A stretch of 64,000 nucleotides of DNA from Caballeronia novacaledonica (GTDB lineage: Bacteria; Pseudomonadota; Gammaproteobacteria; Burkholderiales; Burkholderiaceae). The stretch lies in the NCBI RefSeq assembly GCF_900258035.1, contig NZ_OGTP01000004.1:248001-312000 (forward strand), read 5' to 3'. This document shows, in pieces, positions 1 to 64,000 of this stretch (the stretch's first letter is position 1; each line of letters starts with the position of its first letter). A program made the translations under genes and the position numbers. Below the pieces are notes generated by a model. That model did not search any database and was not told the DNA's origin. It was given only the letters and a program-made list of their open reading frames with translations.

Positions 1-1326
1 CGCGGCGGCGCGCAGATCGTTGTCCGCGGCCAGCGCGCGGGCGCGCGACATGACCGTGACGAGCGGATCGGACGCAGCGGACGCCCCTGCGTTGCCGCCC
101 GACGAGCCCAGCGATGCCAGCCATTGCGCCGTGTCGGCACTGGCGAACGGCACGCCGTTGGCGAACTTCAGCCGGTCGAGGCCGTCGATCCGGGCGAAGA
201 ACTTTGACGTTTCGCCGCAGACTTCGCGGCGCGCGGCGCTCCAGGAATCGCCGAGCAGGGCGAGCGAAGTCGCGGCGGCGTGGTTCAGATCGAGCCAGAA
301 CGGATAGACGATCACCTGTGTTTCCGCGAACCCGACGATGTCCGCGTGTGCCGCGCGCGCCTGCAGATTGCGCAAGGCGTCCTGCAACTGCGGGATCGGA
401 CCGGGAAGCTGCGTGTCCGTGCCGTTGGCGACCGGCGCGCGCTCGATGCCGGCCCATACGCCGATGCGGCGCAGCCGGAACCCGAGTGCGTTCGACGGCT
501 CGTTCTGCGCATACCAGCCACCGATGGCGACGAGCCGTTCGAGCGCATCGTCGGTGGCCTGGGTGGCGCTGCCGGACGTATCGAGGAAAAGCGGAGCGAA
601 CGCGGCGGGCGCGAAGGCGGCGGCGGACGCGGTCTGTGCGGTCGGCGTTGCGGGGGCAGCGGCAGGCGCGGCGGCGGATGAGGCCGCGAGTGTGGTCACA
701 CCCGGTGCTTCGGCCTGGTCTGCCGGTGTCTGTGTGGCAGGAGACTCGGGCTCGGGTTCCGGCGCCGGAGGCGGCGGTTCGGCGACCTGCACCGTGCCGA
801 GCAGCGCGCGCAGCGGCTGCATCGACGGCGCGTCGCTGTCCTTATCGGCGAGCACGCGATCGATGTTGCCGAGCGCGTCGCGCAGGCTTTCGACGAGCGC
901 CGCGTCCTGCGGCGGCCAGTTCGACCAGTCGTGTTCGTCGGCGTGGGCGCGCACACGGTCGATCAGCCACTGGATTGCGTTGCGCCGCGCGCGCGGACGC
1001 GCGACCGGCGGATAAAGCTGTTCCCAGTGCGTCGCGAGCAGGCCTTCGAGCATCTGCACGCCGTCGTTCAGGCCGGGCAATCCGCGTGTGATCAGCAGGC
1101 CGCCCGCGAGATAGCTGGCGACGAGAATGTCCTTGCCCTTGTTCGTCAGCAGCGCCTGCGACAGCCCGACCACCTTCTCCCAGTCGGGCGAGCCGCTCGC
1201 GGCCGGATTGGTCAGCTTGGCGATCTCGTTCTGCAGCAGGTCGTAATCGGGATCGTCGCGCACGTCGGCGCCGCAGGGCTGCACGTCGCTGATGGGTTGC
1301 GTACCCAAACTCTTGAAATCGTTCAC
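1..1326 (-). CDS. tssA: Type VI secretion protein TssA (ImpA N-terminal domain), C-terminus off window
   Basis: TssA organises baseplate and sheath assembly of the type VI secretion machine in the cytoplasm. The frame is open from a GTG start to the left window edge (442 codons), so the C-terminus is not seen. Residues 10-130 show the ImpA_N pattern (PISDVQPCGADVRDDPDYD, then GLPGLNDGVQMLEGLLATHW and YPPVARPRARRNAIQWL). A Pro/Ala-rich linker follows at about residues 179-242, then a further helical part. The GTG was chosen because the next upstream in-frame GTG overlaps the response regulator gene; only a weak AAGAG-like site precedes it. It lies 41 bp downstream of the response regulator, suggesting co-transcription with the two-component system. 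The family call is firm; the exact start is not. Confidence 0.85.
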   Translation of the reverse strand, partial: MNDFKSLGTQPISDVQPCGADVRDDPDYDLLQNEIAKLTNPAASGSPDWEKVVGLSQALLTNKGKDILVASYLAGGLLITRGLPGLNDGVQMLEGLLATHWEQLYPPVARPRARRNAIQWLIDRVRAHADEHDWSNWPPQDAALVESLRDALGNIDRVLADKDSDAPSMQPLRALLGTVQVAEPPPPAPEPEPESPATQTPADQAEAPGVTTLAASSAAAPAAAPATPTAQTASAAAFAPAAFAPLFLDTSGSATQATDDALERLVAIGGWYAQNEPSNALGFRLRRIGVWAGIERAPVANGTDTQLPGPIPQLQDALRNLQARAAHADIVGFAETQVIVYPFWLDLNHAAATSLALLGDSWSAARREVCGETSKFFARIDGLDRLKFANGVPFASADTAQWLASLGSSGGNAGASAASDPLVTVMSRARALAADNDLRAAA

Positions 1327-1367
1327 GGAAGCTCTTGTCTGGCAGTGGAGATGGGACGGCGGCGCGT

Positions 1368-2102
1368 TCAGGTCCACAGATGTTCGATATCGGTATCGAA
1401 GATATAGCCCGCGCCGCGCTCGGTGCGTAGCAGCGTCGGCCGCTTCGGGTCGGCCTCGATCTTGCGCCGCAGCCGCAGGATTTGCACATCGATGGCGCGA
1501 TCATAAATGTCATCGAAGGCACGCGTGCTTTCGAGCAGCTTTTCGCGCGTGATGATACGTCCCGGCGAGCTCAGGAACGTGACCAGCAGATTGAACTCCG
1601 AATTGGTCAGCGTCACCGTGGTCTGATCGGCCGAATTCAGGCGGCGCGTGTTCAGATTGAGCGTCCAGCCGGCGAAGCGATACGCGTTCGGCAGCTTGCC
1701 GCGCGTGAGCGGCGCCTTCTGCGGCGCGCCCGCGCGGCGCAGCACGGCGCGCATGCGGGCCAGGACTTCGCGCAGCGAGAAGGGCTTGACGATGTAGTCG
1801 TCGGCGCCGAGTTCGAGTCCCATCACGAGATCGGCTTCGTCGTTGCGGCCGGTGATGTACATGATCGGCACCTGCGCTTCCTCGCGCCAGCGGCGTGCGA
1901 GGTCGGTGCCGTCGCCGTCGGGAAGGCCGAGATCGAGCAGCACGAGATCGTATCGTTTCGCGGCGAAGCCCTCGATGGCTTCCTGCGCGCTCGCGGCGCC
2001 GTCGGTCTTATAGCCGTGCTGGAAGAGATATTCCATCAACAGAGTGCGCATCGAATGGTCGTCGTCGACGACGAGGATGTTTGGCTGCGGCTGAGGCGTC
2101 AT
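1368..2102 (-). CDS. OmpR/PhoB-family response regulator
   Basis: A 244-residue two-component response regulator acting as a DNA-binding transcription factor. The N-terminal receiver domain (about 8-120) has the acidic pocket D13-D15, the phospho-acceptor D57 in LVLLDLGLPDGDG, the switch region YITG, and the conserved lysine in DDYIVKPFS. The C-terminal half is a winged-helix Trans_reg_C domain ending in the recognition-helix and wing pattern VQILRLRRKIEADP...RTERGAGYIF. Its ATG overlaps the stop of the upstream kinase gene by 4 bp (ATGA), showing translational coupling, so that kinase is its likely partner. tssA follows after 41 bp, so type VI secretion is a plausible target, but this is inference. 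Confidence 0.92.
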   Translation of the reverse strand: MTPQPQPNILVVDDDHSMRTLLMEYLFQHGYKTDGAASAQEAIEGFAAKRYDLVLLDLGLPDGDGTDLARRWREEAQVPIMYITGRNDEADLVMGLELGADDYIVKPFSLREVLARMRAVLRRAGAPQKAPLTRGKLPNAYRFAGWTLNLNTRRLNSADQTTVTLTNSEFNLLVTFLSSPGRIITREKLLESTRAFDDIYDRAIDVQILRLRRKIEADPKRPTLLRTERGAGYIFDTDIEHLWT

Positions 2103-4189
2103 GACAGATCCTTCAGAGCGGATGCGGCGGCGCGGGTGAGAGCCTCGCGCTCGATTGGTTTGGGCAGGACGATGAGACGCGCGCCGGGCGCGCGTTCGCG
2201 CAGGCGGGCGGCGAAGCTCGCTTCGTCCGGCGGGAGGCTTTGCGGGTCGGTGACGATGAGCGGCGGTTCGTCGTGCGCGTCGTCGATGTCCTCGACGCGG
2301 ACGGCTTCGTCGAGCGCCTCATGGGCGTCGGCATACCCGAGCGGCTCGAAGCCCATTTCCGCGAGCCAGTCTTCGCTGCGTTCGCGGGAAGCGGCGTCGG
2401 TGTCGATCAGGATGATGCGCTCGCCCCGTGCGACGGGCGCGCCCGCTCCGGCCGGCGGCGCAGTTTCGACGGGCATCGCGGGCCCGCTCGATACCAGCGG
2501 TAGGACGAGGCGAAAGCGTGTGCCGCAGGGGCCGGTCGCGATCGCGATGCCGCCCTGATGCTCGCAGGCGACGCCCGCGACGATCGCCAGCCCGAGCCCG
2601 TTGCCGCCGCCCTTCTTGCGTGCCGAGAAGAACGGCTCGAAGAGGTGCGGCAGATGCTCGGCGGAAATGCCGGGGCCGTCGTCGATCACGTCGATCCACG
2701 CGATCGCGCCGGGCGGGACGTCGCCGACGGCGAGCGCTTCGGACATCGCGGTATCGGTGCCGATGCGCACGGTCACGCGCGAGCTCGCCGCGAGGCTGGC
2801 GTTGCTCGACAGGTTGAGAACGGCGCGTACCAGCTGGCCGCCGTGGGCCGCGACGCATAGCCGGGCGGCGGCCGTTTCCAGTTCGATCACGACGCCGTTG
2901 CGGCACAGCGGCCGGGCGAGCGCGACGCTTTCGCGGACGATTCCGTTCAGATCGAGGGTTTCGCGGACGCGGTCGCCGCGTCGGGCGGCCAGAAGGATTT
3001 CTTCGGTGAGTTCGTAGCCGCGGGCGGAGGCTGTTTGGACCTCGCGCAAGGGTTGGCGGGCGGGGGAGTCGGCGGGGAGACGGCCGCGGGCGATTTCACT
3101 GTAGCCGTCGACGGCGGCGAGGATGTTCTTGAAGTCGTGCGCGACGCCGCCGGCCAGAAGGCCCAGCGCTTCCATGCGGCGGCCGCGTTCGAGGCGTTGT
3201 GCGAGCTGGCGGCGTTCGCGTACGGCGGTGGCGATGAAATACGTGAGGATCGCGAGACCGGCCATGTCGATTTGCAGGTGCCACGCGCTTTCGGCGTTTT
3301 CGGAGCGGTACGGGCCGAACTGCATCAAGGTCAGGCCGACGCCGAAGACCGCGGCGGTGCCGACTGTCGTCGCGGCGGCGGGCAGGCCGCCGTAGATCGC
3401 AGTGGCCGCTAGCAGAAGGGAGACGATCACGCGCTGGACTTGTTCGGATACATGCAGCGCGGCGCTGGCGAGCAGGATGGCCACGACGGCCAGACTGCAG
3501 GTCAGGGCGATGAGCGGTTCTGCTCGCGGTGTGATGAGTTTGCCTGCGGTGACGCCGGCGGTCGCGCCCGGGGTATCGACTGTGCCGCGCGAGCGCCAGG
3601 CCAGGACCGCCGGGACCAGCACCAGCACGGCCACACCGTTGCCGACCAGCAGCGTGCGCCATTCCTGCCACCAGCCGTCGTGGCCGTAATCGCTGGCGAG
3701 CGTCGCGCCGAGGATCGATGTGGTGCCGATCGCCGCCAGCGGGAGCAGAAGAAGGAAGCGCATCAGGCTCGTCGTCGTGGTGATCTCGCCGTTTTTGTCG
3801 ACGTAGCGGCGGCCGAGCCACGCGCAGAGCGCGACTTCGAGAACGTTCAGGACGCAGAAGCCCAGGTCGCTGCGCCAGGTGACAGCGCTGAAATCGCCGG
3901 TGGCCGCGATTGCGAGGAATACGGCGAGAAGCAGGTTCGGCCAGCGGCGCGGGGGCAGCGGCCACAGGATCGCGATGGCGATGGCGGGAGCGGGCCAGGC
4001 GATCGCCGACAAGGTGCTGCTATCGAGGTGGACGAACGGCCGCGCCAGCAGGTAGCAAAGGAGGGCGAGGGCAACCGGTTCGGCGATGCGGGCGCGGATT
4101 CGGGAAGTCGTCGTCGGTTCGTTCGCGCCGGGACCGCTGCTGCCTCGGAACAGGTTCGTCAGGAAAGTCTGCCGGTGTGGAAGTGCCAT
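2099..4189 (-). CDS. MASE1-like membrane hybrid histidine kinase
   Basis: A 696-residue sensor kinase. Residues 35-325 hold about eight to ten hydrophobic segments of MASE1-like character with no periplasmic domain, so the signal is probably sensed in or at the membrane. The dimerisation/phosphotransfer helix has H351 (GGVAHDFKNILAAV, NtrB-like). The ATPase domain follows with N-box (NLSSNAS), G1 (DDGPGIS), F-box (FEPFF) and G2 (GGGNGLGLAIV). A C-terminal receiver-like domain (about 590-696) has an acidic start (LIDTD), a candidate phospho-acceptor Asp in LIVTDPQ and the terminal lysine in LPKP, so it is a hybrid kinase or carries a degenerate receiver. It overlaps the response regulator gene by 4 bp. 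Confidence 0.88.
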   Translation of the reverse strand: MALPHRQTFLTNLFRGSSGPGANEPTTTSRIRARIAEPVALALLCYLLARPFVHLDSSTLSAIAWPAPAIAIAILWPLPPRRWPNLLLAVFLAIAATGDFSAVTWRSDLGFCVLNVLEVALCAWLGRRYVDKNGEITTTTSLMRFLLLLPLAAIGTTSILGATLASDYGHDGWWQEWRTLLVGNGVAVLVLVPAVLAWRSRGTVDTPGATAGVTAGKLITPRAEPLIALTCSLAVVAILLASAALHVSEQVQRVIVSLLLAATAIYGGLPAAATTVGTAAVFGVGLTLMQFGPYRSENAESAWHLQIDMAGLAILTYFIATAVRERRQLAQRLERGRRMEALGLLAGGVAHDFKNILAAVDGYSEIARGRLPADSPARQPLREVQTASARGYELTEEILLAARRGDRVRETLDLNGIVRESVALARPLCRNGVVIELETAAARLCVAAHGGQLVRAVLNLSSNASLAASSRVTVRIGTDTAMSEALAVGDVPPGAIAWIDVIDDGPGISAEHLPHLFEPFFSARKKGGGNGLGLAIVAGVACEHQGGIAIATGPCGTRFRLVLPLVSSGPAMPVETAPPAGAGAPVARGERIILIDTDAASRERSEDWLAEMGFEPLGYADAHEALDEAVRVEDIDDAHDEPPLIVTDPQSLPPDEASFAARLRERAPGARLIVLPKPIEREALTRAAASALKDLS

Positions 4190-4535
4190 GTGCAGTCGAC
4201 GACGAACAAGGGCTCAGGGCCGAAGAAGTTTGGGGCGGGCGAGTGCGGCAGCGGTAGAGGGCGTCACGGGGTGACGAGCTCTCTGGGTATGTCGGCAGGT
4301 TTGCCAGGGACTTGAGGGTTTCGCGTGAATTTGGGAGGAAGGGCTGATCGGCAGAGAAACCGCGTGCAGGGGAAATTTTGGCGACCAGCTCTATCCGTCC
4401 CTGGCGCAGACGAGCCCTCGCGCCATGAACCGGGCAAGCGAACTCTGCAGGGAAGGATTTGCTGGGGGTTCGAGATTCAACGGCCTTTGCAGCGTCGTCG
4501 ACGTCACGGGTGATGGCCGGGACGATCCGGAAGGG
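4190..4535. other. Gene-free stretch upstream of the kinase operon
   Basis: No convincing gene on either strand. It lies between the start of the histidine kinase gene and a decayed chemoreceptor fragment and must hold the kinase operon promoter. I see no clear palindrome or sigma-70 pair. Short open frames here have no family resemblance. Confidence 0.5.
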
Positions 4536-4863
4536 GCAACCGCGACTCAGGGCGGCGACACCGTCAACGATGTCATCGCAACCATGCGCAGCATTGCGCA
4601 GGCTTCATCGCACATGGCCGACATCATCGGCGTGATCGAAGCATCGCGTTTCAGACGAATATCCTCGCGCTCAACGCGGCCGTCGAGGCCGAGCGCGGGC
4701 CATCAGGGCCGCGGCTTCGCGGGCGTCGCCGGCGAGGTGCGCGCGCTCGCGCATCGCAGCGCCGTGGCCGCCAAGGAGATCAAGACGCTCATCGACGATT
4801 CGACCGCGCGCGTGTCAAACGGCCATCAAGTGTCGCTGCAAACACGGCCATTAATAGATTGGT
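4536..4863 (+). pseudogene. Methyl-accepting chemotaxis protein signalling-domain fragment, frameshifted
   Basis: A remnant of the cytoplasmic hairpin of a chemoreceptor. One frame encodes VNDVIATMRSIAQ and ADIIGVIE. The hairpin-tip motif FQTNILALNAAVEAE then reads in the next frame (about 4653-4700), and GRGFAGVAGEVRALAHRS with AAKEIKTLIDDS returns in the first. Two compensating small indels and the loss of the periplasmic, membrane and HAMP parts make it a pseudogene. The MCP identity of the tip motif is unambiguous. Nothing upstream to about 4425 can be assigned. Confidence 0.8.
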
Positions 4864-4964
4864 AGTTATCTCAACAGCGGTGATTTTGCGCGCGCGAGAA
4901 ACTACTCCACGATTGATTGATGCGCCTTCTGGCCGACGAGGAACGCCAGCGAGGCATTAACCGC

Positions 4965-4992
4965 ATGCCTGATATTACGAATTATCAGGCAT
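4965..4992. repeat. Perfect 10-bp inverted repeat, 8-nt loop
   Basis: Arms ATGCCTGATA (4965-4974) and TATCAGGCAT (4983-4992) are perfectly complementary around an 8-nt loop. There is no T-tract, so a Rho-independent terminator is not supported. It sits between two gene remnants and could be an operator relic or a mobile-element scar. Confidence 0.5.
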
Positions 4993-5110
4993 GAAAATGC
5001 TCAAGTCGCGTGTGCGCGTAGTAACTGGAAGACGGAAATACGACAGCCGGAGGCGAACAGCAAATCGACGCGCGCTCGAAGGGTTGAATCTCCCGAAGAG
5101 GCGGCCCATC

Positions 5111-5284
5111 TTGCAAGCAGTGAGCCAACACCGCGGTCGGCTTTAACAACTTCGACCTCGACGCGATGACGATTCGGGGCGTGCTTGGGACTAACGCGCC
5201 AGACGTCCTGACAGAAACGACTGCTGATTTCGGCTTCGCATTGCTGATGGCGACTGCTCGCCGAATCGGCGAGAGTGAGCAGTA
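5111..5284 (+). pseudogene. D-isomer-specific 2-hydroxyacid dehydrogenase fragment (GhrB/2-ketogluconate reductase type)
   Basis: The frame ending at the IS3 boundary reads VGFNNFDLDAM, RGVLGTNAPDVLTETTADFG and FALLMATARRIGESEQY. This is the central signature region of hydroxypyruvate/glyoxylate and 2-ketogluconate reductases. Just upstream, LQAVS reads in another frame, so there is a 1-bp frameshift before NTAVGFNN. The gene is cut exactly at the terminal inverted repeat of the insertion sequence at 5285. No continuation is seen on the far side of the element, so the insertion was accompanied or followed by deletion. Confidence 0.75.
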
Positions 5285-5310
5285 TGAAGCGCCCCGACTT
5301 TGTCGGAGAC
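5285..5310 (+). repeat. IS3-family terminal inverted repeat, orfB end
   Basis: Begins TGAAGCGCCCCGACT and ends GTCGGAGAC. It matches the other end of the element at about 20 of 26 positions, with conserved CGCCCCG and GGAGAC blocks. It fixes the outer boundary of the insertion sequence. Confidence 0.75.
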
Positions 5311-5324
5311 CGCCGAGTTTGGCG

Positions 5325-6221
5325 CTACGCCGCGCGAGCGGAGCGCACCAGATTCCGATTGTAGACTTCCTCTGCTTCCGCAGGCGATACGTATCCGAGC
5401 GGGCCGAGCAATCGATGGTGGTTATACCAGTGGACCCATTCGAGCGTGGCGAGCTCGACGTCTTGGAGCGTACGTCATGAACGCCGATGTACAACTTCGG
5501 CCTTATACAAGCCGTTGATCGTTTCGGCCAGCGCATTGTCGTAGGAGTCGCCGACACTTCCGACTGATGGTTCAACGCCAACGTCCACCAAACGTTGGGT
5601 ATACCGAATGCTTAGGTGTTGCGACCCGTGATCGCTGTGATGGATGAGCCCGGGCGGTGGCTGGCGATCGTGTAACGCCTGGTTCAGCGCGTCCAGCACG
5701 AAGTCAGTCCTCATCGATGCCGACACGCGCCAACCGACGATACGGCGCGCAAACACATCGGTTACGAAGGCCACATGGACGAAGCCCGACCATGTCCAGC
5801 AATACGTAAAATCCGCGACCCACAGCGCGTTCGGCCGCTCGGCCCGGAACTGACGTTTGACCCGGTCCAGCGGGCACGGCACCGCGTCGTCGCGCTGCGT
5901 CGTCTTAATCCGGCGCCCACGCCGCACACCTTCGAGGCCCATCACCTTCATCAGGCGCGCAACCGTGCAGCGCGCGACCTCCACGCCATCTCGCAACAAC
6001 TGGCGCCAGACCTTGCGCACACCATACACGCCAAAGTTCTCCTCTCAGACCGCCCGGATGAGGGCCTTCAGTTCAGCGTCGCGACGCGCTCGTGCTGGCC
6101 ATTGCTCCGGATCGCTGCGCCGCCCGGCGTGCCGGTAATACGTCGACGGCGCGATCGGCAGCAGGCGGCAGATCGGCTCGATACCGTAGACGTCGCGATG
6201 CTCGTCGATGAACGCGATCAT
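5325..6221 (-). pseudogene. IS3-family transposase orfB (DDE integrase core), two nonsense codons
   Basis: Starts [20 protein letters not shown] and ends ...AEAEEVYNRNLVRSARAA at 5325. The DDE residues lie in WVADFTYCW, LIHHSDHGSQ and GSVGDSYDNALAETING. The whole protein can be read in one frame but is interrupted by TGA at 6045-6047 (between RAV and EENFGVYG) and TGA at about 5475 (between VHRRS and RTLQDVELATLEW). Family members often have Trp at both places, so each may be a single TGG-to-TGA transition. It needs orfA by frameshifting, and that is also broken. Confidence 0.85.
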
Positions 6222-6564
6222 GGCTTCGATCGGCGGTCGAGCTCCGCCTGCGCGAAATATGCGGAGGCCTTACGCAGGATCTCGTCGGCCGTGCGCAGTT
6301 CACGATTCTCGCGCTCCAGTTCCTTTAGACGCGCCAGCTCTGAAGTTGTCGCGCCAACTCGTTGGCCACGGTCGCGCTCAGCCTAATGGTCCAGTTGCGC
6401 AGCGTCTTGCGCGACATCCCCATCTTCGAGGCGATCGAGCGGATCGCCGCCCCCTGCGTTTGATACTCGTGTTGGTGCTCAAACACCATCCGGATCGCTC
6501 GCTCACGGACCTCATCCGAATATCGCGTTTCGGTGGGCTTCCTTGTCTTGCCTTCGCTTTCCAT
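6218..6564 (-). pseudogene. IS3-family transposase orfA, frameshifted
   Basis: The N-terminal helix-turn-helix protein of IS3 elements. From the ATG at 6564 it reads ETRYSDEVRERAIRMVFEH and IASKMGMSRKTLRNW. A 1-bp deletion right after LRNW then shifts the frame and leads to a stop at 6325. The original frame resumes as [20 protein letters not shown], then the leucine-zipper part [20 protein letters not shown], ending RSKP with its stop overlapping the orfB start (ATGA). Dead copy; family identity firm. Confidence 0.85.
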
Positions 6565-6597
6565 GCTTCAAATCTCCCGTTACAGCCAAGATCCGAA

Positions 6598-6623
6598 GTC
6601 TCCTACATTTCCGGGGCGGTTCA
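6598..6623 (-). repeat. IS3-family terminal inverted repeat, orfA end
   Basis: Read inwards on the minus strand it begins TGAACCGCCCCGGAA and ends GTAGGAGAC, pairing with the repeat at 5285-5310. The Tn3-type transposase frame runs into it and becomes meaningless past 6623, which supports this as the true junction. Confidence 0.75.
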
Positions 6624-7956
6624 CCCTGATTGCCGACGCTTCCAACGCGCGCAGCGCACGTCCCCGATCGTCGCCCTTGACTAGATCACGCCATCTGACG
6701 CTGACCGGCCCGTCGCAGTCGGGCGGCAATTCGGTGGTGCCGCTATCATGTAGAGCGCCGATGAGATCGAGCTGCCGCAGGCTAGACTCCGCATCCCGTC
6801 CGGCGAATTGCAACTCTCGTAACGGACCCAGCAAGTTGCGCATGCGCAGATGATCGTCCGTAAGCGCTTTCCGTACGCTGGCTGCATGGCTCGTGGGTGG
6901 TTTGTCCGTGACGTCACCAAGTAGCCCGGCAATCTCGGCGATGCGCTCTTCCGCCGGCCGTTCGTGGTCCCGAACAAGCACCTTGATCGCGACCAACTTC
7001 TGCCTGTACTCGATTGCTGATCGTGCCTGTCGGACCGTGGTGCGATCGTAAGCCTGCCGCACAAGATCGGAGACTCGACGCGTGGTTTGATAGAGCAGGG
7101 CGTCCGTCAGATCGAGCAGTGTCACACGCAGGAAACAGATCAGCTCGATTGTGCGGGTCGACGCCTTGAGTTCGCGAACCTTTACAGGACGGCGGGCCTG
7201 AATGCGTTGTGCATACGCACGCTGCTTTTCGATTGGCACGGAATCGAGCGTCCACTCATGTGCACCGAGCTCCTTGAGGAAACGGACCTTCGCGAGGGTC
7301 TCGGTGAGGGTCGAAGGACTGTGACGAGCAGGGGGTGTTTTTAGCCATTCGTGAACGCTCATGCCGGAGGTTCCCTCTTGGGTAGCGAGGACGGCATCGG
7401 CACGTATCAGCTGCGTTTCCATGACAGTCGCCTCGATCCTGGCGAGCACGTCGCGCTCGATGTCCGACCAAATGGAACGGCCGAGATCTCGCAGGGTCCG
7501 CTCGGCGGGTATCAGGATTCGCCGCTCGTACAACCAGTAATGGGCATGCTGGAACAGTTCGTCGAGCATAATGGACTCGGTGGCATCTCGTCGCATCCAT
7601 GCTTCGAGTTCCGCCCAATGGCCCGTCTCGATTGACCTCAGTCCGAGATATTCGCAAGCCCAGATCTGATGCTCGTACTGCGTCTTGTAGCGTTGGTAGA
7701 GCGTGCGAAGCGACGCAATCGTCGGGGTCGGTAGGTCGAGCCGCTCACCGACGTACCGCAGCAACTGGCGCGGCAAGGTGCCAACATGGTCAAGGATATG
7801 ACCGCTCGCCCGCAGAAAGATCAACTGAATCGCGGCGCCCGCGTGTCGGTTGCGCCGGAAACGCGCGTTGATCGCGGCGACATCATTTTCGGTGAGCGCG
7901 AAGTGAAGTTCGACATCAAACTCCGTCAACCGGGTGGGCAGGCGATCCTGTCCCAC
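6624..7956 (-). pseudogene. tnpA: Tn3-family transposase TnpA, N-terminal ~445 residues only
   Basis: The N-terminal half of a Tn3-type transposase (usually about 970-1,000 residues). The DUF4158 region reads QDRLPTRLTEFDVELHF, then AAIQLIFLRASGHILDHVG and LRYVGERLDLP, followed by TLYQRYKTQYEHQIWACEYL. The catalytic C-terminal DDE half is absent because the frame hits the IS3 inverted repeat at 6623. The GTG start at 7956 follows an in-frame stop four codons upstream. The true N-terminus may have been a few residues longer, since family members often carry a short leader before GQDRLP. No resolvase is seen nearby. Confidence 0.8.
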
Positions 7957-8101
7957 ATAGCGAAGTTACAGGCCTGGCATGTCCTGCCCCCAAGCGGCGC
8001 GACCCAAAATCACAGTCTGGTATGTTACCGCAGACGCGGTTTTGAGCTGACGACCAATGTCAGAATCGCCCCGAGAGCCTGATAAATAAAGGGGTTGGGG
8101 T

Positions 8102-8139
8102 GAAACCGCCAGATTTTGCACGAAAAGGACGATCACCCC
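8102..8139 (-). repeat. Candidate 38-bp Tn3-family terminal inverted repeat
   Basis: Read on the minus strand this begins GGGGTGATCGTCCTTTTCG, the GGGG start usual for Tn3-family 38-bp ends. It lies about 145 bp upstream of the tnpA fragment start in the expected orientation. The other end is missing, so this rests on position and the GGGG start only. Confidence 0.4.
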
Positions 8140-8240
8140 TACGCCAGCATTGCTCTGGACTATTGGCCCTTCCGATCCGCTTTTAAAGATTGTTCGACCT
8201 AAAATGATCCGATATCGGCCACGACACGGAGACCATCCCC

Positions 8241-8945
8241 ATGATCGAGTTCTACTTTCACCCGACGCCCAATCCCGCGAAGATCGCGCTCTTCCTCGAA
8301 GAATCCGGGCTGCCATATGAACTGAAGCCGGTGGACACCAGCAAGGGCGAGCAGCATTCGGCCGAGTTCCGCGTGATCAACCCGAACGGCAAGGTGCCCG
8401 CCATCGTGGACATGGAAGGGCCGGGCTGCGAGCCGGCTGTTGTGTTCGACTCCACCGCGATCCTTCTTTATCTTGCGGAGAAGACGGGTCAGTTCGCCGG
8501 CGCGCCGGAAGATCGCCCGCAGCTTCTTTCGTGGCTGATGTTCGTAGCGAGTGGGCTCGGACCGTATTCCGGGCAGGCGGTGCATTTTCAGTACGCGGCG
8601 CCGGAAGGGCTCGACTATGCGGTGAATCGTTATCGGCGGGAGGCTGATCGTCACTATCAGGTGTTGAACGACAGGCTCAAGGGCCGTGAATACATCGTGG
8701 CCGACACCTATACGATCGCGGACATGTCCGCCTGGGGGTGGCTTGATCGGGCATCGCGCGTGTTCAAGTCGAGCGAGGATCCGCTCGGGCCATATCCGGA
8801 ACTCAAGCGCTGGTTCGGGAAGATCGACGCGCGGCCCGCCGTTGAACGCGCGCGCGCCATGAATAAGAAGCATGCTTTCAAGACGGTCAACGACGATGAG
8901 ACGAAGCGTGCGTTGTTCCCGTCCAACTACCCGAAGACTGCGTGA
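8241..8945 (+). CDS. Glutathione S-transferase family protein (YfcG/Ure2-like)
   Basis: A complete 234-residue cytosolic glutathione transferase. The thioredoxin-fold N-terminal domain (1-85) has FYFHPTPNPAKIALFLEE, the cis-proline motif NPNGKVPAI and the glutathione gamma-glutamyl contact DSTAILLYLAEKTG. The helical C-terminal domain (90-234) has VADTYTIADMSAWGWLDRA, typical of the YfcG/YghU (nu-like) group, which often act as glutathione disulfide reductases or peroxidases. It stands alone in a field of pseudogenes and is intact, so it has probably been kept by selection. The TetR remnant just downstream may have been its regulator. Substrate unknown. Confidence 0.9.
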   Translation: MIEFYFHPTPNPAKIALFLEESGLPYELKPVDTSKGEQHSAEFRVINPNGKVPAIVDMEGPGCEPAVVFDSTAILLYLAEKTGQFAGAPEDRPQLLSWLMFVASGLGPYSGQAVHFQYAAPEGLDYAVNRYRREADRHYQVLNDRLKGREYIVADTYTIADMSAWGWLDRASRVFKSSEDPLGPYPELKRWFGKIDARPAVERARAMNKKHAFKTVNDDETKRALFPSNYPKTA

Positions 8946-8963
8946 GAAACGAGGATCTGCAGC

Positions 8964-9390
8964 ATGCCGCGTCTGGGTGGTTCGATGAGTAGGCCTCGCT
9001 CGACGCAGCCACTGTGCAGATCTGGTCGCACGGTTATGAAGCGACCTCCATCCGCGATCTCGCCGCAACGATGGGCCTCACGGCCGCGACCCGATACAAC
9101 GCTTTGACGACAAGCGCGCGGTCTAGGAACGCGCGCTCGAACGACACGTCGAGCGCGGCTATCGCGACCGCGTTGAGCGTATCGAACATCACATGCGGCC
9201 GCGCGGTGCGGTCGCCGCGTTCTTCGAAGAGATCTTCCAGCTTTCCGAGAACGATCCGCATCGCGAGGGATGCCTCATCGTCGATCCGACGAAAGAACTC
9301 GCGCCGCACCGGGACGCGGCCACTTTCTGCCGTTCGCCCGAGTCATCGAGCGGCCACTCGAGCGGCTGGTCTACTCAGAAATCCGCCTGA
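8964..9390 (+). pseudogene. TetR-family regulator, broken by a stop and frameshifts
   Basis: The helix-turn-helix part reads WFDE, an in-frame TAG, then ASLDAATVQIWSHGYEATS and IRDLAATMGLT. A frameshift follows, and the ligand-binding part continues in another frame as ERALERHVERGYRDR, then MRPRGAVAAFFEEIFQL and SENDPHREGCLIVDPTKEL. At least one nonsense codon and one frameshift make it non-functional. It starts about 20 bp after the glutathione transferase gene on the same strand. Confidence 0.8.
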
Positions 9391-9588
9391 CGGTCAACAT
9401 GCGCACATCGGCCTTTGCGCCGACATTGAGGCCGGTTGATTAACGTCGACAGCCTGTCAGATTGCTGACCCCGGCGGCATCACACGGCAGGACTGCAACT
9501 GCCTGCGTCAGCGAACTCACACTCACGACCCGGAAGGGACAGCGGTCTATGCCCAAAGCGGCCACTCGGAAAGATTTTGTGCGGTTCG

Positions 9589-9670
9589 CTAGCGACGTGC
9601 TTGCCTGATTCCCAGGGCGACGATGACGCAGCCGCACACGCGGTCGATCCAGACTTTCGAGCGACGACAT
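9589..9670 (-). pseudogene. LysE/RhtB-type translocator C-terminal fragment
   Basis: On the minus strand a short frame reads VWIDRVCGCVIVALGIRQAR and stops at 9589-9591. This is the usual C-terminal ending of LysE-family amino-acid exporters. Nothing upstream on that strand continues the protein, so it is a deletion remnant. The call rests on about 20 residues. Confidence 0.5.
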
Positions 9671-9918
9671 CCTCGCGGCCCCTAGATCTTGCTCTCAAGC
9701 TCGAGGAGATTTGTGTCGATAGAAGCCAATAGACCCATAATGTACGTTCACCGTCGATCAGGCGTCGCAAGCGAACAACATGAGAACACAACAGGTTACA
9801 CACGCGGCGTTGTTGCTCGTCGTCAGCGCCCTCGCACTCGCTGCCCGCAGAACGCCCACGCTCAGCCCAGGCCGACGAAATTTGCGCCTTACGGCGCATC
9901 TGGCGACGATGCCATCGC

Positions 9919-10567
9919 TGGACGGCGTTGAAGGACTACCGGAATCGCAAAGTTGATACCGTGTTTGGTACCGTCAGCTTTCGTGCCCACGCATCGTATC
10001 GTGCGCTTGCGAGTCGCCATAGCTGCATCTCGAGAAGATCGTCTGGGGTCTACTGGCACGGTCCGAGACCGAGCAGTACACGAGCAAAGCGCTGTGCACC
10101 TACGTCAACTGACTACGTTGGTGCTTTTGACACGCCAACGCAGTAAAAGCGGGACAATCGATGCAACAGATTTTCCTGCTCTGTCGTACCGTCGTAACAC
10201 AGGCGGCGCGATTCACGCGAAGTCTGGAGCAACTCGACTACCGCGTCGGCGAGTTGCTCGCGTACCTCGAGAACAATAACGGCTCGACGATCGCCCATGG
10301 GAAGTACTATCGCGAGCATAGACCTATTTCGACGGCGATGGCAGAGTCGGCGGTGAACCGGGCGATCAACGCTCGCATGTGCAAGCGCCAGCATATGGGC
10401 TGGACTTCACGCGGCGCTCATGTACTTGCCCAGGTGCGATGTGCGGTGATCAATGGCGATTTGCCGCCAAACTTGCGGCGTATAGGGCAAGCATGGACGA
10501 AATATCGGAGGACGTCGCCCGCTTTCTCGCCTGCATGCAGCAGGCGGAAGAAGTAGAACTACGCGTT
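9919..10567 (+). pseudogene. ISKra4-type transposase remnant, internal deletion and frameshifts
   Basis: Three blocks in different frames match one transposase type in order: HRWTALKDYRNRKVDTVFG and TVSFRA near 9919-9985; LLCRTVVTQAARFTRSLEQL, YRVGELLAYLENNNGST and RPISTAMAESAVNRAINARM in the frame from 10161; and AAKLAAYRASMDEISEDVAR with FLACMQQAEEVE in the frame ending 10567. The central catalytic region between the first two blocks is largely missing. I infer the ISKra4 group from these motifs. The short 59-codon frame from 9780 with a signal-like N-terminus overlaps this and is probably fortuitous. Confidence 0.7.
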
Positions 10568-10611
10568 TAACAGTCCCTTGCGGGGCCATAACGTTTCCAA
10601 CGGATGCTTCG

Positions 10612-11154
10612 ATGGTCAAATCGATCTCGCCTCGTCGGAGGGTAAGCAAGCGGCCGAAGCAGCACTTCGTCGATCTATGGGTCAAGCAAAGTGAGCTTTT
10701 TTGGCGAACCGTCTATAGCGTTCCGCTGATAGCTTCCGCCGTTTTTGCCGGCTGGTATGCACTCGAAGTCGCCGATCAGGAACGACTTGCCGGCTGGCTA
10801 CTGACGGGCGGAGTCCTGGTAATGGCTATCCAGGTCGCTGTTCTGCATCGAATGGCTGTCTATCTCAACGTTTTCCGTCGCGCCGCTGACACGTTGATCC
10901 CAAGGGTGTCGGAGCCTCCATTCGGCCTAAGTGGATTCCGGATCGGCGTCGCAGTTCCGGTCCTAGTCATGCTGTTTTTTATTGCGCTGCGCGTTATTAA
11001 CCCAGACCTAAACAAGCCTGAGACAGTGCCCGGTTCGAAGCAGCGCTTCGTTAGAGGTACCGCGTCAAGCGGCGCATCGACACCGGAGGGCGTTGCTTCC
11101 GCTTCTGGAGTTCCATCGGCGAGTGCTGCGACGGGTTGCCCAGGTAGTAAATAG
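10612..11154 (+). CDS. Small integral membrane protein of unknown function
   Basis: A 180-residue protein I do not recognise. After a basic N-terminus (SPRRRVSKRPK) come three probable membrane helices: about 33-52 (VYSVPLIASAVFAGWYAL), 61-85 (LAGWLLTGGVLVMAIQVAVL) and 118-137 (IGVAVPVLVMLFFIALRVI). A low-complexity Ser/Gly/Ala-rich tail follows. The even codon use and hydrophobic pattern suggest a real gene despite the decayed surroundings. Its stop codon lies inside the left arm of the perfect hairpin at 11148-11220, so the last residues may have been replaced when that structure formed. Confidence 0.55.
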   Translation: MVKSISPRRRVSKRPKQHFVDLWVKQSELFWRTVYSVPLIASAVFAGWYALEVADQERLAGWLLTGGVLVMAIQVAVLHRMAVYLNVFRRAADTLIPRVSEPPFGLSGFRIGVAVPVLVMLFFIALRVINPDLNKPETVPGSKQRFVRGTASSGASTPEGVASASGVPSASAATGCPGSK

Positions 11155-11220
11155 GGGGTGCGGACAAAATCTTGGACTACCCCCAAGGTAGTCCAAGATT
11201 TTGTCCGCACCCCCTATTTA
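11148..11220. repeat. Perfect 34-bp inverted repeat with 5-nt loop
   Basis: The arms 11148-11181 and 11187-11220 are exactly complementary over 34 bp, with CCCAA between them. Each arm contains GGGGGTGCGGACAAAATC and CTTGGACTACC. It overlaps the stop codon of the upstream membrane protein gene. It could act as a terminator, but its length and perfection look more like two insertion-sequence ends meeting head to head or a palindromic rearrangement scar. Confidence 0.9.
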
Positions 11221-11264
11221 TGCCACCGATAGGCTCGCATGCTGCTGAATCCCACCGCTCACGC

Positions 11265-11630
11265 TCACTCGCCAGCTAGCTCGCCCGAGGCGCTGCCTGC
11301 ATGGTTGTCGATCGCGCGACACTCGATGCGCAGATAACGAACAGGCTCATTGCGCGTTCCGTTGGGGTATGCCACATGTTCGCCGAGCACGAAGTGCCGA
11401 TCACGGACCCGCATCTTAGCGAGTTGGATGGAACGCTCGACATGCACTGGCCCCGCGAATGACGGTGGCAGTGCGATGTTCTCACCGACGTGCAGCCGCA
11501 CGACCTGATGAGTGGAAGATTCGCCGTGCATCGCCTTTTGGATGAATGGATTTGAGGTAGTGGCGAATAATACGAACCAGGTCCGAGGTCTAGCGAATGC
11601 GCCGTACACGGGCGTCGCCGGTTGCATCAT
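11265..11630 (-). CDS. Hypothetical protein
   Basis: A 121-residue frame I cannot assign. The C-terminal two thirds (VRLHVGENIALPPSFAGPVH onwards, with VRDRHFVLGEHVAYPNG and RYLRIECRAIDNHAG) read like a real small globular domain with balanced composition, but no family is recognised. It has no clear ribosome-binding site and lies beside the large hairpin among gene remnants. It may be a genuine gene, a fragment or chance. Confidence 0.3.
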   Translation of the reverse strand: MMQPATPVYGAFARPRTWFVLFATTSNPFIQKAMHGESSTHQVVRLHVGENIALPPSFAGPVHVERSIQLAKMRVRDRHFVLGEHVAYPNGTRNEPVRYLRIECRAIDNHAGSASGELAGE

Positions 11631-11798
11631 TCTGATGACTTGTCTTGAGACGAACTGGGACGCGCCGAACTTACGAAGTGGTGCGTCACTCTGTGCACCT
11701 CAGATTATCCGGCTCGAACGAACCGCGCGGGATTTGTAGGTCGCGTGCCGGTCGGTCGGTGGACATTCCAAAGGATTGGATTGTCGGACTCATCAAGG

Positions 11799-12142
11799 GC
11801 ACGGCGGAGGCGCCGTTTCATGCTAGTCGACCCGAGCAACCGACTGGTCGCCGACACCCTCGAGCAAGAATGGAACGACAAAGCTGCGCAAATTTGTCCG
11901 ACGCGAGAGAACAAAGGGAGCGTAGCCAGCAGCAGGGAGGTCTCATACTCGACGATGCGATCCATGACCGGCCCATCGCAACGACAGCGAACTTCAAAAC
12001 ACTCTGGCGTGACCCATCGCTGGCGAATCGAGAGCGAAAGCGGCTGTTAGCCTACATCATCCAGGACGTCACACTTGTCAAACTTTCAGGCGAAGGGACA
12101 ACAAGGATTCGCGTTCGCTTCAAGGCCGGCAAGACTGAAAGC
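11799..12142 (+). pseudogene. Large serine recombinase C-terminal fragment, frameshifted
   Basis: One frame gives RRRFMLVDPSNRLVADTLEQ with EWNDK. After a frameshift near 11885 the next gives DAREQRERSQQQGGLILDDA, then FKTLWRDPSLANRERKRLLA and YIIQDVTLVKLSGEGTTRIR. This is the C-terminal region after the zinc-ribbon of large serine (resolvase/invertase-type) recombinases often found in integrated elements. The catalytic N-terminal domain is absent. Part of the mobile-element graveyard between 4.5 and 12.5 kb. Confidence 0.65.
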
Positions 12143-12578
12143 GCTCACGGCGCAGACTCCCAAAACATCTGCTCGATAGGTCCAAACTTACAGTGACTAG
12201 AGGTCCTCGATCTCATCGACAAGTTTCTCAAAAACATACATGCTCTCAGATTGCGCACTTCCTGAATGATCGGGATACCAGCGCGCGCATGCCGTGATCA
12301 CATCGAGCGGATAGTGAAAATATTTTGGTCCTTGAGTTATAGCCGAACCCAAAGTATTCATCGAACGTCCGATCGTTCGCGTTGCCAGCGCATTTGATGG
12401 CTGACACTTACTGCGACAAAATCTTCGCATCGCTGTTCACGAGGGCAAGGCGCCCCCCCGAACCGGGTAGGCATGCGTCTTATTGTCTCCATGCAAGATG
12501 ACGTTGCGGGCTCTTGCTGTCTGGGCAGGCAGCGGATCGGCGCGGGACACAGCCAAAGCGGACTAGGAGGAGATGACA
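12143..12578. other. Intergenic region upstream of etfBA; no certain gene
   Basis: A minus-strand frame at 12197-12430 (77 codons, with KYFHYPLDVITACARWYPDH) faintly resembles the N-terminus of IS6-type transposases but is too weak to call. The right part should hold the etfBA promoter and carries one copy of the GC palindrome family at 12453-12472. The strong AGGAGG at 12565 is the ribosome-binding site of etfB. Confidence 0.45.
12453..12472. repeat. Island palindrome, copy 1
   Basis: CCCCCCCGAACCGGGTAGGC: a member of the short GC palindrome family (consensus CCTCCCCG, three bases, CGGGTAGG) scattered at borders of the acyl-CoA island. This copy precedes etfB. Confidence 0.65.
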
Positions 12579-13328
12579 GTGAAGGTTCTCATAGCAGTCA
12601 AAAGGGTGGTGGACGCGAACGTCAAGGTCGGCGTGAGGTCCGATAGCACAGGCGTCGATATCACCAACGTGAAGATGTCGATGAATCCATTCGACGAAAT
12701 CGCCGTCGAGCAAGCAGTGCGGTTGAAGGAAGCGGGAGTGGCTAGCGAGGTCATTGTCGCTTCTTGCGGAAGTTCGCAGGCGCAGGAAACGCTGCGCACG
12801 GCGCTTGCGATTGGTGCGGATCGCGCGGTTCTCGTGGAAACGACAGTCGATTTGCAGCCTTTGGCCGTCGCGAAAGTCCTGAAAGCGTTGGTCGACAAAG
12901 AGCGGCCTTCGCTCGTGATCCTCGGCAAGCAGGCCATCGATGACGACTCGAATCAGACAGGGCAGATGCTTGCCGCGCTAGCGGGACTACCTCAGGGAAC
13001 GTTCGCTTCGAAGATGGTCCTTGCCGACGGAAAGGTCACCGTCTCGCGCGAAGTCGATGGCGGAGCGGAGACACTGTCGTTGACGCTCCCCGCGATCGTG
13101 ACGACCGACCTGCGCCTGAACGAGCCGCGCTATGTGACGCTGCCCAACATCATGAAGGCGAAGAAGAAACCATTGGAAACGATGAAGCCCGAAGACCTCG
13201 ATGTGGACGTTACACCGCGTCTGAAGACGCTGAAGGTGACTGATCCACCGAAGCGCAGCGCGGGCGTGATGGTGCACGATGTGAAGACGTTGGTCGGAAA
13301 GCTGAAGACCGAAGCCAAGGTGTTGTAA
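12579..13328 (+). CDS. etfB: Electron transfer flavoprotein, beta subunit
   Basis: With EtfA this forms the soluble FAD/AMP heterodimer that takes electrons from acyl-CoA dehydrogenases and hands them to ETF-ubiquinone oxidoreductase. From the GTG at 12579 the protein is 249 residues, the usual length, and starts [12 protein letters not shown], the usual N-terminus. The ATG six bases upstream is only 2 nt from the AGGAGG, so the GTG is preferred. Signatures include [39 protein letters not shown] and [19 protein letters not shown]. It heads the island and is co-transcribed with etfA (16-bp gap), matching the electron needs of the four downstream acyl-CoA dehydrogenase polypeptides. A housekeeping copy may exist elsewhere. 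Confidence 0.95.
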
Positions 13329-13344
13329 TAGGGAAAAAGACGAA

Positions 13345-14277
13345 ATGACGAATCTGATTATTGCCGAACACGAGACCACCTGTTTGAAGGCGGCGACGTT
13401 GAACGCCGTCGCCGCCGCGCAAAAAATTGGCGGCGACACTCACGTGCTGATCGCGGGGCACAACGCACAAGGGGCAGCGGAGCAGGCCGCGAAGATTGCA
13501 GGCGTTTCGAAGGTACTGCTCGCCGACGCGCCGCAACTTGAAGCGGGCCTCGCTGAAAACGTCGAAGCGACGGTGATGAATATCGCGAAAAACTATTCGC
13601 ACATCCTCGCGCCGGCAACCGCCTACGGCAAGAATATCGCGCCGCGTATCGCAGCAAAGCTCGATGTCGCACAGATCAGCGACATTACCGCAGTGAATGC
13701 TCCTGACACCTTTGAACGCCCGATCTACGCGGGCAACGCAATCGCGACCGTGCAATCGTCTGATCCGATCAAGGTCATCACCGTACGAACCACGGGTTTC
13801 GACGCAGTCGCAGCCGAAGGCGGAAGAGCAGCGGTCGAGAAGATCGAGGTACCAGCAGACAGCGGCATTTCGCAATTCGTCAGCCGCCAGTTGACGAAGC
13901 TGGACCGTCCAGAACTGATGTCTGCGTCGATCATTGTCTCGGGCGGCCGCGGCCTCGGAAGCGGTGAAAACTATACGAGAGTGTTGGAGCCGCTCGCCGA
14001 CAAGCTGAACGCCGCACTCGGCGCCTCGCGCGCAGCGGTGGATGCAGGCTTCGTTCCGAACGATTATCAAGTGGGTCAGACCGGCAAGATCGTCGCGCCG
14101 CAGTTGTACATCGCGGTGGGCATCTCGGGCGCGATCCAGCATCTGGCGGGCATGAAGGACTCGAAAGTCATCGTCGCAATCAATAAGGATGCGGAAGCAC
14201 CGATCTTCAGCGTGGCCGACTATGGCCTCGCCTGCGATCTGTTCACAGCAATTCCGGAAATCGTCGAGCTCGTCTAG
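13345..14277 (+). CDS. etfA: Electron transfer flavoprotein, alpha subunit
   Basis: A 310-residue FAD-binding subunit of ETF. The N-terminal domain I begins [20 protein letters not shown]. The C-terminal FAD domain has the conserved [47 protein letters not shown] and [17 protein letters not shown] motifs. Length and domain order are normal. It follows etfB at once, and the pair should be the electron acceptor for the acyl-CoA dehydrogenases encoded at 28.6, 36.0/37.2 and 38.4 kb. Confidence 0.95.
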
Positions 14278-14581
14278 CGGAGGCAACCGATGGCCTTGCT
14301 GCGGGAATGTCTGAAAGCGGTACGGATGAAGACCGGTACCTGGAACGCCGACGAACGCTACTGGCCGGCGTCAGCATCGACGGCGGGAGCGGTGCAGGGG
14401 ACGTCAGGTTCGAGGCACTCCCTCGTCTGCTCCTGCAGCGATGCACCGGCAACCGGTGGCACGGTAGTGCCGGTTGCGCCGGACGCGTCATGTCTGCGCG
14501 TGCCAGCCGCCCCGGTGCGGCCACGCATCGCGGCCGGCGACGTCTGAGAATTGCCGCGGCTGCGAGCGCGCCACGGGATCG
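14278..14581. other. Stretch after etfA; possible small reading frame, nothing recognised
   Basis: A plus-strand frame at 14290-14547 (85 codons, ATG preceded by GGAGG) has a good ribosome-binding site, but its composition is low-complexity and no family is recognised. It could be a relic of a third gene of the etf operon. No terminator hairpin is evident. Confidence 0.35.
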
Positions 14582-15022
14582 TCAGACCGTCTTTCGCCGC
14601 AGCGGCAGAACCGCGAACACGCCGCTTGCCTTCACCAGGCAGCGTCCGTCCACCATCAGGCGGCAACTGCCAAAGCGCAGGCGGGCGCCCATCTTGTCGA
14701 GGGTCACGTGCGCCTCGAGCCAGTCGCCGGCCCGACCCGAGTCGAGAAATTCCAGACTCAGGCTCGCAGTGACGCCTGGCGCCAGGTCGTCGCCGCTGCG
14801 CATCATGGTCACGCCTAGCGCGTGGTCGGCCACGGATGCGAGCACGCCGCCATGCGTGATGCCGAGTAGATTGAGGTGTCGCCATCCGACACGCAGTCCC
14901 ATGATTCGGCGCGTCGCGTCGAAATAGAGCGGCCCGAAGGGCTGCATGAAATCGGGCACCACGGCCATCGGTTCGAAACCTGCGGGCACGGCGTCGCAAG
15001 CGAAATTGTCTGCTTTTGTCAT
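14582..15022 (-). CDS. PaaI-family hotdog thioesterase
   Basis: A 146-residue single hotdog-fold protein of the PaaI/YbaW acyl-CoA thioesterase group. The helix bearing the catalytic loop reads NLLGITHGGVLASVADHALG, followed by the beta-sheet region GVTASLSLEFLDSGRAGDW. These enzymes hydrolyse aryl- or acyl-CoA esters to recycle CoA from dead-end intermediates. It is transcribed away from the upstream noncoding region at 15.0-15.6 kb and converges with etfBA. A housekeeping role in freeing CoA trapped during the island's pathway is likely, but the substrate cannot be read from sequence. Confidence 0.85.
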   Translation of the reverse strand: MTKADNFACDAVPAGFEPMAVVPDFMQPFGPLYFDATRRIMGLRVGWRHLNLLGITHGGVLASVADHALGVTMMRSGDDLAPGVTASLSLEFLDSGRAGDWLEAHVTLDKMGARLRFGSCRLMVDGRCLVKASGVFAVLPLRRKTV

Positions 15023-15089
15023 GTCGATCGTGTGTCTATTGCGGTAGTAGAACGGTCTGACGGCAGATTAGCGGGTACCCGGGTTTCAT

Positions 15090-15118
15090 CCCCCCTCCCC
15101 AAATCGGGTAGGGGGCGC
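15090..15118. repeat. Island palindrome, copy 2
   Basis: CCCCCCTCCCCAAATC joined to GGGTAGGGGGCGC. A member of the same family as the copy at 12453, upstream of the thioesterase gene. Confidence 0.65.
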
Positions 15119-15196
15119 TCCTTGGGGAATCGTTAGTGTCGAGGTAACAGCAACGTTCCTTCGTGTTTGCCGCCCCGCCGCGAATACGGTGACACT

Positions 15197-15210
15197 GTGA
15201 CACGTGTCAC
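15197..15210. promoter_or_regulatory. 14-bp perfect palindrome, possible operator
   Basis: GTGACACGTGTCAC is a perfect palindrome in the divergent region between the thioesterase and DUF2889 genes. Symmetry and position fit a dimeric regulator's operator. No regulator can be assigned. Confidence 0.35.
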
Positions 15211-15622
15211 GCGACACGCGCCGGGAGATTGGAGGGGCGTCGATGCGGGTGACTCATCGCCCGAGTAAGGCTCGCCGGAGCAGGAGACAGACGTGCGTCT
15301 CATTGGGAAAAGCGCAGTCGCCGCATCGATGATCGTGCCAAACGACCGCGCGATTGCGCAGTCGAGGTGATGCGTGACGGTACCGTCGACGCGTTCGTTC
15401 AGCACGCCGGCAGGAGCACCGCACATTCCCGGGACTCGCCCGGCGTGCAGATCGGCATCGACCACAATCAGTCGAGGCGTAAGGCCTCGACGCGTGCGTC
15501 AAGAACAACCGCGGCGGGCTGGCGGGGCATCGTGGTGCATGAGCCGGGCAGCGTCCGGACGTTCGCAGTGATCGGCATGACACATCGCTTCTGACCATAC
15601 TTTTCCCGGAGACAACACCTTC

Positions 15623-16237
15623 ATGTCCGGCACCAACACCATCGCAGCCGATTGCACGCTGATCCATACACGTCAGATCACCTGCGATGTCTATCAGCGC
15701 AGCGACGGCGCCTACGAAGTTGAATCGAGCATGTTCGACCGAAAGACGGCGCAAACTACGCTGCCTTTCCGCACTGTCGCGCCCAACGAGAAGTTCCACG
15801 ACATGCGTCTCGCGCTAACGGTGAGTTCGGATCTCGTGATCGAGCGCATCGAGGCGCGTACCGAGGCTGGGCCCACGCCATTTTGCAAGGAGATCAACGC
15901 CGCCTACGCGGAACTGCGCGGCGTGCGGATCGGTCCGGGATTCAAGGCGCGGGTAAAGGAGGTCGTAGGCGGCGTAGGCGGATGCACGCATCTCACCGAT
16001 CTGCTCGGTCCCATCGCGACGACGCTCATCCAGGCGAGCCTTGCGCGCATGCAGACGGCACAGCGGCTGCACGAGATCGCGAGGCTGGAGGTCATGCCGC
16101 GCCCGTGGGTGATCGACACGTGTCACGCCTACCGGGCGGACGGCGAGGCTGCGCGCCTCGTCTGGCCCATCGCGAAGCGCGCCGTAACGGAGGAATCGGG
16201 ACGGCAGCCGGGTGGCGACACAAACGCTTCGGCGTGA
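15623..16237 (+). CDS. DUF2889 domain protein
   Basis: A 204-residue protein of the uncharacterised DUF2889 family. Recognisable parts are HTRQITCDVYQRSDGAYEVE near the N-terminus, the central VGGVGGCTHLTDLLGPIATT with a conserved Cys-Thr-His, and DTCHAYRADGEAARLVWP at the C-terminus with a second conserved Cys-His. The ordered Cys and His residues suggest a metal site or redox function, but the biochemical role is unknown. It is directly followed by a class III CoA-transferase gene on the same strand (145-bp gap), so it probably belongs to the acyl-CoA pathway. The ATG has a GGAGA site about 10 bases upstream. Confidence 0.8.
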   Translation: MSGTNTIAADCTLIHTRQITCDVYQRSDGAYEVESSMFDRKTAQTTLPFRTVAPNEKFHDMRLALTVSSDLVIERIEARTEAGPTPFCKEINAAYAELRGVRIGPGFKARVKEVVGGVGGCTHLTDLLGPIATTLIQASLARMQTAQRLHEIARLEVMPRPWVIDTCHAYRADGEAARLVWPIAKRAVTEESGRQPGGDTNASA

Positions 16238-16382
16238 AATGCGCCCACCCGCACGGAGATGAAGGCGCAGGACACGCCCGCGCCCAGCCAATTGACCAAC
16301 ATGAGGATCGACATCGGATGAATTTCGCATTCGGAGCATTCAATCCGGGCGCATGCGCCATCCCACGACCGGGAGCGCAGCC

Positions 16383-17600
16383 ATGAGCGGCCCGCTGAAC
16401 GGCGTGCGCATCGTCGACCTGACAACGGTGCTGATGGGACCGTACGCGACCCAGATTCTCGGCGATCTCGGCGCCGACATCATCAAGGTGGAACCGCCTG
16501 CTGGGGACAACGTGCGCGGACTCGGACCGAAGCGCAATGAGGGCATGTCCGGCATCTTCCTGCATGTCAATCGCAACAAGCGCAGCATCGTGCTTGACCT
16601 GAAGATCGAGGCGGGACGCGAAGCGCTGCTGCGCCTCGCCGCCGATGCGGATGTGCTGATCTACAACGTGCGTCCTCAAGCCATGGCACGCCTCCGACTC
16701 GATTACGAAACGCTCGCGCGGGTCAATCCGCGAATTGTCTACGTCGGCGTTTACGGCTACGGGCAGCGAGGTCCCTACGCGGCGAAGCCCGCCTATGACG
16801 ACCTGATTCAGGGCGCCGTCGCGATTCCGACGCTCGGCATGCTGGCGGGCGCGGACGCGCCACGCTACGTGCCATGCGCGATGGCCGACCGCGTCGTCGG
16901 CATGAGCGCCGCGAACGCGGTCTCGGCGGCGCTCTACCATCGAGCGCTCACGGGCGAGGGTCAGCGTATCGACGTGCCGATGTTCGAGACGATGGCGCAA
17001 TTCATCCTCGGCGACCATCTGTGCGGCGAAACGTTCGATCCGTCCGCCGGCCCTGTGGGCTACGCGCGGCTGCTCAACGATTACCGGCGGCCCTACGAAA
17101 CGCGGGATGGCTACCTCTGCGTCATGCTATACAACGACAAGCAGTGGCGGGCTTTTTTCGACCTGATCGGCCAGCCCGAGGTGATGGCGCGCGACCCGCG
17201 CTTCTCGACCATCAGCAAGCGCACGGAGCACATCCGCGAGCTGTACCGCATGGTTGCAGAGCTGATGAAGACGCGCACGAGCGAAGCATGGCGCATCTTG
17301 CTCGAACAAGCCGACATTCCGGTCATGCCGATGCACACGATCGACTCGCTGATGCGCGATCCGCATCTGGATGCGGTCGGTTTCTTCGAGATGGTCGAAC
17401 ACCCGAGCGAAGGGCGCATGCGCACGATGGCAGTGCCGTCGACGTGGTCGGAGTCGGTGCCGACGTTCAGGCACCACGCGCCCCGCTTCGGGGAGCACAG
17501 CGTAGAGATCCTGCGCGAGGCCGGCTATACCGATGCGGAGATCGCCGCGCTCAAGGCGCAAGGCGTGACGGTGACGGCGGACTGCGCGCCGCCGCGCTAG
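16383..17600 (+). CDS. Class III (CaiB/BaiF) CoA-transferase
   Basis: A 405-residue family III CoA-transferase, which moves CoA from a donor thioester (often succinyl-CoA) to a free acid through an aspartyl-anhydride. Family marks are RIVDLTTVLMGPYATQILGD, LGADIIKVEPPAGDNVRG, RNKRSIVLDLK and the catalytic-Asp motif MADRVVGMSAANAVSAAL. The ATG at 16383 gives the usual N-terminus (MSGPLNGVRIVDLT); an upstream ATG at 16353 would add ten unrelated residues. It may activate the acid substrate as an alternative to the two acyl-CoA synthetases. It lies between the DUF2889 gene and a convergent five-gene minus-strand operon. Confidence 0.88.
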   Translation: MSGPLNGVRIVDLTTVLMGPYATQILGDLGADIIKVEPPAGDNVRGLGPKRNEGMSGIFLHVNRNKRSIVLDLKIEAGREALLRLAADADVLIYNVRPQAMARLRLDYETLARVNPRIVYVGVYGYGQRGPYAAKPAYDDLIQGAVAIPTLGMLAGADAPRYVPCAMADRVVGMSAANAVSAALYHRALTGEGQRIDVPMFETMAQFILGDHLCGETFDPSAGPVGYARLLNDYRRPYETRDGYLCVMLYNDKQWRAFFDLIGQPEVMARDPRFSTISKRTEHIRELYRMVAELMKTRTSEAWRILLEQADIPVMPMHTIDSLMRDPHLDAVGFFEMVEHPSEGRMRTMAVPSTWSESVPTFRHHAPRFGEHSVEILREAGYTDAEIAALKAQGVTVTADCAPPR

Positions 17601-17640
17601 CGCCGCAGTCCACAACGGGCGTGCATGCCCGCGCGATCCT

Positions 17641-19206
17641 TCAAGCGCCCGGCGCGCGCTTCACCGCGCCATACCGCTCGCGCAGCGCCTGCTTGTAGAG
17701 TTTGCCGGTCGGCAGCCGAGGCAGCGCATCGACGAAGTCGAACGAGCGCGGCACCATATAGCGCGCTACGCGCTCGCGCAGAAAGGCGCGCAACTCGTCG
17801 GCGAGCGTGTCGCAGGGCACGGCCTCGGCGACGAGTTCCACGACCGCCATGACTTCCTCGCCCATCTCCGGGTGCGGCACGCCGATCACGGCCGCGTCGA
17901 GCACATGCGGATGGCTCACCAGCGCGTCCTCGATCGCCTGCGGATAGATGTTCACGCCCCCCGAAATGATCATGAATGACTGGCGATCAGTGAGATACAG
18001 GTAGCCCTCGCCGTCCACATAACCGATGTCGCCGACCGCGGTCCACAAGGGATGCAGCGGATGCTGCGCGCGGCGTGTCTTTTCTTCGTCGCGATGATAG
18101 TGAAACGCCGGCGCGGCGCGCTCGAAGTAGATGAGACCGGGTGTGCCGTCCGGGCAGGGCGCGCCGGTGTCGTCGCAGATATGCAGCGTGCCGCACAGCG
18201 GTCGCCCCACCGAACCCGGATGGGCGAGCCAGTCCGCGCTGTCGATCTGCGTGATACCGTTGCCTTCGGTTGCACCGTAATACTCGTGCAGGATCGGCCC
18301 CCACCAGGCAATCATCTGCTGCTTGACCTCGATCGGGCACGGCGCCGCCGCATGAATCGCGACGCGCAGGCTCGACAGATCGTAGCCCTCGCGCACCATG
18401 CCCGGCAGCTTTAGGAGCCGCACGAACATCGTCGGCACCCACTGGCTGTGCGTGATGCGATAGCGCTCGATGAGGGCCAGCGCGGTCTGGGCGTCGAACC
18501 TCTCCATGAACACGAGGGTGGCGCCCCGGCACATCAGATGCAGCGCGTAGGCGATCGGCGCGGAGTGATAGAGCGGCGCCGTCGAGAGATACACGGTGTC
18601 CGAGTCGAAGCGGTAGGACTCGTACAACCGTTGTCGCACCGGGTCCACCAGGTCATGCAGGGCGGTGCTGGTCGGCGCACGCAGGATGCCCTTCGGGCGC
18701 CCGGTCGTGCCGGAGCTATACAGCATCAGCGTGCCGAGCCGCTCCTCCGGCTCGATTTCCTCAGGAGCGCTGCTCAATGCCTGTTCGTAGGATTGCCAGC
18801 CGTCGATGACGCCGTCGATCATGAAGTGCGCGACACAGTCGGGCGTGAGCGCAACGAGCCCCGAGGCCAGTTTGCGCATCGCATGGGAGCTGATGACGAC
18901 TTTCGATCCGCCGTCCTTGACGATATAGGCCGCCTCGGCTGCGGTCAGATAGCGATTGACCGGCGTGACGACGAGGCCCGAGCGTACGGCCGCCCAGCAG
19001 ACCTCGAAATAGCGCAGGTTGTTTTCCATCACGACAGCGATGTGATCGCCCGCGCGCAGGCCGAGTCCGGCGAGCAAACGGGCGAAGGCGAGCGAACGTG
19101 CGTCGAGCACGCGATAGGTGAGCGAGATGCCGGTTTCGCCGTGAATCACGGCCAGCTTCTCGGGTGTCCGGCGCGCGTGCGCGCCAAGCCAGGACCACTG
19201 TTCCAT
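17641..19206 (-). CDS. AMP-forming acyl-CoA synthetase
   Basis: A 521-residue adenylate-forming ligase that activates a carboxylic acid to its CoA thioester with ATP. Core motifs are all present: P-loop LMLYSSGTTGRPKG, A5 YYGATEG, the hinge/A7 region TAVGDIGYVDGEGYLYLTDR, FMIISGGVNIYPQAIED and the catalytic lysine in LPTGKLYKQ. Length is normal. It is the last gene of a minus-strand operon: racemase, SDR, DUF35, thiolase, synthetase, with gaps of about 66 bp and one 4-bp overlap. Substrate specificity cannot be read; the partners argue for a branched or alicyclic acid. Confidence 0.9.
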   Translation of the reverse strand: MEQWSWLGAHARRTPEKLAVIHGETGISLTYRVLDARSLAFARLLAGLGLRAGDHIAVVMENNLRYFEVCWAAVRSGLVVTPVNRYLTAAEAAYIVKDGGSKVVISSHAMRKLASGLVALTPDCVAHFMIDGVIDGWQSYEQALSSAPEEIEPEERLGTLMLYSSGTTGRPKGILRAPTSTALHDLVDPVRQRLYESYRFDSDTVYLSTAPLYHSAPIAYALHLMCRGATLVFMERFDAQTALALIERYRITHSQWVPTMFVRLLKLPGMVREGYDLSSLRVAIHAAAPCPIEVKQQMIAWWGPILHEYYGATEGNGITQIDSADWLAHPGSVGRPLCGTLHICDDTGAPCPDGTPGLIYFERAAPAFHYHRDEEKTRRAQHPLHPLWTAVGDIGYVDGEGYLYLTDRQSFMIISGGVNIYPQAIEDALVSHPHVLDAAVIGVPHPEMGEEVMAVVELVAEAVPCDTLADELRAFLRERVARYMVPRSFDFVDALPRLPTGKLYKQALRERYGAVKRAPGA

Positions 19207-19272
19207 CGAGGGTTCTCCGGTTGTCTTCCTGAAAGCGTGAAGCGCACGGGCCGGCTACGGTGCCCCCGCCGT

Positions 19273-20424
19273 TCAATGCAGCTCGCTTGAGAGCACGAGC
19301 GAGGCCGACGCCGAGAACATGCCGCCCACGCCCTGCACGAAGCTGCGGCGAACGCCCTCGACCTGCCGGTACGCCTCGCCGCGCAGTTGGCGCACCGCTT
19401 CGAGAATGGCGAACATGCCGTACATGCCGGTGTGGGTGTAGAGGATGCCGCCGCCGTTGGTGTTCATCGGCAGCTTGCCGCCCGGACGCGTGTGCCCGGC
19501 CTCGATGAACGCGCCAGCCTCGCCGCGCCCGACAAAGCCGAGGTCTTCGAGCCCGAAGAGCGGCAGATGTGCGAACGCGTCGTAGATCATCAGGTGGTCG
19601 ACATCCGCGTGCGTGATGCCGGCCTCGGTAAAGGCGGCCTGGCTCGAACGGCGGAAACCCCGGGAGCGTGTCATGTCGTCCATCATCGAGATCAACGGGC
19701 TGTCGCAGGACTCGCCGGCGCCGAGCAGATAGACGGGCTTGTCGGCGCGCCGCAGATCGCGCGCGCGCCCGGCCGAGGTGATGACGAGTGCGCCGCCGCC
19801 ATCGGTGACGACGCAGCATTCCAGCTTGGTGAACGGATAGGCGATCATCGGCGCGTTCATCACTTCGTCCACGGTCAGCCGCTTCTTGCGGCTCGCGCGC
19901 GGGTTGCCCTCGGCCCAGTGGCTCTGCGCGACGACCACTTCGGCGAGTTGCTCGTGCGTGGTGCCGGTCTCTTGCATGAAGCGCAGCGCGGGCAGCGTGA
20001 ATGTGCTGGGTGGCAGGCCGCTGCCGTAGCCGATTTCGAACTGACCGCGGATAGAGTCCGGATAGTACGCGCGCGGCGCACGGCCCACCTTCGAGCGGCC
20101 CGATTCGCCGTGCAGCACCAACACGGTCGAGCACTGGCCCGCGCGAATCGCGGCGGCCGCGTGGCGCACGTGCACGAGGAACGAGCAGCCTCCCACCGAG
20201 GTGCCGTCGTACCACGTCGGTTTGACGCCGAGATAGTGCGCGACGTCGATGGGCGATTCGACAGCGCTCGTGATGCCGTCCACGTCGGCGAACGTGAGGC
20301 CCGCGTCGGCGAGCGCGCGGCGCGCGGCGTCGGCGCGCAGGTCCATTTCGGAGAGGTCGGGCAGGGCGCCCAGGTCGGTTTCGGCGGCGCCGGCGATGGC
20401 GATGGCAGTCTGGTTTCGGGTCAT
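19273..20424 (-). CDS. Thiolase-like lipid-transfer protein (Ltp/SCP-x type), partner of the DUF35 protein
   Basis: A 383-residue thiolase-fold enzyme. The nucleophile is probably C80 in SVGGCSFLVHVRHAAAAI. The rest of the motif differs from classical thiolases and is like Ltp-type proteins. Conserved features include LECCVVTDGGGALVI, MIYDAFAHLPLFGLEDLGF, GGKLPMNTNGGG and GVGGMFSASASLVL. In steroid side-chain degradation, Ltp2-type proteins need a DUF35 partner and act as retro-aldolases rather than thiolases. Here the DUF35 gene overlaps by 4 bp upstream (ATGA), making the same kind of complex likely. It should catalyse C-C cleavage of a 3-hydroxy- or 3-oxoacyl-CoA. Confidence 0.85.
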   Translation of the reverse strand: MTRNQTAIAIAGAAETDLGALPDLSEMDLRADAARRALADAGLTFADVDGITSAVESPIDVAHYLGVKPTWYDGTSVGGCSFLVHVRHAAAAIRAGQCSTVLVLHGESGRSKVGRAPRAYYPDSIRGQFEIGYGSGLPPSTFTLPALRFMQETGTTHEQLAEVVVAQSHWAEGNPRASRKKRLTVDEVMNAPMIAYPFTKLECCVVTDGGGALVITSAGRARDLRRADKPVYLLGAGESCDSPLISMMDDMTRSRGFRRSSQAAFTEAGITHADVDHLMIYDAFAHLPLFGLEDLGFVGRGEAGAFIEAGHTRPGGKLPMNTNGGGILYTHTGMYGMFAILEAVRQLRGEAYRQVEGVRRSFVQGVGGMFSASASLVLSSELH

Positions 20425-20855
20425 GGCGTGCGCGGGCTAGCGGGTTTGAAGAGCGGCAAGGCGACTTCGCCGCGGGGTTCGAAGACGACTTCGAGCGGCA
20501 TGTCGAGTTGCAGCCTTTCCGGCAGCGGCGGCACGCCCACGAGATTCGACATCATGCGTGGCCCTTCTTCGAGCTCGACCACGGCGATCACATACGGCGT
20601 GTCGCCGCCCGACCATGGCGAGGCGACGTGGCTGACGACATAGGAGTGCAGACGTCCCCGGCCGCTCGCGCGGACCCACGAGAGCGACTGCGCGCCGCAT
20701 TCGGGGCAGTGCGGACGCGGATAGAGTACAAGCGCCCGGCAGTGCCCGCACACTTGAATCCGCAGCTCGCCGGCCTGGGTGCCCTCCCAGAACGGCCGGG
20801 TGCCGGGCGTCGGCACGGGCGTGAAGCGTGCCGGAGTGTCTTTGGCGTGGTTCAT
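20421..20855 (-). CDS. DUF35 (Zn-ribbon plus OB-fold) acyl-CoA-binding protein
   Basis: A 144-residue protein with an N-terminal rubredoxin-like zinc ribbon (C36, C39, C50, C53 in CGHCRALVLYPRPHCPEC) and a C-terminal OB fold (GRGRLHSYVVSHVASPWSGG onwards, PYVIAVVELEEGPRMMSNLV). DUF35 proteins bind acyl-CoA and form obligate complexes with thiolase-like enzymes, as in archaeal HMG-CoA synthase/thiolase and steroid-degrading Ltp2-ChsH2. The 4-bp overlap with the downstream thiolase gene points to translational coupling and a 1:1 complex. Length and cysteine spacing are normal. Confidence 0.9.
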   Translation of the reverse strand: MNHAKDTPARFTPVPTPGTRPFWEGTQAGELRIQVCGHCRALVLYPRPHCPECGAQSLSWVRASGRGRLHSYVVSHVASPWSGGDTPYVIAVVELEEGPRMMSNLVGVPPLPERLQLDMPLEVVFEPRGEVALPLFKPASPRTP

Positions 20856-20924
20856 GAATTCCTTGTGGGTGCGTAGACGCGCCGCACGGGCGGCGGCGCG
20901 GGAAAGACGCGGGAAGGGGGTGGA

Positions 20925-21881
20925 TCAGGACGCGACCGCTTCCCGGCTGGGCGCAATTTCGCCCGACAGCACCGCGTTGGGCGCCGCGCGCTCGACGAGA
21001 CCGGGAATGTGGCTGCCCAGTTCCCCGGCGAGCCAGCGGCCGCCTTTTTCGATGTGCGGGCCGCCGTGCCAGCCTTCGGCCACGGTGATTACGCCGCCGC
21101 GCACGCCGAAGACACGGCCCGTCACGTCCGCCGACTCGACGCTGCCGAGCCACGCGACGAGCGGCGCGATATTGCTCGCGTGCAAAGGATCGAAGACGGC
21201 GCTCCGCGCTCCCGAAAGGGCTTCGGCGGTTTCACCCTTGCGCCTGAACAGATCCTCGGTGAGCCGGCTGAGCGCGGTCGGATAGATCGCGTTTACGGTT
21301 ACGCCATAGCGCGCCAGCTCGCGCGACGCGACGATCGTCATGTTCACGATGCCGGCCTTGGCCGCGCCATAGTTGGTCTGGCCGACGATGCCGTAGAGCC
21401 CCGACGAAGACGTGGTGTTGATGACGCGTGCCTGGCGTGGGCGGCCCGCTTTGGCCTCATCGCGCCAGTAGGCGGCGGCGTGGCGCAGCGGTGCGAAGGT
21501 ACCGCGCAAATGCACGCGGATCACTGCGTCGAATTCCTCCACGCTCATGTTGACGAGCGTGCGGTCGCGCAGGATGCCGGCGTTGTTCACCAGCACGTCC
21601 AGGCCGCCGAAGGTCTCGATGGCGGTGTCCACCAGACGCTGTGCGCCGTCCCAGTCGGAGACATCTTCGTAGTTTGCGACGGCCTCGCCGCCAAGCGCCC
21701 GGATCTCGTCGACGACCGCCTGAGCGGGCGCGACGTCCGAGCCCGCGCCGTCAGGCGCGGCGCCAAGATCATTGACGACGACTTTCGCGCCCTGGCGTGC
21801 GCATTCCAGCGCGTGTTCGCGGCCGATGCCGCGCCCCGCACCGGTGATGATGGCGATCCGTCCGTCACAGAGCCTGCTCAT
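20925..21881 (-). CDS. Short-chain dehydrogenase (MFE-2-like 3-hydroxyacyl-CoA dehydrogenase type)
   Basis: A 318-residue NAD(P)-dependent SDR. The cofactor motif TGAGRGIG follows RIAIITG, the NNAG motif is VLVNNAGILRD, and the catalytic residues are the Ser of INTTSSSGLYG and Tyr-Lys of NYGAAKAG. It is longer than a classical SDR because of an insert after NDLG and a C-terminal tail (GGVITVAEGWHGGPHIEKGG), features of the peroxisomal multifunctional enzyme type 2 dehydrogenase group. It should oxidise a 3-hydroxyacyl-CoA. The start was placed at the ATG at 21881, preceded by GAGGAGA; an upstream ATG at 21920 lacks such a site. Confidence 0.88.
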   Translation of the reverse strand: MSRLCDGRIAIITGAGRGIGREHALECARQGAKVVVNDLGAAPDGAGSDVAPAQAVVDEIRALGGEAVANYEDVSDWDGAQRLVDTAIETFGGLDVLVNNAGILRDRTLVNMSVEEFDAVIRVHLRGTFAPLRHAAAYWRDEAKAGRPRQARVINTTSSSGLYGIVGQTNYGAAKAGIVNMTIVASRELARYGVTVNAIYPTALSRLTEDLFRRKGETAEALSGARSAVFDPLHASNIAPLVAWLGSVESADVTGRVFGVRGGVITVAEGWHGGPHIEKGGRWLAGELGSHIPGLVERAAPNAVLSGEIAPSREAVAS

Positions 21882-21947
21882 GATTTGTCTCCTCGATGAA
21901 ATAAGCGACGCGAGATGCACCGCGATCGGCGAGGCCGCCGCGTTGCA

Positions 21948-23069
21948 TTACGCGGCGTGCCAAGCCTTTGCCGTGTCGCCCTGGCGCAGCGCGGCGGCGA
22001 TCGACTCGCCGTGCTCGCCGCGCGTCGGTGCCGGGCGCGGCCGCACCAGCTGCCCGTCGAAGCGCGGCGCGGGCGAGACCTGCAGCTCGCCGTCCGCTTC
22101 GAAGTACACGCCACGCCCGGCGACGTGCGGATGCCGCGCCGCCTCGGCCGGGCTCAGCACCGGCCCGAAGCACACATCCGTGCCTTCGAAAAGCTCGCAC
22201 CATTGCGTACGCGTGCGGGTCGCGAAGATCGCAGTGAGGCGCGCGTGCGCCTCGGGCCAGGTCGTGCGGTCCCACTGACGAGCAAACGCGGGGTCGCCCG
22301 TGAGGCCGAGCTTGTCCAGCAGGAGTGCGTAGAACTGCGGTTCCATCGAGCCGAGCGTCACGTAATGGTCGTCGGCGCAGCGATAGGTGGCGAAGAAGTG
22401 CGAGCTGTCGTGCACGTTCTTGCCGCGTTCGCCGACCAAGAGCCCGCGCTTCTTCGTCGAGAGCATCAGTTGCATCATGTGCGCGGAGCCGTCCACGATC
22501 GACGCGTCCACCACGGTGCCCTTGCCCGTGCTGCGCGCGTTGAGGATGCCCGCGAGCAGGCCGACTGCGAGGTAGAGCGCGCCGCCACCGATGTCGCCGA
22601 GCTGGGTGATGCCGGTCGAGGGCGGCGTGCCTGCCGCACCGTTGTAGAAGAGCGCGCCGGACAGCGCGATGTAGTTGTTGTCGTGGCCGGCGGCCTGCGC
22701 CATCGGGCCTTGCTGGCCCCAGCCGGTCATGCGGCCATACACGAGTCGCGGATTGATCGCCTGCAAATCGGCGGGGCCGAGTCCGAGCCGCTCCATCACG
22801 CCGGGGCGCATGCCCTCAATCAGCGCGTCGGCGTGCTCGACGAGCTGGCGTACGGTCTCGCGGCCCGCCTCGGTCTTGAGGTCTGCGACGATCGAGCGCT
22901 TGCCGCGATTGAGCACGTTCCTGCCGCCGCTTGCCTGCGGCGTGCCGATCGGCACGGCCGCCTCGCGCTCGACGGCGATCACGTTCGCGCCGAGATCGGC
23001 CAGGTGCATTGCGCAGAAAGGTCCGGGGCCGATCCCGCAGATTTCGACGACCTTGATGCCAGATAGCAT
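21948..23069 (-). CDS. Alpha-methylacyl-CoA racemase-like class III CoA-transferase family enzyme
   Basis: A 373-residue enzyme of the CaiB/BaiF fold that matches racemases rather than transferases. H129 in AGHDNNYIALSGAL and D159 in QLGDIGGGALYLAVG occupy the positions of the catalytic His/Asp pair (H126/D156) of mycobacterial MCR with the same spacing. Racemases interconvert (2R)- and (2S)-2-methylacyl-CoAs so that stereospecific acyl-CoA dehydrogenases can act. This is the clearest hint that the island's substrate carries an alpha-methyl branch. It is the first gene of the five-gene minus-strand operon. Confidence 0.88.
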   Translation of the reverse strand: MLSGIKVVEICGIGPGPFCAMHLADLGANVIAVEREAAVPIGTPQASGGRNVLNRGKRSIVADLKTEAGRETVRQLVEHADALIEGMRPGVMERLGLGPADLQAINPRLVYGRMTGWGQQGPMAQAAGHDNNYIALSGALFYNGAAGTPPSTGITQLGDIGGGALYLAVGLLAGILNARSTGKGTVVDASIVDGSAHMMQLMLSTKKRGLLVGERGKNVHDSSHFFATYRCADDHYVTLGSMEPQFYALLLDKLGLTGDPAFARQWDRTTWPEAHARLTAIFATRTRTQWCELFEGTDVCFGPVLSPAEAARHPHVAGRGVYFEADGELQVSPAPRFDGQLVRPRPAPTRGEHGESIAAALRQGDTAKAWHAA

Positions 23070-23137
23070 TTGCTGTTCTCCTCCTTGAGTTCCTGCCTCG
23101 TTGTGTTGAAGCAGGGTAGGCGCGTGCTTGCCTGGGC

Positions 23138-23161
23138 CCCCCTCCCCAATTCAGGGAGGGG
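23138..23161. repeat. Island palindrome, copy 3
   Basis: CCCCCTCCCCAATTC joined to AGGGAGGGG, a perfect-arm variant of the palindrome family, just upstream of the racemase operon. Confidence 0.6.
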
Positions 23162-23169
23162 TAGTGCCT

Positions 23170-23411
23170 CTGGCGCCGGACAGAAAAGGGATCAGCGCGA
23201 GCGAGCGGCCAGCCGGTCAGTTCGCGCACGCGCTGGATTGCGCCGCGGGTCCGCGCGGGTTGCATGCGGCGCGCTGGCCAAAATGCCGCGCCCTCCGCCC
23301 GCCGACACGGGCGCGATCCAACGGCACTGCCACTTGGCTCACGTCGGAGCAGACGACCGGATGGGTGATGCCGAATAGCGTGGTCAAGCGCTTGGGGAAG
23401 GATGCTTCCAT
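23170..23411 (-). pseudogene. Nitronate monooxygenase-like N-terminal fragment, frameshifted
   Basis: From an ATG at 23411 the frame reads FPKRLTTLFGITHPVVCSDV, the start of 2-nitropropane dioxygenase/nitronate monooxygenase proteins. A frameshift follows, and the next frame gives VSAGGGRGILASA, matching the conserved SNAGGLGILAS block. A third frame gives IQRVRELTGWPLA, matching the RVR-LT-KPF block. The order is right but the FMN-binding remainder is lost. It lies in the gap between the racemase operon and the first thiolase gene. Confidence 0.55.
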
Positions 23412-23797
23412 GACGCTCGCTGACGGGGTCCGAGCGGGCCATCGCGTCTGCGGAGTGCTCAGGCTAGCTGGCACGGTGGCCCCTGCCCCCCGAAAGGGAG
23501 CCTCGGCGTTGGTGGCAACGGTCCATGAGTGAGGCGTCCACGTCGCATGGGCAGTGGCGCGCATCGGCGCCTCGCGGCGCGGCGGTCGCCGGAACGTCGA
23601 CCGGTGGCTTCCATGCGCCTCCCCGTTTCGGGTAGGCGCCCATATCGCGTGCCCGCCTATCGTCGTAGCGCGGTGCATGCCAGCCGGAGAGGCACGATCG
23701 CGGCGCAGACCGGTCGCAGGCACATCCGGGCGGTGAGTCGCCGACTCAACAGCAGCATCGTTTCTTAATCCATTTGAACCTGCAGGGAGGCTCATTC
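23412..23797. other. Intergenic region upstream of the first thiolase; no gene seen
   Basis: Contains one palindrome-family copy (23615-23640) and a related weaker one (about 23485-23502, CCCCCCGAAAGGGAG). No frame has family resemblance. The promoter of the thiolase gene at 23798 must lie here. Confidence 0.5.
23615..23640. repeat. Island palindrome, copy 4
   Basis: GCGCCTCCCCG, TTT, CGGGTAGGCGC: 11-bp arms with one mismatch. The extended arms make this one of the clearest copies. It sits upstream of the thiolase gene. Confidence 0.7.
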
Positions 23798-24991
23798 ATG
23801 TCCAGCAAGCTCGTAGTCGCCGGGGTCGGCATGATCCCGTTCAAGAAACCCGGCACCAGCGCCGGTTATGGCGAGATGGGCGCCGAAGCGATCCGCCTCG
23901 CGCTCGCCGATGCCGGCATGCCGTATGACCTGATCCAGCAGGCCTACGCCGGCTACGTTTACGGCGATTCGACCTGCGGACAGGCGGCGCTCTACCGCAT
24001 CGGCGCAACTGGCATTCCGGTGCTCAACGTCAACAACAACTGTGCCTCAGGCTCCAGCGCACTCTTTCTCGCGCGCCAGGCCGTGGAGAGCGGAGCCGTA
24101 GAGTGCGCACTTGCGTTCGGCTTCGAGGAAATGCAGCCTGGCGCACTTGCCTCGCGGTGGAGCGATCGGGAAGGCGCGCTCGCTAAATTCTCGGCGATCG
24201 CCGAGCCGATGGTTTCCGACGCCGTCGAGGCCGGGGTGCCGCGCGCCCTGACGCTGTTCGGCGGCGCCGGCCGCGAGCACATGCAGAAATACGGCACAAA
24301 GTTTGAAACCTTTGCGAAGGTCCGCGCGAAGGCGAGCCGCCATGCCGAGCACAATGAGCTTGCGATCTTCCGCAAAGTGCTGACGACTCAGGACGTGGTG
24401 AACGACGTGCAGGTCTGGCCGAACGTTCTGACGCGTCTGATGGCCTGCCCGCCTACCTGCGGGGCGGCGGCTGCGATCATCTGCACCGAGGCGTTCGCGA
24501 AGAAGCACAACCTGCGCACCGACGTGCGCATCTTCGCCCAGGCCATGACCACCGACGTACCGTCCAGCTTCGAGCCGGCATCGATGATCCGTCTCGTCGG
24601 TTTCGACATGGCGCGCAAGGCCGCGCAGGCCGTGTATGAAGCGTCGGGTGTGTCGCCGGAGGATGTCGACGTTTGCGAGTTGCACGACTGTTTCGCGCAG
24701 AATGAGCTGCTGACGTACGAGTCGCTCGGCTTTTGCCCGGAGGGCGGCGGCGAGAAGTTCGTCGACGATGGCGACAACACCTACGGCGGTCAGGTCGTGA
24801 CCAACCCGTCGGGCGGCCTGCTCTCGAAGGGCCATCCGCTCGGCGCAACGGGTCTCGCGCAGTGCTACGAACTGACCAACCAGTTGCGCGGCAGCACCGG
24901 CAAGCGCCAGGTCGAAGGCGCGCGCATCGCGCTGCAGCACAACCTGGGACTTGGCGGCGCTTGCGTGGTGACGATGTTCGGTCGCGGCTGA
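23798..24991 (+). CDS. SCP-x-type thiolase (acetyl-CoA acyltransferase), copy 1
   Basis: A 397-residue thiolase of the sterol-carrier-protein-x group, cleaving 3-oxoacyl-CoAs, often branched ones. The nucleophile is C82 in NNNCASGSSALFLARQAV. The second conserved region is GHPLGATGLAQCYELTNQLR, and the C-terminal loop is QHNLGLGGACVVTMF. The start at 23798 was chosen because AGGGAGG lies eight bases upstream; an earlier in-frame ATG at 23774 precedes that site. It is monocistronic, ending in a strong terminator at 25023. It is a close paralogue of the thiolase at 29816, with long identical blocks such as TSTCG-like and GGLLSKGHPLGATGLAQCYE. Confidence 0.92.
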   Translation: MSSKLVVAGVGMIPFKKPGTSAGYGEMGAEAIRLALADAGMPYDLIQQAYAGYVYGDSTCGQAALYRIGATGIPVLNVNNNCASGSSALFLARQAVESGAVECALAFGFEEMQPGALASRWSDREGALAKFSAIAEPMVSDAVEAGVPRALTLFGGAGREHMQKYGTKFETFAKVRAKASRHAEHNELAIFRKVLTTQDVVNDVQVWPNVLTRLMACPPTCGAAAAIICTEAFAKKHNLRTDVRIFAQAMTTDVPSSFEPASMIRLVGFDMARKAAQAVYEASGVSPEDVDVCELHDCFAQNELLTYESLGFCPEGGGEKFVDDGDNTYGGQVVTNPSGGLLSKGHPLGATGLAQCYELTNQLRGSTGKRQVEGARIALQHNLGLGGACVVTMFGRG

Positions 24992-25022
24992 TCGCTCGGT
25001 CATTGCTTGAGTGCAGAATGAG

Positions 25023-25062
25023 CCCGTGCGGTACGCCATGAGGCGTGCCGCACGGGTTTCGT
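25023..25062 (+). terminator. Rho-independent terminator after thiolase copy 1
   Basis: A 15-bp stem (CCCGTGCGGTACGCC at 25023-25037 with GGCGTGCCGCACGGG at 25042-25056, one G-U pair) with loop ATGA, followed by TTTCGTT. Thirty bases after the thiolase stop. Confidence 0.85.
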
Positions 25063-25139
25063 TCGTGCTCAGCGACGCTTGTCACCGCCTTATGGCTGAC
25101 GCGCGAGCGTCGCCTGCAGGCAGGCGGCGTGCCCCTCGA

Positions 25140-26813
25140 TCAGCGCGCTGCGCTACGGATGAGATCGGCTGCCTTCTCACCGATCATGATCGAAGGCGCA
25201 TTGGTGTTACCGGAGACCAGCATTGGCATGATCGAAGCGTCGGCGACGCGCAGCCCCTCGAGGCCGATCACGCGCAGCGAGGGCTCGACCACTGACATCG
25301 CATCCGTGCCCATCTTGCAGGTGCCCACTGGATGGAAGGCCGTATCGGTGTTGTCACGGATGAACGCGCGGGTGGCCGCTCCATCGGTGTCGTCGCCGAG
25401 CGGTTTCAGGTTCGTGAAGTTCCTGCCCCCTGCTTCAAGTAAGGCGGGCTGCGCCATCAGATGGCGCACGAAGCGCACGCCTTCCACCATCACCGCCATA
25501 TCCGCTTCATCGTGCAGCAGGCGCGCGTCGATCAGCGGCGCGTCGCGCGTGTCGGCCGAGCGTAGACGCAGCCACCCGCGGCTCGTCGGCCGCAGTACGC
25601 AGGCGTGAACGCAGTAGCCGTGCGCGCTGCTGCCCTCGCCGGGGTGCTTTTCGATGCGCGGCAGCGCGGCGGCGAAGTGCAGCTGGATATCAGGGGCCAC
25701 GAGATCGGAGCGCGTCTTGAAGAACGCGCCGGCCTCAGCCACGTTCGAGGCGATCATGCCGGTCCGGGTGCGGCGGTAGCGCAGCATCTCGCGCAAGAGG
25801 CGCAAGCCGCCGCGCACGCTCTTGCCGTACAGGTCAGTGGAGTTGAGATAGCGGCTGAGGATGACGTCGGGGTGATCTTGCAGATTCTCGCCGACTCCCG
25901 CCAGATCGTGCAGCACGGGAATGCCGAGCTCCGCCAGATGCGCAGCCGGACCCACGCCCGAGGCCATCAAGATCTGCGGCGATCCATAAGCGCCCGAACT
26001 CAGCACGACCTCGCGGCGCGCCCGGATCGTCTGCTCCACACCGTCGCGTACGATGCGCACGCCGCTCGCGCGCCGGCCTTCGAACAGCACGCGCAGCACC
26101 CGTGCGTCGGTGAGTACGGTGAGGTTCGGGCGTCCGCCGTTGAGCCCCCGGTCAGTGCGATCGCCGCGATGCAGGTAGGCGCGCGACGAATTCCAGCGCT
26201 CACCGCGATGCTGGGTGAGTTGGAAGAAGCCGGCGCCTTCGAGGTTCGCGCCGTTGAAATCGTCGTTGCGGGGCAATCCCGCCTGTATGGCGGCTTCAAC
26301 GAAGCGGCTGGCGAACGGGTTGCGGCGCTTCACGTCGTCAACGTGCAGCGGCCCGTTCACGCCGTGGAACTCATCGTTGATGCGAGCGTTGCGTTCGCTG
26401 CGGCGGAAGTAGGGCAGCACGTCGTCGTAGCTCCAGCCCACGCAGCCGGCGCGTGCCCAGCTGTCGTAATCGTCGCGGTGGCCGCGGATGTAGACCATGC
26501 CATTGATCGACGAACTGCCGCCAAGGCCACGGCCACGCGGCTGGAACGAGTTGCGACCGTTCAGGTCGGCTTGCGGCTCGCTGAAGTAGTAGTAGTTGCG
26601 CGGATTGCGCTTCGTGACGAGGGGAACGAAGCCGAGCGGTGTGCGGACTGTGATGCTGTGGTCGTGCGGGCCGGCGTCGAGCAGGGCCACCGTGACGCGC
26701 CGGTCTTCGGCGAGTCGCGCGGCGAGCGCGCAGCCGGCCGAGCCGGCGCCCGCCACCACGTAGTCGAAGACGCCATGGTCCTGCGCGGTGCCTTGAGAGG
26801 TGCTGCCAGTCAT
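25140..26813 (-). CDS. GMC-family FAD alcohol dehydrogenase/oxidoreductase (choline dehydrogenase-like)
   Basis: A 557-residue FAD enzyme of the glucose-methanol-choline family that oxidises primary alcohols to aldehydes. The Rossmann motif is [19 protein letters not shown], and the GMC signature is [19 protein letters not shown]. The active-site His lies in [10 protein letters not shown] and the second catalytic position is Asn in [11 protein letters not shown], giving the His-Asn pair of choline oxidases. The ATG at 26813 follows AAGGAGA; the longer frame from 26876 lacks a site. It lies 134 bp downstream of the aldehyde dehydrogenase gene on the same strand. Together they convert an alcohol to an acid for CoA activation. 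Confidence 0.9.
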
Positions 26814-26947
26814 GCCAAATCTCCTTCGTTTTTGGTCTAATATGAGGCGGTGTTTTTCGCTATGACAGCGGCGCAAAACTGCTTGGCCCCGGTGCCGCAG
26901 GACGCCGGGGCCTCGCCATGCGAGCGGCCACGCTGCCTCACGCCGGG

Positions 26948-28354
26948 TCAGCGCGCGATCATCGATTTGACGATCTGGCGCACCGGGTCGGAAAACGGCG
27001 GGCGCATCAGATCAGGCTTGTCCGCCGCGCGCAACACCGCGCGCGCGTGGCTGAATGTGCGGAAGCCATCACGGCCGTGATAGCAGCCCATGCCGCTGTT
27101 GCCGACGCCGCCGAACGGCAGGTTCTCGGCACCTGCATGGCGCAACACGTCGTTGAGCGTGACGCCGCCGCTGACCGTGCGCTCCAGCACGAGCGCCTCT
27201 TCCGCCGTGTCGGTGCCGAAGTAGTAGAGGCCGAGCGGGCGCGGGCGGGCGTTGATGAAGGCGATGACCTCGTCGATCTGGCGATACGGTTTGACCGGCA
27301 GCAGCGGTCCGAAGATTTCGTCCTGCATCACCGCGAGTGCATCGCCCGGATTGAGGAGCAGCGTCGGCGCGAGCTTGTGGTGCGGCTGGTTCGCGAAGTC
27401 CTCGCCGGCCGGGTTCAACTCCACCAGTTCCACGCCGGAGTCGCGCGCCTCGCTCAGATAGCCACGCAGGCGCGCGTAGTGGCGCGCGTTGACGATCGAC
27501 GTGTAGTCTGGGTTGTCGCGCAGCGTCGGGTAGAGCGTCGCCACCGTCGAGCGGGCGAGCGCGACGAAATCCGCCATCGATTCCTCGGGCACGAACACGT
27601 AGTCGGGAGCGAGGCAGATCTGCCCGGCATTGCCGAGCTTGCCGGCGAAGATCTTGCCGACGGCCTTCGCGAGGTCGGTCGAGCGCGAGACGATGGTCGG
27701 CGACTTGCCGCCGAGCTCCAGTGTGACCGGCACGAGGTTCTCCGCCGCCGCTCGCATCACGTGTTTGCCGATGCTGCTGGCGCCAGTGAAGAGCAGGTGG
27801 TCGAACGGCTGGCTGCAAAACGACTGACCGACTTCGGGACCGCCCGTGACGATGGCCACTTCGTCCTCGCTGAACGCGAGCGGGAAGATCCGCGCGAGCA
27901 GCGCCGAGGTGTGCGGGTTGAATTCGGACACCTTGATCATCACCCGGTTGCCCGCCGCCAGCGCGCCGGCGAGTCCGCTGAAGGCGAGGAACACCGGGAA
28001 GTTCCAGGCGGCCACGATGCCGATCACGCCGAGCGGCTGATAGTGCACCCACGACTCACCGCGCGAGGTGGCGCGCGCCTCGGGCGTCATCCATCCGGCC
28101 AGATTCGCCTTGTTGAACTTTAGATCCACGAGCGACGCGAGGATGTCGATCATCCGCGAGAAATCGGGGCTGCGGTGGCCGAAGTCGGCGGAAAGCGCCT
28201 CGACGAGCGCCGCTTCGTGATCGACGAGCAGGCCGATCGCACGGTCGATCAGCGCGGTGCGCTCCTCGGCGCTCCACGGCGCGCGGGAGACGCTGGCGGC
28301 GCGCTGCCGGTCGAGGATGCAGCGGATCTGTGCAGCGTGGTCAATTGCGTTCAC
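26948..28354 (-). CDS. NAD(P)-dependent aldehyde dehydrogenase (coniferyl-aldehyde dehydrogenase-like)
   Basis: A 468-residue aldehyde dehydrogenase. The N-terminal cofactor region includes [20 protein letters not shown], the general-base Glu is in [14 protein letters not shown], and the nucleophile Cys in [16 protein letters not shown]. The end is [20 protein letters not shown]. The NAGQ-C-APDYV block is typical of coniferyl/long-chain aldehyde dehydrogenases. Start is GTG at 28354 with GGAGA nine bases upstream; the much longer open frame from 28582 crosses two palindrome repeats and is not coding. First gene of the ALDH-GMC unit, divergent from the acyl-CoA dehydrogenase operon. Confidence 0.9.
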
Positions 28355-28446
28355 GGTTGATGTCTCCTTTCGTATTTGGATTGGACGCCTGGACAGCCAG
28401 CGTTGCGCCCCGCGCCTACACGCTATCGATGCCGCCCGGCGGAGAT

Positions 28447-28467
28447 GCCTCCCCGGTTCGGGGGGGC
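28447..28467. repeat. Island palindrome, copy 5
   Basis: GCCTCCCCGGTTCGGGGGG. In the 294-bp divergent promoter region between the aldehyde dehydrogenase and the central acyl-CoA operon, close to copy 6. Confidence 0.6.
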
Positions 28468-28527
28468 CGCTTCGCGGTGGCGCGCCGTCGCCGGGGTTCG
28501 CGAGACGCGAGGCAAGGCAGGACAAAT

Positions 28528-28555
28528 CCCCCCCGAACCGGGTAGGTGGGGCGCC
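28528..28555. repeat. Island palindrome, copy 6
   Basis: CCCCCCCGAACCGGGTAGG followed by TGGGGCGCC, nearly identical in core to copy 1 at 12453. In the same divergent region as copy 5. Confidence 0.65.
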
Positions 28556-28648
28556 TTCGGGACGCACGCATGATGACTTCACTCACTAGCCGCGTACCAA
28601 TCCAAAACGCCGCCCGGTGGCCCGCCAACTACATAGGAGACCCCGTTC

Positions 28649-29788
28649 GTGCAAGTACACCGCACTGTTTTTCGTGAAGACCACGAAATGTTGCGTGAGA
28701 CCGCGCGGCGCTTTTACGAGCGCGAGTGTGTCCCGCGCCAGCAGGCCTGGGATGAGGCCGGGCGTGTCGACCGGGAGGCCTGGCTGAAGGCCGGGCGCGA
28801 AGGCCTGCTGTGCGTGACGATGCCCACCAAATACGGCGGCGGCGGCGGCGACTTCGGCCACGCGGCGGTCGTCCTTGAGGAAATGCACCGCGCCGGCATC
28901 TCGGGTGCGGGGTTCTCGCTGCATTCGGACATCATCGCGCCGTACATCAACCGCCTCGGCACCGAAGAGCAGAAACGGCGCTGGCTGCCGCGCATCTGCG
29001 CGGGCGAGGCGATTCTCGCGATCGGCATTACGGAGCCCGGCGGGGGCTCGGACGTGAAAGCCTGCCGCACGACAGCCGTGCGCGACGGCGACGCGTTCGT
29101 CATTAACGGCAGTAAGACGTTCATCTCGAACGGCATGAGCGCGGACCTGATCGTGCTCGTGTGTAAGACCGATCCTGCCGCGGGCGCGCGGGGCGTGAGC
29201 CTCATCGTCGTCGAGATGGAGCGGCCCGGCGTGCGGCGCGGGCGCAGGCTGCACAAGGTCGGCCAGCCCGCCGCCGACACCGCCGAGCTCTTCTTCGACG
29301 ACGTGCGCGTGCCCGTCGACAACCTGCTCGGCGAACTGAACCAGGGGTTCGGCTACCTGATGCGGGAGTTGGCACAGGAGCGGCTCATCATCGCGCTCTA
29401 TGCGGCCGCGGCGCTGGAGCGGCTGCTCGGCCTTACGCTCGACTACGTAAAGGACCGCAAGGCCTTTGGCCAGACTGTGTGGGATTTCCAGAACACGAAG
29501 TTCAAGCTCGCCGACGTAAAGGCCCAGGCCGTGGCCCTGCGAACGATGGTTGACTACTACCTGGGCGAGCACCTGCGCCGCCGGCTCACGGTCCACGAAG
29601 CGGCGATCGCGAAGCTGCATGCGACCGAGACACTCTGGAAATGCATCGACGACATGGTCCAGCTCCACGGCGGCTACGGCTACATGCTCGAGTATCCCAT
29701 CGCGCGCGCGTTCACCGATTACCGCGTCTCGCGTGTGACGGGCGGTGCGAGCGAAGTAATGCGCGAGCTGATCGCGCGCGAACTGTGA
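28649..29788 (+). CDS. Acyl-CoA dehydrogenase, long-chain/branched type, copy 1
   Basis: A 379-residue flavoenzyme making the first double bond in beta-oxidation and passing electrons to EtfAB. Marks are ITEPGGGSDVKACRTTAVRD, NGSKTFISNG, DYVKDRKAFGQTVWDFQNTK and MVQLHGGYGYMLEYPIARAF. The MCAD catalytic-Glu position is Gly here (TGGASE), while E244 in LAQERLIIAL fits the base position used by LCAD and isovaleryl-CoA dehydrogenase. Start is GTG with AGGAGA upstream. It opens the central plus-strand operon and is a close paralogue of the gene at 38362. A fossil of the same gene's first 30 codons is at 48362. Confidence 0.92.
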   Translation: MQVHRTVFREDHEMLRETARRFYERECVPRQQAWDEAGRVDREAWLKAGREGLLCVTMPTKYGGGGGDFGHAAVVLEEMHRAGISGAGFSLHSDIIAPYINRLGTEEQKRRWLPRICAGEAILAIGITEPGGGSDVKACRTTAVRDGDAFVINGSKTFISNGMSADLIVLVCKTDPAAGARGVSLIVVEMERPGVRRGRRLHKVGQPAADTAELFFDDVRVPVDNLLGELNQGFGYLMRELAQERLIIALYAAAALERLLGLTLDYVKDRKAFGQTVWDFQNTKFKLADVKAQAVALRTMVDYYLGEHLRRRLTVHEAAIAKLHATETLWKCIDDMVQLHGGYGYMLEYPIARAFTDYRVSRVTGGASEVMRELIAREL

Positions 29789-29815
29789 CGACTTGACGAA
29801 ATAACAGGAGAAGCC

Positions 29816-31003
29816 ATGAGTGAAAAAGTAGTGGTATGCGGCGTCGGTATGATCCAGTTTTCGAAACCGGGCGCGAGCCCGAGCTACACCGATATGGGCG
29901 CAGAGGCCGTGCGTTTCGCGCTCGCCGATGCGGGAATCGGCTATGAGAAAGTGCAGCAGGCATTCGCGGGCTACGTGTATGGCGATTCGACCTGCGGCCA
30001 GACGGTCATCTACGAAGTGGGCATGACAGGGATTCCGGTCGTCAATGTCAACAACAACTGCTCGACCGGCTCCACGGCGCTGTATCTCGCACGCCAGGCG
30101 GTTGCATTGGGCGACGCGGACTGCGTGCTCGCGCTCGGCTTCGAGCAGATGCAGTCCGGCGCGCTGAAGTCGCACTGGGACGACCGTCCGCGCACACGCG
30201 CACGTTTCCAGCACGTCGTGGACAGTCTGACGGGTGACGTCGAGGGCCTGCCCGGCGCGCTGCGCAGCTTCGGCGGCGCGGGCCGCGAGCACATGCAGAA
30301 GTACGGTACGAAGATGGAGACCTTCGCGGCGATCCGCGCGAAGGCGAGCCGTCACGCGGCGAACAACCCGCTCGCGCTGTTCAAGAATGTCGTGACGACC
30401 GAAGACGTGATGAACGACAAGGTGATGTGGCCGGGCGTGATGACGCGCCTGATGGCCTGCCCGCCGACCTGCGGCGCGGCCGCCGCGATCATCTGCTCGG
30501 AAGCGTTCGCGAAGAAGCATGGCTTGCGCACCGACGTGCAGATCCTCGCCCAGTCGATGACCACCGATCCAGCCGAATCGTTCGATCCGCCTTCGATGAT
30601 CGCCTATGTCGGCGGCTACATGGCGCGCGCGGCGGCGCAACAGGTCTACGAGAAGTCCGGCTTCGGCCCCGAGGACATTCAGGTTTGCGAACTGCACGAC
30701 TGCTTCGCGCAGAACGAGCTCCTGACGTACGAGGCACTGGGCTTCTGCCGGACCGGCGGCGCGGAGAAGTTCGTGATGGACGGCGACAACACCTATGGCG
30801 GCCGCGTCGTGACGAACCCATCGGGCGGTCTGCTATCGAAGGGCCATCCGCTCGGCGCCACGGGTCTGGCGCAGTGCTACGAGCTTACGCATCAACTGCG
30901 CGGCACGGCTGACCGCCGCCAGGTCGATGGCGTGAAGCTGGCGTTGCAACACAACCTCGGCCTCGGCGGGGCGTGTGTGGTGACGTTGTACGGCAAGAAC
31001 TAA
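29816..31003 (+). CDS. SCP-x-type thiolase, copy 2
   Basis: A 395-residue thiolase strongly similar over its whole length to the one at 23798. The nucleophile C82 lies in NNNCSTGSTALYLARQAV. Other conserved stretches are GGAGREHMQKYGTKMETFAA, CELHDCFAQNELLTYEALGF, GHPLGATGLAQCYELTHQLR and QHNLGLGGACVVTLYG. It cleaves a 3-oxoacyl-CoA to acetyl- or propionyl-CoA and a shortened acyl-CoA. Second gene of the central operon, 27 bp after the acyl-CoA dehydrogenase with AGGAG before its ATG. Two near-identical thiolases suggest either a duplicated operon or two successive cleavage rounds. Confidence 0.92.
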   Translation: MSEKVVVCGVGMIQFSKPGASPSYTDMGAEAVRFALADAGIGYEKVQQAFAGYVYGDSTCGQTVIYEVGMTGIPVVNVNNNCSTGSTALYLARQAVALGDADCVLALGFEQMQSGALKSHWDDRPRTRARFQHVVDSLTGDVEGLPGALRSFGGAGREHMQKYGTKMETFAAIRAKASRHAANNPLALFKNVVTTEDVMNDKVMWPGVMTRLMACPPTCGAAAAIICSEAFAKKHGLRTDVQILAQSMTTDPAESFDPPSMIAYVGGYMARAAAQQVYEKSGFGPEDIQVCELHDCFAQNELLTYEALGFCRTGGAEKFVMDGDNTYGGRVVTNPSGGLLSKGHPLGATGLAQCYELTHQLRGTADRRQVDGVKLALQHNLGLGGACVVTLYGKN

Positions 31004-31063
31004 GAGGGAAGAGCTGGCTGCGGCGCGCGCAGCGGCCAGCTCCGCCGTAAAGGAAAACATGTC

Positions 31064-31894
31064 ATGAACGAGACACTACACAACAAAGTTGCGATCGTCA
31101 CTGGCGCAGGCCGGGGCATCGGGCGCGAAATCGCTCTCAAATTTGCGTGCTCGGGCGTGCGTGTCGTCGTGAACGATCTCGATGCGCAGCCCGCGGGCGA
31201 AGTGGCTGCCGAGATCGAGCGCGAAGGCGGCCTGGCGCTCGCCTTCGCCTGCAACGTAACGGACCCCGACTTCGGCAGGCGTCTGGTCGAGGCCACGCTC
31301 GAGCGTTTCGGCGCGATCGACATCATCGTCAACAACGCTGGCTTCACGTGGGACAACGTGATCCAGAAGATGAGCGACGAGCAGTGGGACGCCGTCCTCG
31401 ATTGCCACCTGAAGGCACCGTTCAACCTGTTGCGCGCGGTGCAGCCGTATTTCCGCGAAATCAGCAAGGCCGAGGCCGAGGCCGGTAAGGAAGTGTTCCG
31501 CAAGGTCGTCAACATCTCGTCGGTCTCTGGCACCGAAGGCAACGCAGGCCAGGTCAACTATTCGGTGGCCAAGGCGGGTGTCATAGGCATGACGAAGACG
31601 CTGGCGCGCGAGTGGTGCCGCATGAAGGTGAACGTGAACTGTGTTGCATTCGGCTTCATCGAAACGCGCCTCACCCAGGCCACCACCGAGGCCAAAACGG
31701 TCAGTATCGATGGCCGCGAGATCAAGGTGGGTCTGCATCCCGACCGCGTCGAGCAAGCCAGCAAGAGCATTCCGCTTGGGCGCCCGGGCAAGCCCGAAGA
31801 GGCCGCGGGTGCGGTCTACATGTTCTGTATTCCTGAGTCAAACCACGTTTCGGGCCAGACGATCATTTGCGGTGGCGGGATCGGCGGCTTCTGA
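31064..31894 (+). CDS. SDR 3-hydroxyacyl-CoA dehydrogenase, copy 1
   Basis: A 276-residue short-chain dehydrogenase. Cofactor motif TGAGRGIG (13-20), NNAG (90-93), catalytic S152/S153 in NISSVSG and Y166/K170 in NYSVAKAG. A distinctive insert (EAEAGKEVFRKVVN) and the C-terminal TVSIDGREIKVGLHPDR are shared with the paralogue at 40509 and, in decayed form, with the fossil at 48455. Its place after the acyl-CoA dehydrogenase and thiolase fits oxidation of a 3-hydroxyacyl-CoA. Third gene of the central operon, 60 bp after the thiolase. Confidence 0.9.
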   Translation: MNETLHNKVAIVTGAGRGIGREIALKFACSGVRVVVNDLDAQPAGEVAAEIEREGGLALAFACNVTDPDFGRRLVEATLERFGAIDIIVNNAGFTWDNVIQKMSDEQWDAVLDCHLKAPFNLLRAVQPYFREISKAEAEAGKEVFRKVVNISSVSGTEGNAGQVNYSVAKAGVIGMTKTLAREWCRMKVNVNCVAFGFIETRLTQATTEAKTVSIDGREIKVGLHPDRVEQASKSIPLGRPGKPEEAAGAVYMFCIPESNHVSGQTIICGGGIGGF

Positions 31895-31992
31895 GCGAGT
31901 CTGCCGGCACCCCTGTCGCGCAAAGCACCAGCGGTCCCGAGAAAGACCGCCTTGGCTCGCCACCGCGAGCCCGCCAATATGGAGACACAGGC

Positions 31993-33561
31993 ATGTACAT
32001 GACGCAGGGATTGCATCGTGGATTGCAGCAGCATCCCGACAAGGAAGCCGTTTGCTTCGAAGGCAAGAACCTGACCTACCGCGAGTTAGGCACGCGCGTG
32101 GCGCGCTTAGCCGGCGCGCTCCAGCAGTTGGGCGTCGAGCGCGGCGAGCGGGTGGCATTTCTGTCCTTCAATTCGGCCCGCTACATCGAGTACTACATGG
32201 CCGTGCCGTGGGCCGGAGCGGTACTCAATCCCGTGAACTATCGCTGGAGCGCGGGCGAGATTCTCTATTCGCTTGACGACTGCGCGACCACGGTGCTGAT
32301 CGTGGATGATCCGTTCGTCGAGACCGCGCAGAAGATGGCCCGCAAGTGCGCAAGCCTGCGCCAGCTGATCTATGCGGGCGACGGTGAAACGCCGCCGGGC
32401 ATGCTGAACTACGAAACGCTCATCGCGCAGACGGAGCCAGTCGAGGACGCCTATCGCCACGGCGACGACCTCGCGGGCATCTTCTACACGGGCGGCACGA
32501 CGGGGGTGCCCAAGGGCGTGATGCTGAGCCATACGAACCTGATCTCGTCATCCTGCAATCAGGGCCTTCTGCGCACGGTCGACAGCGAGATGCGCACACT
32601 CCACGTCATGCCGATGTTTCATCTCGCGTGCTTTGCCTCCATCGTGGGGGTGTTCGTGAACGGGGCGACGCATGTAGCGCTGCGCTCGTACGATCCGCAG
32701 GCGATGCTCGAATGCGTCTCGCGGGATCGCGCGACGCACGTGCTGCTCGCACCCACGATGATTCAGATGGCGCTCGAATGGCTGGAGAGGAATCCGGAGC
32801 ATGCGGCGGCGTTCGATCTGGGCCACATCCGTTCTCTGCGCTACGGGGCGTCGCCGATGACGCCGACCCTGCTCAATCGCACGCGCGCCGCCTTTCCGAA
32901 CTGCGACTTCGGACAGGGCTACGGTATGACCGAGCTCGCGCCGGTTGCGACTCTCTTGACCGCCGAGGACCACAGCGAAGCGGCCATGAAGAGCGGCAAG
33001 ATGTACTCGGTGGGCCGCCCGGTGCCGCTCGTCGAGCTGAAGATTGTTGACGCGGAGGATCGCGAGGTGCCGCGCGGCACGGTTGGCGAAATTGTCGTGC
33101 GCGGACCGAACGTGATGCTCGGCTACTGGAACAAGCCCGAGGCGACGACCGAGGCGCTGCGCGGTGGCTGGATGCACACGGGAGACGGCGGCTACATGGA
33201 TGCGGACGGTTATCTGTTTCTCGTCGACCGCCTCAAGGACATGATCATCAGCGGTGGCGAGAACATCTACTCGGCCGAGGTCGAGAAAGCGCTCGCAGGC
33301 TGCCCGGTGGTCGGGCAATGTGCGGTGATCGGCGTGCCGCATGAGAAGTGGGGCGAATCGGTACATGCCGTCATCGTGCTCAAGCCCGGCGCGAGCGCCA
33401 CGCTGGAGAGCATCCAGAGCCACTGCCGTGAGCTGATCGCGGGCTACAAGATCCCGCGCAGCGTGGACTTTGTCGATGCGCTGCCGATGACGAGCGTCGG
33501 CAAGATCGCGAAGAACGAACTGCGCGCACGCTATCGCAAGCCGACGCCGGTAACCGCCTGA
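31993..33561 (+). CDS. AMP-forming acyl-CoA synthetase, copy 2
   Basis: A 522-residue adenylate-forming ligase. Motifs: P-loop GIFYTGGTTGVPKGVMLSH, GQGYGMTELAPVATLL, MHTGDGGYMDADGYLFLVDR, DMIISGGENIYSAEVEKAL and the catalytic lysine in TSVGKIAKNELRARY. The start at 31993 gives the usual N-terminus (MYMTQGLHRGLQQHPDKEAV) with GGAGA upstream; the longer frame from 31867 reaches back into the SDR gene. Fourth gene of the central operon. It differs clearly from the synthetase at 17641, suggesting a second acid substrate or a side-product acid. Its first 38 codons have a fossil copy at 48725. Confidence 0.92.
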   Translation: MYMTQGLHRGLQQHPDKEAVCFEGKNLTYRELGTRVARLAGALQQLGVERGERVAFLSFNSARYIEYYMAVPWAGAVLNPVNYRWSAGEILYSLDDCATTVLIVDDPFVETAQKMARKCASLRQLIYAGDGETPPGMLNYETLIAQTEPVEDAYRHGDDLAGIFYTGGTTGVPKGVMLSHTNLISSSCNQGLLRTVDSEMRTLHVMPMFHLACFASIVGVFVNGATHVALRSYDPQAMLECVSRDRATHVLLAPTMIQMALEWLERNPEHAAAFDLGHIRSLRYGASPMTPTLLNRTRAAFPNCDFGQGYGMTELAPVATLLTAEDHSEAAMKSGKMYSVGRPVPLVELKIVDAEDREVPRGTVGEIVVRGPNVMLGYWNKPEATTEALRGGWMHTGDGGYMDADGYLFLVDRLKDMIISGGENIYSAEVEKALAGCPVVGQCAVIGVPHEKWGESVHAVIVLKPGASATLESIQSHCRELIAGYKIPRSVDFVDALPMTSVGKIAKNELRARYRKPTPVTA

Positions 33562-33660
33562 TCCGAAGGGGCGAACCTCGCCCTCTTCATTAACCCATCC
33601 GCGAGTGCGGCCTGCGTCATGCGGGCGTGGCCCCTCGTTCTCACCAGAAGGAGAGAGCAG

Positions 33661-34593
33661 ATGCAACTCTATGGAAACATCGAGGTCGATGCCGTTTCGA
33701 CCTGCAGGCACGCCGATTCGCTCAAGTCCACCGACAGCGAGTCCTGGCCGTTCAGCGTGCGGCGCGTGCAGCCCACGATCGGCGCCGAGATCGGCGGCAT
33801 CGACCTGCGCGACCCTCTAACTGACGATCTTTATCTTGCGCTGCGTCGTGCGCTGGTGAAGTTCAAGGTGCTGTTCTTCCGCAACCAGAATATCACGCCC
33901 GCGCAGCACGTAGCGGTGGCGCGCCGCTTCGGCGAGCTGGAGATCCACCCGGTGATCCCGCATCATCCCGATCACCCGGAGCTTTGCGTTTTTGGGCGCA
34001 AGGACGGCAAGCCCGGCCGGGAGAATCTCTATCACTCGGACGTGTCGTGGCGCGAGATCCCGTCGATGGGCTCGATGCTGCGCTGCGTGACCTGCCCCGA
34101 GGTGGGTGGCGACACCATGTGGATCAATATGGTGGCCGCATACGAGAACCTGCCCGAAGACGTCAAGCAGCTGATCGGCAAGCTCCAGGCTGTGCATGAC
34201 GGCCTGCCGGTCTTCAGCCAGGGTCTGAACGCCGAGCAGGTCGAGGGGTATCGCAAGAAGTATCCGCCGATGATTCACCGGGTCGTGCGCACACATCCGG
34301 AAAGTGGCGAGAAGATTCTGTATGTGAACGAGGGCTTCACGACCCACCTCGCGAACTTCACTACGGTGAAGCCGTACCGTTTCGGCTCGGACTTCAAGAT
34401 GGCCGAGATGGACCTGCTGCAGTACCTATTCCGCCAGGCTGCCGCGCCGGAGTATCAGGTGCGCCTGCACTGGCAACCCGACACGATCGCGTTCTGGGAC
34501 AACCGTTCGACGCAGCACTATGCGGTGCAGGACTACTACCCGGCCGAGCGCCAGATGATGCGCGCAACGATTGTTGGCGACAGGGTGTTCTGA
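33661..34593 (+). CDS. TauD/TfdA-family Fe(II)/2-oxoglutarate dioxygenase
   Basis: A 310-residue mononuclear-iron dioxygenase. The iron ligands are H125 and D127 (LYHSDVSW) and H286 (STQHYAVQDYYP); the 2-oxoglutarate-binding arginine is probably R297 or R301 (ERQMMRATI). The N-terminal core has TIGAEIGGIDLRDPL and VLFFRNQNITPAQHVAVARR. Start at 33661 follows AGAAGGAGAG. Family members hydroxylate sulfonates, aryloxyacids, carnitine precursors and acyl chains, giving C-S, C-O or C-H oxidation. Inside an acyl-CoA operon it may hydroxylate a chain or break an ether, a step a plain beta-oxidation operon does not need. Fossil C-terminus at 48839. Confidence 0.9.
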   Translation: MQLYGNIEVDAVSTCRHADSLKSTDSESWPFSVRRVQPTIGAEIGGIDLRDPLTDDLYLALRRALVKFKVLFFRNQNITPAQHVAVARRFGELEIHPVIPHHPDHPELCVFGRKDGKPGRENLYHSDVSWREIPSMGSMLRCVTCPEVGGDTMWINMVAAYENLPEDVKQLIGKLQAVHDGLPVFSQGLNAEQVEGYRKKYPPMIHRVVRTHPESGEKILYVNEGFTTHLANFTTVKPYRFGSDFKMAEMDLLQYLFRQAAAPEYQVRLHWQPDTIAFWDNRSTQHYAVQDYYPAERQMMRATIVGDRVF

Positions 34594-34691
34594 CGCGACG
34601 GCAGCCGCGGCGTGTCACGTGTTTGCGAGACGACACGCATGCGAGGCCGCCCGAGCCCTATCCCGACCCGATGCCCCCACGCACTGACACC

Positions 34692-35168
34692 ATGACCACG
34701 CCCCACATTGTCCCGAATACGGGATTGTTCTGCGACGCACTTGTGCCCGGCACGCGTCTGCACTCCCGCGCGCGCACCATCACGGAGACAGACCTCGTAA
34801 GTTTTGTCAACCTGAGCTGGCTGAACGAAGAGCTTTTCACCAATGTCCACGATCGCGCGGAGACGGCGATTGCGGGCCGCGTCGTGCCTGCGGCGCTTGT
34901 CTACGCGATCGCCGAAGGATTGATGACGCCGTCGTTCCAAGGCACCGGTCTCGCGTTTCTCAACGCCCAACTCGACGTGAAGAAGCCGGTGCGGGTGGGC
35001 GATACGGTCCACGTCGAATGCGAGGTGATCGAGCAGCGCATGACCTCGAAGCCAGGGCGCGGCATCGTGCGCACGCACAACGCCGTGGTGAACCAGCACG
35101 GCGAGACGGTGCTCGTCTATACGCCGCTGCGCATGATGCGTGCTTCGACCACAGAGGTGCACGCATGA
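34692..35168 (+). CDS. MaoC-like hotdog protein lacking the usual catalytic Asp/His
   Basis: A 158-residue hotdog-fold protein placed by TETDLVSFVNLSWLNEELFT, VVPAALVYAIAEGLM and LDVKKPVRVGDTVHVECEVI. In active MaoC hydratases the helix carries an Asp-x-Asn-Pro-x-His pattern; here the equivalent reads NLSWLNEELFTN, so neither the Asp nor the His is in place. It may be a non-catalytic partner or have another activity. Its stop overlaps the next gene's start by 4 bp (ATGA). The start is uncertain: ATGs at 34671 and 34692 are both possible and neither has a good ribosome-binding site. Confidence 0.75.
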   Translation: MTTPHIVPNTGLFCDALVPGTRLHSRARTITETDLVSFVNLSWLNEELFTNVHDRAETAIAGRVVPAALVYAIAEGLMTPSFQGTGLAFLNAQLDVKKPVRVGDTVHVECEVIEQRMTSKPGRGIVRTHNAVVNQHGETVLVYTPLRMMRASTTEVHA

Positions 35169-35971
35169 GCGAGCCCTTTTTCAAGCTGACACGCGAAGGC
35201 GCGATCCTGATCGCGACGATGAATCGCCCGCAGACGCGTAACGCGTTGACGGACCACGACGTCGTACCCGCTTTCACCGAACTCTGCGAGGAGGTCAACG
35301 TCGACGCCAGCGTGCGCGTGCTGGTGCTGACAGGCGCGGGACCGGCGTTTTCCTCGGGCGGCAATCTGAAGACGATCCGCGAGCGCTTCGGCAGCGGGCG
35401 CGGTGCGCCGCACGAAAGCCGCACCGCCTACCGCGATGGCATCCAGCGCATTCCGCTCGCGCTTTGCAACCTCGAAGTGCCAACGATCGCCGCCGTCAAT
35501 GGACCCGCATACGGCGCCGGCAACGACCTCGCGTGCATGTGCGACATTCGCATCGCCTGCGAGAGCGCCGTGTTCGCCGAGAGCTTCGTCAAGCTCGGCC
35601 TGATTCCCGGCGACGGCGGCGCGTGGCTGCTGCCGCGCGTCGTGGGCATGTCGCGCGCGTGCGAGATGTCGTTCACGGGCGACCCGATCGACGCCACTAC
35701 GGCGCTTGCCTGGGGTCTCGTTTCACGCGTCGTTCCGGCAGAACATCTGCTGCCGTCTGCGCTCGATCTGGCGCGCCGTATCGCGGCCAACTCGGGACCG
35801 GCGCTGCGCATGACCAAGCGTCTCCTGATCGAAGGGCGGCATGCGCGGCTCGACTCGCTGCTCGACCAGTCGGCGGCGTTGCAGGCGCTCGCGCACCAGA
35901 CCACCGAACACGAAAGCGCACTCGACGCGGCGCTCGCACGCTTCGGGCAGCCGCGCGCCGCCACACCCTGA
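35165..35971 (+). CDS. Enoyl-CoA hydratase/isomerase (crotonase) family protein
   Basis: A 268-residue crotonase-fold enzyme. Oxyanion-hole segments are GAGPAFSSGGNLKTIRERFG and AAVNGPAYGAGNDLACMCDI, and the active-site helix is ESFVKLGLIPGDGGAWLLPR. In the usual second catalytic position (Glu of the PGAGG-type loop) there is Asp (PGDGGA), as in some isomerases and hydrolases of this fold, so hydratase activity is not certain. It starts in the stop codon of the preceding hotdog gene, suggesting joint action on one enoyl-CoA intermediate. Length normal. Confidence 0.88.
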   Translation: MSEPFFKLTREGAILIATMNRPQTRNALTDHDVVPAFTELCEEVNVDASVRVLVLTGAGPAFSSGGNLKTIRERFGSGRGAPHESRTAYRDGIQRIPLALCNLEVPTIAAVNGPAYGAGNDLACMCDIRIACESAVFAESFVKLGLIPGDGGAWLLPRVVGMSRACEMSFTGDPIDATTALAWGLVSRVVPAEHLLPSALDLARRIAANSGPALRMTKRLLIEGRHARLDSLLDQSAALQALAHQTTEHESALDAALARFGQPRAATP

Positions 35972-35996
35972 CCTGTTCTGATATGAGGTACGAGCG

Positions 35997-37160
35997 TTGA
36001 ATCCGACTCTCCCTTCTTTTCCTCTCGCGGCGATTCCGCCCGAGGATGAGGCGCTGCGCGCCTCCGTGCGTGCCTTCCTGCGCGAAGCGCTGGACGGCGT
36101 GCCGGCCAACGTGCGTGCTCACTCCTGGTTCGGCTTCGATCCCGAATTCAGCCGTGAGCTGGCGCGGCGCGGCTGGCTGGGCCTGACGCTGCCACGCGAA
36201 TACGGCGGTGCGGGGCGCAGCGGCTATGCGCGTTTCGTGCTGCTCGAAGAACTGCTGAACGCCGGCGCGCCGGTCTCCGCCCACTGGGTCGGCGAGCGCC
36301 AGACGGCGCCCCTCATCCTGCGCTTCGGCACTGCGGCGCAGCGCGCCTTCTACGTGCCTAAGATCATCCGCGCCGAGGCGTTTTTCTGCATAGGCATGAG
36401 CGAGCCCGACACCGGCTCCGACCTCGCGAGCGTGCGCACGCGCGCCACGCGCACTGCCAGCGGCTGGCGCCTGAACGGCCGCAAGATCTGGACCACGAAC
36501 GCGCACCATTCGCAATACATGTGCGCGCTGGTGCGCACCTCGGGCGCCACCGAGGACCGCCAGAAAGGGCTCTCCCAACTGATCGTCGATCTGTCGCTGC
36601 CGGGCGTCTCGATCCGGCCGATCCGCGACAACAGCGGTGACGAGCATTTCGCCGAGGTGCTGTTCGAGGACGTCGAGCTGGGCGAGGACGCGCTGATCGG
36701 CGAGGAGGGCGCGGGCTGGCAGCAGGTGAACGCGGAGCTCGCATTCGAGCGCAGCGGCCCCGAGCGCCTGTATTCGACGATTGCGCTGGCCAATCTGTGG
36801 CTCATGCAGCTGCGCCAGCACGGCGGCGCGGCGAACCCGGCGTTGCGCGCGCTGGCCGGGCGCATCGCGGCGCAACTCGCGGTGTTGCGTTCGATGTCGC
36901 TCTCGGTGGCGGGGATGCTGGATCGCCACGGGCGGCCCGATCTCGAAGCTGCCTTCGTGAAGGATCTCGGCACCGAATTCGAGCAGGCGATGCCCGAATG
37001 GATCGCCGACATGCTGGAATTCACGCCGGACCTGCCGGCCATGCCGGAACTGCTGCGCACACTCGCCTACATCCGGCAGTTTTCGCCGACCTGCTCGCTG
37101 CGCGGCGGCACGCGCCAGATCATGCGCGGCATCATCGCGCGCGGTCTTGGACTTCGTTGA
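35997..37160 (+). CDS. Acyl-CoA dehydrogenase, alpha-like subunit of a probable heteromer
   Basis: A 387-residue acyl-CoA dehydrogenase, full length. FAD/substrate motifs: LGLTLPREYGGAGRSGYARF, CIGMSEPDTGSDLASVRTRA, WRLNGRKIWTTNAHHSQYM and the C-terminal RQFSPTCSLRGGTRQIMRGI. TTG start at 35997, 25 bp after the enoyl-CoA hydratase gene; no better start is near. The next gene, 11 bp on, encodes a shorter ACAD lacking several motifs. Such adjacent pairs form alpha2beta2 enzymes (ChsE1-ChsE2 type) in steroid side-chain and other bulky acyl-CoA breakdown, where FAD sites lie between subunits. The pairing is inferred from gene arrangement. Confidence 0.88.
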   Translation: MNPTLPSFPLAAIPPEDEALRASVRAFLREALDGVPANVRAHSWFGFDPEFSRELARRGWLGLTLPREYGGAGRSGYARFVLLEELLNAGAPVSAHWVGERQTAPLILRFGTAAQRAFYVPKIIRAEAFFCIGMSEPDTGSDLASVRTRATRTASGWRLNGRKIWTTNAHHSQYMCALVRTSGATEDRQKGLSQLIVDLSLPGVSIRPIRDNSGDEHFAEVLFEDVELGEDALIGEEGAGWQQVNAELAFERSGPERLYSTIALANLWLMQLRQHGGAANPALRALAGRIAAQLAVLRSMSLSVAGMLDRHGRPDLEAAFVKDLGTEFEQAMPEWIADMLEFTPDLPAMPELLRTLAYIRQFSPTCSLRGGTRQIMRGIIARGLGLR

Positions 37161-37171
37161 TAGAGGCGCAC

Positions 37172-38197
37172 ATGACAAACGCAATTGCAGATGAATTCGA
37201 GCGCGCGCTTGCGGCGCTCTGTACCGAAGAGCGTCAGCGAGCGATCGAGGGCGGCGCCTCCGGGGCCGCCGATGAACTGTGGGCGCAGATCGACGCGCTT
37301 GGCTTCAGCGATGCGCTGGTGGACGAAGCGCACGGCGGCGCGGGGCTCTCGCTCGACGAGGCCGCGCCGCTCCTGATTGCCGCGGGCGAGGCGGGGATGT
37401 GCCACCCGTTCGGCGAGACGATGATGGTGCGCGCGCTGCTGGCGCGCGCCGGGTGCCGCGTGGAGAGCGGCGCCCTCGCGCTGGCGCAGGGCGTGCTGGA
37501 CAAGGACGGCGCGCTCGTGTGCGCCAACGTGCCGGGCGCGCAGATCGCGAGTCACGTGCTGGTGGGGGCCGGCGACAGCTGGCTGCTAATGCCGCGCGAA
37601 AGCGCCGAAGCGACCCCGGGCGCGTACCGGCCGCAGGTGTCAGCCTCCTTGCGATGGCGCTCGGCGCAGGCGGCCGTGGCACGCTTCGCGCGAGGCGCGG
37701 AGCGTGCCGAAACGATCGCCAATGCCGTGCACGCGGCGCAGATGGCGGGCACGATGCGGCGCGTGATGGCGCTTTCGGTCGGCTATGCCAACGACCGTAC
37801 CCAGTTCGGCCGCCCGATCGGCCGCTTCCAGGCAGTGCAGCAAGAGCTGGCCGTGCTGGCCGCGCAGGCTGCCTCGGCGACGACGGCGGCGCGCATTGGC
37901 TGCGCGACGGCCGAGCCGTTTCCCGAGCCGCTGCGCGCGGCTCTGGCGAAGCTGCGCGCGAGCGAGGCTGCGCAGAAAGTCTGCACGGTCGGGCATGCGG
38001 TGCATGGTGCCATCGGCATCACCGAGGAGCACCCGCTGCGGCTCTACACCAACCGCCTGCACGAATGGCGCGCGGCGCCCGGTACGGCCACGCGCTGTGC
38101 GGTCGAACTCGGCGACGCGCTGATCGCCGCCGAAACGTGTACGTTCGCCGAGTTCCTGCGCGGGCCGCTGGCGCTCGGCGTCGCCGCGCCTATCTGA
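37172..38197 (+). CDS. Acyl-CoA dehydrogenase, shorter beta-like subunit
   Basis: A 341-residue ACAD-fold protein, about 40 residues shorter than usual. The N-terminal domain keeps ELWAQIDALGFSDALVDEAHG-like contacts and GEAGMCHPFGETMM, and the C-terminal helical domain has SVGYANDRTQFGRPIGRFQA and CTVGHAVHGAIGITEEHPLR. The typical FAD-binding TEP.GGSD and W-T-NG motifs of the middle domain are missing or reduced (VLVGAGDSWLLMPRE instead), as in beta subunits of heteromeric ACADs. Eleven bp after the alpha-like gene. Together they probably form one active enzyme. Ends 6 bp before a copy of the island palindrome. Confidence 0.85.
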   Translation: MTNAIADEFERALAALCTEERQRAIEGGASGAADELWAQIDALGFSDALVDEAHGGAGLSLDEAAPLLIAAGEAGMCHPFGETMMVRALLARAGCRVESGALALAQGVLDKDGALVCANVPGAQIASHVLVGAGDSWLLMPRESAEATPGAYRPQVSASLRWRSAQAAVARFARGAERAETIANAVHAAQMAGTMRRVMALSVGYANDRTQFGRPIGRFQAVQQELAVLAAQAASATTAARIGCATAEPFPEPLRAALAKLRASEAAQKVCTVGHAVHGAIGITEEHPLRLYTNRLHEWRAAPGTATRCAVELGDALIAAETCTFAEFLRGPLALGVAAPI

Positions 38198-38203
38198 GCT
38201 AAA

Positions 38204-38237
38204 GGCGCCGACCCTCCCCGTTTCGGGTAGGCGGCGC
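38204..38237. repeat. Island palindrome, copy 7
   Basis: GGCGCCGACCCTCCCCG, TTT, CGGGTAGGCGGCGC. Long, nearly complementary arms. It falls between the beta-like ACAD gene and the next ACAD gene, the widest gap in this strand's gene run, so it may end or attenuate the upstream transcript. Confidence 0.7.
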
Positions 38238-38361
38238 TTTCACCCAGCCCGGAGAAGATCATTAGCACGCGGCGAACGTGACAGCGATACCGGTACACCG
38301 CAACACGCGACAATGAAGGCCGCTTTTGGGCGCCTGGTGAGACAAGGAAGAGGAGTCGTCG

Positions 38362-39498
38362 ATGAATGTCATCCGCAACATATATCGTGAGGATCACGAA
38401 CAGTTTCGCGCCACCGTGCGGCGCTTCCTTGAAAAGGAATGCGTGCCGCGCCAGGAGAAGTGGCTCGAGAGCGGCATCGTGGATCGTGACGTCTGGCTGA
38501 AGGCCGGTCGCGAAGGGCTGCTGTGCACGGCGCTGCCCGTCGAGTACGGCGGAGGAGGAGGCGATTTCGGCCACGCGGCCGTCATCGCTGAAGAAATGGC
38601 CTATACGGGTTGCAGCGTGTCGTTCGGCCTGCACTCGGACATCGTCGCGCCTTACATCGCGCGCCTCGGCACGGAAGAGCAGAAGCAGAGGTGGCTGCCG
38701 GGCATCTGCGCGGGCGAGACCGTTCTCGCGGTCGCCATCACCGAGCCGGGAGGCGGCTCGGACGTGAAGGCCTGCCGCACAACGGCCGTGCGCGACGGCG
38801 ACGAGTGGGTCATCAACGGCAGCAAGACCTTCATCTCGAACGGCTTCATCTCCGACATGGTGATGGTGGTTTGCAAGACCGACCCGTCGGCGGGCGCCAA
38901 GGGCATCAGCCTCATCATGGTCGAGACCAACCGCGCGGGCTTCCGGCGCGGACGCAAGCTGCACAAGGTCGGAATGCACTCGCAGGACACCGCTGAGCTC
39001 TTCTTCGACGACGTGCGAGTGCCCGTCGGCAATCTTCTCGGCGAGGAGAACAAGGGCTTCCGCTACATGATGCAAGACCTGGCGCAAGAACGCTTCATCA
39101 TCGCGGTGACGGCGGCGGCCAAGGTCGAGCGCCTGCTCGAGCAGACCATCGATTACGTGAAGGACCGCAAGGCCTTCGGCCAGACCGTGTGGGACTTCCA
39201 GAACACGAAGTTCAAGCTGGCCGACGTAAAGGCCCAGTCGGTCGCGATGCGCACGATGGTGGACTACTACCTCGCCGAGCACATGCGCCGGCGTCTGACT
39301 GGCGAGGAAGCCGCGATCGCCAAGCTGCACGCGACCGAGACGATGTGGAAGTGCATTGACGATATGGTGCAGCTCCACGGCGGCTATGGCTACATGCTGG
39401 AATACCCGATCGCACGCGCCTTCGTCGACATGCGCGTGGCGCGCGTGTACGGCGGCAGCAACGAAGTGATGCGCGACATCATCACCCGCAGGATGTGA
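38362..39498 (+). CDS. Acyl-CoA dehydrogenase, long-chain/branched type, copy 2
   Basis: A 378-residue homologue of the gene at 28649 with long identical runs (GTEEQK-RWLP, ITEPGGGSDVKACRTTAVRD, DRKAFGQTVWDFQNTKFKLA, DDMVQLHGGYGYMLEYPIA). The catalytic base is predicted to be E243 in DLAQERFIIA; the MCAD-type position is Gly (YGGSNE). A good AAGGAAGAGGAG site precedes the ATG. It heads the second half of the plus-strand gene run after palindrome copy 7, followed by a hydratase pair and an SDR. Duplication with divergence is likely, one copy per oxidation round. Confidence 0.92.
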   Translation: MNVIRNIYREDHEQFRATVRRFLEKECVPRQEKWLESGIVDRDVWLKAGREGLLCTALPVEYGGGGGDFGHAAVIAEEMAYTGCSVSFGLHSDIVAPYIARLGTEEQKQRWLPGICAGETVLAVAITEPGGGSDVKACRTTAVRDGDEWVINGSKTFISNGFISDMVMVVCKTDPSAGAKGISLIMVETNRAGFRRGRKLHKVGMHSQDTAELFFDDVRVPVGNLLGEENKGFRYMMQDLAQERFIIAVTAAAKVERLLEQTIDYVKDRKAFGQTVWDFQNTKFKLADVKAQSVAMRTMVDYYLAEHMRRRLTGEEAAIAKLHATETMWKCIDDMVQLHGGYGYMLEYPIARAFVDMRVARVYGGSNEVMRDIITRRM

Positions 39499-39588
39499 GT
39501 GCAGGGCGTGAGCACCACCAGGCACCTCACGCAAATCCATTGAACAAGCGGCGCCGGGCTCCGGCGCCAATAATCAGGAGGAGTGGAA

Positions 39589-40035
39589 ATGGCGGATAGC
39601 AGCATGATCGGTCTCGTGACATCGCACGGCACGATCGAAGTGGAGAAGGGGCGCCTGGCATTCTTTGCCAAGGCGATTGGCGAAACCGATCCGGTGTACA
39701 CGGATCTGGCGGCCGCGCGCGACGCGGGCCATCCGACGCTGCCGGTGCCGCCGACGTTTCTCGTGTGCCTGAACGGCGAGGTGGCGCGGCCGTTCAACGT
39801 GCTGGCGAAGCTCAAGCTCGATCTCGCGCGCATTCTGCACGCCGAGCAGGCCTGGACCTATCACCGCATGGCCTATGTGGGCGACACGCTCAGTTTCGAA
39901 ACGAAGATCGACGAAGTCTACGACAAGAAAGGCGGTGCGCTTCACTTCGTGGTGCAGAACACGCGCGTGACAAACCAGAACGGCGAGCACGTGGCGGACC
40001 TGCGTAGCGCGCTTGTCGAACGCAAGATGCAATAA
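39589..40035 (+). CDS. FAS1-like dehydratase/MaoC N-terminal-type hotdog subunit
   Basis: A 148-residue hotdog protein of the MaoC_dehydrat_N (FAS1-like) group: VEKGRLAFFAKAIGETDPVY, TLPVPPTFLVCL, YHRMAYVGDTLSFETKIDEV. Such proteins are the non-catalytic half of heteromeric enoyl-CoA hydratases and pair with a short MaoC protein carrying the Asp/His dyad; that partner is the next gene, 11 bp downstream. The same arrangement (ChsH1 with ChsH2 N-domain) is known from cholesterol side-chain breakdown, where it admits bulky substrates. AGGAGGAG lies just upstream of the ATG at 39589. Confidence 0.88.
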   Translation: MADSSMIGLVTSHGTIEVEKGRLAFFAKAIGETDPVYTDLAAARDAGHPTLPVPPTFLVCLNGEVARPFNVLAKLKLDLARILHAEQAWTYHRMAYVGDTLSFETKIDEVYDKKGGALHFVVQNTRVTNQNGEHVADLRSALVERKMQ

Positions 40036-40046
40036 GGGGAGAACTG

Positions 40047-40466
40047 ATGACTGCACCTCGTTACAACGACGTGAAGATCGGCGACGCGCTGCCGTCGCTC
40101 ACGCTGCCCGCGATCAATCGCACCACGCTTGCGCTCTACGCGGGTGCCTCAGGCGACCACAACCCGATCCACATCGACATCGACTTCGCACGCAAGGCGC
40201 GCATGCCGGATGTGTTCGCACACGGCATGCTGTCAGCCGCCTACCTGGGCCGTCTTGTGGCCGGGTGGGTGCCACAGACGCAGATCCGGAGCCTCGCGAT
40301 CCGCTTCACGGGCATCACGCATGTGGGCAACCAGCCTACCTGCACGGGCGAAGTGGTGGAGAAGTTCGAGGCGGACGGCGAAATGCGCGTGAAGGTCAGC
40401 ATCAAATGCTCGAACCAGTACGGCGAAGACAAGTTGATCGGCGAGGCCGTGGTCGCGCTCGCGTGA
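40047..40466 (+). CDS. MaoC-family (R)-specific enoyl-CoA hydratase, catalytic subunit
   Basis: A 139-residue hotdog hydratase. The catalytic Asp and His are present in LALYAGASGDHNPIHIDIDF, followed by VFAHGMLSAAYLGRLVAGWV and FTGITHVGNQPTCTGEVVEK. It adds water to a 2-enoyl-CoA. The short length and the upstream FAS1-like gene (11-bp gap, GGGGAG site) point to a heteromeric hydratase with a wide substrate channel. The product would go to the SDR encoded 42 bp downstream. Confidence 0.9.
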   Translation: MTAPRYNDVKIGDALPSLTLPAINRTTLALYAGASGDHNPIHIDIDFARKARMPDVFAHGMLSAAYLGRLVAGWVPQTQIRSLAIRFTGITHVGNQPTCTGEVVEKFEADGEMRVKVSIKCSNQYGEDKLIGEAVVALA

Positions 40467-40508
40467 ACCGCCGTGGTGCTTTAACGGAATAATCAAGGAG
40501 CAGAAATA

Positions 40509-41342
40509 ATGAGCAAACTGGCAGGCAAATCAGCCTTGGTGACGGGTTCGGGTCGAGGCATCGGCCGTGAAGTGGCACTGAAGCTGGCGTCGGAAGGCGC
40601 GCGCGTAGTGGTGAACGATCTGGACGCCGAACCGGTCCAGGAAGTCGTCGAGCTGATCCGCTCGGAAGGCGGGGAAGCAGTCGCGTGCGTGGGCAGCGTG
40701 ACGGCGCCCGACTTCGCCGAGCGCTTTGTCAAGACAGCTGTCGACCACTTCAAGGGTATCGACATCATCGTCAACAACGCTGGCTTCACGTGGGACAATG
40801 TGATCCAGAAGATGAGCGACGAGCAGTGGTACGCGATCATCGACTGCCATCTCACCGCGCCGTTCCGCATCCTGCGCGCGGCGCAGCCGGTCATCAGCGC
40901 GGCCGCGAAGGCCGAAGCCGCTGAAGGCCGCGAAGTGTTCCGCAAGATCGTCAACATCTCGTCGGGCGCCGCGGGCGGCAACGTGGGTCAAACGAACTAT
41001 TCGTCCGCCAAGGCAGGTCTTCTCGGCATGACGAAGACGCTCGCGAAGGAATGGGGCCGCCTGAAGGTCAACGTCAACGCCGTCGCGTTTGGCCTGATCG
41101 AGACACGCCTCACGCAGGCACTGGCCGGCGAACAGTCGAAGACCGTGAACATCGAAGGCCGCGAGATCAAGGTGGGCGTGCAGCAGTCGCGCCTCGATAA
41201 CGCGAGCCTGACGATTCCACTCGGCCGCCCGGGCAAAGCGCATGAGGCAGCGGGCTCGGTCTACCTGTTCTGCGTGCCTGAATCGGATTTCCTGTCGGGT
41301 CAGGTTGTATATTGCGGCGGCGGACCCGGCTCGAACTTCTAA
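40509..41342 (+). CDS. SDR 3-hydroxyacyl-CoA dehydrogenase, copy 2
   Basis: A 277-residue SDR, paralogue of the one at 31064. Motifs TGSGRGIG, NNAGFTWDNVIQKMSDEQW, Ser of NISSGAAGG and Tyr-Lys of NYSSAKAGLLGM. The same insert and C-terminal region (IEGREIKVGVQQSRL, GSVYLFCVPES) occur. It likely oxidises the hydroxyacyl-CoA made by the MaoC pair. Strong AAGGAG site before the ATG. A terminator follows at 41372, closing the plus-strand catabolic gene run. Confidence 0.9.
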   Translation: MSKLAGKSALVTGSGRGIGREVALKLASEGARVVVNDLDAEPVQEVVELIRSEGGEAVACVGSVTAPDFAERFVKTAVDHFKGIDIIVNNAGFTWDNVIQKMSDEQWYAIIDCHLTAPFRILRAAQPVISAAAKAEAAEGREVFRKIVNISSGAAGGNVGQTNYSSAKAGLLGMTKTLAKEWGRLKVNVNAVAFGLIETRLTQALAGEQSKTVNIEGREIKVGVQQSRLDNASLTIPLGRPGKAHEAAGSVYLFCVPESDFLSGQVVYCGGGPGSNF

Positions 41343-41371
41343 GGACTTGCGCCGGTACTGTACCCCTGAGG

Positions 41372-41404
41372 AGGCGGCCGGTGTGAAGCTGCCGCCTTTC
41401 TTCC
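41372..41404 (+). terminator. Probable Rho-independent terminator
   Basis: Stem AGGCGGC (41372-41378) with GCCGCCT (41391-41397), then TTCTTCC. It lies 30 bp after the SDR stop and before the MFS gene, so the transporter may have its own promoter or be reached by read-through. Confidence 0.55.
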
Positions 41405-41425
41405 ATCGCCCGCCTGGATGTGACA

Positions 41426-42736
41426 ATGAACGATCATACTCGCTACCAGCCTCGCATGGCCTGGCTCATCACCGCAATGATGCTGTGCTTCATGCTGGTC
41501 AACTTTCTCGACAAGGTCGTGCTCGGCATGGTCGCGGTGCCGCTGATGGCGGAGCTGCATCTGTCGCCCGCGCGATTCGGACTCGTCGCCGGAGCGTTCT
41601 ACTGGTTCTTTTCGCTCTCGACGGTGCTCGTCGGTCTGATCGTCGACCGCATCGCGACGCGTTGGCTGCTGCTCGTCATGGGAATTGGCTGGGCCTGCCT
41701 GCAAATCCCCATAGCGTTCGCGGGCGGCGTCGCGAGCATCATCATATGCCGGGTGCTGCTCGGGATTGCCGAGGGGCCAGCATTTCCGGTCTCGGTGCAT
41801 GCGGTCTACAAATGGTTTCCCGACGACCGGCGCAACCTCCCGGTGGCCGTCATTGCGCAGGGCGCCGGTCTCGGGCTCGTGCTCGCGGGATTTCTGATTC
41901 CCGCAATCAGCGCGCATTGGGGCTGGCGCGCGAACTTCATCGTGCTCGCGGCGGCGGGCACGGCGTGGAGTCTCATGTGGGTGTGCTTCGGCAGCGAGGG
42001 CACGCTGCGCGACGGCGCGCGGCCGGCGTTCGGGCTCGCCGCAACACACGCCGGCGAGTCGCAGCGGCTGCCCTGGCAGAAGCTGCTGCTCGACCGCTCG
42101 GTGGTACTGCTTTTTCTGATGGGATTCTGCGCCTACTGGCTACTCGGCGTGACGCTCACCTGGGTGCCGGCCTACCTCGAAAAGGGACTCGGCTTCGACA
42201 GTATGGCGGCAGGCCGCTGGTATGCCGTCGTCACTGTCGCGGGCATGCCGTGCACGCTCATCATGAGCGCGCTCTCGCAGCGTCTTTTGCGGCGCGGCGT
42301 CGTCACGCGCGTGGCGCGTGCGTGGGTGGCCTGCGGCTGCATGGCGGTGGGCGCGCTGCTGCTCGGCGTGCTCGTCACAGCGCCGCTGCCAGCCACGTTC
42401 AAGCCGCTGCTGCTCGCGTTCGCCAGCTCGATGCCCGGAGTGGCCGTCACGTTGAGTCCCGTGATGCTCGGCGAGATCGTGCCGTTTAGCCAGCGCGGCG
42501 CCTGTCTGTCGTTCTTCACGGCGTTCGGCAATATCGCGGGTCTAGTCGCGCCGATGGTCATGGGCCTGTTCGTCCAGCACTACGGCGCCGACGACGTGCG
42601 TGGCTACGAAGCCGGCCTGCTCTCTGGCGGGGCGCTGCTTGCGGTGGTGTCCGTCGCGGGATTCTGCTGGCTCGATCCGGCGCGCTCGCGCGCAGCACTG
42701 CTGTGCTCGTCGGCGCGCAGCGTCGCGACAGCCTGA
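41426..42736 (+). CDS. MFS transporter (anion:cation or aromatic-acid symporter-like)
   Basis: A 436-residue major facilitator protein with about 12 membrane helices. The loop 2-3 motif is LVGLIVDRIATRWLL, and helix 4 has CRVLLGIAEGPAFPVSVHAV, typical of the ACS/AAHS groups that import organic and aromatic acids. The C-terminal half starts near LLFLMGFCAYWLLGVTLTWV. It is the likely uptake route of the island's acid substrate. The ATG at 41426 was preferred to a GTG six bases upstream; neither has a strong ribosome-binding site. It converges on the LuxR regulator gene (73-bp gap). Confidence 0.88.
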   Translation: MNDHTRYQPRMAWLITAMMLCFMLVNFLDKVVLGMVAVPLMAELHLSPARFGLVAGAFYWFFSLSTVLVGLIVDRIATRWLLLVMGIGWACLQIPIAFAGGVASIIICRVLLGIAEGPAFPVSVHAVYKWFPDDRRNLPVAVIAQGAGLGLVLAGFLIPAISAHWGWRANFIVLAAAGTAWSLMWVCFGSEGTLRDGARPAFGLAATHAGESQRLPWQKLLLDRSVVLLFLMGFCAYWLLGVTLTWVPAYLEKGLGFDSMAAGRWYAVVTVAGMPCTLIMSALSQRLLRRGVVTRVARAWVACGCMAVGALLLGVLVTAPLPATFKPLLLAFASSMPGVAVTLSPVMLGEIVPFSQRGACLSFFTAFGNIAGLVAPMVMGLFVQHYGADDVRGYEAGLLSGGALLAVVSVAGFCWLDPARSRAALLCSSARSVATA

Positions 42737-42809
42737 CTCAAGTGGCAACCCCTGGCCTCATGCCGAGCCGATCGCGACGCGGGGGGGCTTTTCCGAGCGT
42801 GGGGGTGGT

Positions 42810-45665
42810 TCAGGCCTGCTTCAGCCTCAACCCCACCATCTCGGGCTCGCGCAGGGCGATCGACATGTCGCGTGCCCGGCCGACTGCCTCGTCGCGGCCG
42901 CTTACGTCGAGCTTGGCGAAAATGTTCTTGAGATGCCACTTCACCGTCTCCGGTGAGACGTTGATGACGCGCGCGATCTTCTTGTTTGGCATGGCTTGTG
43001 CCACTAGGCTGAGCACTTCGATTTCTCGCTCGCTGAGCGCCTCCATCCGTAACGGTTTGCGGTGAGGCGCGGGCATCGGCGCGCGCTTCGATGCCGCCAG
43101 GACGCGACGCACGTAGAACGCGATCACGGGATCCAGGACATCGTCGCGAAGCATTCGGTCGAGCAGGTTCGGCGCAAGCGGTGTTGCGTCGAGCAGCGAG
43201 CGCACGACTCCGGCGCGATGGGCGAGTGTCACGGCCGTGTGCAAATGCGCGCGCGCGGCTGCACCATATCCCCGCGCCTCCTTGGCAACGGCAGCCTGCA
43301 TGTGCAACCCGACCAGACGCCGTCGCTTGTTCGAGCGCGTCGCGCGCTCTAGGAGGTCGTCGATCGCGAGGGACGCGCCGGTATAGTCGTGCTCGCTTAA
43401 CATCACGAGCACACGGCCATGCTCCGCGAGCGCCTCCAGCTCCGCCTTCACGATTTCGCTCGGACCGAGGTGATGCGCCGCGGCTGTCTCGATACGGCGC
43501 AGCGTCGTGTGGGCGAGATCGGTTTCGTCCAGCGCCAGTTGCGTGCGCAGACGCATGATCAGCGAGAACACGATCAGCCGGTCGAGTCCGAGACGGGTGC
43601 CGTGGTCTTCGAGGCGGTCGAGCCAGGCCTGCGCTTCGAGGTGACGCCCGCTGAACCAGTGCGCTCCCGAAAGTGCGAAATGGGCGCGCAGGACGATGTC
43701 GGGGATCGCCGTGCGCTCGAGCAGGTCGATGCGTGGCTCGAGGAGCTTGCCGACGGCGTCGAGCTCGTTCATTTCGTAGAACACATGGCCGAGCGCGCCG
43801 GCCGCCATCGATGCCATCGCAACGAGCGGTGCGCCGGCTTCTTCCGCTTCCTTGAGCACGCCGCGCAGCACCGGCTCGGCCTCATTCGTACGGCCGTCGA
43901 TCATCAACGCAATACCGTTGATGCAGCGGCAGGCGAGCGACTGCATCGGCGCGCCGTGGTGGACGTTGGCAGCGTCGAGGATCTTCCGCATCGATCCGAA
44001 TTCGCCGCGGCACATGTACATCCACGACAGCACCGTGCTGCCGCTCGTCTTCATGCGGTCGGTCGCACCCGGCGGCGCGTCAAGCAGCCGCTCGTGCATC
44101 GCATGGATCGCATCCGGGTCGTCGCGTTGCAGCGCAAGGCCCGCGCGCATCGCATCGAGCGCGTAGCGCTCGTTCGCGTTTGCACGCTGCGCCTTCGACT
44201 CGAGTTGGTGCAGTGTGCACTCGAGCGCCTCGTACTCGCGGGCGTAGAGCTGGAGCTGGCCCGTTGCCATCAGCAGCTGGAAACGCGTCTGTAACAGGGT
44301 GTTGGGCAGGTGGCGCAGAAGTCCGGCGAGCTGGCTCAGGTTGCCGCGAGCCATCAGATCCTCGCAGCAGCCTTCCACCATGTCGGCGGCGGCGGCCGGG
44401 TCGTCGGCCTGCACCGCGTGCTGCACCGACTCGTCGACATAGCCGTGCTCCCCGAACCATTTCCAAGCTGTGGCATGCAAGGCGCGACGACGTTCTTCGG
44501 GCCACGCGCCAAGGCGCTCGAGCAGCACTTCGCGCAGCAGCGGGTGCAGGCGATACCAGGTTTCGCGGTCGTGGCTCGGAATCTGCGCGATGAACAACTC
44601 GTCGGCGTCCATGCGATGCAGCCAGTTCATCTTCTCGGCGACCGCCCCGGAATTTTCCGCGAGACGCGCAGCCAGCGACGCGCAAAAGCGGCTCGTCACC
44701 GCCACGCGCGTTAGCAGGTCGAGATCGTCGGGAGAGAGATGGACGAGCACTTCGCGCTCAAAATAGCTCGCGAAAGCCTGTGCATCGCGTATCCGCACGC
44801 GCGCGTAGGACCCACCGCCCCGCTTGGCCTTCAGGTCGATTGCGAACAGTTGCAGGCCCGCGACCCATCCGTCGGCGAGCTCGTGCAGCGTTTGTGCGTC
44901 GCGCGCCTCGATGGCGCCGAGCTGTTCGCGCAAGAACTGCTCAGACTCCATCGGAGTAAAGCGCAGGTCGTTCAGATCGAATGTGGCCACCATATCGTGT
45001 GCTTCGAGACGGCTAAGCGAGAGAGAGACCGGCCGGCGCGAGCCTAACGCGAGATGCAGCTGTGGCGGCGCGTAGTCGAGCAACCATTGCAGCGCGCGTG
45101 CGATGCGGCTGTCGTCGAGCAGATGGGCGTCGTCGAGCACGAGAACGAGTTCGCGGTCGCGTACGGCAATCGCTTCTACGAGCGTGATGATCCAATGTTC
45201 GGCGGCGGCGAGGTTGTTGTTGTCGCGGCCCATCAGCAAGGTGGCTTCGCTCACGATTGCGATGTCGATCTCGGCGAGGCTCGCGAGCAGGCAGTCGAAA
45301 AAACGCGCGAGCGTGTTGTCCTCGGGCGCGAGCGACAGCCACGCGACGTCGAATTCGTGGCGCATGAGCGCCTTGCGCCATTGCAGAAGCGTCGTTGTCT
45401 TGCCGCTGCCGGCAGGACCGTGAATCAGCACGCAGCGCGCGCGGCGAGCGTCGAAGAGCCGCGCTTCGAGCGAGGCACGAGATATCAGCTTGCGGGCGCC
45501 TCGCGGGGGCATCAGCTTTGCACTGGGCACGTGCTGTCCGCAAAGGGAAGGGACGGCGGGCGCTTGTATGACGGTGTGGACATCGGAAATTCGGCCATCG
45601 TCGACTCGCGCTGCGGGCGCGGATGCCCAGGAAGTCGTGAAGGCGCATTTGTGCAGGGCATTCAC
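42810..45665 (-). CDS. MalT-like LuxR-family ATP-dependent transcriptional activator
   Basis: A 951-residue STAND-type regulator. The N-terminal NTPase has Walker A CVLIHGPAGSGKTTTLLQW and Walker B ELVLVLDDAH. The long middle is helical, TPR/MalT-sensor-like. The C-terminal LuxR helix-turn-helix is LSEREIEVLSLVAQAMPNKK to INVSPETVKWHLKNIFAKL. Such proteins are activated by a small inducer plus ATP and then oligomerise on promoters, so this is the best candidate activator of the acyl-CoA island. GTG at 45665 was chosen because GAGG lies eight bases upstream; a GTG at 45674 is too close to it. Divergent from the TetR gene. Confidence 0.88.
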   Translation of the reverse strand: MNALHKCAFTTSWASAPAARVDDGRISDVHTVIQAPAVPSLCGQHVPSAKLMPPRGARKLISRASLEARLFDARRARCVLIHGPAGSGKTTTLLQWRKALMRHEFDVAWLSLAPEDNTLARFFDCLLASLAEIDIAIVSEATLLMGRDNNNLAAAEHWIITLVEAIAVRDRELVLVLDDAHLLDDSRIARALQWLLDYAPPQLHLALGSRRPVSLSLSRLEAHDMVATFDLNDLRFTPMESEQFLREQLGAIEARDAQTLHELADGWVAGLQLFAIDLKAKRGGGSYARVRIRDAQAFASYFEREVLVHLSPDDLDLLTRVAVTSRFCASLAARLAENSGAVAEKMNWLHRMDADELFIAQIPSHDRETWYRLHPLLREVLLERLGAWPEERRRALHATAWKWFGEHGYVDESVQHAVQADDPAAAADMVEGCCEDLMARGNLSQLAGLLRHLPNTLLQTRFQLLMATGQLQLYAREYEALECTLHQLESKAQRANANERYALDAMRAGLALQRDDPDAIHAMHERLLDAPPGATDRMKTSGSTVLSWMYMCRGEFGSMRKILDAANVHHGAPMQSLACRCINGIALMIDGRTNEAEPVLRGVLKEAEEAGAPLVAMASMAAGALGHVFYEMNELDAVGKLLEPRIDLLERTAIPDIVLRAHFALSGAHWFSGRHLEAQAWLDRLEDHGTRLGLDRLIVFSLIMRLRTQLALDETDLAHTTLRRIETAAAHHLGPSEIVKAELEALAEHGRVLVMLSEHDYTGASLAIDDLLERATRSNKRRRLVGLHMQAAVAKEARGYGAAARAHLHTAVTLAHRAGVVRSLLDATPLAPNLLDRMLRDDVLDPVIAFYVRRVLAASKRAPMPAPHRKPLRMEALSEREIEVLSLVAQAMPNKKIARVINVSPETVKWHLKNIFAKLDVSGRDEAVGRARDMSIALREPEMVGLRLKQA

Positions 45666-45691
45666 GGTTAACACCTCATGACAGCATCAAT

Positions 45692-45709
45692 ATAGAATCG
45701 TCATTCTAT
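45692..45709. promoter_or_regulatory. Palindromic TetR-type operator candidate
   Basis: ATAGAAT (45692-45698), CGTC, ATTCTAT (45703-45709): a perfect 7-4-7 palindrome in the divergent region between the MalT-like and TetR-family genes. Size and position fit a TetR dimer site that would control both genes. Confidence 0.55.
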
Positions 45710-45800
45710 GTTTGGGTCACGTCGACTACAATCCCGATCGGCTCGGGGTTTGCCCTTGGAAGAACAAGCAAGCCCGCCGTTCTTTGGTGGATGCCACGTC

Positions 45801-46514
45801 ATGAGCAGTCTGACTCGCAAGATTCCGCGTGGCACGGCCACAGAGGCTCCTGCCCTTGCCACACTTGCCGAACTGCGCGCGTGGAGCGACGCGGGCCAGC
45901 TTCCGGAACTGCTTCCGAGTCGCCAGGAGCGCGGGATGCGCGCGGCACTCGCCATGCTCGAAGCCGGCATCGTGCTGCTGCGGGATCGCTCGCTCGATGC
46001 GCTCTCCGTCGAGGCGGTGTGCCGGGCGGCAGGCTCGACTGTTGGAGCTTTCTATGCGCGCTTCGAAAGCAAGCGGGCCTACTTTCTCACGATCGAGCGG
46101 GTGATCTGCCTGCGCGCGCAGGCGAGGCTCGAGCGCTTCGCGGAATCCCTCTCACACTTGCCGGCGAGCGTTGATCGATTTTGCGAGGAACTGGTGCAGA
46201 ACAGCGTGCAAGGGTTCAGGACGAACTTCGGCGTATTCCGCGCAGCCTTGCTGCATAGTCACGAGGACATGTGGACCCTCCTCCAGGCTACGGGTGACGA
46301 TTTCCGGCGCGTGCTCGGCGCGCGAATGGCGCCGCTGCTCGTTCACGTGCCGCGCGCGCAGCGCACGATGCGCGTCCAATTCGCATTTACAGCACTCATG
46401 GGCACGATGGTGCACATCGTGCTGAACAATCCCGGTCCGCTCGGACTCGCCGACGACACGCTGGAACAGGAGCTCGCGCGGCTCGTTCGCCACTACCTGC
46501 GTGCGGAAGATTGA
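45801..46514 (+). CDS. TetR-family transcriptional regulator
   Basis: A 237-residue repressor-type protein. The helix-turn-helix is in GIVLLRDRSLDALSVEAVCR and AAGSTVGAFYARFESKRAYF, the TetR_N signature. The ligand-binding domain follows (FCEELVQNSVQGFRTNFGVF onwards). The open frame reaches back to an ATG at 45708, but that start would lie inside the palindrome, so an internal ATG at 45801 is preferred; intermediate starts cannot be excluded. It probably binds an acyl-CoA or pathway acid and represses itself and the divergent MalT-like gene. Confidence 0.82.
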   Translation: MSSLTRKIPRGTATEAPALATLAELRAWSDAGQLPELLPSRQERGMRAALAMLEAGIVLLRDRSLDALSVEAVCRAAGSTVGAFYARFESKRAYFLTIERVICLRAQARLERFAESLSHLPASVDRFCEELVQNSVQGFRTNFGVFRAALLHSHEDMWTLLQATGDDFRRVLGARMAPLLVHVPRAQRTMRVQFAFTALMGTMVHIVLNNPGPLGLADDTLEQELARLVRHYLRAED

Positions 46515-46740
46515 GCGGGCCCTGGGGGTATCGCGTCGCAGCTTGTGTCGGGACGCCTGCGTTTTGCTGTTCGCAACGCCCCCGTAATGCGTGCCCGCTG
46601 TGTGACTGGTCAAGCATCGGGGGCGGATTTCGTTGATAGAAGGGGCTATCGCGCGCAATGGCGACGTCGTGCCGTTAGAGCGCGAGGCGCGTCCGTCGCG
46701 CCTTGTGGGTTCTAGCGCTTTGCCAAGGGAAGTCGTGCCC

Positions 46741-47856
46741 TCAGAATCGATGGGTCATACCGAGGACGCCAAGAATCTGTTTTGTCCCCGTCTGACTGAC
46801 GGTGTTGCCAACCCAGCTCATTGTCGAAGAACCATTGTTCTTGATGAAGCCAGCTCGCAGATATACGCTTGTTCGCTTCGAAAGATTGTGATCGTAGCCG
46901 AACTGAAAACCTAGCGCGTTGTCGTTCTGCGGGGAGCGAACCGCCCGTTCGATGAATGCGAGTTCGATCATATCGGCCGCGCTTGCCTGGATGTTCGCAC
47001 CTGCTTCGATCACACTGAACGAGTGCGCGAGCCCAGCGACGGCGACGGGCGAACCAGTCGGTGCGGTACCCGGCTGCGTGTAAGTGTAGTTGGCCATCAG
47101 TTCCACGATGCCGATGTGGTAGGCGAGCCCGGCCACGTATTGCGTGGTGCCCGGAAGAGAAACCGGCACGGGGGCGAGCGCGGTCGTTTGAGAGCCGTGC
47201 TGGTACTTGTAGCCAAGGCCCACGTACAGGTCGCCGATCGTATAGTTCAGGCCCACATTGAGCATGTTGCCAGTCGTGCCGGGCAATGGGACGTTGGTGG
47301 ACCCCGATAGTGCATACATCGCATACAGCTTGGCCCCGTAGAGGTTCGGCGACTGGTACATCACCGAATTGCTGCTGCGGCCCGTTGCGAACTGAGTAGC
47401 GAGCGTCGAGCGATCGAAGGCGAGCAGCGCTGCGGCGAGCGGCGAAAGCAACTCGTTCGCAAAGAATGGTTCGGTCGGATAAATCGCGTAGAAAGAGGGC
47501 TGATACTGACGTCCAAAGGTCAACGCGCCATACCTCGCATCGTTGAGGCCCACCCATGCCTGCCGATAGAACATCGTCGTGCTGTCGGCGAAAAACCCGC
47601 CGTTATTGGTCGTGAAGCCATTTTCGAGCGTGAAGATTGCACGCAGGCCATCACCGAGGTCCTCGCTTCCGCGCAGACCGAATGCGGACGCCGACGAGCC
47701 TCCGCTTCGCTCCGAGAAAGAATGGGTGCCCCCCCCGCTCAAATACTGCGCGAAGACGTCGACGGTTCCATACAGCGTGACACTCGACTGCGCCGCCGCG
47801 CTGCCCGCCGCGACGAAGAGCGCGGCGCCGCAAATACCGTGTTTCATGAAACGCAT
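46741..47856 (-). CDS. Gram-negative porin (Burkholderia OmpC-like)
   Basis: A 371-residue outer-membrane porin with an N-terminal signal peptide (MRFMKHGICGAALFVAAGSA, cleaved after AAAQ), then SSVTLYGTVDVFAQYL, the standard beginning of betaproteobacterial trimeric porins. Also typical are SAFGLRGSEDLGDGLRAIFT, the alternating beta-strand pattern and the terminal Phe (GVLGMTHRF). ATG at 47856 follows GAGGAGA; the longer frame from 47994 is not coding. Beside the island it probably provides outer-membrane entry of the substrate. Confidence 0.92.
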   Translation of the reverse strand: MRFMKHGICGAALFVAAGSAAAQSSVTLYGTVDVFAQYLSGGGTHSFSERSGGSSASAFGLRGSEDLGDGLRAIFTLENGFTTNNGGFFADSTTMFYRQAWVGLNDARYGALTFGRQYQPSFYAIYPTEPFFANELLSPLAAALLAFDRSTLATQFATGRSSNSVMYQSPNLYGAKLYAMYALSGSTNVPLPGTTGNMLNVGLNYTIGDLYVGLGYKYQHGSQTTALAPVPVSLPGTTQYVAGLAYHIGIVELMANYTYTQPGTAPTGSPVAVAGLAHSFSVIEAGANIQASAADMIELAFIERAVRSPQNDNALGFQFGYDHNLSKRTSVYLRAGFIKNNGSSTMSWVGNTVSQTGTKQILGVLGMTHRF

Positions 47857-48164
47857 TCGTGTCTCCTCTTTCTCATTTTTGGGGCCTGCTGGGGTGGGAA
47901 GAAGGCGAAGCATCCAGCGCGCGAGTGCCTTTAACTGGACAGAGCGGCTGCTCCGAGGCGCCCGTGCGCGATGTTTTGGCTCAGTAGTCTGCAACGATCA
48001 CGGAGCGCGCCACGCCGCCCTGCGCAGTTCATCGGGCGCGTCATTGACCCGCGCGAGCGGCAGACGCCGCGAGATCATTGCCTCGAAGCAGCGCTGTCTG
48101 TTCACGTGGAACGAAATACGGCGTGACCGTGGTTCGTAAGCTAAAGGGGGGGTGGTAGGCACAC

Positions 48165-48186
48165 GCCTCCCCGAAACGGGGAGGGC
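48165..48186. repeat. Island palindrome, copy 8
   Basis: GCCTCCCCGAAACGGGGAGG: perfect 8-bp arms (CCTCCCCG and CGGGGAGG) around AAA, the most regular family member. Confidence 0.7.
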
Positions 48187-48243
48187 GGGTTATCCCGGGC
48201 GCGTTTTTTGTTTCGTGACGGGGCGGGGAGTGGTTGGACCTTT

Positions 48244-48265
48244 CCCCCCAAACCGGGTAGGCGCC
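48244..48265. repeat. Island palindrome, copy 9
   Basis: CCCCCCAAACCGGGTAGGC followed by GCC. Same core as copies 1 and 6; 97 bp before the fossil acyl-CoA dehydrogenase. Confidence 0.6.
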
Positions 48266-48361
48266 TTCCCTTGCCGGGTGGTCCATCATGACCACGACCT
48301 TGCGACGCAGTTTTTTTCCAGCGCCGGCTGTCGCGTCAAATCTAGGGAACTCGTCGCTCAG

Positions 48362-48454
48362 TTGAACCGCACCGTGTCCCGCGAAGACCGTCGGACCCTC
48401 CGCGAAACGGTGCACTGCTTCTTTGAACGCGAGTGCGCGCCGCGCCTCACGCGG
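48362..48454 (+). pseudogene. Fossil acyl-CoA dehydrogenase N-terminus
   Basis: Encodes NRTVSREDRRTLRETVHCFF and ERECAPRL, matching residues 5-30 of the enzyme at 28649 (HRTVFREDHEMLRETARRFY, ERECVPRQ). The reading frame then runs without a break into SDR C-terminal sequence, so the rest of this gene, the thiolase and the first two thirds of the SDR were removed by deletion. Confidence 0.8.
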
Positions 48455-48660
48455 TCGACGACCGTCGAGAAGATGGCCAGCATCGACGGTCTTTACATCG
48501 AGATCGGCGTGCATCCCGACCAGATCGTCCGGGACGGAAAGGAACTTGCGTTGATTTGGCCCGACCGGTGTGGGGCAGGGTCCGTGTACCTATTCTGATC
48601 CCTCTGTCTAACTACCTAATGGGCCCGAGGCTGATCTCCGGAAGCGAACGCGGAGGCTTC
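48455..48660 (+). pseudogene. Fossil SDR C-terminus
   Basis: Reads KMASIDGLYIEIGVHPDQI, then GAGSVYLF, matching TVSIDGREIKVGLHPDRV and AAGAVYMFC of the SDR at 31064. After a frameshift near 48593 it continues LIPLSNYLMGPRLISGSER with GGF, matching CIPESNHVSGQTIICGGG with GGF. After the end, the bases AAAGCACC and GCGGTC echo the intergenic region between the intact SDR and synthetase genes. Confidence 0.78.
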
Positions 48661-48724
48661 CGAACCCGAAAGCACCCCGCGGTCGCGGCCGCAGCGTGGG
48701 TAAAAACAAGACGGAGGCACTCCT

Positions 48725-48838
48725 TTGCGTGTGAGTCAGGCGTTACATCGTTCGATCAAACAGCGTCCCAACAAGGTTCCGACTCGCTTCCGGCGAAGGG
48801 ACCAGACCGATCTTCGGCTAGGCGACTTTGTCCACGTC
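48725..48838 (+). pseudogene. Fossil acyl-CoA synthetase N-terminus
   Basis: From a TTG or equivalent start after GGAGG, MRVSQALHRSIKQRPNKVP matches MYMTQGLHRGLQQHPDKEA of the synthetase at 31993, and LRLGDFV aligns with REL-GTRV. The frame goes straight into dioxygenase C-terminal sequence, so about 480 codons of the synthetase were deleted. Confidence 0.72.
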
Positions 48839-48904
48839 TGGCCGCAACACTATGCGGTGCAGGACCGTTACCCTGGGGGACGGCCCATGATGCGCGACCC
48901 TCAT
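48839..48904 (+). pseudogene. Fossil TauD/TfdA dioxygenase C-terminus
   Basis: WPQHYAVQDRYPGGRPMMRD matches STQHYAVQDYYPAERQMMRA of the dioxygenase at 33661, including the distal iron-ligand His. The order ACAD, SDR, synthetase, dioxygenase is that of the intact operon at 28.6-34.6 kb. Confidence 0.8.
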
Positions 48905-48959
48905 CGGCAACTAGCCGTTTTACGCGGCGCGTTTCAGCTTCGTGTGCAAGGAGAGTGCG

Positions 48960-49685
48960 ATGAATAGACGCAAACCCGTGATGCAGTTTCTCATCGCCTT
49001 TGCGGCGCTCCTGACATTTCTATGTGGACTCGGCATCTGCTGCCTGTTGATGGTGCAGGACGAAATCGTGCATGTGGCGGCGTGGCGCGAGACCTGGCTG
49101 CCTGCTGTACGCGCGACCCTCGAGATGCGCGCTGATCTCAGGGGCGTGCGTCTTGCAGAATTCCGTCTCGCGACGCACTGCGAGACGGATCTGTCTGTCG
49201 CCGCCGAGCGGGCCGACGCGTTGCTCTCTCATATCCGGCGCGCGGCTCAAGCCTGGAAGGAAGAGAACGAGCGAATCGGGCGCAACCCCGTATTTGACGA
49301 TCTAACGGCGCGCATCGCGCATTACCTCGAGCTGGATCGTCAGGTGCGCACCCTCGCTGTGCAGAGCCGCGAGCATGAAGCGCTGGCACTGCTGGCCGGT
49401 GCGGCAAACGTGGAAGGCGAGGTGATCGAGGCAGATCTGGACTTGCTCGAGGAGCAGGGCCGCAGTGCGACACAACTCGAGGCGCGCGCGGCCGGGAGGA
49501 TCTATGGGTATCTGTTCGCTATGGTGACGGGCCTGTTGGTCGCCGTTATGCTGATCGCGCTCGCAGTTGTCCTTATCATCGTTCGAAGCATGGCCGCTCA
49601 GCAGGGAAATGCGCGCGCCGACAGCGCGCCTGCCACGGGCGTTCCCTCGACGTTTCGATATCCAGCACGGCGTGCCGACAACTGA
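48960..49685 (+). CDS. Membrane sensor with chemoreceptor-like four-helix-bundle domain, no output domain
   Basis: A 241-residue protein with membrane helix 1 at about 9-31 (FLIAFAALLTFLCGLGICCL), a periplasmic helical domain (about 35-180, with RETWLPAVRATLEMRADLRG, ELDRQVRTLAVQSREHEALA and EEQGRSATQLEARAAGR) like the 4HB_MCP sensor domain, and membrane helix 2 at about 184-208. Only about 30 cytoplasmic residues follow, so there is no HAMP or signalling domain. ATG at 48960 has AAGGAGAG eight bases upstream. It is either a C-terminally truncated chemoreceptor or a stand-alone sensor acting through a partner. Confidence 0.7.
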   Translation: MNRRKPVMQFLIAFAALLTFLCGLGICCLLMVQDEIVHVAAWRETWLPAVRATLEMRADLRGVRLAEFRLATHCETDLSVAAERADALLSHIRRAAQAWKEENERIGRNPVFDDLTARIAHYLELDRQVRTLAVQSREHEALALLAGAANVEGEVIEADLDLLEEQGRSATQLEARAAGRIYGYLFAMVTGLLVAVMLIALAVVLIIVRSMAAQQGNARADSAPATGVPSTFRYPARRADN

Positions 49686-50255
49686 GGCGTCCTCCACGCC
49701 GCAACTGGTTTTCGGGTGCCCCCGGCGTTCCGGCCATTCCAACGTCTTGGCTTCACTGCCGAGCCAATAGATGTGGCGAGTGCCCACCACCCACGTGCGC
49801 GGCAGCGGCGTCGGAATGCAGTCGCGTCGCAACTGTGCATCGCGGTCGAGATCTCGGCTGCGACCCAGCATCTGGGTGGCTCGATTTGTTCTTTGAACTC
49901 GCAGGGGCGCCAGTCGTCACCAGGTAGTTCGGTTGTTCAGGTGGCCGCCGCTTTTTGGATGCGAGCATCCGGCGTCGAGTTCCAGGGCTGAGTCGGACTT
50001 CCGCCGACAAGCGACGACCACGGCGCTCTTGCAGGCCTAGTCGCTTCGATATATAAGCCGGCTGAGCTGAATTCAATCGGCCGGCTTCCTTCTTTTTCGG
50101 TGTCGGACAAGGCCGATTTTTTTACATAAATCTACTTGTCCCCGTTTTCAAGCGGGCAGTGTGAGATTGGGTAAGTAGGGAGTCCAGGCCCGCAGGGATC
50201 GTTGCACGCGAGAGAGGAAAGGAGAAGGATTAAATCCTACTTACCGGAGGCTGGC
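49686..50255. other. Gene-free region
   Basis: No reliable gene. Frames on both strands (for example 49753-50076 minus) lack family features. It contains a terminator-like hairpin at 50055. The last 80 bases are purine-rich and lead into the ParD gene. Confidence 0.5.
50055..50098 (+). terminator. Terminator-like hairpin
   Basis: Stem AAGCCGGC (50055-50062) with GCCGGCTT (50080-50087), 17-nt loop, then CCTTCTTTTT. Oriented to end plus-strand transcripts coming from the sensor gene. Confidence 0.6.
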
Positions 50256-50504
50256 ATGAGAACGACCCAGCAAATGAGCATCACTTTACCCAACGAGATG
50301 GCCGAGTTTGTGCGCACAAACGTCGCAAGCGGCGATTACGCGTCTGACAGCGAAGTGCTGAGAGACGCGCTTCGCGCGCTCCGCGAGCGTGACCGTGCCG
50401 TCGAAGCGTGGCTGCGAAACGAAGTCGTCCCTACAGCGCAAGCAGGGCTGCGGATAGCCAGAACGTGTCAACGCCGAGATCGGCCACGAGCGGTCAGGTG
50501 TTGA
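50256..50504 (+). CDS. parD: ParD-family antitoxin, orphan
   Basis: An 82-residue ribbon-helix-helix antitoxin. The N-terminal DNA-binding ribbon and helices are TTQQMSITLPNEMAEFVRT and YASDSEVLRDALRALRERDR, followed by AVEAWLRNEVVP as in typical ParD/CopG antitoxins. The residues after about 65 (RIARTCQRRDRPRAVRC) do not look like the usual tail that wraps ParE, so the 3' end may be frameshifted. No ParE-type toxin frame follows on the same strand. CGGAGG precedes the ATG. Confidence 0.75.
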   Translation: MRTTQQMSITLPNEMAEFVRTNVASGDYASDSEVLRDALRALRERDRAVEAWLRNEVVPTAQAGLRIARTCQRRDRPRAVRC

Positions 50505-50797
50505 TCGGAGATTGCTGCCGTTTGAGCGACAGCAATACATCTGTAGCCGACGGACAACACCCTGTCTTACTCAAGTTGAAAGCGACCCTGATACGTCTCG
50601 CGCCCTTAACGTAAATCAAAATAAGTCTGTCAACCCGGAAAGTCCAGGCGGGAACGGACCCTTGGATCTTTCGATCGCCGAGTGAACACATTTATTCGCG
50701 ATCCGAACTAAATAGAATCGTAAATTCGCATAATTCCGCATTAACTTTGTCAACTCGTATTCTTGACTCCGAGTCACTGACTTAAGTATCTGGTCCC

Positions 50798-51070
50798 ATG
50801 GAACAAGCTAAAAAGCCTCTGGAGCCGATCAGCATCGTCCGGCCGCGTGGCTCGCATCGGATCGATACGTTCAGTCCGAAGATGAACCGAAGGCTGACGC
50901 TATATCGACGTGTGAGTTGGATTTGTAGGTTCGCATTTAGACGGACCCGACTATCCGCTCTTTTTGCGAGCGCGCTGAGTATGTTCAGTACGACGGGGAT
51001 CGGCGGCTCGCGGATTTCTTGGTCGGGTATCAAGACAGTCAGGAGATTTTTTTCATCGCACGAACTTTGA
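50798..51070 (+). pseudogene. TnsA-like transposon endonuclease remnant, frameshifted
   Basis: The first frame reads GSHRIDTFSPKMNRRLTLYR. After frameshifts and stops another gives DPTIRSFCERAEYVQYDGDR and RLADFLVGYQDSQEIFFI. The block order (a short basic lead, DP-I--FCE, a D-R--ADF-V core) resembles TnsA-like heteromeric transposase nuclease subunits. It is short and broken and stands alone, so the family name is tentative. The surrounding 50.5-51.1 kb DNA is visibly AT-richer than its neighbours, in keeping with transferred DNA. Confidence 0.4.
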
Positions 51071-51077
51071 TCCGAAG

Positions 51078-53144
51078 CTACTCAGAGGAAATAACTGCCG
51101 CAAGGAACGCATCTGCGATCACCGGTCTGCCGAGCAGGAAGCCCTGCAACGTGTCGCAGCCCAGCCGGGTCAGATACATTTGTTGCGCGGCGGTCTCAAC
51201 GCCTTCGGCAACGATCCGCAGATTGAGTGCCCTCCCCAAAGCTACGATGGATGAAATGATCGCCGCGTCCTCCGTGCCGTCGGCAAGGTCGCGCACGAAC
51301 CCACGATCGATTTTGAGCTCGGTCGCAGGCAGGCGTTTGAGATAGAGCAAGCTCGAATAGCCGGTGCCGAAGTCGTCGATCGCGATCTGCACGCCGGTTC
51401 GGCGCAATTTTCGAAGAACCATCAAACTGAAGTCGACATCGCGCATTGCAGTCGATTCGGTTACCTCCAGGATCAGGCATTTTGCTGGCAGGCCGTGCCG
51501 ATGCAACGCGTCCCGCACCGCCTGAGTAAGACCCTCATGGGCGAACTGTATGGGCGACAGATTGACAGCCATACTCCAGTCGGTGTGACCCAAATCGTGC
51601 CAAGCCTTCAACTGTCGGCAACTCTCGTCCAGCACCCAGGCGCCGATTGGCACGATTAGCCCGGTCTTCTCCGCAATCGGAATGAATCGCTCCGGGGGCA
51701 TGAGCCCCCGAACCGGATGATCCCAGCGTAAAAGGGCCTCCGCTCCAACGGATGGCCCACTCGGAGCCCTAAACTTAGGCTGGTAATGAAGGATCATTTC
51801 GCCTCGTTGCAGTGCCGAATGCAACTCATGCGCGATCTGCATCTGTTCATACAAATGCGTTTCCATCGAAGTTTCGAAGAAGCAATAGCCGCCACTACCG
51901 AGCGCCTTGGCGTGATACATGGCCAAGTCTGCGTTGCGTAGCAGTTCTTCCTGATTCGCACCACCGTCAGGAAAGATGGCGATGCCAATGCTCACCGAAA
52001 TTTCGACGTCGTGGCCGTCTACCAGAAACGGCTTTTGGATCGCTCCGATCAACGCTTCTGCGAATTCGGCGACGGCCGCCGCATCTTTGAGGGAAGACAG
52101 CAGCACGAATTCGTCGCCGCCTACGCGCGCAATTGTTTCGTGAGGCCGTAGACGCGCGCGGATGCGCGTGGCGACGTCGATCAGCAACTCATCACCAACG
52201 CGGTGACCAAATGCATCATTGACCGCCTTGAAACCGTCTAAATCCAAGAACATGAGCGTGAACCGGTCGTCGGCATGGATCGCGTTTCGAACCAATTCTT
52301 CGAGCCTGTTCTCCAACTGCATGCGATTGGGAAGTTCGGTCAGGCTGTCGTGCAGTGCAAGATGCGCAAGTCTGTCGTTCGCCGTTGCCAGCGAGGTCGC
52401 CAGCGCGGCGGTTTGAGCCTCCATGCGTATGTCGAACAAAGAAATCGTCAACGCGATCGCAATGACGGCCAGCGTCACGACCATCGTCACCACCGCAAGC
52501 CAGCCATGGTTTGCGCCGTTTTCGGCTACGCTACACACACTGCCTATGGGGAATCGGGCGGCCGCCATTCCAACGTAATGGATGCTCGCGAAGACAACGC
52601 CCATCACCAGGGAAGCACTGCTGCGACGAAATAGCATCATCGATGTGCGGCCCCGCAGGCGAAACGCGAGCCAGAGCGCGGCGCCAGACGCGATGATCGC
52701 AATCGTCACCGACATTGTCGCCAGCGTCGGGTCATAATCGATTGCCGGCCGCATTCGCATGGCCGACATGCCGGTGTAGTGCATACCGGCGATAGCGAGG
52801 CCCATCATCACCGCGCCGACGATCAGGCGCGGTATCGGCAGTACGTCCTGACGAACGAGCCATAGCCCGAGTGCCGATGCTGCAAATGCTAAGAGCAACG
52901 ATGCGACGGTGGTCAGGGGGTCGTAGCCGAGCGGGATCGGCAAATTGAAGGCCAGCATGCCGACGAAATGCATCGACCATATTCCCAGCCCCACCGCGCA
53001 CGCGCCGCCGAGAAGCCACCACTGGGTCGTCCGGTCTTTGGCGCCGGCAATGCGCCCGGTCATATCAAACGCCGTGTACGCAGCGAGAACGGCCACGAAA
53101 AGCGAGCAAACGACCAACAGCGGATTGTATGTATGCGGAAGCAT
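51078..53144 (-). CDS. MHYT-GGDEF-EAL membrane protein (c-di-GMP turnover)
   Basis: A 688-residue inner-membrane protein. The N-terminal MHYT sensor (about 1-240) has seven or so helices with three motif repeats, MHFVGM, MHYTGM and IHYVGM, whose His/Met residues are thought to bind copper and sense a diatomic gas. The GGDEF domain follows with an intact VGGDEFVLLS, then the EAL domain with intact GAEALLRWDHP, LEVTEST, IDDFGTGYSSL and KIDRGFVRD. Both cyclase and phosphodiesterase sites look active. It stands alone and would tie a membrane signal to biofilm or motility switching. Confidence 0.93.
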   Translation of the reverse strand: MLPHTYNPLLVVCSLFVAVLAAYTAFDMTGRIAGAKDRTTQWWLLGGACAVGLGIWSMHFVGMLAFNLPIPLGYDPLTTVASLLLAFAASALGLWLVRQDVLPIPRLIVGAVMMGLAIAGMHYTGMSAMRMRPAIDYDPTLATMSVTIAIIASGAALWLAFRLRGRTSMMLFRRSSASLVMGVVFASIHYVGMAAARFPIGSVCSVAENGANHGWLAVVTMVVTLAVIAIALTISLFDIRMEAQTAALATSLATANDRLAHLALHDSLTELPNRMQLENRLEELVRNAIHADDRFTLMFLDLDGFKAVNDAFGHRVGDELLIDVATRIRARLRPHETIARVGGDEFVLLSSLKDAAAVAEFAEALIGAIQKPFLVDGHDVEISVSIGIAIFPDGGANQEELLRNADLAMYHAKALGSGGYCFFETSMETHLYEQMQIAHELHSALQRGEMILHYQPKFRAPSGPSVGAEALLRWDHPVRGLMPPERFIPIAEKTGLIVPIGAWVLDESCRQLKAWHDLGHTDWSMAVNLSPIQFAHEGLTQAVRDALHRHGLPAKCLILEVTESTAMRDVDFSLMVLRKLRRTGVQIAIDDFGTGYSSLLYLKRLPATELKIDRGFVRDLADGTEDAAIISSIVALGRALNLRIVAEGVETAAQQMYLTRLGCDTLQGFLLGRPVIADAFLAAVISSE

Positions 53145-53976
53145 CGATCGTTTTTCGTGCGAACACTGCTAGAAAATCGCGTCATGAGCCTATTGAGGCG
53201 GCACACGATTCGTCCGATCTGAAAGCAAAGCACCAGTCCGGTTTCGTCACTCGTTAGACGGAAAATGCCCAAGACGCGGGCTATAACCCGTGAGCATCAG
53301 TCTGGCAGAAAGCGCCTTCTGGCGCTAAGGCGTGCCGAAAGGGGGCCGTCACTGACGCGTTACATAGCTATCGCGCTATGGAGAACTATCGAATCGGCAA
53401 ACCAATAGCTAGCATTATTCGCGCCCGCTCGCCCTTTGCCACCGGTAGTTCACTATCCAAGATGGGAGGTAGTCGCGAGCTTCCTGGAAGGGCTCCAGAG
53501 GCGTAAGTCGCGCGCGCAAGACGGTTCTGATCGTCTGCGTGAACCCCACGGTTATTCTTGGCAACACTCGCGAACGCCCGTTAAAGCCGAAGTGCACGTA
53601 TGGATGTTAGACAGGGTCGGCCATGAAGGGACGGTCAAGATCGTCGTCCAGTTCGGATGGCCGAGGGCTCATCTGCCCTCATTCAATGGCCGTTTTTCAG
53701 CGAACGAAATGCGGGTGGTACCGCCTCAAGCGGCCACGAACCGTCGTTCAAGATCGACCGCGAGGCGGCACGCAGAAGTCCGCTTCACGTCCGAGACCAG
53801 GCAGCGGATCGTTGGACTCTCGATGCTCGAGATCTCCGATATCGAGCATGCGCGTGTGCCGGTTGGTTCTCAGCTAAAGATCGTTGCGAGGAGCGAGTAT
53901 GAGCGTACCCGACGAAGCATGAACGCGTGCAGCGCGCGATGAGCGCTTTCCAACGTCCCGTCCTCCTGCCTGCCGT
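53145..53976. other. 830-bp stretch without a recognised gene
   Basis: Frames on both strands (53436-53942 plus is the longest) have no family resemblance. A small hairpin AGCGCC/GGCGCT with loop TTCT lies at 53311-53326. The region may hold the promoter of the MHYT gene (left end) and decayed coding DNA. I see no RNA gene. Confidence 0.4.
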
Positions 53977-54558
53977 TCAATGTTTGGAATGGCGTCCAAA
54001 CGAAGTTGTAAAGGCCGAATCCGGATACATTGCCAGAAACGACTCCATACGCGGCGTCAGTTCCGTTAGTGGAAGCCACGGATACATCAGCAACTCCTGT
54101 AATGTCTTGAGCATCACGGCGCCCGGATCGTCGATCACATCCATGCGCTCGATGCAAATATGCAAGCCGACGATTTTGTCGGCCCCGTCGGGCATGCGCT
54201 CGATGCGCCACCGGTACGTACCCTTGCCGAGCCGCAGGGCACCGTTGTCCTTTTGTCGCATCGCGACGAGCCACGGCATCGTGCAGATGCCATCGTTATT
54301 GACTTCCGGCGAGGTACACACGTAATAAGTGCGGCAACGTTCGAACCGATCGCCGAAGTCAGCGACCAGTGTTTTTGCGATCGCAGTCGCGCCGGTTACG
54401 CTGCGGGGAAAGTCGATTGCATCGGTTTCGATCGAAAACGTCAGTTCGGCATCGCCGGCGAAGCAATCAAAGATGAACTCTGGCCGGTTCTGGTCCTTTG
54501 CGCGGATATAGCATTCCAGAAGCGAGCGGACGGAAGAGTTCGAGATTGCAGGGTTCAT
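53977..54558 (-). CDS. SnoaL-like (NTF2-fold) protein
   Basis: A 193-residue protein of the SnoaL/NTF2 alpha+beta-barrel superfamily: SVRSLLECYIRAKDQNRPEF, the aspartate-rich FDCFAGDAELTFSIET, and a beta-rich C-terminal part with GTYRWRIERMPDGADKIVGL and HICIERMDVI. Members are cyclases, hydrolases, dehydratases or small-ligand binders, and no catalytic set is clear. It is divergent from the MarR gene with an 82-bp gap, so it is probably controlled by it and tied to the catabolic locus to the right. Start at 54558 follows GGAG; an ATG at 54573 is possible. Confidence 0.7.
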   Translation of the reverse strand: MNPAISNSSVRSLLECYIRAKDQNRPEFIFDCFAGDAELTFSIETDAIDFPRSVTGATAIAKTLVADFGDRFERCRTYYVCTSPEVNNDGICTMPWLVAMRQKDNGALRLGKGTYRWRIERMPDGADKIVGLHICIERMDVIDDPGAVMLKTLQELLMYPWLPLTELTPRMESFLAMYPDSAFTTSFGRHSKH

Positions 54559-54640
54559 GGCTAAAATCTCCATTTTTAAGCTTTACCGTATAATTATTTT
54601 TAAAAGGTAACTACCATTAGCATCTAGGAGTTTGAGTGTC

Positions 54641-55183
54641 ATGCCGAAACAGATCGACGAATCCGCTCTGACGATTACCAATCCAGCGTGCCTCGTCGAC
54701 GGGACGGACACCGAATTCCGCCATCTGATCAATGGTCTGCTGCCGTTCGCGGCACGGCTCCTGTCCGTGCGCGACGGCTTTGGGACACTCATCGGGCTGA
54801 CCGGCATCCAGTATTCGCTGCTCGTCTCCGTCTCGCATCTCTCGCACGGCGAGTCGGTCACGGTGAATCGTCTCGCGGATCATCTGCATCTGAGCGGGGC
54901 GTTCGTCACTATCGAAACCGGCAAGCTCAAGAAGCTCGGCTACATCGACAAGCGGTCGGACCCCCACGACAAGCGCAAGATGCGCCTGACGGTGACATCG
55001 AACGGGCTGAAGCTGCTGCGCGAACTCGCCGCGACGCAGCAGCGCATCAATAACGTGCTGTTCGAGGGCGTGACGAAGACCGAATTCAGGGCGCTGTGCT
55101 CGGTCGTCGACAGGCTCGTCGCCAACGGAGATCGCGCGACGCTTGATCTGTCGCATCTGATCGCACGACGGGAAAAGTCTTGA
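54641..55183 (+). CDS. MarR-family transcriptional regulator
   Basis: A 180-residue winged-helix regulator. DNA-binding elements are VSHLSHGESVTVNRLADHLH, LSGAFVTIETGKLKKLGYID and the wing KRSDPHDKRKMRLTVTSNG. Such proteins usually sense aromatic acids or CoA thioesters and repress nearby catabolic genes. It is divergent from the SnoaL-like gene and precedes the monooxygenase/amidase locus. ATG at 54641 has AGGAG ten bases upstream; a TTG nine bases before it is too close. Confidence 0.9.
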   Translation: MPKQIDESALTITNPACLVDGTDTEFRHLINGLLPFAARLLSVRDGFGTLIGLTGIQYSLLVSVSHLSHGESVTVNRLADHLHLSGAFVTIETGKLKKLGYIDKRSDPHDKRKMRLTVTSNGLKLLRELAATQQRINNVLFEGVTKTEFRALCSVVDRLVANGDRATLDLSHLIARREKS

Positions 55184-55203
55184 CCGCGTCGCGCACCGCA
55201 TGA

Positions 55204-56415
55204 CTAGTGCGCGGCCCATTGAATCGAGTTCGGATCGATGCCTTCGAGATGCATGTCCCATAGCGGACTCAGCGCGCGCAACCTGATCACGGTCTCCTGA
55301 ACTTGCCGGATCACCTCGTCAATTTCCGCTTCGGTGGTGAAGCGCCCGAGCGTGAAGCGAATCGAGCTGTGCGCCAGTTCATCGCTGCGTCCGAGCGCGC
55401 GCAACACGTATGACGGTTCGAGCGAAGCCGACGTGCACGCCGACCCCGACGACACCGCCACACCCCTGATGCCCATGATGAGCGACTCGCCTTCCACGAA
55501 GGCAAAGCTGACATTCAGGTTATGCGCGATACGGCGCGTCAGGTCGCCGTTGACATAGACCTCGTCCAATTCCAGAAGCCCCGCGAGCAGCCCGTCGCGT
55601 AACGCGCGCACGCGCCGGCTCTCCACTTCCATCTCTTCCTTCGCGAGCCGAAACGCTTCGCCCATGCCGACGATCTGATGCGTCGGCAGCGTGCCCGAGC
55701 GCATGCCGCGTTCGTGTCCGCCGCCGTGCATCTGCGCTTCGATGCGCACGCGCGGCCTGCGTCGCACATACAGCGCGCCGATGCCTTTCGGGCCATAGAC
55801 CTTGTGTGCGGTCACCGTCAGCAGATCGACGCCGAGCGCTTCGACGTCGATCTCGATCTTGCCCGCCGCCTGCACCGCATCGCAATGAAACACGATGCCT
55901 TTCTGCCGGCACATCGCGCCGATTTCGGCGATCGGCTGTATCACGCCAGTTTCGTTATTGACCATCATGACGGAGACGAGGACCGTATCGGCGCGCAGCG
56001 CCGCGCGTAACGTGCCGATGTCGAGCAGCCCGTGTCGTCCGACATCCAGGTACGTGAGCTCGAACCCTTGCCGCTCCAGTTCGCGGCAGGTATCGAGCAC
56101 TGCCTTGTGCTCGGTTTTCGTCGTCACGATGTGGCGGCCTCGTCCCTTGTAGAAATGGGCCGCGCCCTTGATCGCGAGATTGTTTCCTTCGGTCGCACCC
56201 GACGTCCAGACGATTTCGCGCGGGTCCGCGTGCAGCAGACCGGCGACATGCCTGCGCGCTGACTCCACTGCCGCTTCCGCTTCCCAGCCGTAGGCGTGGC
56301 TGCGCGAAGCAGGGTTGCCGAAGCGCTCGTAAAGATACGGAATCATTTTCTCGGCCACGCGCGGATCGACCGGCGTCGTGGCACTGTAGTCCATGTAGAT
56401 GGGGCGTGAGGTCAT
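55204..56415 (-). CDS. iscS: Cysteine desulfurase, IscS type, isolated copy
   Basis: A 403-residue PLP enzyme giving sulfane sulfur from cysteine. The Schiff-base lysine is K205 ([17 protein letters not shown]), and the persulfide Cys is C327 in [20 protein letters not shown]. Other marks are [40 protein letters not shown] and the IscS-type tail [18 protein letters not shown] that docks IscU and TusA. The start at 56415 gives the canonical N-terminus. No iscU, iscA, hscAB or fdx lies nearby. It sits between the MarR gene (convergent) and the monooxygenase genes (divergent), so a role in supplying sulfur to an enzyme of this locus is possible. Confidence 0.93.
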
Positions 56416-56547
56416 TGACCGTGTTCTCTCGTAACGGAAGTTGGCCACAGTGTAGCCCGGACGTTTGCTTCGTCAGCCCGACACCCATTCGCCGAGTAGG
56501 GTTGTCTTTCATACAAAGCTTTTTTAACGAGGGTAAACGATAGCTTG

Positions 56548-56563
56548 AACAGCTTGCTCTGTT
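56548..56563. promoter_or_regulatory. Palindrome in the iscS / flavin reductase divergent region
   Basis: AACAG (56548-56552), six bases, CTGTT (56559-56563). It lies between ATAGCTT (56540) and its complement AAGCTAT (56576), in an unusually AT-rich 100-bp segment. Likely the control region of both divergent units; a MarR site is possible. Confidence 0.4.
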
Positions 56564-56657
56564 GTCATGTAATAAAAGCTATAGAACAAAGCTAAAAAAG
56601 AATACTTTATGGGTCTGATAAAGGCGACGCGGGAGACGCGGCGCGAAGGAGAGCGAG

Positions 56658-57188
56658 ATGAAAGACAGCATCGTACGGCCGTGCGGCGATCCGGAAGTGC
56701 AGCGTCAGTTCCGGTCCGCATTGTCCATGTTTGCCACGGGCGTCGCGGTCATCACGGCGCCGAGGCACGAAGGCGCGCCGATCGGCATGACGGTCGCGTC
56801 GTTCAATTCGGTGTCGCTCGATCCGCCGCTGATTCTGTTTTCGGTGGATCGCCGCAGTCTGAGCCTCGCCGATCTGTGCGCGGCCAGCAGCTACGCGGTC
56901 AACGTGCTCGAAGAATCGCAGCAGGACATGTCGAACCGATTCGCGAAGGCCAACGGCGACAAGTGGAGCTGGCGCGACGCCGCCACGAACCCGTGCGGCG
57001 AACCGGTCCTGCTCCCTGACACGCTCGCGACCTTCGAATGCGAGCCCTATGCGCAATACGACGGCGGCGATCACGTGATCTTCGTCGGCCGGGTGATGCG
57101 TCATCGAACGCGCTCACAAGGACGCCCGCTCATTTTCTTCGGCGGCCGCTATCACACGCTCAACGGCGTTCACGCAGCGTCGGCCTGA
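56658..57188 (+). CDS. Flavin reductase (HpaC/DIM6-NTAB type), partner of the downstream monooxygenase
   Basis: A 176-residue NAD(P)H:flavin reductase of the HpaC class. Marks: QFRSALSMFATGVAVITA, GMTVASFNSVSLDPPLILFS, SSYAVNVLEESQQDMSNRFA and GDHVIFVGRVMRH. It makes free FADH2 for a two-component monooxygenase, and that oxygenase is the next gene, 32 bp downstream. GAAGGAGAG precedes the ATG. First gene of the plus-strand catabolic operon. Confidence 0.92.
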   Translation: MKDSIVRPCGDPEVQRQFRSALSMFATGVAVITAPRHEGAPIGMTVASFNSVSLDPPLILFSVDRRSLSLADLCAASSYAVNVLEESQQDMSNRFAKANGDKWSWRDAATNPCGEPVLLPDTLATFECEPYAQYDGGDHVIFVGRVMRHRTRSQGRPLIFFGGRYHTLNGVHAASA

Positions 57189-57220
57189 CACGACGAACCC
57201 ACTTATTTCTGGAGAACATC

Positions 57221-58702
57221 ATGATCAAGAACGGCACTCAGCACATTGCGTCATTGCGCGACGGACGACAGGTCTATCTCGACGGAAAAGCGGTCGGCGA
57301 CGTCACCGCGCATCCCGCGTTCCGCAACTCGATTCGCAGCTACGCGAATCTGTACGACTACCAGGCGCGTCCGGAAAACGTCGAGAAGATGACTTTCGTT
57401 TCGCCCGATTCGGGCAATCGCGTGAGCCGCATCTGGGAACTGCCTACGTCCTACGAACAGCTCGTCGAGCGGCGTTCCGCGCTCGAAGCGTGGACGGAAC
57501 TGCACTTCGGCTTCATGGGCCGCTCGCCGGATCACGTCGCGTCGTGCATCTCGGGCATGGTCATGGGCATCGACCTGTTCGAGCAATACGACCCGGCGCG
57601 CGCCGGCGCGTTGCGCGACTACTACAAGTACGCCCGCGACAACGATCTCTTCCTGACCTACGTGATCGTCAATCCGCAGGCGAATCAGTCGAAGTCGGCG
57701 CACGAGCAGGAGGACAAGTATCTGGCGGTCGGGATCGTCGATCAGGATGCGGAAGGCATCACCGTGCGCGGCGCGAAGATGCTCGCGACGAGCGGCATCA
57801 TGGCGAACGAAGTCTTCTGCAGTTGCATTCAGCCGCTGCGCGAAGGCGACGAGATGTACGCGCTGTCGTTCGCGATCCAGATGAACGCGAAGGGCATGAA
57901 GGTGATGTCACGCAAGTCGTACGAGGAGCACGCGCAATCGGTGTTCGACAACCCGCTGTCGAGCCGTTACGACGAGAACGACGCGGTGCTGTACTTCGAC
58001 GACGTCAAGGTGCCGTGGGAGCGGATCTTCGTCGCGGGCGATGTGTCGATGTGCGCGAAACAGTTTCATGTGACGCCCGCGCACGTCTATCAGAACTATC
58101 AGTGTCAGGTGCGCCTGATGACGAAGCTGCGTTTTCTCGTCGGGCTCGGTCTCAGGATTTCAGAAGTCAACGGCACGAACGCGTTTCCGCAAGTGCGCGA
58201 GACGCTGGGCCAGCTCGCATCGGAAGCGTCGATGGTCGAAGCCTATGTGTACGGCATGGAAGCGAAGGGCAGCGTGGTCAACGGTTATTACGTGCCCGAC
58301 CGCAACATGCTGTACAGCTCGCAGGTGCTCACTCAACAGCTCTATTCGAAGATCCTCACGGCGCTGCGCGAGCTCGCGGGCGGCGGAATGATCATGCTGC
58401 CTTCGAGCGTGCACGACTTCGAGAACCCGGACCTCGCACGCATCATCGAGAAGACGCAGAAGTCGCGTATCTGCAGTGCGGAAGAACGCGTGAAGTTCTT
58501 CAAGCTCGCGTGGGACGCGGTCGGCTCGGAGTTCGCCTCGCGTCATAACCAGTATGAGTTGTTCTACGCGGGCGCGTCGTTCGTGACCAAGGGTCATGCG
58601 TATCGCAGCTACGACTGGCGCCGCGCGACCGGTCTCGTCGACAACATGTTGTCGAGCTATTCGCTTGATTCGGAACTGGCGAAGACGCGCCAGGCCGCCT
58701 GA
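57221..58702 (+). CDS. FADH2-dependent aromatic monooxygenase (4-hydroxyphenylacetate 3-hydroxylase/HpaB family)
   Basis: A 493-residue oxygenase component of a two-component hydroxylase with the acyl-CoA dehydrogenase fold. Family regions: IRSYANLYDYQARPENVEKM, FGFMGRSPDHVASCISGMVM, DLFLTYVIVNPQANQSKSAH, GAKMLATSGIMANEVF and GNPLSSR-like DNPLSSRYDENDAVLYFDDV. Members add OH ortho to a phenolic or similar ring position and some remove halide or nitro groups, so the substrate cannot be stated. The neighbours (amidase, cupin, DUF2848) argue for a nitrogen-bearing aromatic or heterocyclic compound rather than plain 4-hydroxyphenylacetate, since no homoprotocatechuate genes follow. ATG at 57221 follows TGGAGA. 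Confidence 0.88.
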   Translation: MIKNGTQHIASLRDGRQVYLDGKAVGDVTAHPAFRNSIRSYANLYDYQARPENVEKMTFVSPDSGNRVSRIWELPTSYEQLVERRSALEAWTELHFGFMGRSPDHVASCISGMVMGIDLFEQYDPARAGALRDYYKYARDNDLFLTYVIVNPQANQSKSAHEQEDKYLAVGIVDQDAEGITVRGAKMLATSGIMANEVFCSCIQPLREGDEMYALSFAIQMNAKGMKVMSRKSYEEHAQSVFDNPLSSRYDENDAVLYFDDVKVPWERIFVAGDVSMCAKQFHVTPAHVYQNYQCQVRLMTKLRFLVGLGLRISEVNGTNAFPQVRETLGQLASEASMVEAYVYGMEAKGSVVNGYYVPDRNMLYSSQVLTQQLYSKILTALRELAGGGMIMLPSSVHDFENPDLARIIEKTQKSRICSAEERVKFFKLAWDAVGSEFASRHNQYELFYAGASFVTKGHAYRSYDWRRATGLVDNMLSSYSLDSELAKTRQAA

Positions 58703-58744
58703 GACCGATTCGACGCAATCACCGATTCCCCACAGGAGAAGCAC

Positions 58745-59131
58745 ATGGCTATCAACAAACTTCACGACGAGTTTCATGGACTCGACATGGCCGAAGGCTG
58801 GCAGTTGCCGGAAGGCTATGCGCCCGGCTCCGGCGCACAGGAATTGATCCTCTCCGGCGCGCTCGATACCGGCAACAAGCGCGGCAGCCGCACGCGATTG
58901 CTGCGCCTTCCCGCCGGCATGCACACGACCAAGCCGTTCGTCCACGACTACTGGGAGGAAGTGTTTCTCGTCGAAGGCGATCTGACCGTCGGCAATGACG
59001 AGAAAGGCGAGGGCGGCAGGCCCTTCGAGGGCTACACGTACGCGGTGCGTCCGCCGGGCGTCTGGCATGGTCCGTTCAAGTCGAGCGGCGGCTGCGTGCT
59101 GCTCGAAGTTCACTACTACGATCCGGCCTGA
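58745..59131 (+). CDS. Cupin-domain protein
   Basis: A 128-residue single-domain cupin. Metal-binding residues are probably the His and Glu of MHTTKPFVHDYWEEVFLVEG and the His of RPPGVWHGPFKSSGG. Such small cupins act as dioxygenases, isomerases or ligand-binding accessories. It lies between the monooxygenase gene and the amidase gene (2-bp gap to the latter), so ring opening or handling of the hydroxylated product is an attractive but untested role. AGGAGA lies before the ATG. Confidence 0.85.
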   Translation: MAINKLHDEFHGLDMAEGWQLPEGYAPGSGAQELILSGALDTGNKRGSRTRLLRLPAGMHTTKPFVHDYWEEVFLVEGDLTVGNDEKGEGGRPFEGYTYAVRPPGVWHGPFKSSGGCVLLEVHYYDPA

Positions 59132-59133
59132 TC

Positions 59134-60477
59134 ATGCTGCCCGCTCTCGGTTCATTGCGTGCCCAACTCGCCGATGGCCGTCTCGATGCCGCGTCGCTTC
59201 TCGCGTCGTGCGTCGAACGAATCGGCGATGACTCGGGCGAAGGCAAGCGCGTCTTCCCGCACGGCGTGAGTGCCGCGGCAACGGCCCAGGCGACGGCGAG
59301 CGATGCGCTGCGCCGTCAGGGCGTCGCGGGTCCGCTCTCGGGCATTCCGGTGTCGGTGAAGGATCTCTTCGACGTACAGGGCGAGATCACGCGCGCCGGC
59401 AGCCGGGTCCTTTCCGAGCAGGCCGCCACGCGTGACGCCGTCGCGATCGGCAGATTGCGTGCGGCGGGCGCGGTGTTCGTCGGGCGCACCAACATGACCG
59501 AGTTCGCGTACTCGGGCCTCGGCATCAATCCGCAATACGGCACGCCCGCGAATCCCTTCGACAGAGACGCCGCGCGGATTCCCGGCGGATCGTCGTCGGG
59601 CGCGGCCGTGTCGGTGACCGATGGCATGGCTGCGGCCGCGATCGGTTCGGATACAGGCGGCTCGTGCCGGATTCCCGCAGCGTTGTGCGGACTCGCGGGC
59701 TTCAAGCCGACAGCCGCGCGCATTCCGCTCGAAGGCGCGGTGCCGTTGTCGTCGAGCTATGACTCGATCGGTTCCATTGCGCCAGGCGTCGCGTGCTGCG
59801 CCGCGCTCGATTCGATCATGGCAGGCGATACGGAACCCGCGGCGATCCTGCCGCTGCCGTTGAGCGGGCTGCGGCTTGCGCTGCCCACGCACATCGTGCT
59901 CGACGACATGGACGCGCACGTCGTCGCCGCGTTCGAGCGTGCGATTGCGCGTCTGACGGCGGCGGGCGCGATCGTGCGCGAAGTCTCGTTCGACAGCTGG
60001 CGGCACCTTGCGGCGATCGGCCAGCATGGCGGCCTCGTCGCGGCTGAAGCATGGGCGTGGCACGTCGGACTGATCAAGCGTCATGCCGATGAGTACGACC
60101 CGCGTGTGATCGCCCGCATCCGGCTCGGCAGCGAGCACAGCACCGCCGAGTACCTGCGCAATCGGGCGCTGCGTGCGCAGCTATGCCGTCAGGCCGACGA
60201 GGAGTTGCGTCCCTTCGACACCATCGTCTGCCCGACAGTGCCGATCGTCGCGCCGCGTATCGCGGACCTCGACGAGGAGGCCGCGTACACGTCGACGAAT
60301 CGCCTGCTGCTGCGCAATCCGTCGATCGCCAACATGCTCGATCTTTGCTCGGTATCGATTCCGTGTCACGCGAACGGCGACGCACCCGTGGGACTGATGT
60401 TGATGGGCCGGCACATGAACGATCGCCAGTTGCTCGCGATCGGCATCGGTGTCGAGGCTGTCGTGCGTCCGCAATGA
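59134..60477 (+). CDS. Amidase signature family hydrolase
   Basis: A 447-residue amidase with the Ser-cisSer-Lys triad: K76 in GIPVSVKDLFDV, cis-Ser S153 in PGGSSSGAAVS and nucleophile S177 in GSDTGGSCRIPAALCGLAG. Spacing of the two serines (24) is standard. It hydrolyses a carboxamide, releasing ammonia or an amine. Starts 2 bp after the cupin stop, so it is translationally linked. It is not GatA, as no gatB/gatC are near. Likely acts on the imported amide or on a ring-opened amide intermediate. Confidence 0.9.
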   Translation: MLPALGSLRAQLADGRLDAASLLASCVERIGDDSGEGKRVFPHGVSAAATAQATASDALRRQGVAGPLSGIPVSVKDLFDVQGEITRAGSRVLSEQAATRDAVAIGRLRAAGAVFVGRTNMTEFAYSGLGINPQYGTPANPFDRDAARIPGGSSSGAAVSVTDGMAAAAIGSDTGGSCRIPAALCGLAGFKPTAARIPLEGAVPLSSSYDSIGSIAPGVACCAALDSIMAGDTEPAAILPLPLSGLRLALPTHIVLDDMDAHVVAAFERAIARLTAAGAIVREVSFDSWRHLAAIGQHGGLVAAEAWAWHVGLIKRHADEYDPRVIARIRLGSEHSTAEYLRNRALRAQLCRQADEELRPFDTIVCPTVPIVAPRIADLDEEAAYTSTNRLLLRNPSIANMLDLCSVSIPCHANGDAPVGLMLMGRHMNDRQLLAIGIGVEAVVRPQ

Positions 60478-60514
60478 TGCGGCGTTCGTCGCAAATACAT
60501 ATCAGGAGACTTCC

Positions 60515-61741
60515 ATGTACAGACAACTCGCGTGCACCGCCATGTGCGCCGCGGCCGCGATGACGGCGAATGCGGCCGGCATCAGCGACGGCGCGGTGAA
60601 GATCGGCGTGCTCACCGACATGTCGTCGATCTTTTCCGATATCGGCGGGAAAGGCTCGGTCGTGGCGGCGCAGATGGCCGTCGACGATTTCGGCGGCCAG
60701 GTGCTCGGCTCGCCCGTCAAGGTGATCAGCGCGGATCACCAGAACAAGACCGATGTCGCCGCGACCGTCGCGCGGGAATGGTTCGACAATCAACAGGTCG
60801 ACATGGTGCAGGACCTGTTGCCGTCGTCGGTTGCGCTTGCCGTGTCGAACTTGGCGAAGGAGAAGCACAAGATCGCGATCGCGAGCGGCGCGGGCACGAC
60901 GAAGCTCAGCAACGAGGCGTGCTCGCCGTACACGATCCAGTACTCATACGACACTTACGCGCTGACGACAAGCCTCGTCAAGGCGATGGCGCGCGCCGGC
61001 GACAACTCCTGGTACTTCCTGACCGTCGACTATGCGCTCGGCGCGTCGCTGAAGAGCGATTCGGCCGCTGCGCTGAACGCGGCGGGCGGAAAGGTGCTCG
61101 GCGAATCGAAGCATCCGATGCATGCGGCGGACCTCTCCTCGATTCTGCTGCAGGCGCAGGCCTCGCACGCGAAGGTGATCGGCCTCGCCAACGCGGGCGC
61201 CGATACCGTCAATGCGATCAAGACCGCGCGCGAGTTCGGTATCAACGCGCCGGGCAAGCAGAAGATCGCCGGCCTGCAAATGTTCATCAGCGACGTTCAC
61301 AGCCTCGGCCTCAAGTCCGCGCAGGGCATGATGCTGACGACGCCGTTCTACTGGGACCGCGACGATGCGAGCCGTGCATGGTCGCAGCGCTTCTTCGCAA
61401 AGACCGGCCGCATGCCGACCTTCATCCAGGCGGGCGTCTATTCATCGACGATGCATTACCTGAAGGCCGTGCAGGCGAGCGGCACCGATGCATCCGATGC
61501 CGTGCTCGCGCAGATGCGCAAGACGCCCGTCAACGACTTCTTCGCGACCCACGGCGTGATTCGCGCGGACGGACTCATGGTGCACGACATGTACATCGCC
61601 GAGGTCAAGAGCCCGGAGCAATCGAAGAAGCCCTGGGATTACTACGCGATCAGGCAGACCATTTCAGCACAGGACGCTTATGCGCCGCTCGGCGCTGGCC
61701 ATTGCCCGCTCGGTGCGGGAAAAGTCGCCGCGGGACAATGA
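60515..61741 (+). CDS. ABC transporter substrate-binding protein, branched-chain amino acid (HAAT) type
   Basis: A 408-residue periplasmic binding protein. The signal peptide is MYRQLACTAMCAAAAMTANA, then GISDGAVKIGVLTDMSSIFS, the usual LivJ-like beginning. Other typical parts are GKGSVVAAQMAVDDFGGQVL, DHQNKTDVAATVAREW and FLTVDYALGASLKSDSAAAL. Such proteins in catabolic loci often bind aromatic acids or amides rather than amino acids. AGGAGA precedes the ATG. With the two ATPases and the permease at the right edge it makes a full importer that probably brings in the locus substrate. Confidence 0.92.
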   Translation: MYRQLACTAMCAAAAMTANAAGISDGAVKIGVLTDMSSIFSDIGGKGSVVAAQMAVDDFGGQVLGSPVKVISADHQNKTDVAATVAREWFDNQQVDMVQDLLPSSVALAVSNLAKEKHKIAIASGAGTTKLSNEACSPYTIQYSYDTYALTTSLVKAMARAGDNSWYFLTVDYALGASLKSDSAAALNAAGGKVLGESKHPMHAADLSSILLQAQASHAKVIGLANAGADTVNAIKTAREFGINAPGKQKIAGLQMFISDVHSLGLKSAQGMMLTTPFYWDRDDASRAWSQRFFAKTGRMPTFIQAGVYSSTMHYLKAVQASGTDASDAVLAQMRKTPVNDFFATHGVIRADGLMVHDMYIAEVKSPEQSKKPWDYYAIRQTISAQDAYAPLGAGHCPLGAGKVAAGQ

Positions 61742-61751
61742 GGAGCTACTG

Positions 61752-62441
61752 ATGAAGGCCATCACATTCAACATCGAAACGCGCGACGGCAGCGTCGAGC
61801 GCCCCATTTCAATCGACACGCTCGTCATCGCGGGCTGGACCGGACGCGACACGGAAGCGATGGAGAAGCATATTCGCGAACTGGAAGAACTGGGCATCAA
61901 ACGGCCCGCTTATACGCCAGTGTTCTATCGCGTCGCGGCCGACCGCTTCGGCCCCGCATCGATGATGCAGGTGACGGGCGAGGAGAGCAGCGGCGAAGCG
62001 GAATTCGTGCTTGTGAAGGACGGCGGCGAAGTGTTTGTCGGCGTTGCCTCGGATCACACGGACCGGCAGGTCGAAGCCTATGGCATCACCGTGTCGAAGC
62101 AGATGTGCGACAAGCCGTGCTCGAACACACTATGGCGCTTGAGCGACGTGGCCGGTCACTGGGACGCGTTGCTGTTGCGCTCGTACGCGACGATCGGTGG
62201 CGAGCGCGTGCTCTATCAGGAAGGCGAGGTGACCGCGATGCGCTCGCCGCGGGACTTGCTCGACCAGTTCGCACAACGCGGCGGCGAGTTTGTTGACGGC
62301 ACCGCGATGCTCTGCGGCACGCTGGCGGCCATCGGCGGGATTCGTCCGGCGCGGCGCTTCGAGACTGTGCTCGAGGACCCGGTGCTCGGGCGCGCGCTGC
62401 GGCACGCATATGAGATCGAGACGCTGCCGGTGCTCGGCTGA
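61752..62441 (+). CDS. DUF2848 family protein
   Basis: A 229-residue protein of the uncharacterised DUF2848 family. Features: ISIDTLVIAGWTGRDTEAME, HIRELEELGIKRPAYTPVFY, DHTDRQVEAYGITVSKQMCD with a conserved Cys-Asp-Lys, and DGTAMLCGTLAAIGGIRPAR with a conserved Cys-Gly-Thr. The fold resembles fumarylacetoacetate-hydrolase-like proteins, which would suit a hydrolase or decarboxylase step, but this is inference. It lies between transporter genes (10 bp after the binding protein, 10 bp before the ATPase), so it is fully integrated in the operon. GAGGAG precedes the ATG. Confidence 0.82.
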   Translation: MKAITFNIETRDGSVERPISIDTLVIAGWTGRDTEAMEKHIRELEELGIKRPAYTPVFYRVAADRFGPASMMQVTGEESSGEAEFVLVKDGGEVFVGVASDHTDRQVEAYGITVSKQMCDKPCSNTLWRLSDVAGHWDALLLRSYATIGGERVLYQEGEVTAMRSPRDLLDQFAQRGGEFVDGTAMLCGTLAAIGGIRPARRFETVLEDPVLGRALRHAYEIETLPVLG

Positions 62442-62451
62442 GGAGAGCGCG

Positions 62452-63222
62452 ATGACGCATGCGGACATGATTTTGGAAACAAAGGGTTTAACCAGGCAGT
62501 TCAACGGCTTCACGGCCGTCAAGGACATCGATCTTCGCGTGCGGCGGGGCACGATACACGCGCTGATCGGGCCGAACGGCGCGGGCAAGACCACGTGCTT
62601 CAACCTGTTGACGAAGTTCCTGACGCCGACTTCGGGGCAGATCTTTTTCGACGGCCATGAGATCACGCGCGCAGCGCCCGCGGCGATCGCCCGCAAGGGC
62701 GTGATCCGCTCGTTCCAGATATCTGCTGTCTTTCCGCATCTGACGCCCGTCGAGAACGTGGCCATCGCCTTGCAACGGCCGCTCGGGGTGTCGTTCCGCT
62801 TCTGGAAAAGCAGTGCGATGCTGACGCGCTTGCGAGAGCGCGCGCTCGACTTGCTCGGCGAGGTGGGCCTCGCCGCCTACGCCGATGTAAAGACCGTCGA
62901 ACTGTCATACGGCCACAAGCGCGCGCTCGAAATCGCCACGACACTCGCGATGGATCCAGTTTTGATGCTGCTCGACGAACCGACGCAGGGCATGGGTCAC
63001 GAGGACGTCGATCGCGTGACGGCGCTCATCGCGAAAGTATCGAAGGGAAGGACCATTTTGATGGTCGAGCACAACATGAAGATGGTGTCGAGCATCGCGG
63101 ACACGATCACGGTGCTTCAACGTGGCGAGATTCTGGCGGAAGGCGATTACGCCGCCGTCGCCGCGAACCCGCAAGTGAAGGAAGCGTACATGGGGACCGA
63201 AAATGAATCGCTTGCACATTGA
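62452..63222 (+). CDS. livG: ABC transporter ATPase, LivG-like
   Basis: A 256-residue ABC ATPase of the branched-chain amino acid importer type. Walker A is LIGPNGAGKTTCFNLLTK, Q-loop area IRSFQISAVFPHLTPVENVA, signature region ELSYGHKRALEIATTLA (a LivG-type variant of LSGGQ), Walker B VLMLLDEPTQGMGHEDV and H-loop TILMVEHNMKMVSSIAD. All catalytic residues are present. It overlaps the next ATPase gene by 20 bp. The symbol is used by class; the substrate need not be an amino acid. Confidence 0.88.
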   Translation: MTHADMILETKGLTRQFNGFTAVKDIDLRVRRGTIHALIGPNGAGKTTCFNLLTKFLTPTSGQIFFDGHEITRAAPAAIARKGVIRSFQISAVFPHLTPVENVAIALQRPLGVSFRFWKSSAMLTRLRERALDLLGEVGLAAYADVKTVELSYGHKRALEIATTLAMDPVLMLLDEPTQGMGHEDVDRVTALIAKVSKGRTILMVEHNMKMVSSIADTITVLQRGEILAEGDYAAVAANPQVKEAYMGTENESLAH

Positions 63223-63967
63223 AACGCGGGATGACGCCGGCGTCGACACTGTGATATGCGAAGACGCGCTGCGCGTCACGGGCCTCGAAGCGTGGTACGG
63301 CGAATCGCACATCCTGCACGGCGTGGAACTGCGTGCGGCGCGCGGCGAGGTGGTCACGCTGCTCGGGCGCAATGGCTCGGGCCGCAGCACGACGCTGAAG
63401 GCGATCATGGGCTTGACCGATGCCCGTAGCGGCTCGATCCGGATCGGTGGCCGCGAGACGATCGGCCAGGAGCCGCAGGGCGTAGCGCGTCTCGGCGTCG
63501 GCTATTGCCCGGAGGAACGGGGCATCTTCGCGGGACTTTCGTGCGAGGAGAATCTGTTGCTGCCGCCGCGTCTGCCGAATGCGGAAGGCACGCCGATGTC
63601 GCTCGAGGAAATCTACGCGCTGTTTCCGAACCTGGCCGAGCGTCGCGCGAGTCAGGGCACGCGTCTGTCGGGTGGCGAGCAGCAGATGCTTGCGATCGCG
63701 CGCATTCTTCGCACCGGCGCCGACCTGCTTCTGCTCGATGAAATCTCGGAAGGGCTCGCACCCGTGATCGTGCAGACGCTCGCAAGGGTCATCAGGCTGC
63801 TGAAGTCGCGCGGCTTCACGATTGTGCTCGTCGAGCAGAACTTTCGCTTCGCCGCACCGCTCGCCGATCGCTTCTATGTGATGGAGTACGGACGCATCGT
63901 CGATGCTTTCGAGTCGGCCCGTCTTCCTCAAAAAGCGGCCACGCTGCAAGCGCTGCTCAACATCTGA
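63203..63967 (+). CDS. livF: ABC transporter ATPase, LivF-like, with Arg in the Walker A lysine position
   Basis: A 254-residue second ATPase of the importer. Walker A reads LLGRNGSGRSTTLKAIMGL, so the invariant Lys is Arg. The other elements are normal: Q-loop area GYCPEERGIFAGLSCEENLL, signature RLSGGEQQMLAIARIL, Walker B LLLLDEISEGLAPVIV, H-loop TIVLVEQNFRFAAPLAD. With one ATPase site altered, the heterodimer may hydrolyse ATP at one site only, or the Arg may be tolerated. The ATG at 63203 gives an N-terminal extension of about 20 residues before the core (EDALRVTGLEAWYGES); internal starts cannot be ruled out. Confidence 0.87.
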   Translation: MNRLHIETRDDAGVDTVICEDALRVTGLEAWYGESHILHGVELRAARGEVVTLLGRNGSGRSTTLKAIMGLTDARSGSIRIGGRETIGQEPQGVARLGVGYCPEERGIFAGLSCEENLLLPPRLPNAEGTPMSLEEIYALFPNLAERRASQGTRLSGGEQQMLAIARILRTGADLLLLDEISEGLAPVIVQTLARVIRLLKSRGFTIVLVEQNFRFAAPLADRFYVMEYGRIVDAFESARLPQKAATLQALLNI

Positions 63968-63981
63968 CCGGAGCGAACGTC

Positions 63982-64000
63982 ATGGAAATCCTTGGTATGC
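63982..64000 (+). CDS. Start of a LivH-type permease gene, cut by window edge
   Basis: Only the first six codons (MEILGM) are visible, after GGAGCG eleven bases upstream. The start resembles permeases of branched-chain amino acid importers, and the operon otherwise lacks its membrane subunits, so a LivH-like permease is expected. Based mainly on context. Confidence 0.45.

Follow-up and report, generated by a model that had tools for sequence, protein, structure and literature searches.

Gene Remnants at the Locus

The stretch of DNA analyzed here (the window) comprises 64,000 nucleotides of a Caballeronia novacaledonica contig. It carries an intact catabolic operon, hereafter operon A, with genes for an acyl-CoA dehydrogenase (ACAD), a thiolase, an SDR, an acyl-CoA synthetase (ACS) and a TauD dioxygenase. 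At 48359–48895 of the plus strand, the start of an ACAD gene, the end of an SDR gene, the start of an ACS gene and the end of a TauD gene were found one after another, in the gene order of operon A (28649–34593). These remnants, their neighbors and the intact counterpart are listed in Table 1.

Table 1. Intact and fossil features of the window discussed in the text.
Feature	Position	Strand	Basis or remark
Intact operon A with two operators: ACAD, thiolase, SDR, ACS, TauD	28448..34593	+	
MalT-like LuxR regulator, candidate binder of the palindromes	42810..45674	-	TPR_MalT and GerE
Intact porin, 371 aa, divergent neighbor, proposed present user of the operators	46744..47856	-	Porin_4, E 5e-50
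Putative C-terminal remnant of a Zn-dependent alcohol dehydrogenase (ADH), about 47 codons, frame-broken, divergent to the operon	47981..48123	-	
Candidate operator palindrome 1: CCTCCCCG AAA CGGGGAGG	48166..48184	.	Perfect match to CCTNCCCGNNNCGGGNAGG, of which the genome has 3
Candidate operator palindrome 2, less perfect	48243..48261	.	Upstream alignment
Fossil ACAD N-terminus	48359..48445	+	tblastn and profile
Joint 1: CGCGCC	48441..48446	+	Single copy in fossil
Fossil SDR C-terminus, frame-broken, stop lost	48443..48660	+	tblastn, profile, DNA match
Fossil ACS N-terminus, GGAGG ahead	48725..48823	+	tblastn and profile
Fossil TauD C-terminus, 12-bp gap relative to A, frame change ahead of the last codons	48824..48914	+	
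Probable ETF alpha scrap (FAD-binding end)	49821..49880	+	DNA match

The proteins of operon A were used as tblastn queries against 48000–49100. Residues 2–30 of the ACAD matched with 62% identity over 29 aa (E = 4e-9), residues 285–301 of TauD with 76% over 17 aa (E = 1e-5) and residues 3–33 of the ACS with 35% over 31 aa (E = 0.002), while the thiolase had no match in this target at E 0.3. The SDR match reached 48.9 bits (E = 6e-12), a score that is inflated because the alignment also extends back across the ACAD piece, the true SDR part being residues 202–254. The original prediction, made by reading the sequence, had named these four pieces in the order of the intact operon. All four were recovered, with tblastn scores (41.2, 48.9, 25.4 and 30.8 bits for ACAD, SDR, ACS and TauD) above the best of 500 shuffles of 48362–48904 (26.2, 23.5, 24.6 and 25.8 bits), in the case of ACS by a thin margin. 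Profile HMMs built from relatives gave 30.1 bits for ACAD (with the fossil's own row taken out of the profile), 18.4 for SDR, 26.6 for ACS and 14.4 for TauD, compared with 12.1, 9.8, 8.5 and 10.0 bits for the best of 500 dinucleotide shuffles. Profile matches with E below 0.1 across the six frames of the window were limited to the intact genes and the fossil, except that the ACS profile also matched one further ligase ORF. When the sequence was reversed as a control, tblastn matches as strong as those of the ACS, the SDR tail and the ETF scrap did turn up, so the ACS piece rests on its profile, the SDR tail on profile and DNA matches, and the ETF scrap on its DNA match; GC-rich out-of-frame matches, alike in the real and the reversed sequence, were left out. 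At the DNA level, the fossil SDR (48456–48660) is 68% identical to the SDR gene of G393, a genome from another genus of the family (E = 1e-14), and the fossil TauD piece is 78% identical to operon A over 54 bp.

With lengths of 17 to about 70 codons, the pieces might be suspected to be chance similarities or artefacts of assembly. However, each of the four pieces beats 500 of 500 shuffles and they stand in the right order, the fossil is far from the contig ends (at 296 kb of 364 kb), and with an identity to operon A of about 63% it cannot come from misassembling A. The shuffles, the piece order and this identity rule out both explanations, to which we give practically no probability. As in an operon pseudogene, several pieces are homologous, in order, to an intact operon, and truncated genes and broken frames exclude any full product.

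A further remnant was detected on the minus strand. The sequence 48123–48019 matches the ADH beside TauD in genome G138 (locus L133) with 46% identity over 35 aa (E = 1e-4 among 170 sequences, and E = 0.002 when the same match was searched against the whole window), and its tail, GGVARSVIVADY followed by a stop, runs in another frame to 47981, compared with GELARSVIVFDS. In the window, out-of-frame GC-rich stretches outscored the stub because the query carried a long non-ADH extension. No sequence in the PDB matches the piece, and it has no second place in its own genome, whose closest ADH is 40% identical to that of G138. In G138, an operator-like site (3 mismatches, L133:7675) is located about 113 bp ahead of the ADH start. 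The piece is short, and we assign it as an ADH stub with moderate confidence. Together with the operon pieces it suggests a dead divergent pair, with an ADH opposite ACAD-thiolase-SDR-ACS-TauD, an arrangement comparable to that of operon A and the aldehyde dehydrogenase facing it. Beyond the TauD piece, 49821–49880 is probably a short fossil scrap of ETF alpha, with 82% identity to 14092–14146 of the ETF-alpha gene along 55 bp (E = 3e-9 in the window and 4e-7 in the genome).

Joints, Reading Frames and Mini-ORFs

The hexamer CGCGCC at joint 1 occurs in operon A at 28734–28739 (ACAD) and at 31665–31670 (SDR), 2931 bp apart. Because both deletion ends carry it when read on operon A (rather than on the lost ancestor), this joint probably arose when a segment between short direct repeats was lost. 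Joint 2 connects ACS (near 32091 in operon A) with TauD (near 34480), a distance of about 2.4 kb in A. Two large internal deletions, as originally proposed, explain the two joints, but that they account for everything is not supported: the divergent ADH has also lost most of its length, TauD has its 12-bp gap, and SDR, TauD and ADH have changed frame. The fossil SDR tail reads IPLSNYLMGPRLISGSERGGF (vs. IPESNYVTGQTLICGGGRGGF in G393) and continues in another frame to 48660, with the stop codon gone. Most of what had been described as an intergenic echo is this frame-shifted tail, after which a short echo of the spacer between SDR and ACS of operon A can be recognized by eye. The fossil TauD ends in another frame with ATLIGN and a stop, while TauD of operon A ends with ATIVGDRVF and a stop.

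The two ORFs of 148 and 80 codons that had been reported as chimeras are present in the fossil, but because the SDR and TauD tails are in other frames, the in-frame joints yield no clean fusion proteins. The start of the first ORF, at 48152, precedes the first palindrome, and the ORF ends where the SDR frame is lost; the second keeps GGAGG and has TTG where the ACS would start. That they are expressed and selected small proteins could be argued from the two in-frame joints and from the GGAGG and TTG of the second ORF, but the frames break past the joints and the first ORF begins ahead of the operators. Furthermore, a search among about 5.8 billion proteins gave no homologue at E 0.1 for one mini-ORF and no candidate at all for the other, and a Pfam search returned no family for either; on these two results the small-protein explanation was rejected, and we consider it extremely improbable. 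Given the frame changes in SDR, TauD and ADH, the mini-ORFs are very probably not functional proteins.

Palindromes Upstream of the Remnants

As had been noted, two palindromes precede the fossil in the way that two precede the intact operon. The two members of the pair are 77 bp apart in the fossil and 80 bp apart in operon A, and the distance from the proximal palindrome to the ACAD start is 113 bp in the fossil (measured to the place aligned with the start codon of A) vs. 121 bp in A. The 19-bp consensus, CCTNCCCGNNNCGGGNAGG, is found ahead of five gene sets of the window, the fossil among them: at 12453 (ETF genes), 23618 (thiolase at 23774), 28448 and 28528 (operon A), 38213 (a second ACAD set), and 48166 and 48243 (fossil). 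Further copies occur at 15094 and, weaker, at 23141. In the 6.78-Mb genome there are three perfect copies of the consensus, all within the window and one of them in the fossil, whose perfect match is partly by construction since the consensus was drawn from window copies that include it. Seven of the ten sites with at most one mismatch genome-wide fall in the window, and sites with at most two mismatches are hardly commoner genome-wide than those of the reversed control (45 vs. 38). Similar pairs are located ahead of A-type (ACAD-thiolase-SDR) operons in G138 and G314, so that the palindrome precedes further gene sets of the island as well as related operons. With this motif and placement, the palindromes are very likely the operators of the island's regulon.

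The palindrome sites have changed far less than the fossil genes. Between operon A and the fossil, the palindrome arms are alike at 29 of 32 positions without gaps (P-value = 4e-4) and at 30 of 32 with gaps (P-value = 6e-5; both binomial, treating bases as independent), while the aligned remainder is identical at 147 of 235 positions (63%).

Relationship of the Fossil to Operon A

The original prediction had called the fossil a third copy of the operon. The locus did once contain an operon with this gene order and regulatory layout, but "third" is a loose count, because the second set of the window (38362–41342) has other genes between its ACAD and SDR. Whether the fossil was made from operon A in this lineage, as a segmental duplicate that then decayed quickly, was judged from gene order, the upstream region and sequence distances (in the different searches, matches from the sister genus were filtered at 45, 40 and 38% identity). 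The order SDR-ACS-TauD was seen only in operon A and the fossil: the eight other A-type loci read gave no ACS match above 38% identity next to their SDR, and in G314 and G138 an ACS 73% like that of A sits in a second, divergent arm. The upstream region of the fossil is also most like that of operon A (z = 7.8, reached by 0 of 300 shuffles, while nine other upstream regions have z of at most 4.5), and a tree with A and the fossil as sisters was not rejected (AU P-value = 0.26, and 0.35 for SDR alone). The short spacer echo recognized by eye also speaks for a copy of A.

The sequences of the genes point the other way. The fossil SDR is 61.5% identical to that of A, and nearer to four of the eight other A-type SDRs (G393, 67.4%; G138, 66.1%; G334, 64.7%; G314, 63.3%), the other four being at 59–60%. 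The fossil ACAD has fewer differences to seven of nine other genes than to A, and 19 of its 29 third codon positions differ from A, compared with 12–18 from the nine other genes. Over 51 positions of TauD, there are 9 and 11 differences to two other copies from the genus Caballeronia and 12 to A.

The end branch of the fossil in the tree is long (0.54 vs. 0.17 for A). Counted by codon positions 1, 2 and 3, the differences between the fossil and A are 14, 11 and 12 for ACS, 5, 8 and 19 for ACAD, and 1, 4 and 7 for TauD; as the ACAD changes are concentrated at third positions, this gene seems to have functioned for a long time before it was wrecked, which speaks against a duplicate of A that decayed quickly. 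That the fossil is a segmental duplicate of operon A itself is less likely than not. We conclude that the fossil, as far as these comparisons can place it, would be an A-type operon of the same regulon, be it an old paralogue, a separately acquired copy or a duplicate of A.

No intact operon was found at the place of the fossil in related genomes. A DNA search with the fossil region gave matches at E 1e-5 in 5 of 57 other genomes of the genus, and these covered no more than a short piece of TauD or ACAD; nothing in the plasmid collection matches 48100–49700. Among the best candidates (at most 25 per genome, at an E limit of 1e-100), the ACS of operon A has no counterpart above 54% identity in the same 57 genomes. 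From 54039 to its end at 64000, the window is colinear at 90% identity with plasmid pNK83 of Caballeronia sp. NK8, and the part before 54039 has one 164-bp match to the compared stretch of this plasmid; since the colinearity begins there, the fossil is near the right edge of the island.

Three other features of the window were observed. The ORF at 48942–49685 (plus strand, 247 codons) has two likely membrane helices and by eye resembles the sensor half of a chemoreceptor. As a candidate for a further fossil it was rejected, since searches gave neither a family nor a relative in the genome, and the sole homologue of similar length was the ORF itself. A ParD-like antitoxin ORF (PF03693) is located at 50202–50504 on the plus strand. 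The only Rfam match of the window at gathering scores is an ALIL pseudoknot (RF01497, 105 bits) at 6147–6263 on the minus strand, an element usually linked to IS3-type frameshifting.

Porin and Regulator Next to the Fossil

The intact porin aligns along its full length of 371 aa, with 53–60% identity, in 11 related loci; in two further loci the alignment starts at residue 23 or 27. A site with at most three mismatches was detected within 300 bp upstream of the porin start in 4 of 12 related loci (L021, L018, L016 and L130), and L130, which belongs to a second cluster of the same genome, has two such sites; the other eight have none within this distance at this threshold. This count leaves out L009 (28% identity) and L029 (the same record as L129), and for L014 and L016 the position of the porin start is an estimate based on partial alignments. 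The two fossil sites of the window start 328 and 405 bp away from the porin start, separated from it by the ADH stub, and a search of 47700–49100 revealed no sigma-70-like promoter.

The MalT-like regulator is 52, 49 and 47% identical to regulators near the A-type operons of G393, G138 and G314, respectively, and because of these relatives it is the likely binder of the palindromes. The operator arms have stayed far more A-like than the rest of the fossil, most likely because they would still drive the intact porin. Taken by itself, this step, that the operator pair still serves the porin, is a tentative proposal. The operators could instead have been kept by chance, or only as decoys that titrate the regulator, without any role for the porin. 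The long distance to the porin and the eight of 12 related porins with no recognizable site nearby fit such an explanation, but the arms are alike at 29 of 32 positions against a background of 63%, and the divergent porin is intact and has relatives that share loci with TauD and MalT-like genes elsewhere; we therefore regard decoys or chance as rather unlikely.

Clusters of this kind were found in Paraburkholderia and Caballeronia, where porin, regulator, TauD and ACAD occur as here, in clusters with TauD, porin, MalT-like and ACAD-thiolase-SDR genes, and some have operator-like sites before the porin. In these clusters the porin faces the regulator gene wherever both were seen, whereas in the window it faces the ACAD operon instead. 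One of them is in the same genome (contig C59, loci L130 and L171), with TauD, porin and its two operator-like sites, MalT-like regulator, ACAD, thiolase and SDR. The A-type operons of G314, G138 and G393 have the same enzymes and a related MalT-like regulator; the upstream palindromes are clearest in G314 and G138, and the thiolase match of G393 is in two pieces. Unlike operon A and the fossil, the loci read there lack an ACS downstream of the SDR.

Discussion

Our analysis indicates that 47981–48914 is quite probably the wreck of a complete A-type operon, destroyed around two palindromes by large internal deletions. A first deletion of about 2.9 kb, as measured on operon A, would have joined ACAD to SDR and taken the thiolase with it, probably by loss between the short repeats CGCGCC. 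A second, of about 2.4 kb, would have joined ACS to TauD, and a third would have removed most of the ADH. The frame changes in SDR, TauD and ADH would have come in addition. While the genes died, the operators may have survived for the intact porin on the other side. By losing the ADH, the locus may have brought the operator pair before the porin, so that selection on the porin would now keep the operators while the genes are reduced to stubs. Such a live regulon switch within a dead operon is a conceivable outcome, which we put forward with caution from sequence evidence.

In bacteria, according to Kuo and Ochman (2010; PMC2916853), broken genes are removed by deletional processes and few highly degraded pseudogenes persist. 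The fossil is like the pseudogenes described there in consisting of broken genes eroded by deletion; it differs from that description in that a multi-gene operon and its divergent partner have been cut down to gene ends around a preserved operator pair. A literature search of titles and abstract openings returned nothing on this locus or regulon. The locus is a true operon fossil, ordinary in kind and unusual in its well-preserved operator pair.

The locus is a warning that in-frame chimeric ORFs can be debris. Within one kilobase it displays how a catabolic operon can die: large deletions spare the ends of genes, reading frames are broken, and the regulatory sites persist longer than the genes. 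Should these operators still act for the porin, the locus would be a testable case of promoter sites kept for a neighbor after their own operon has been lost.
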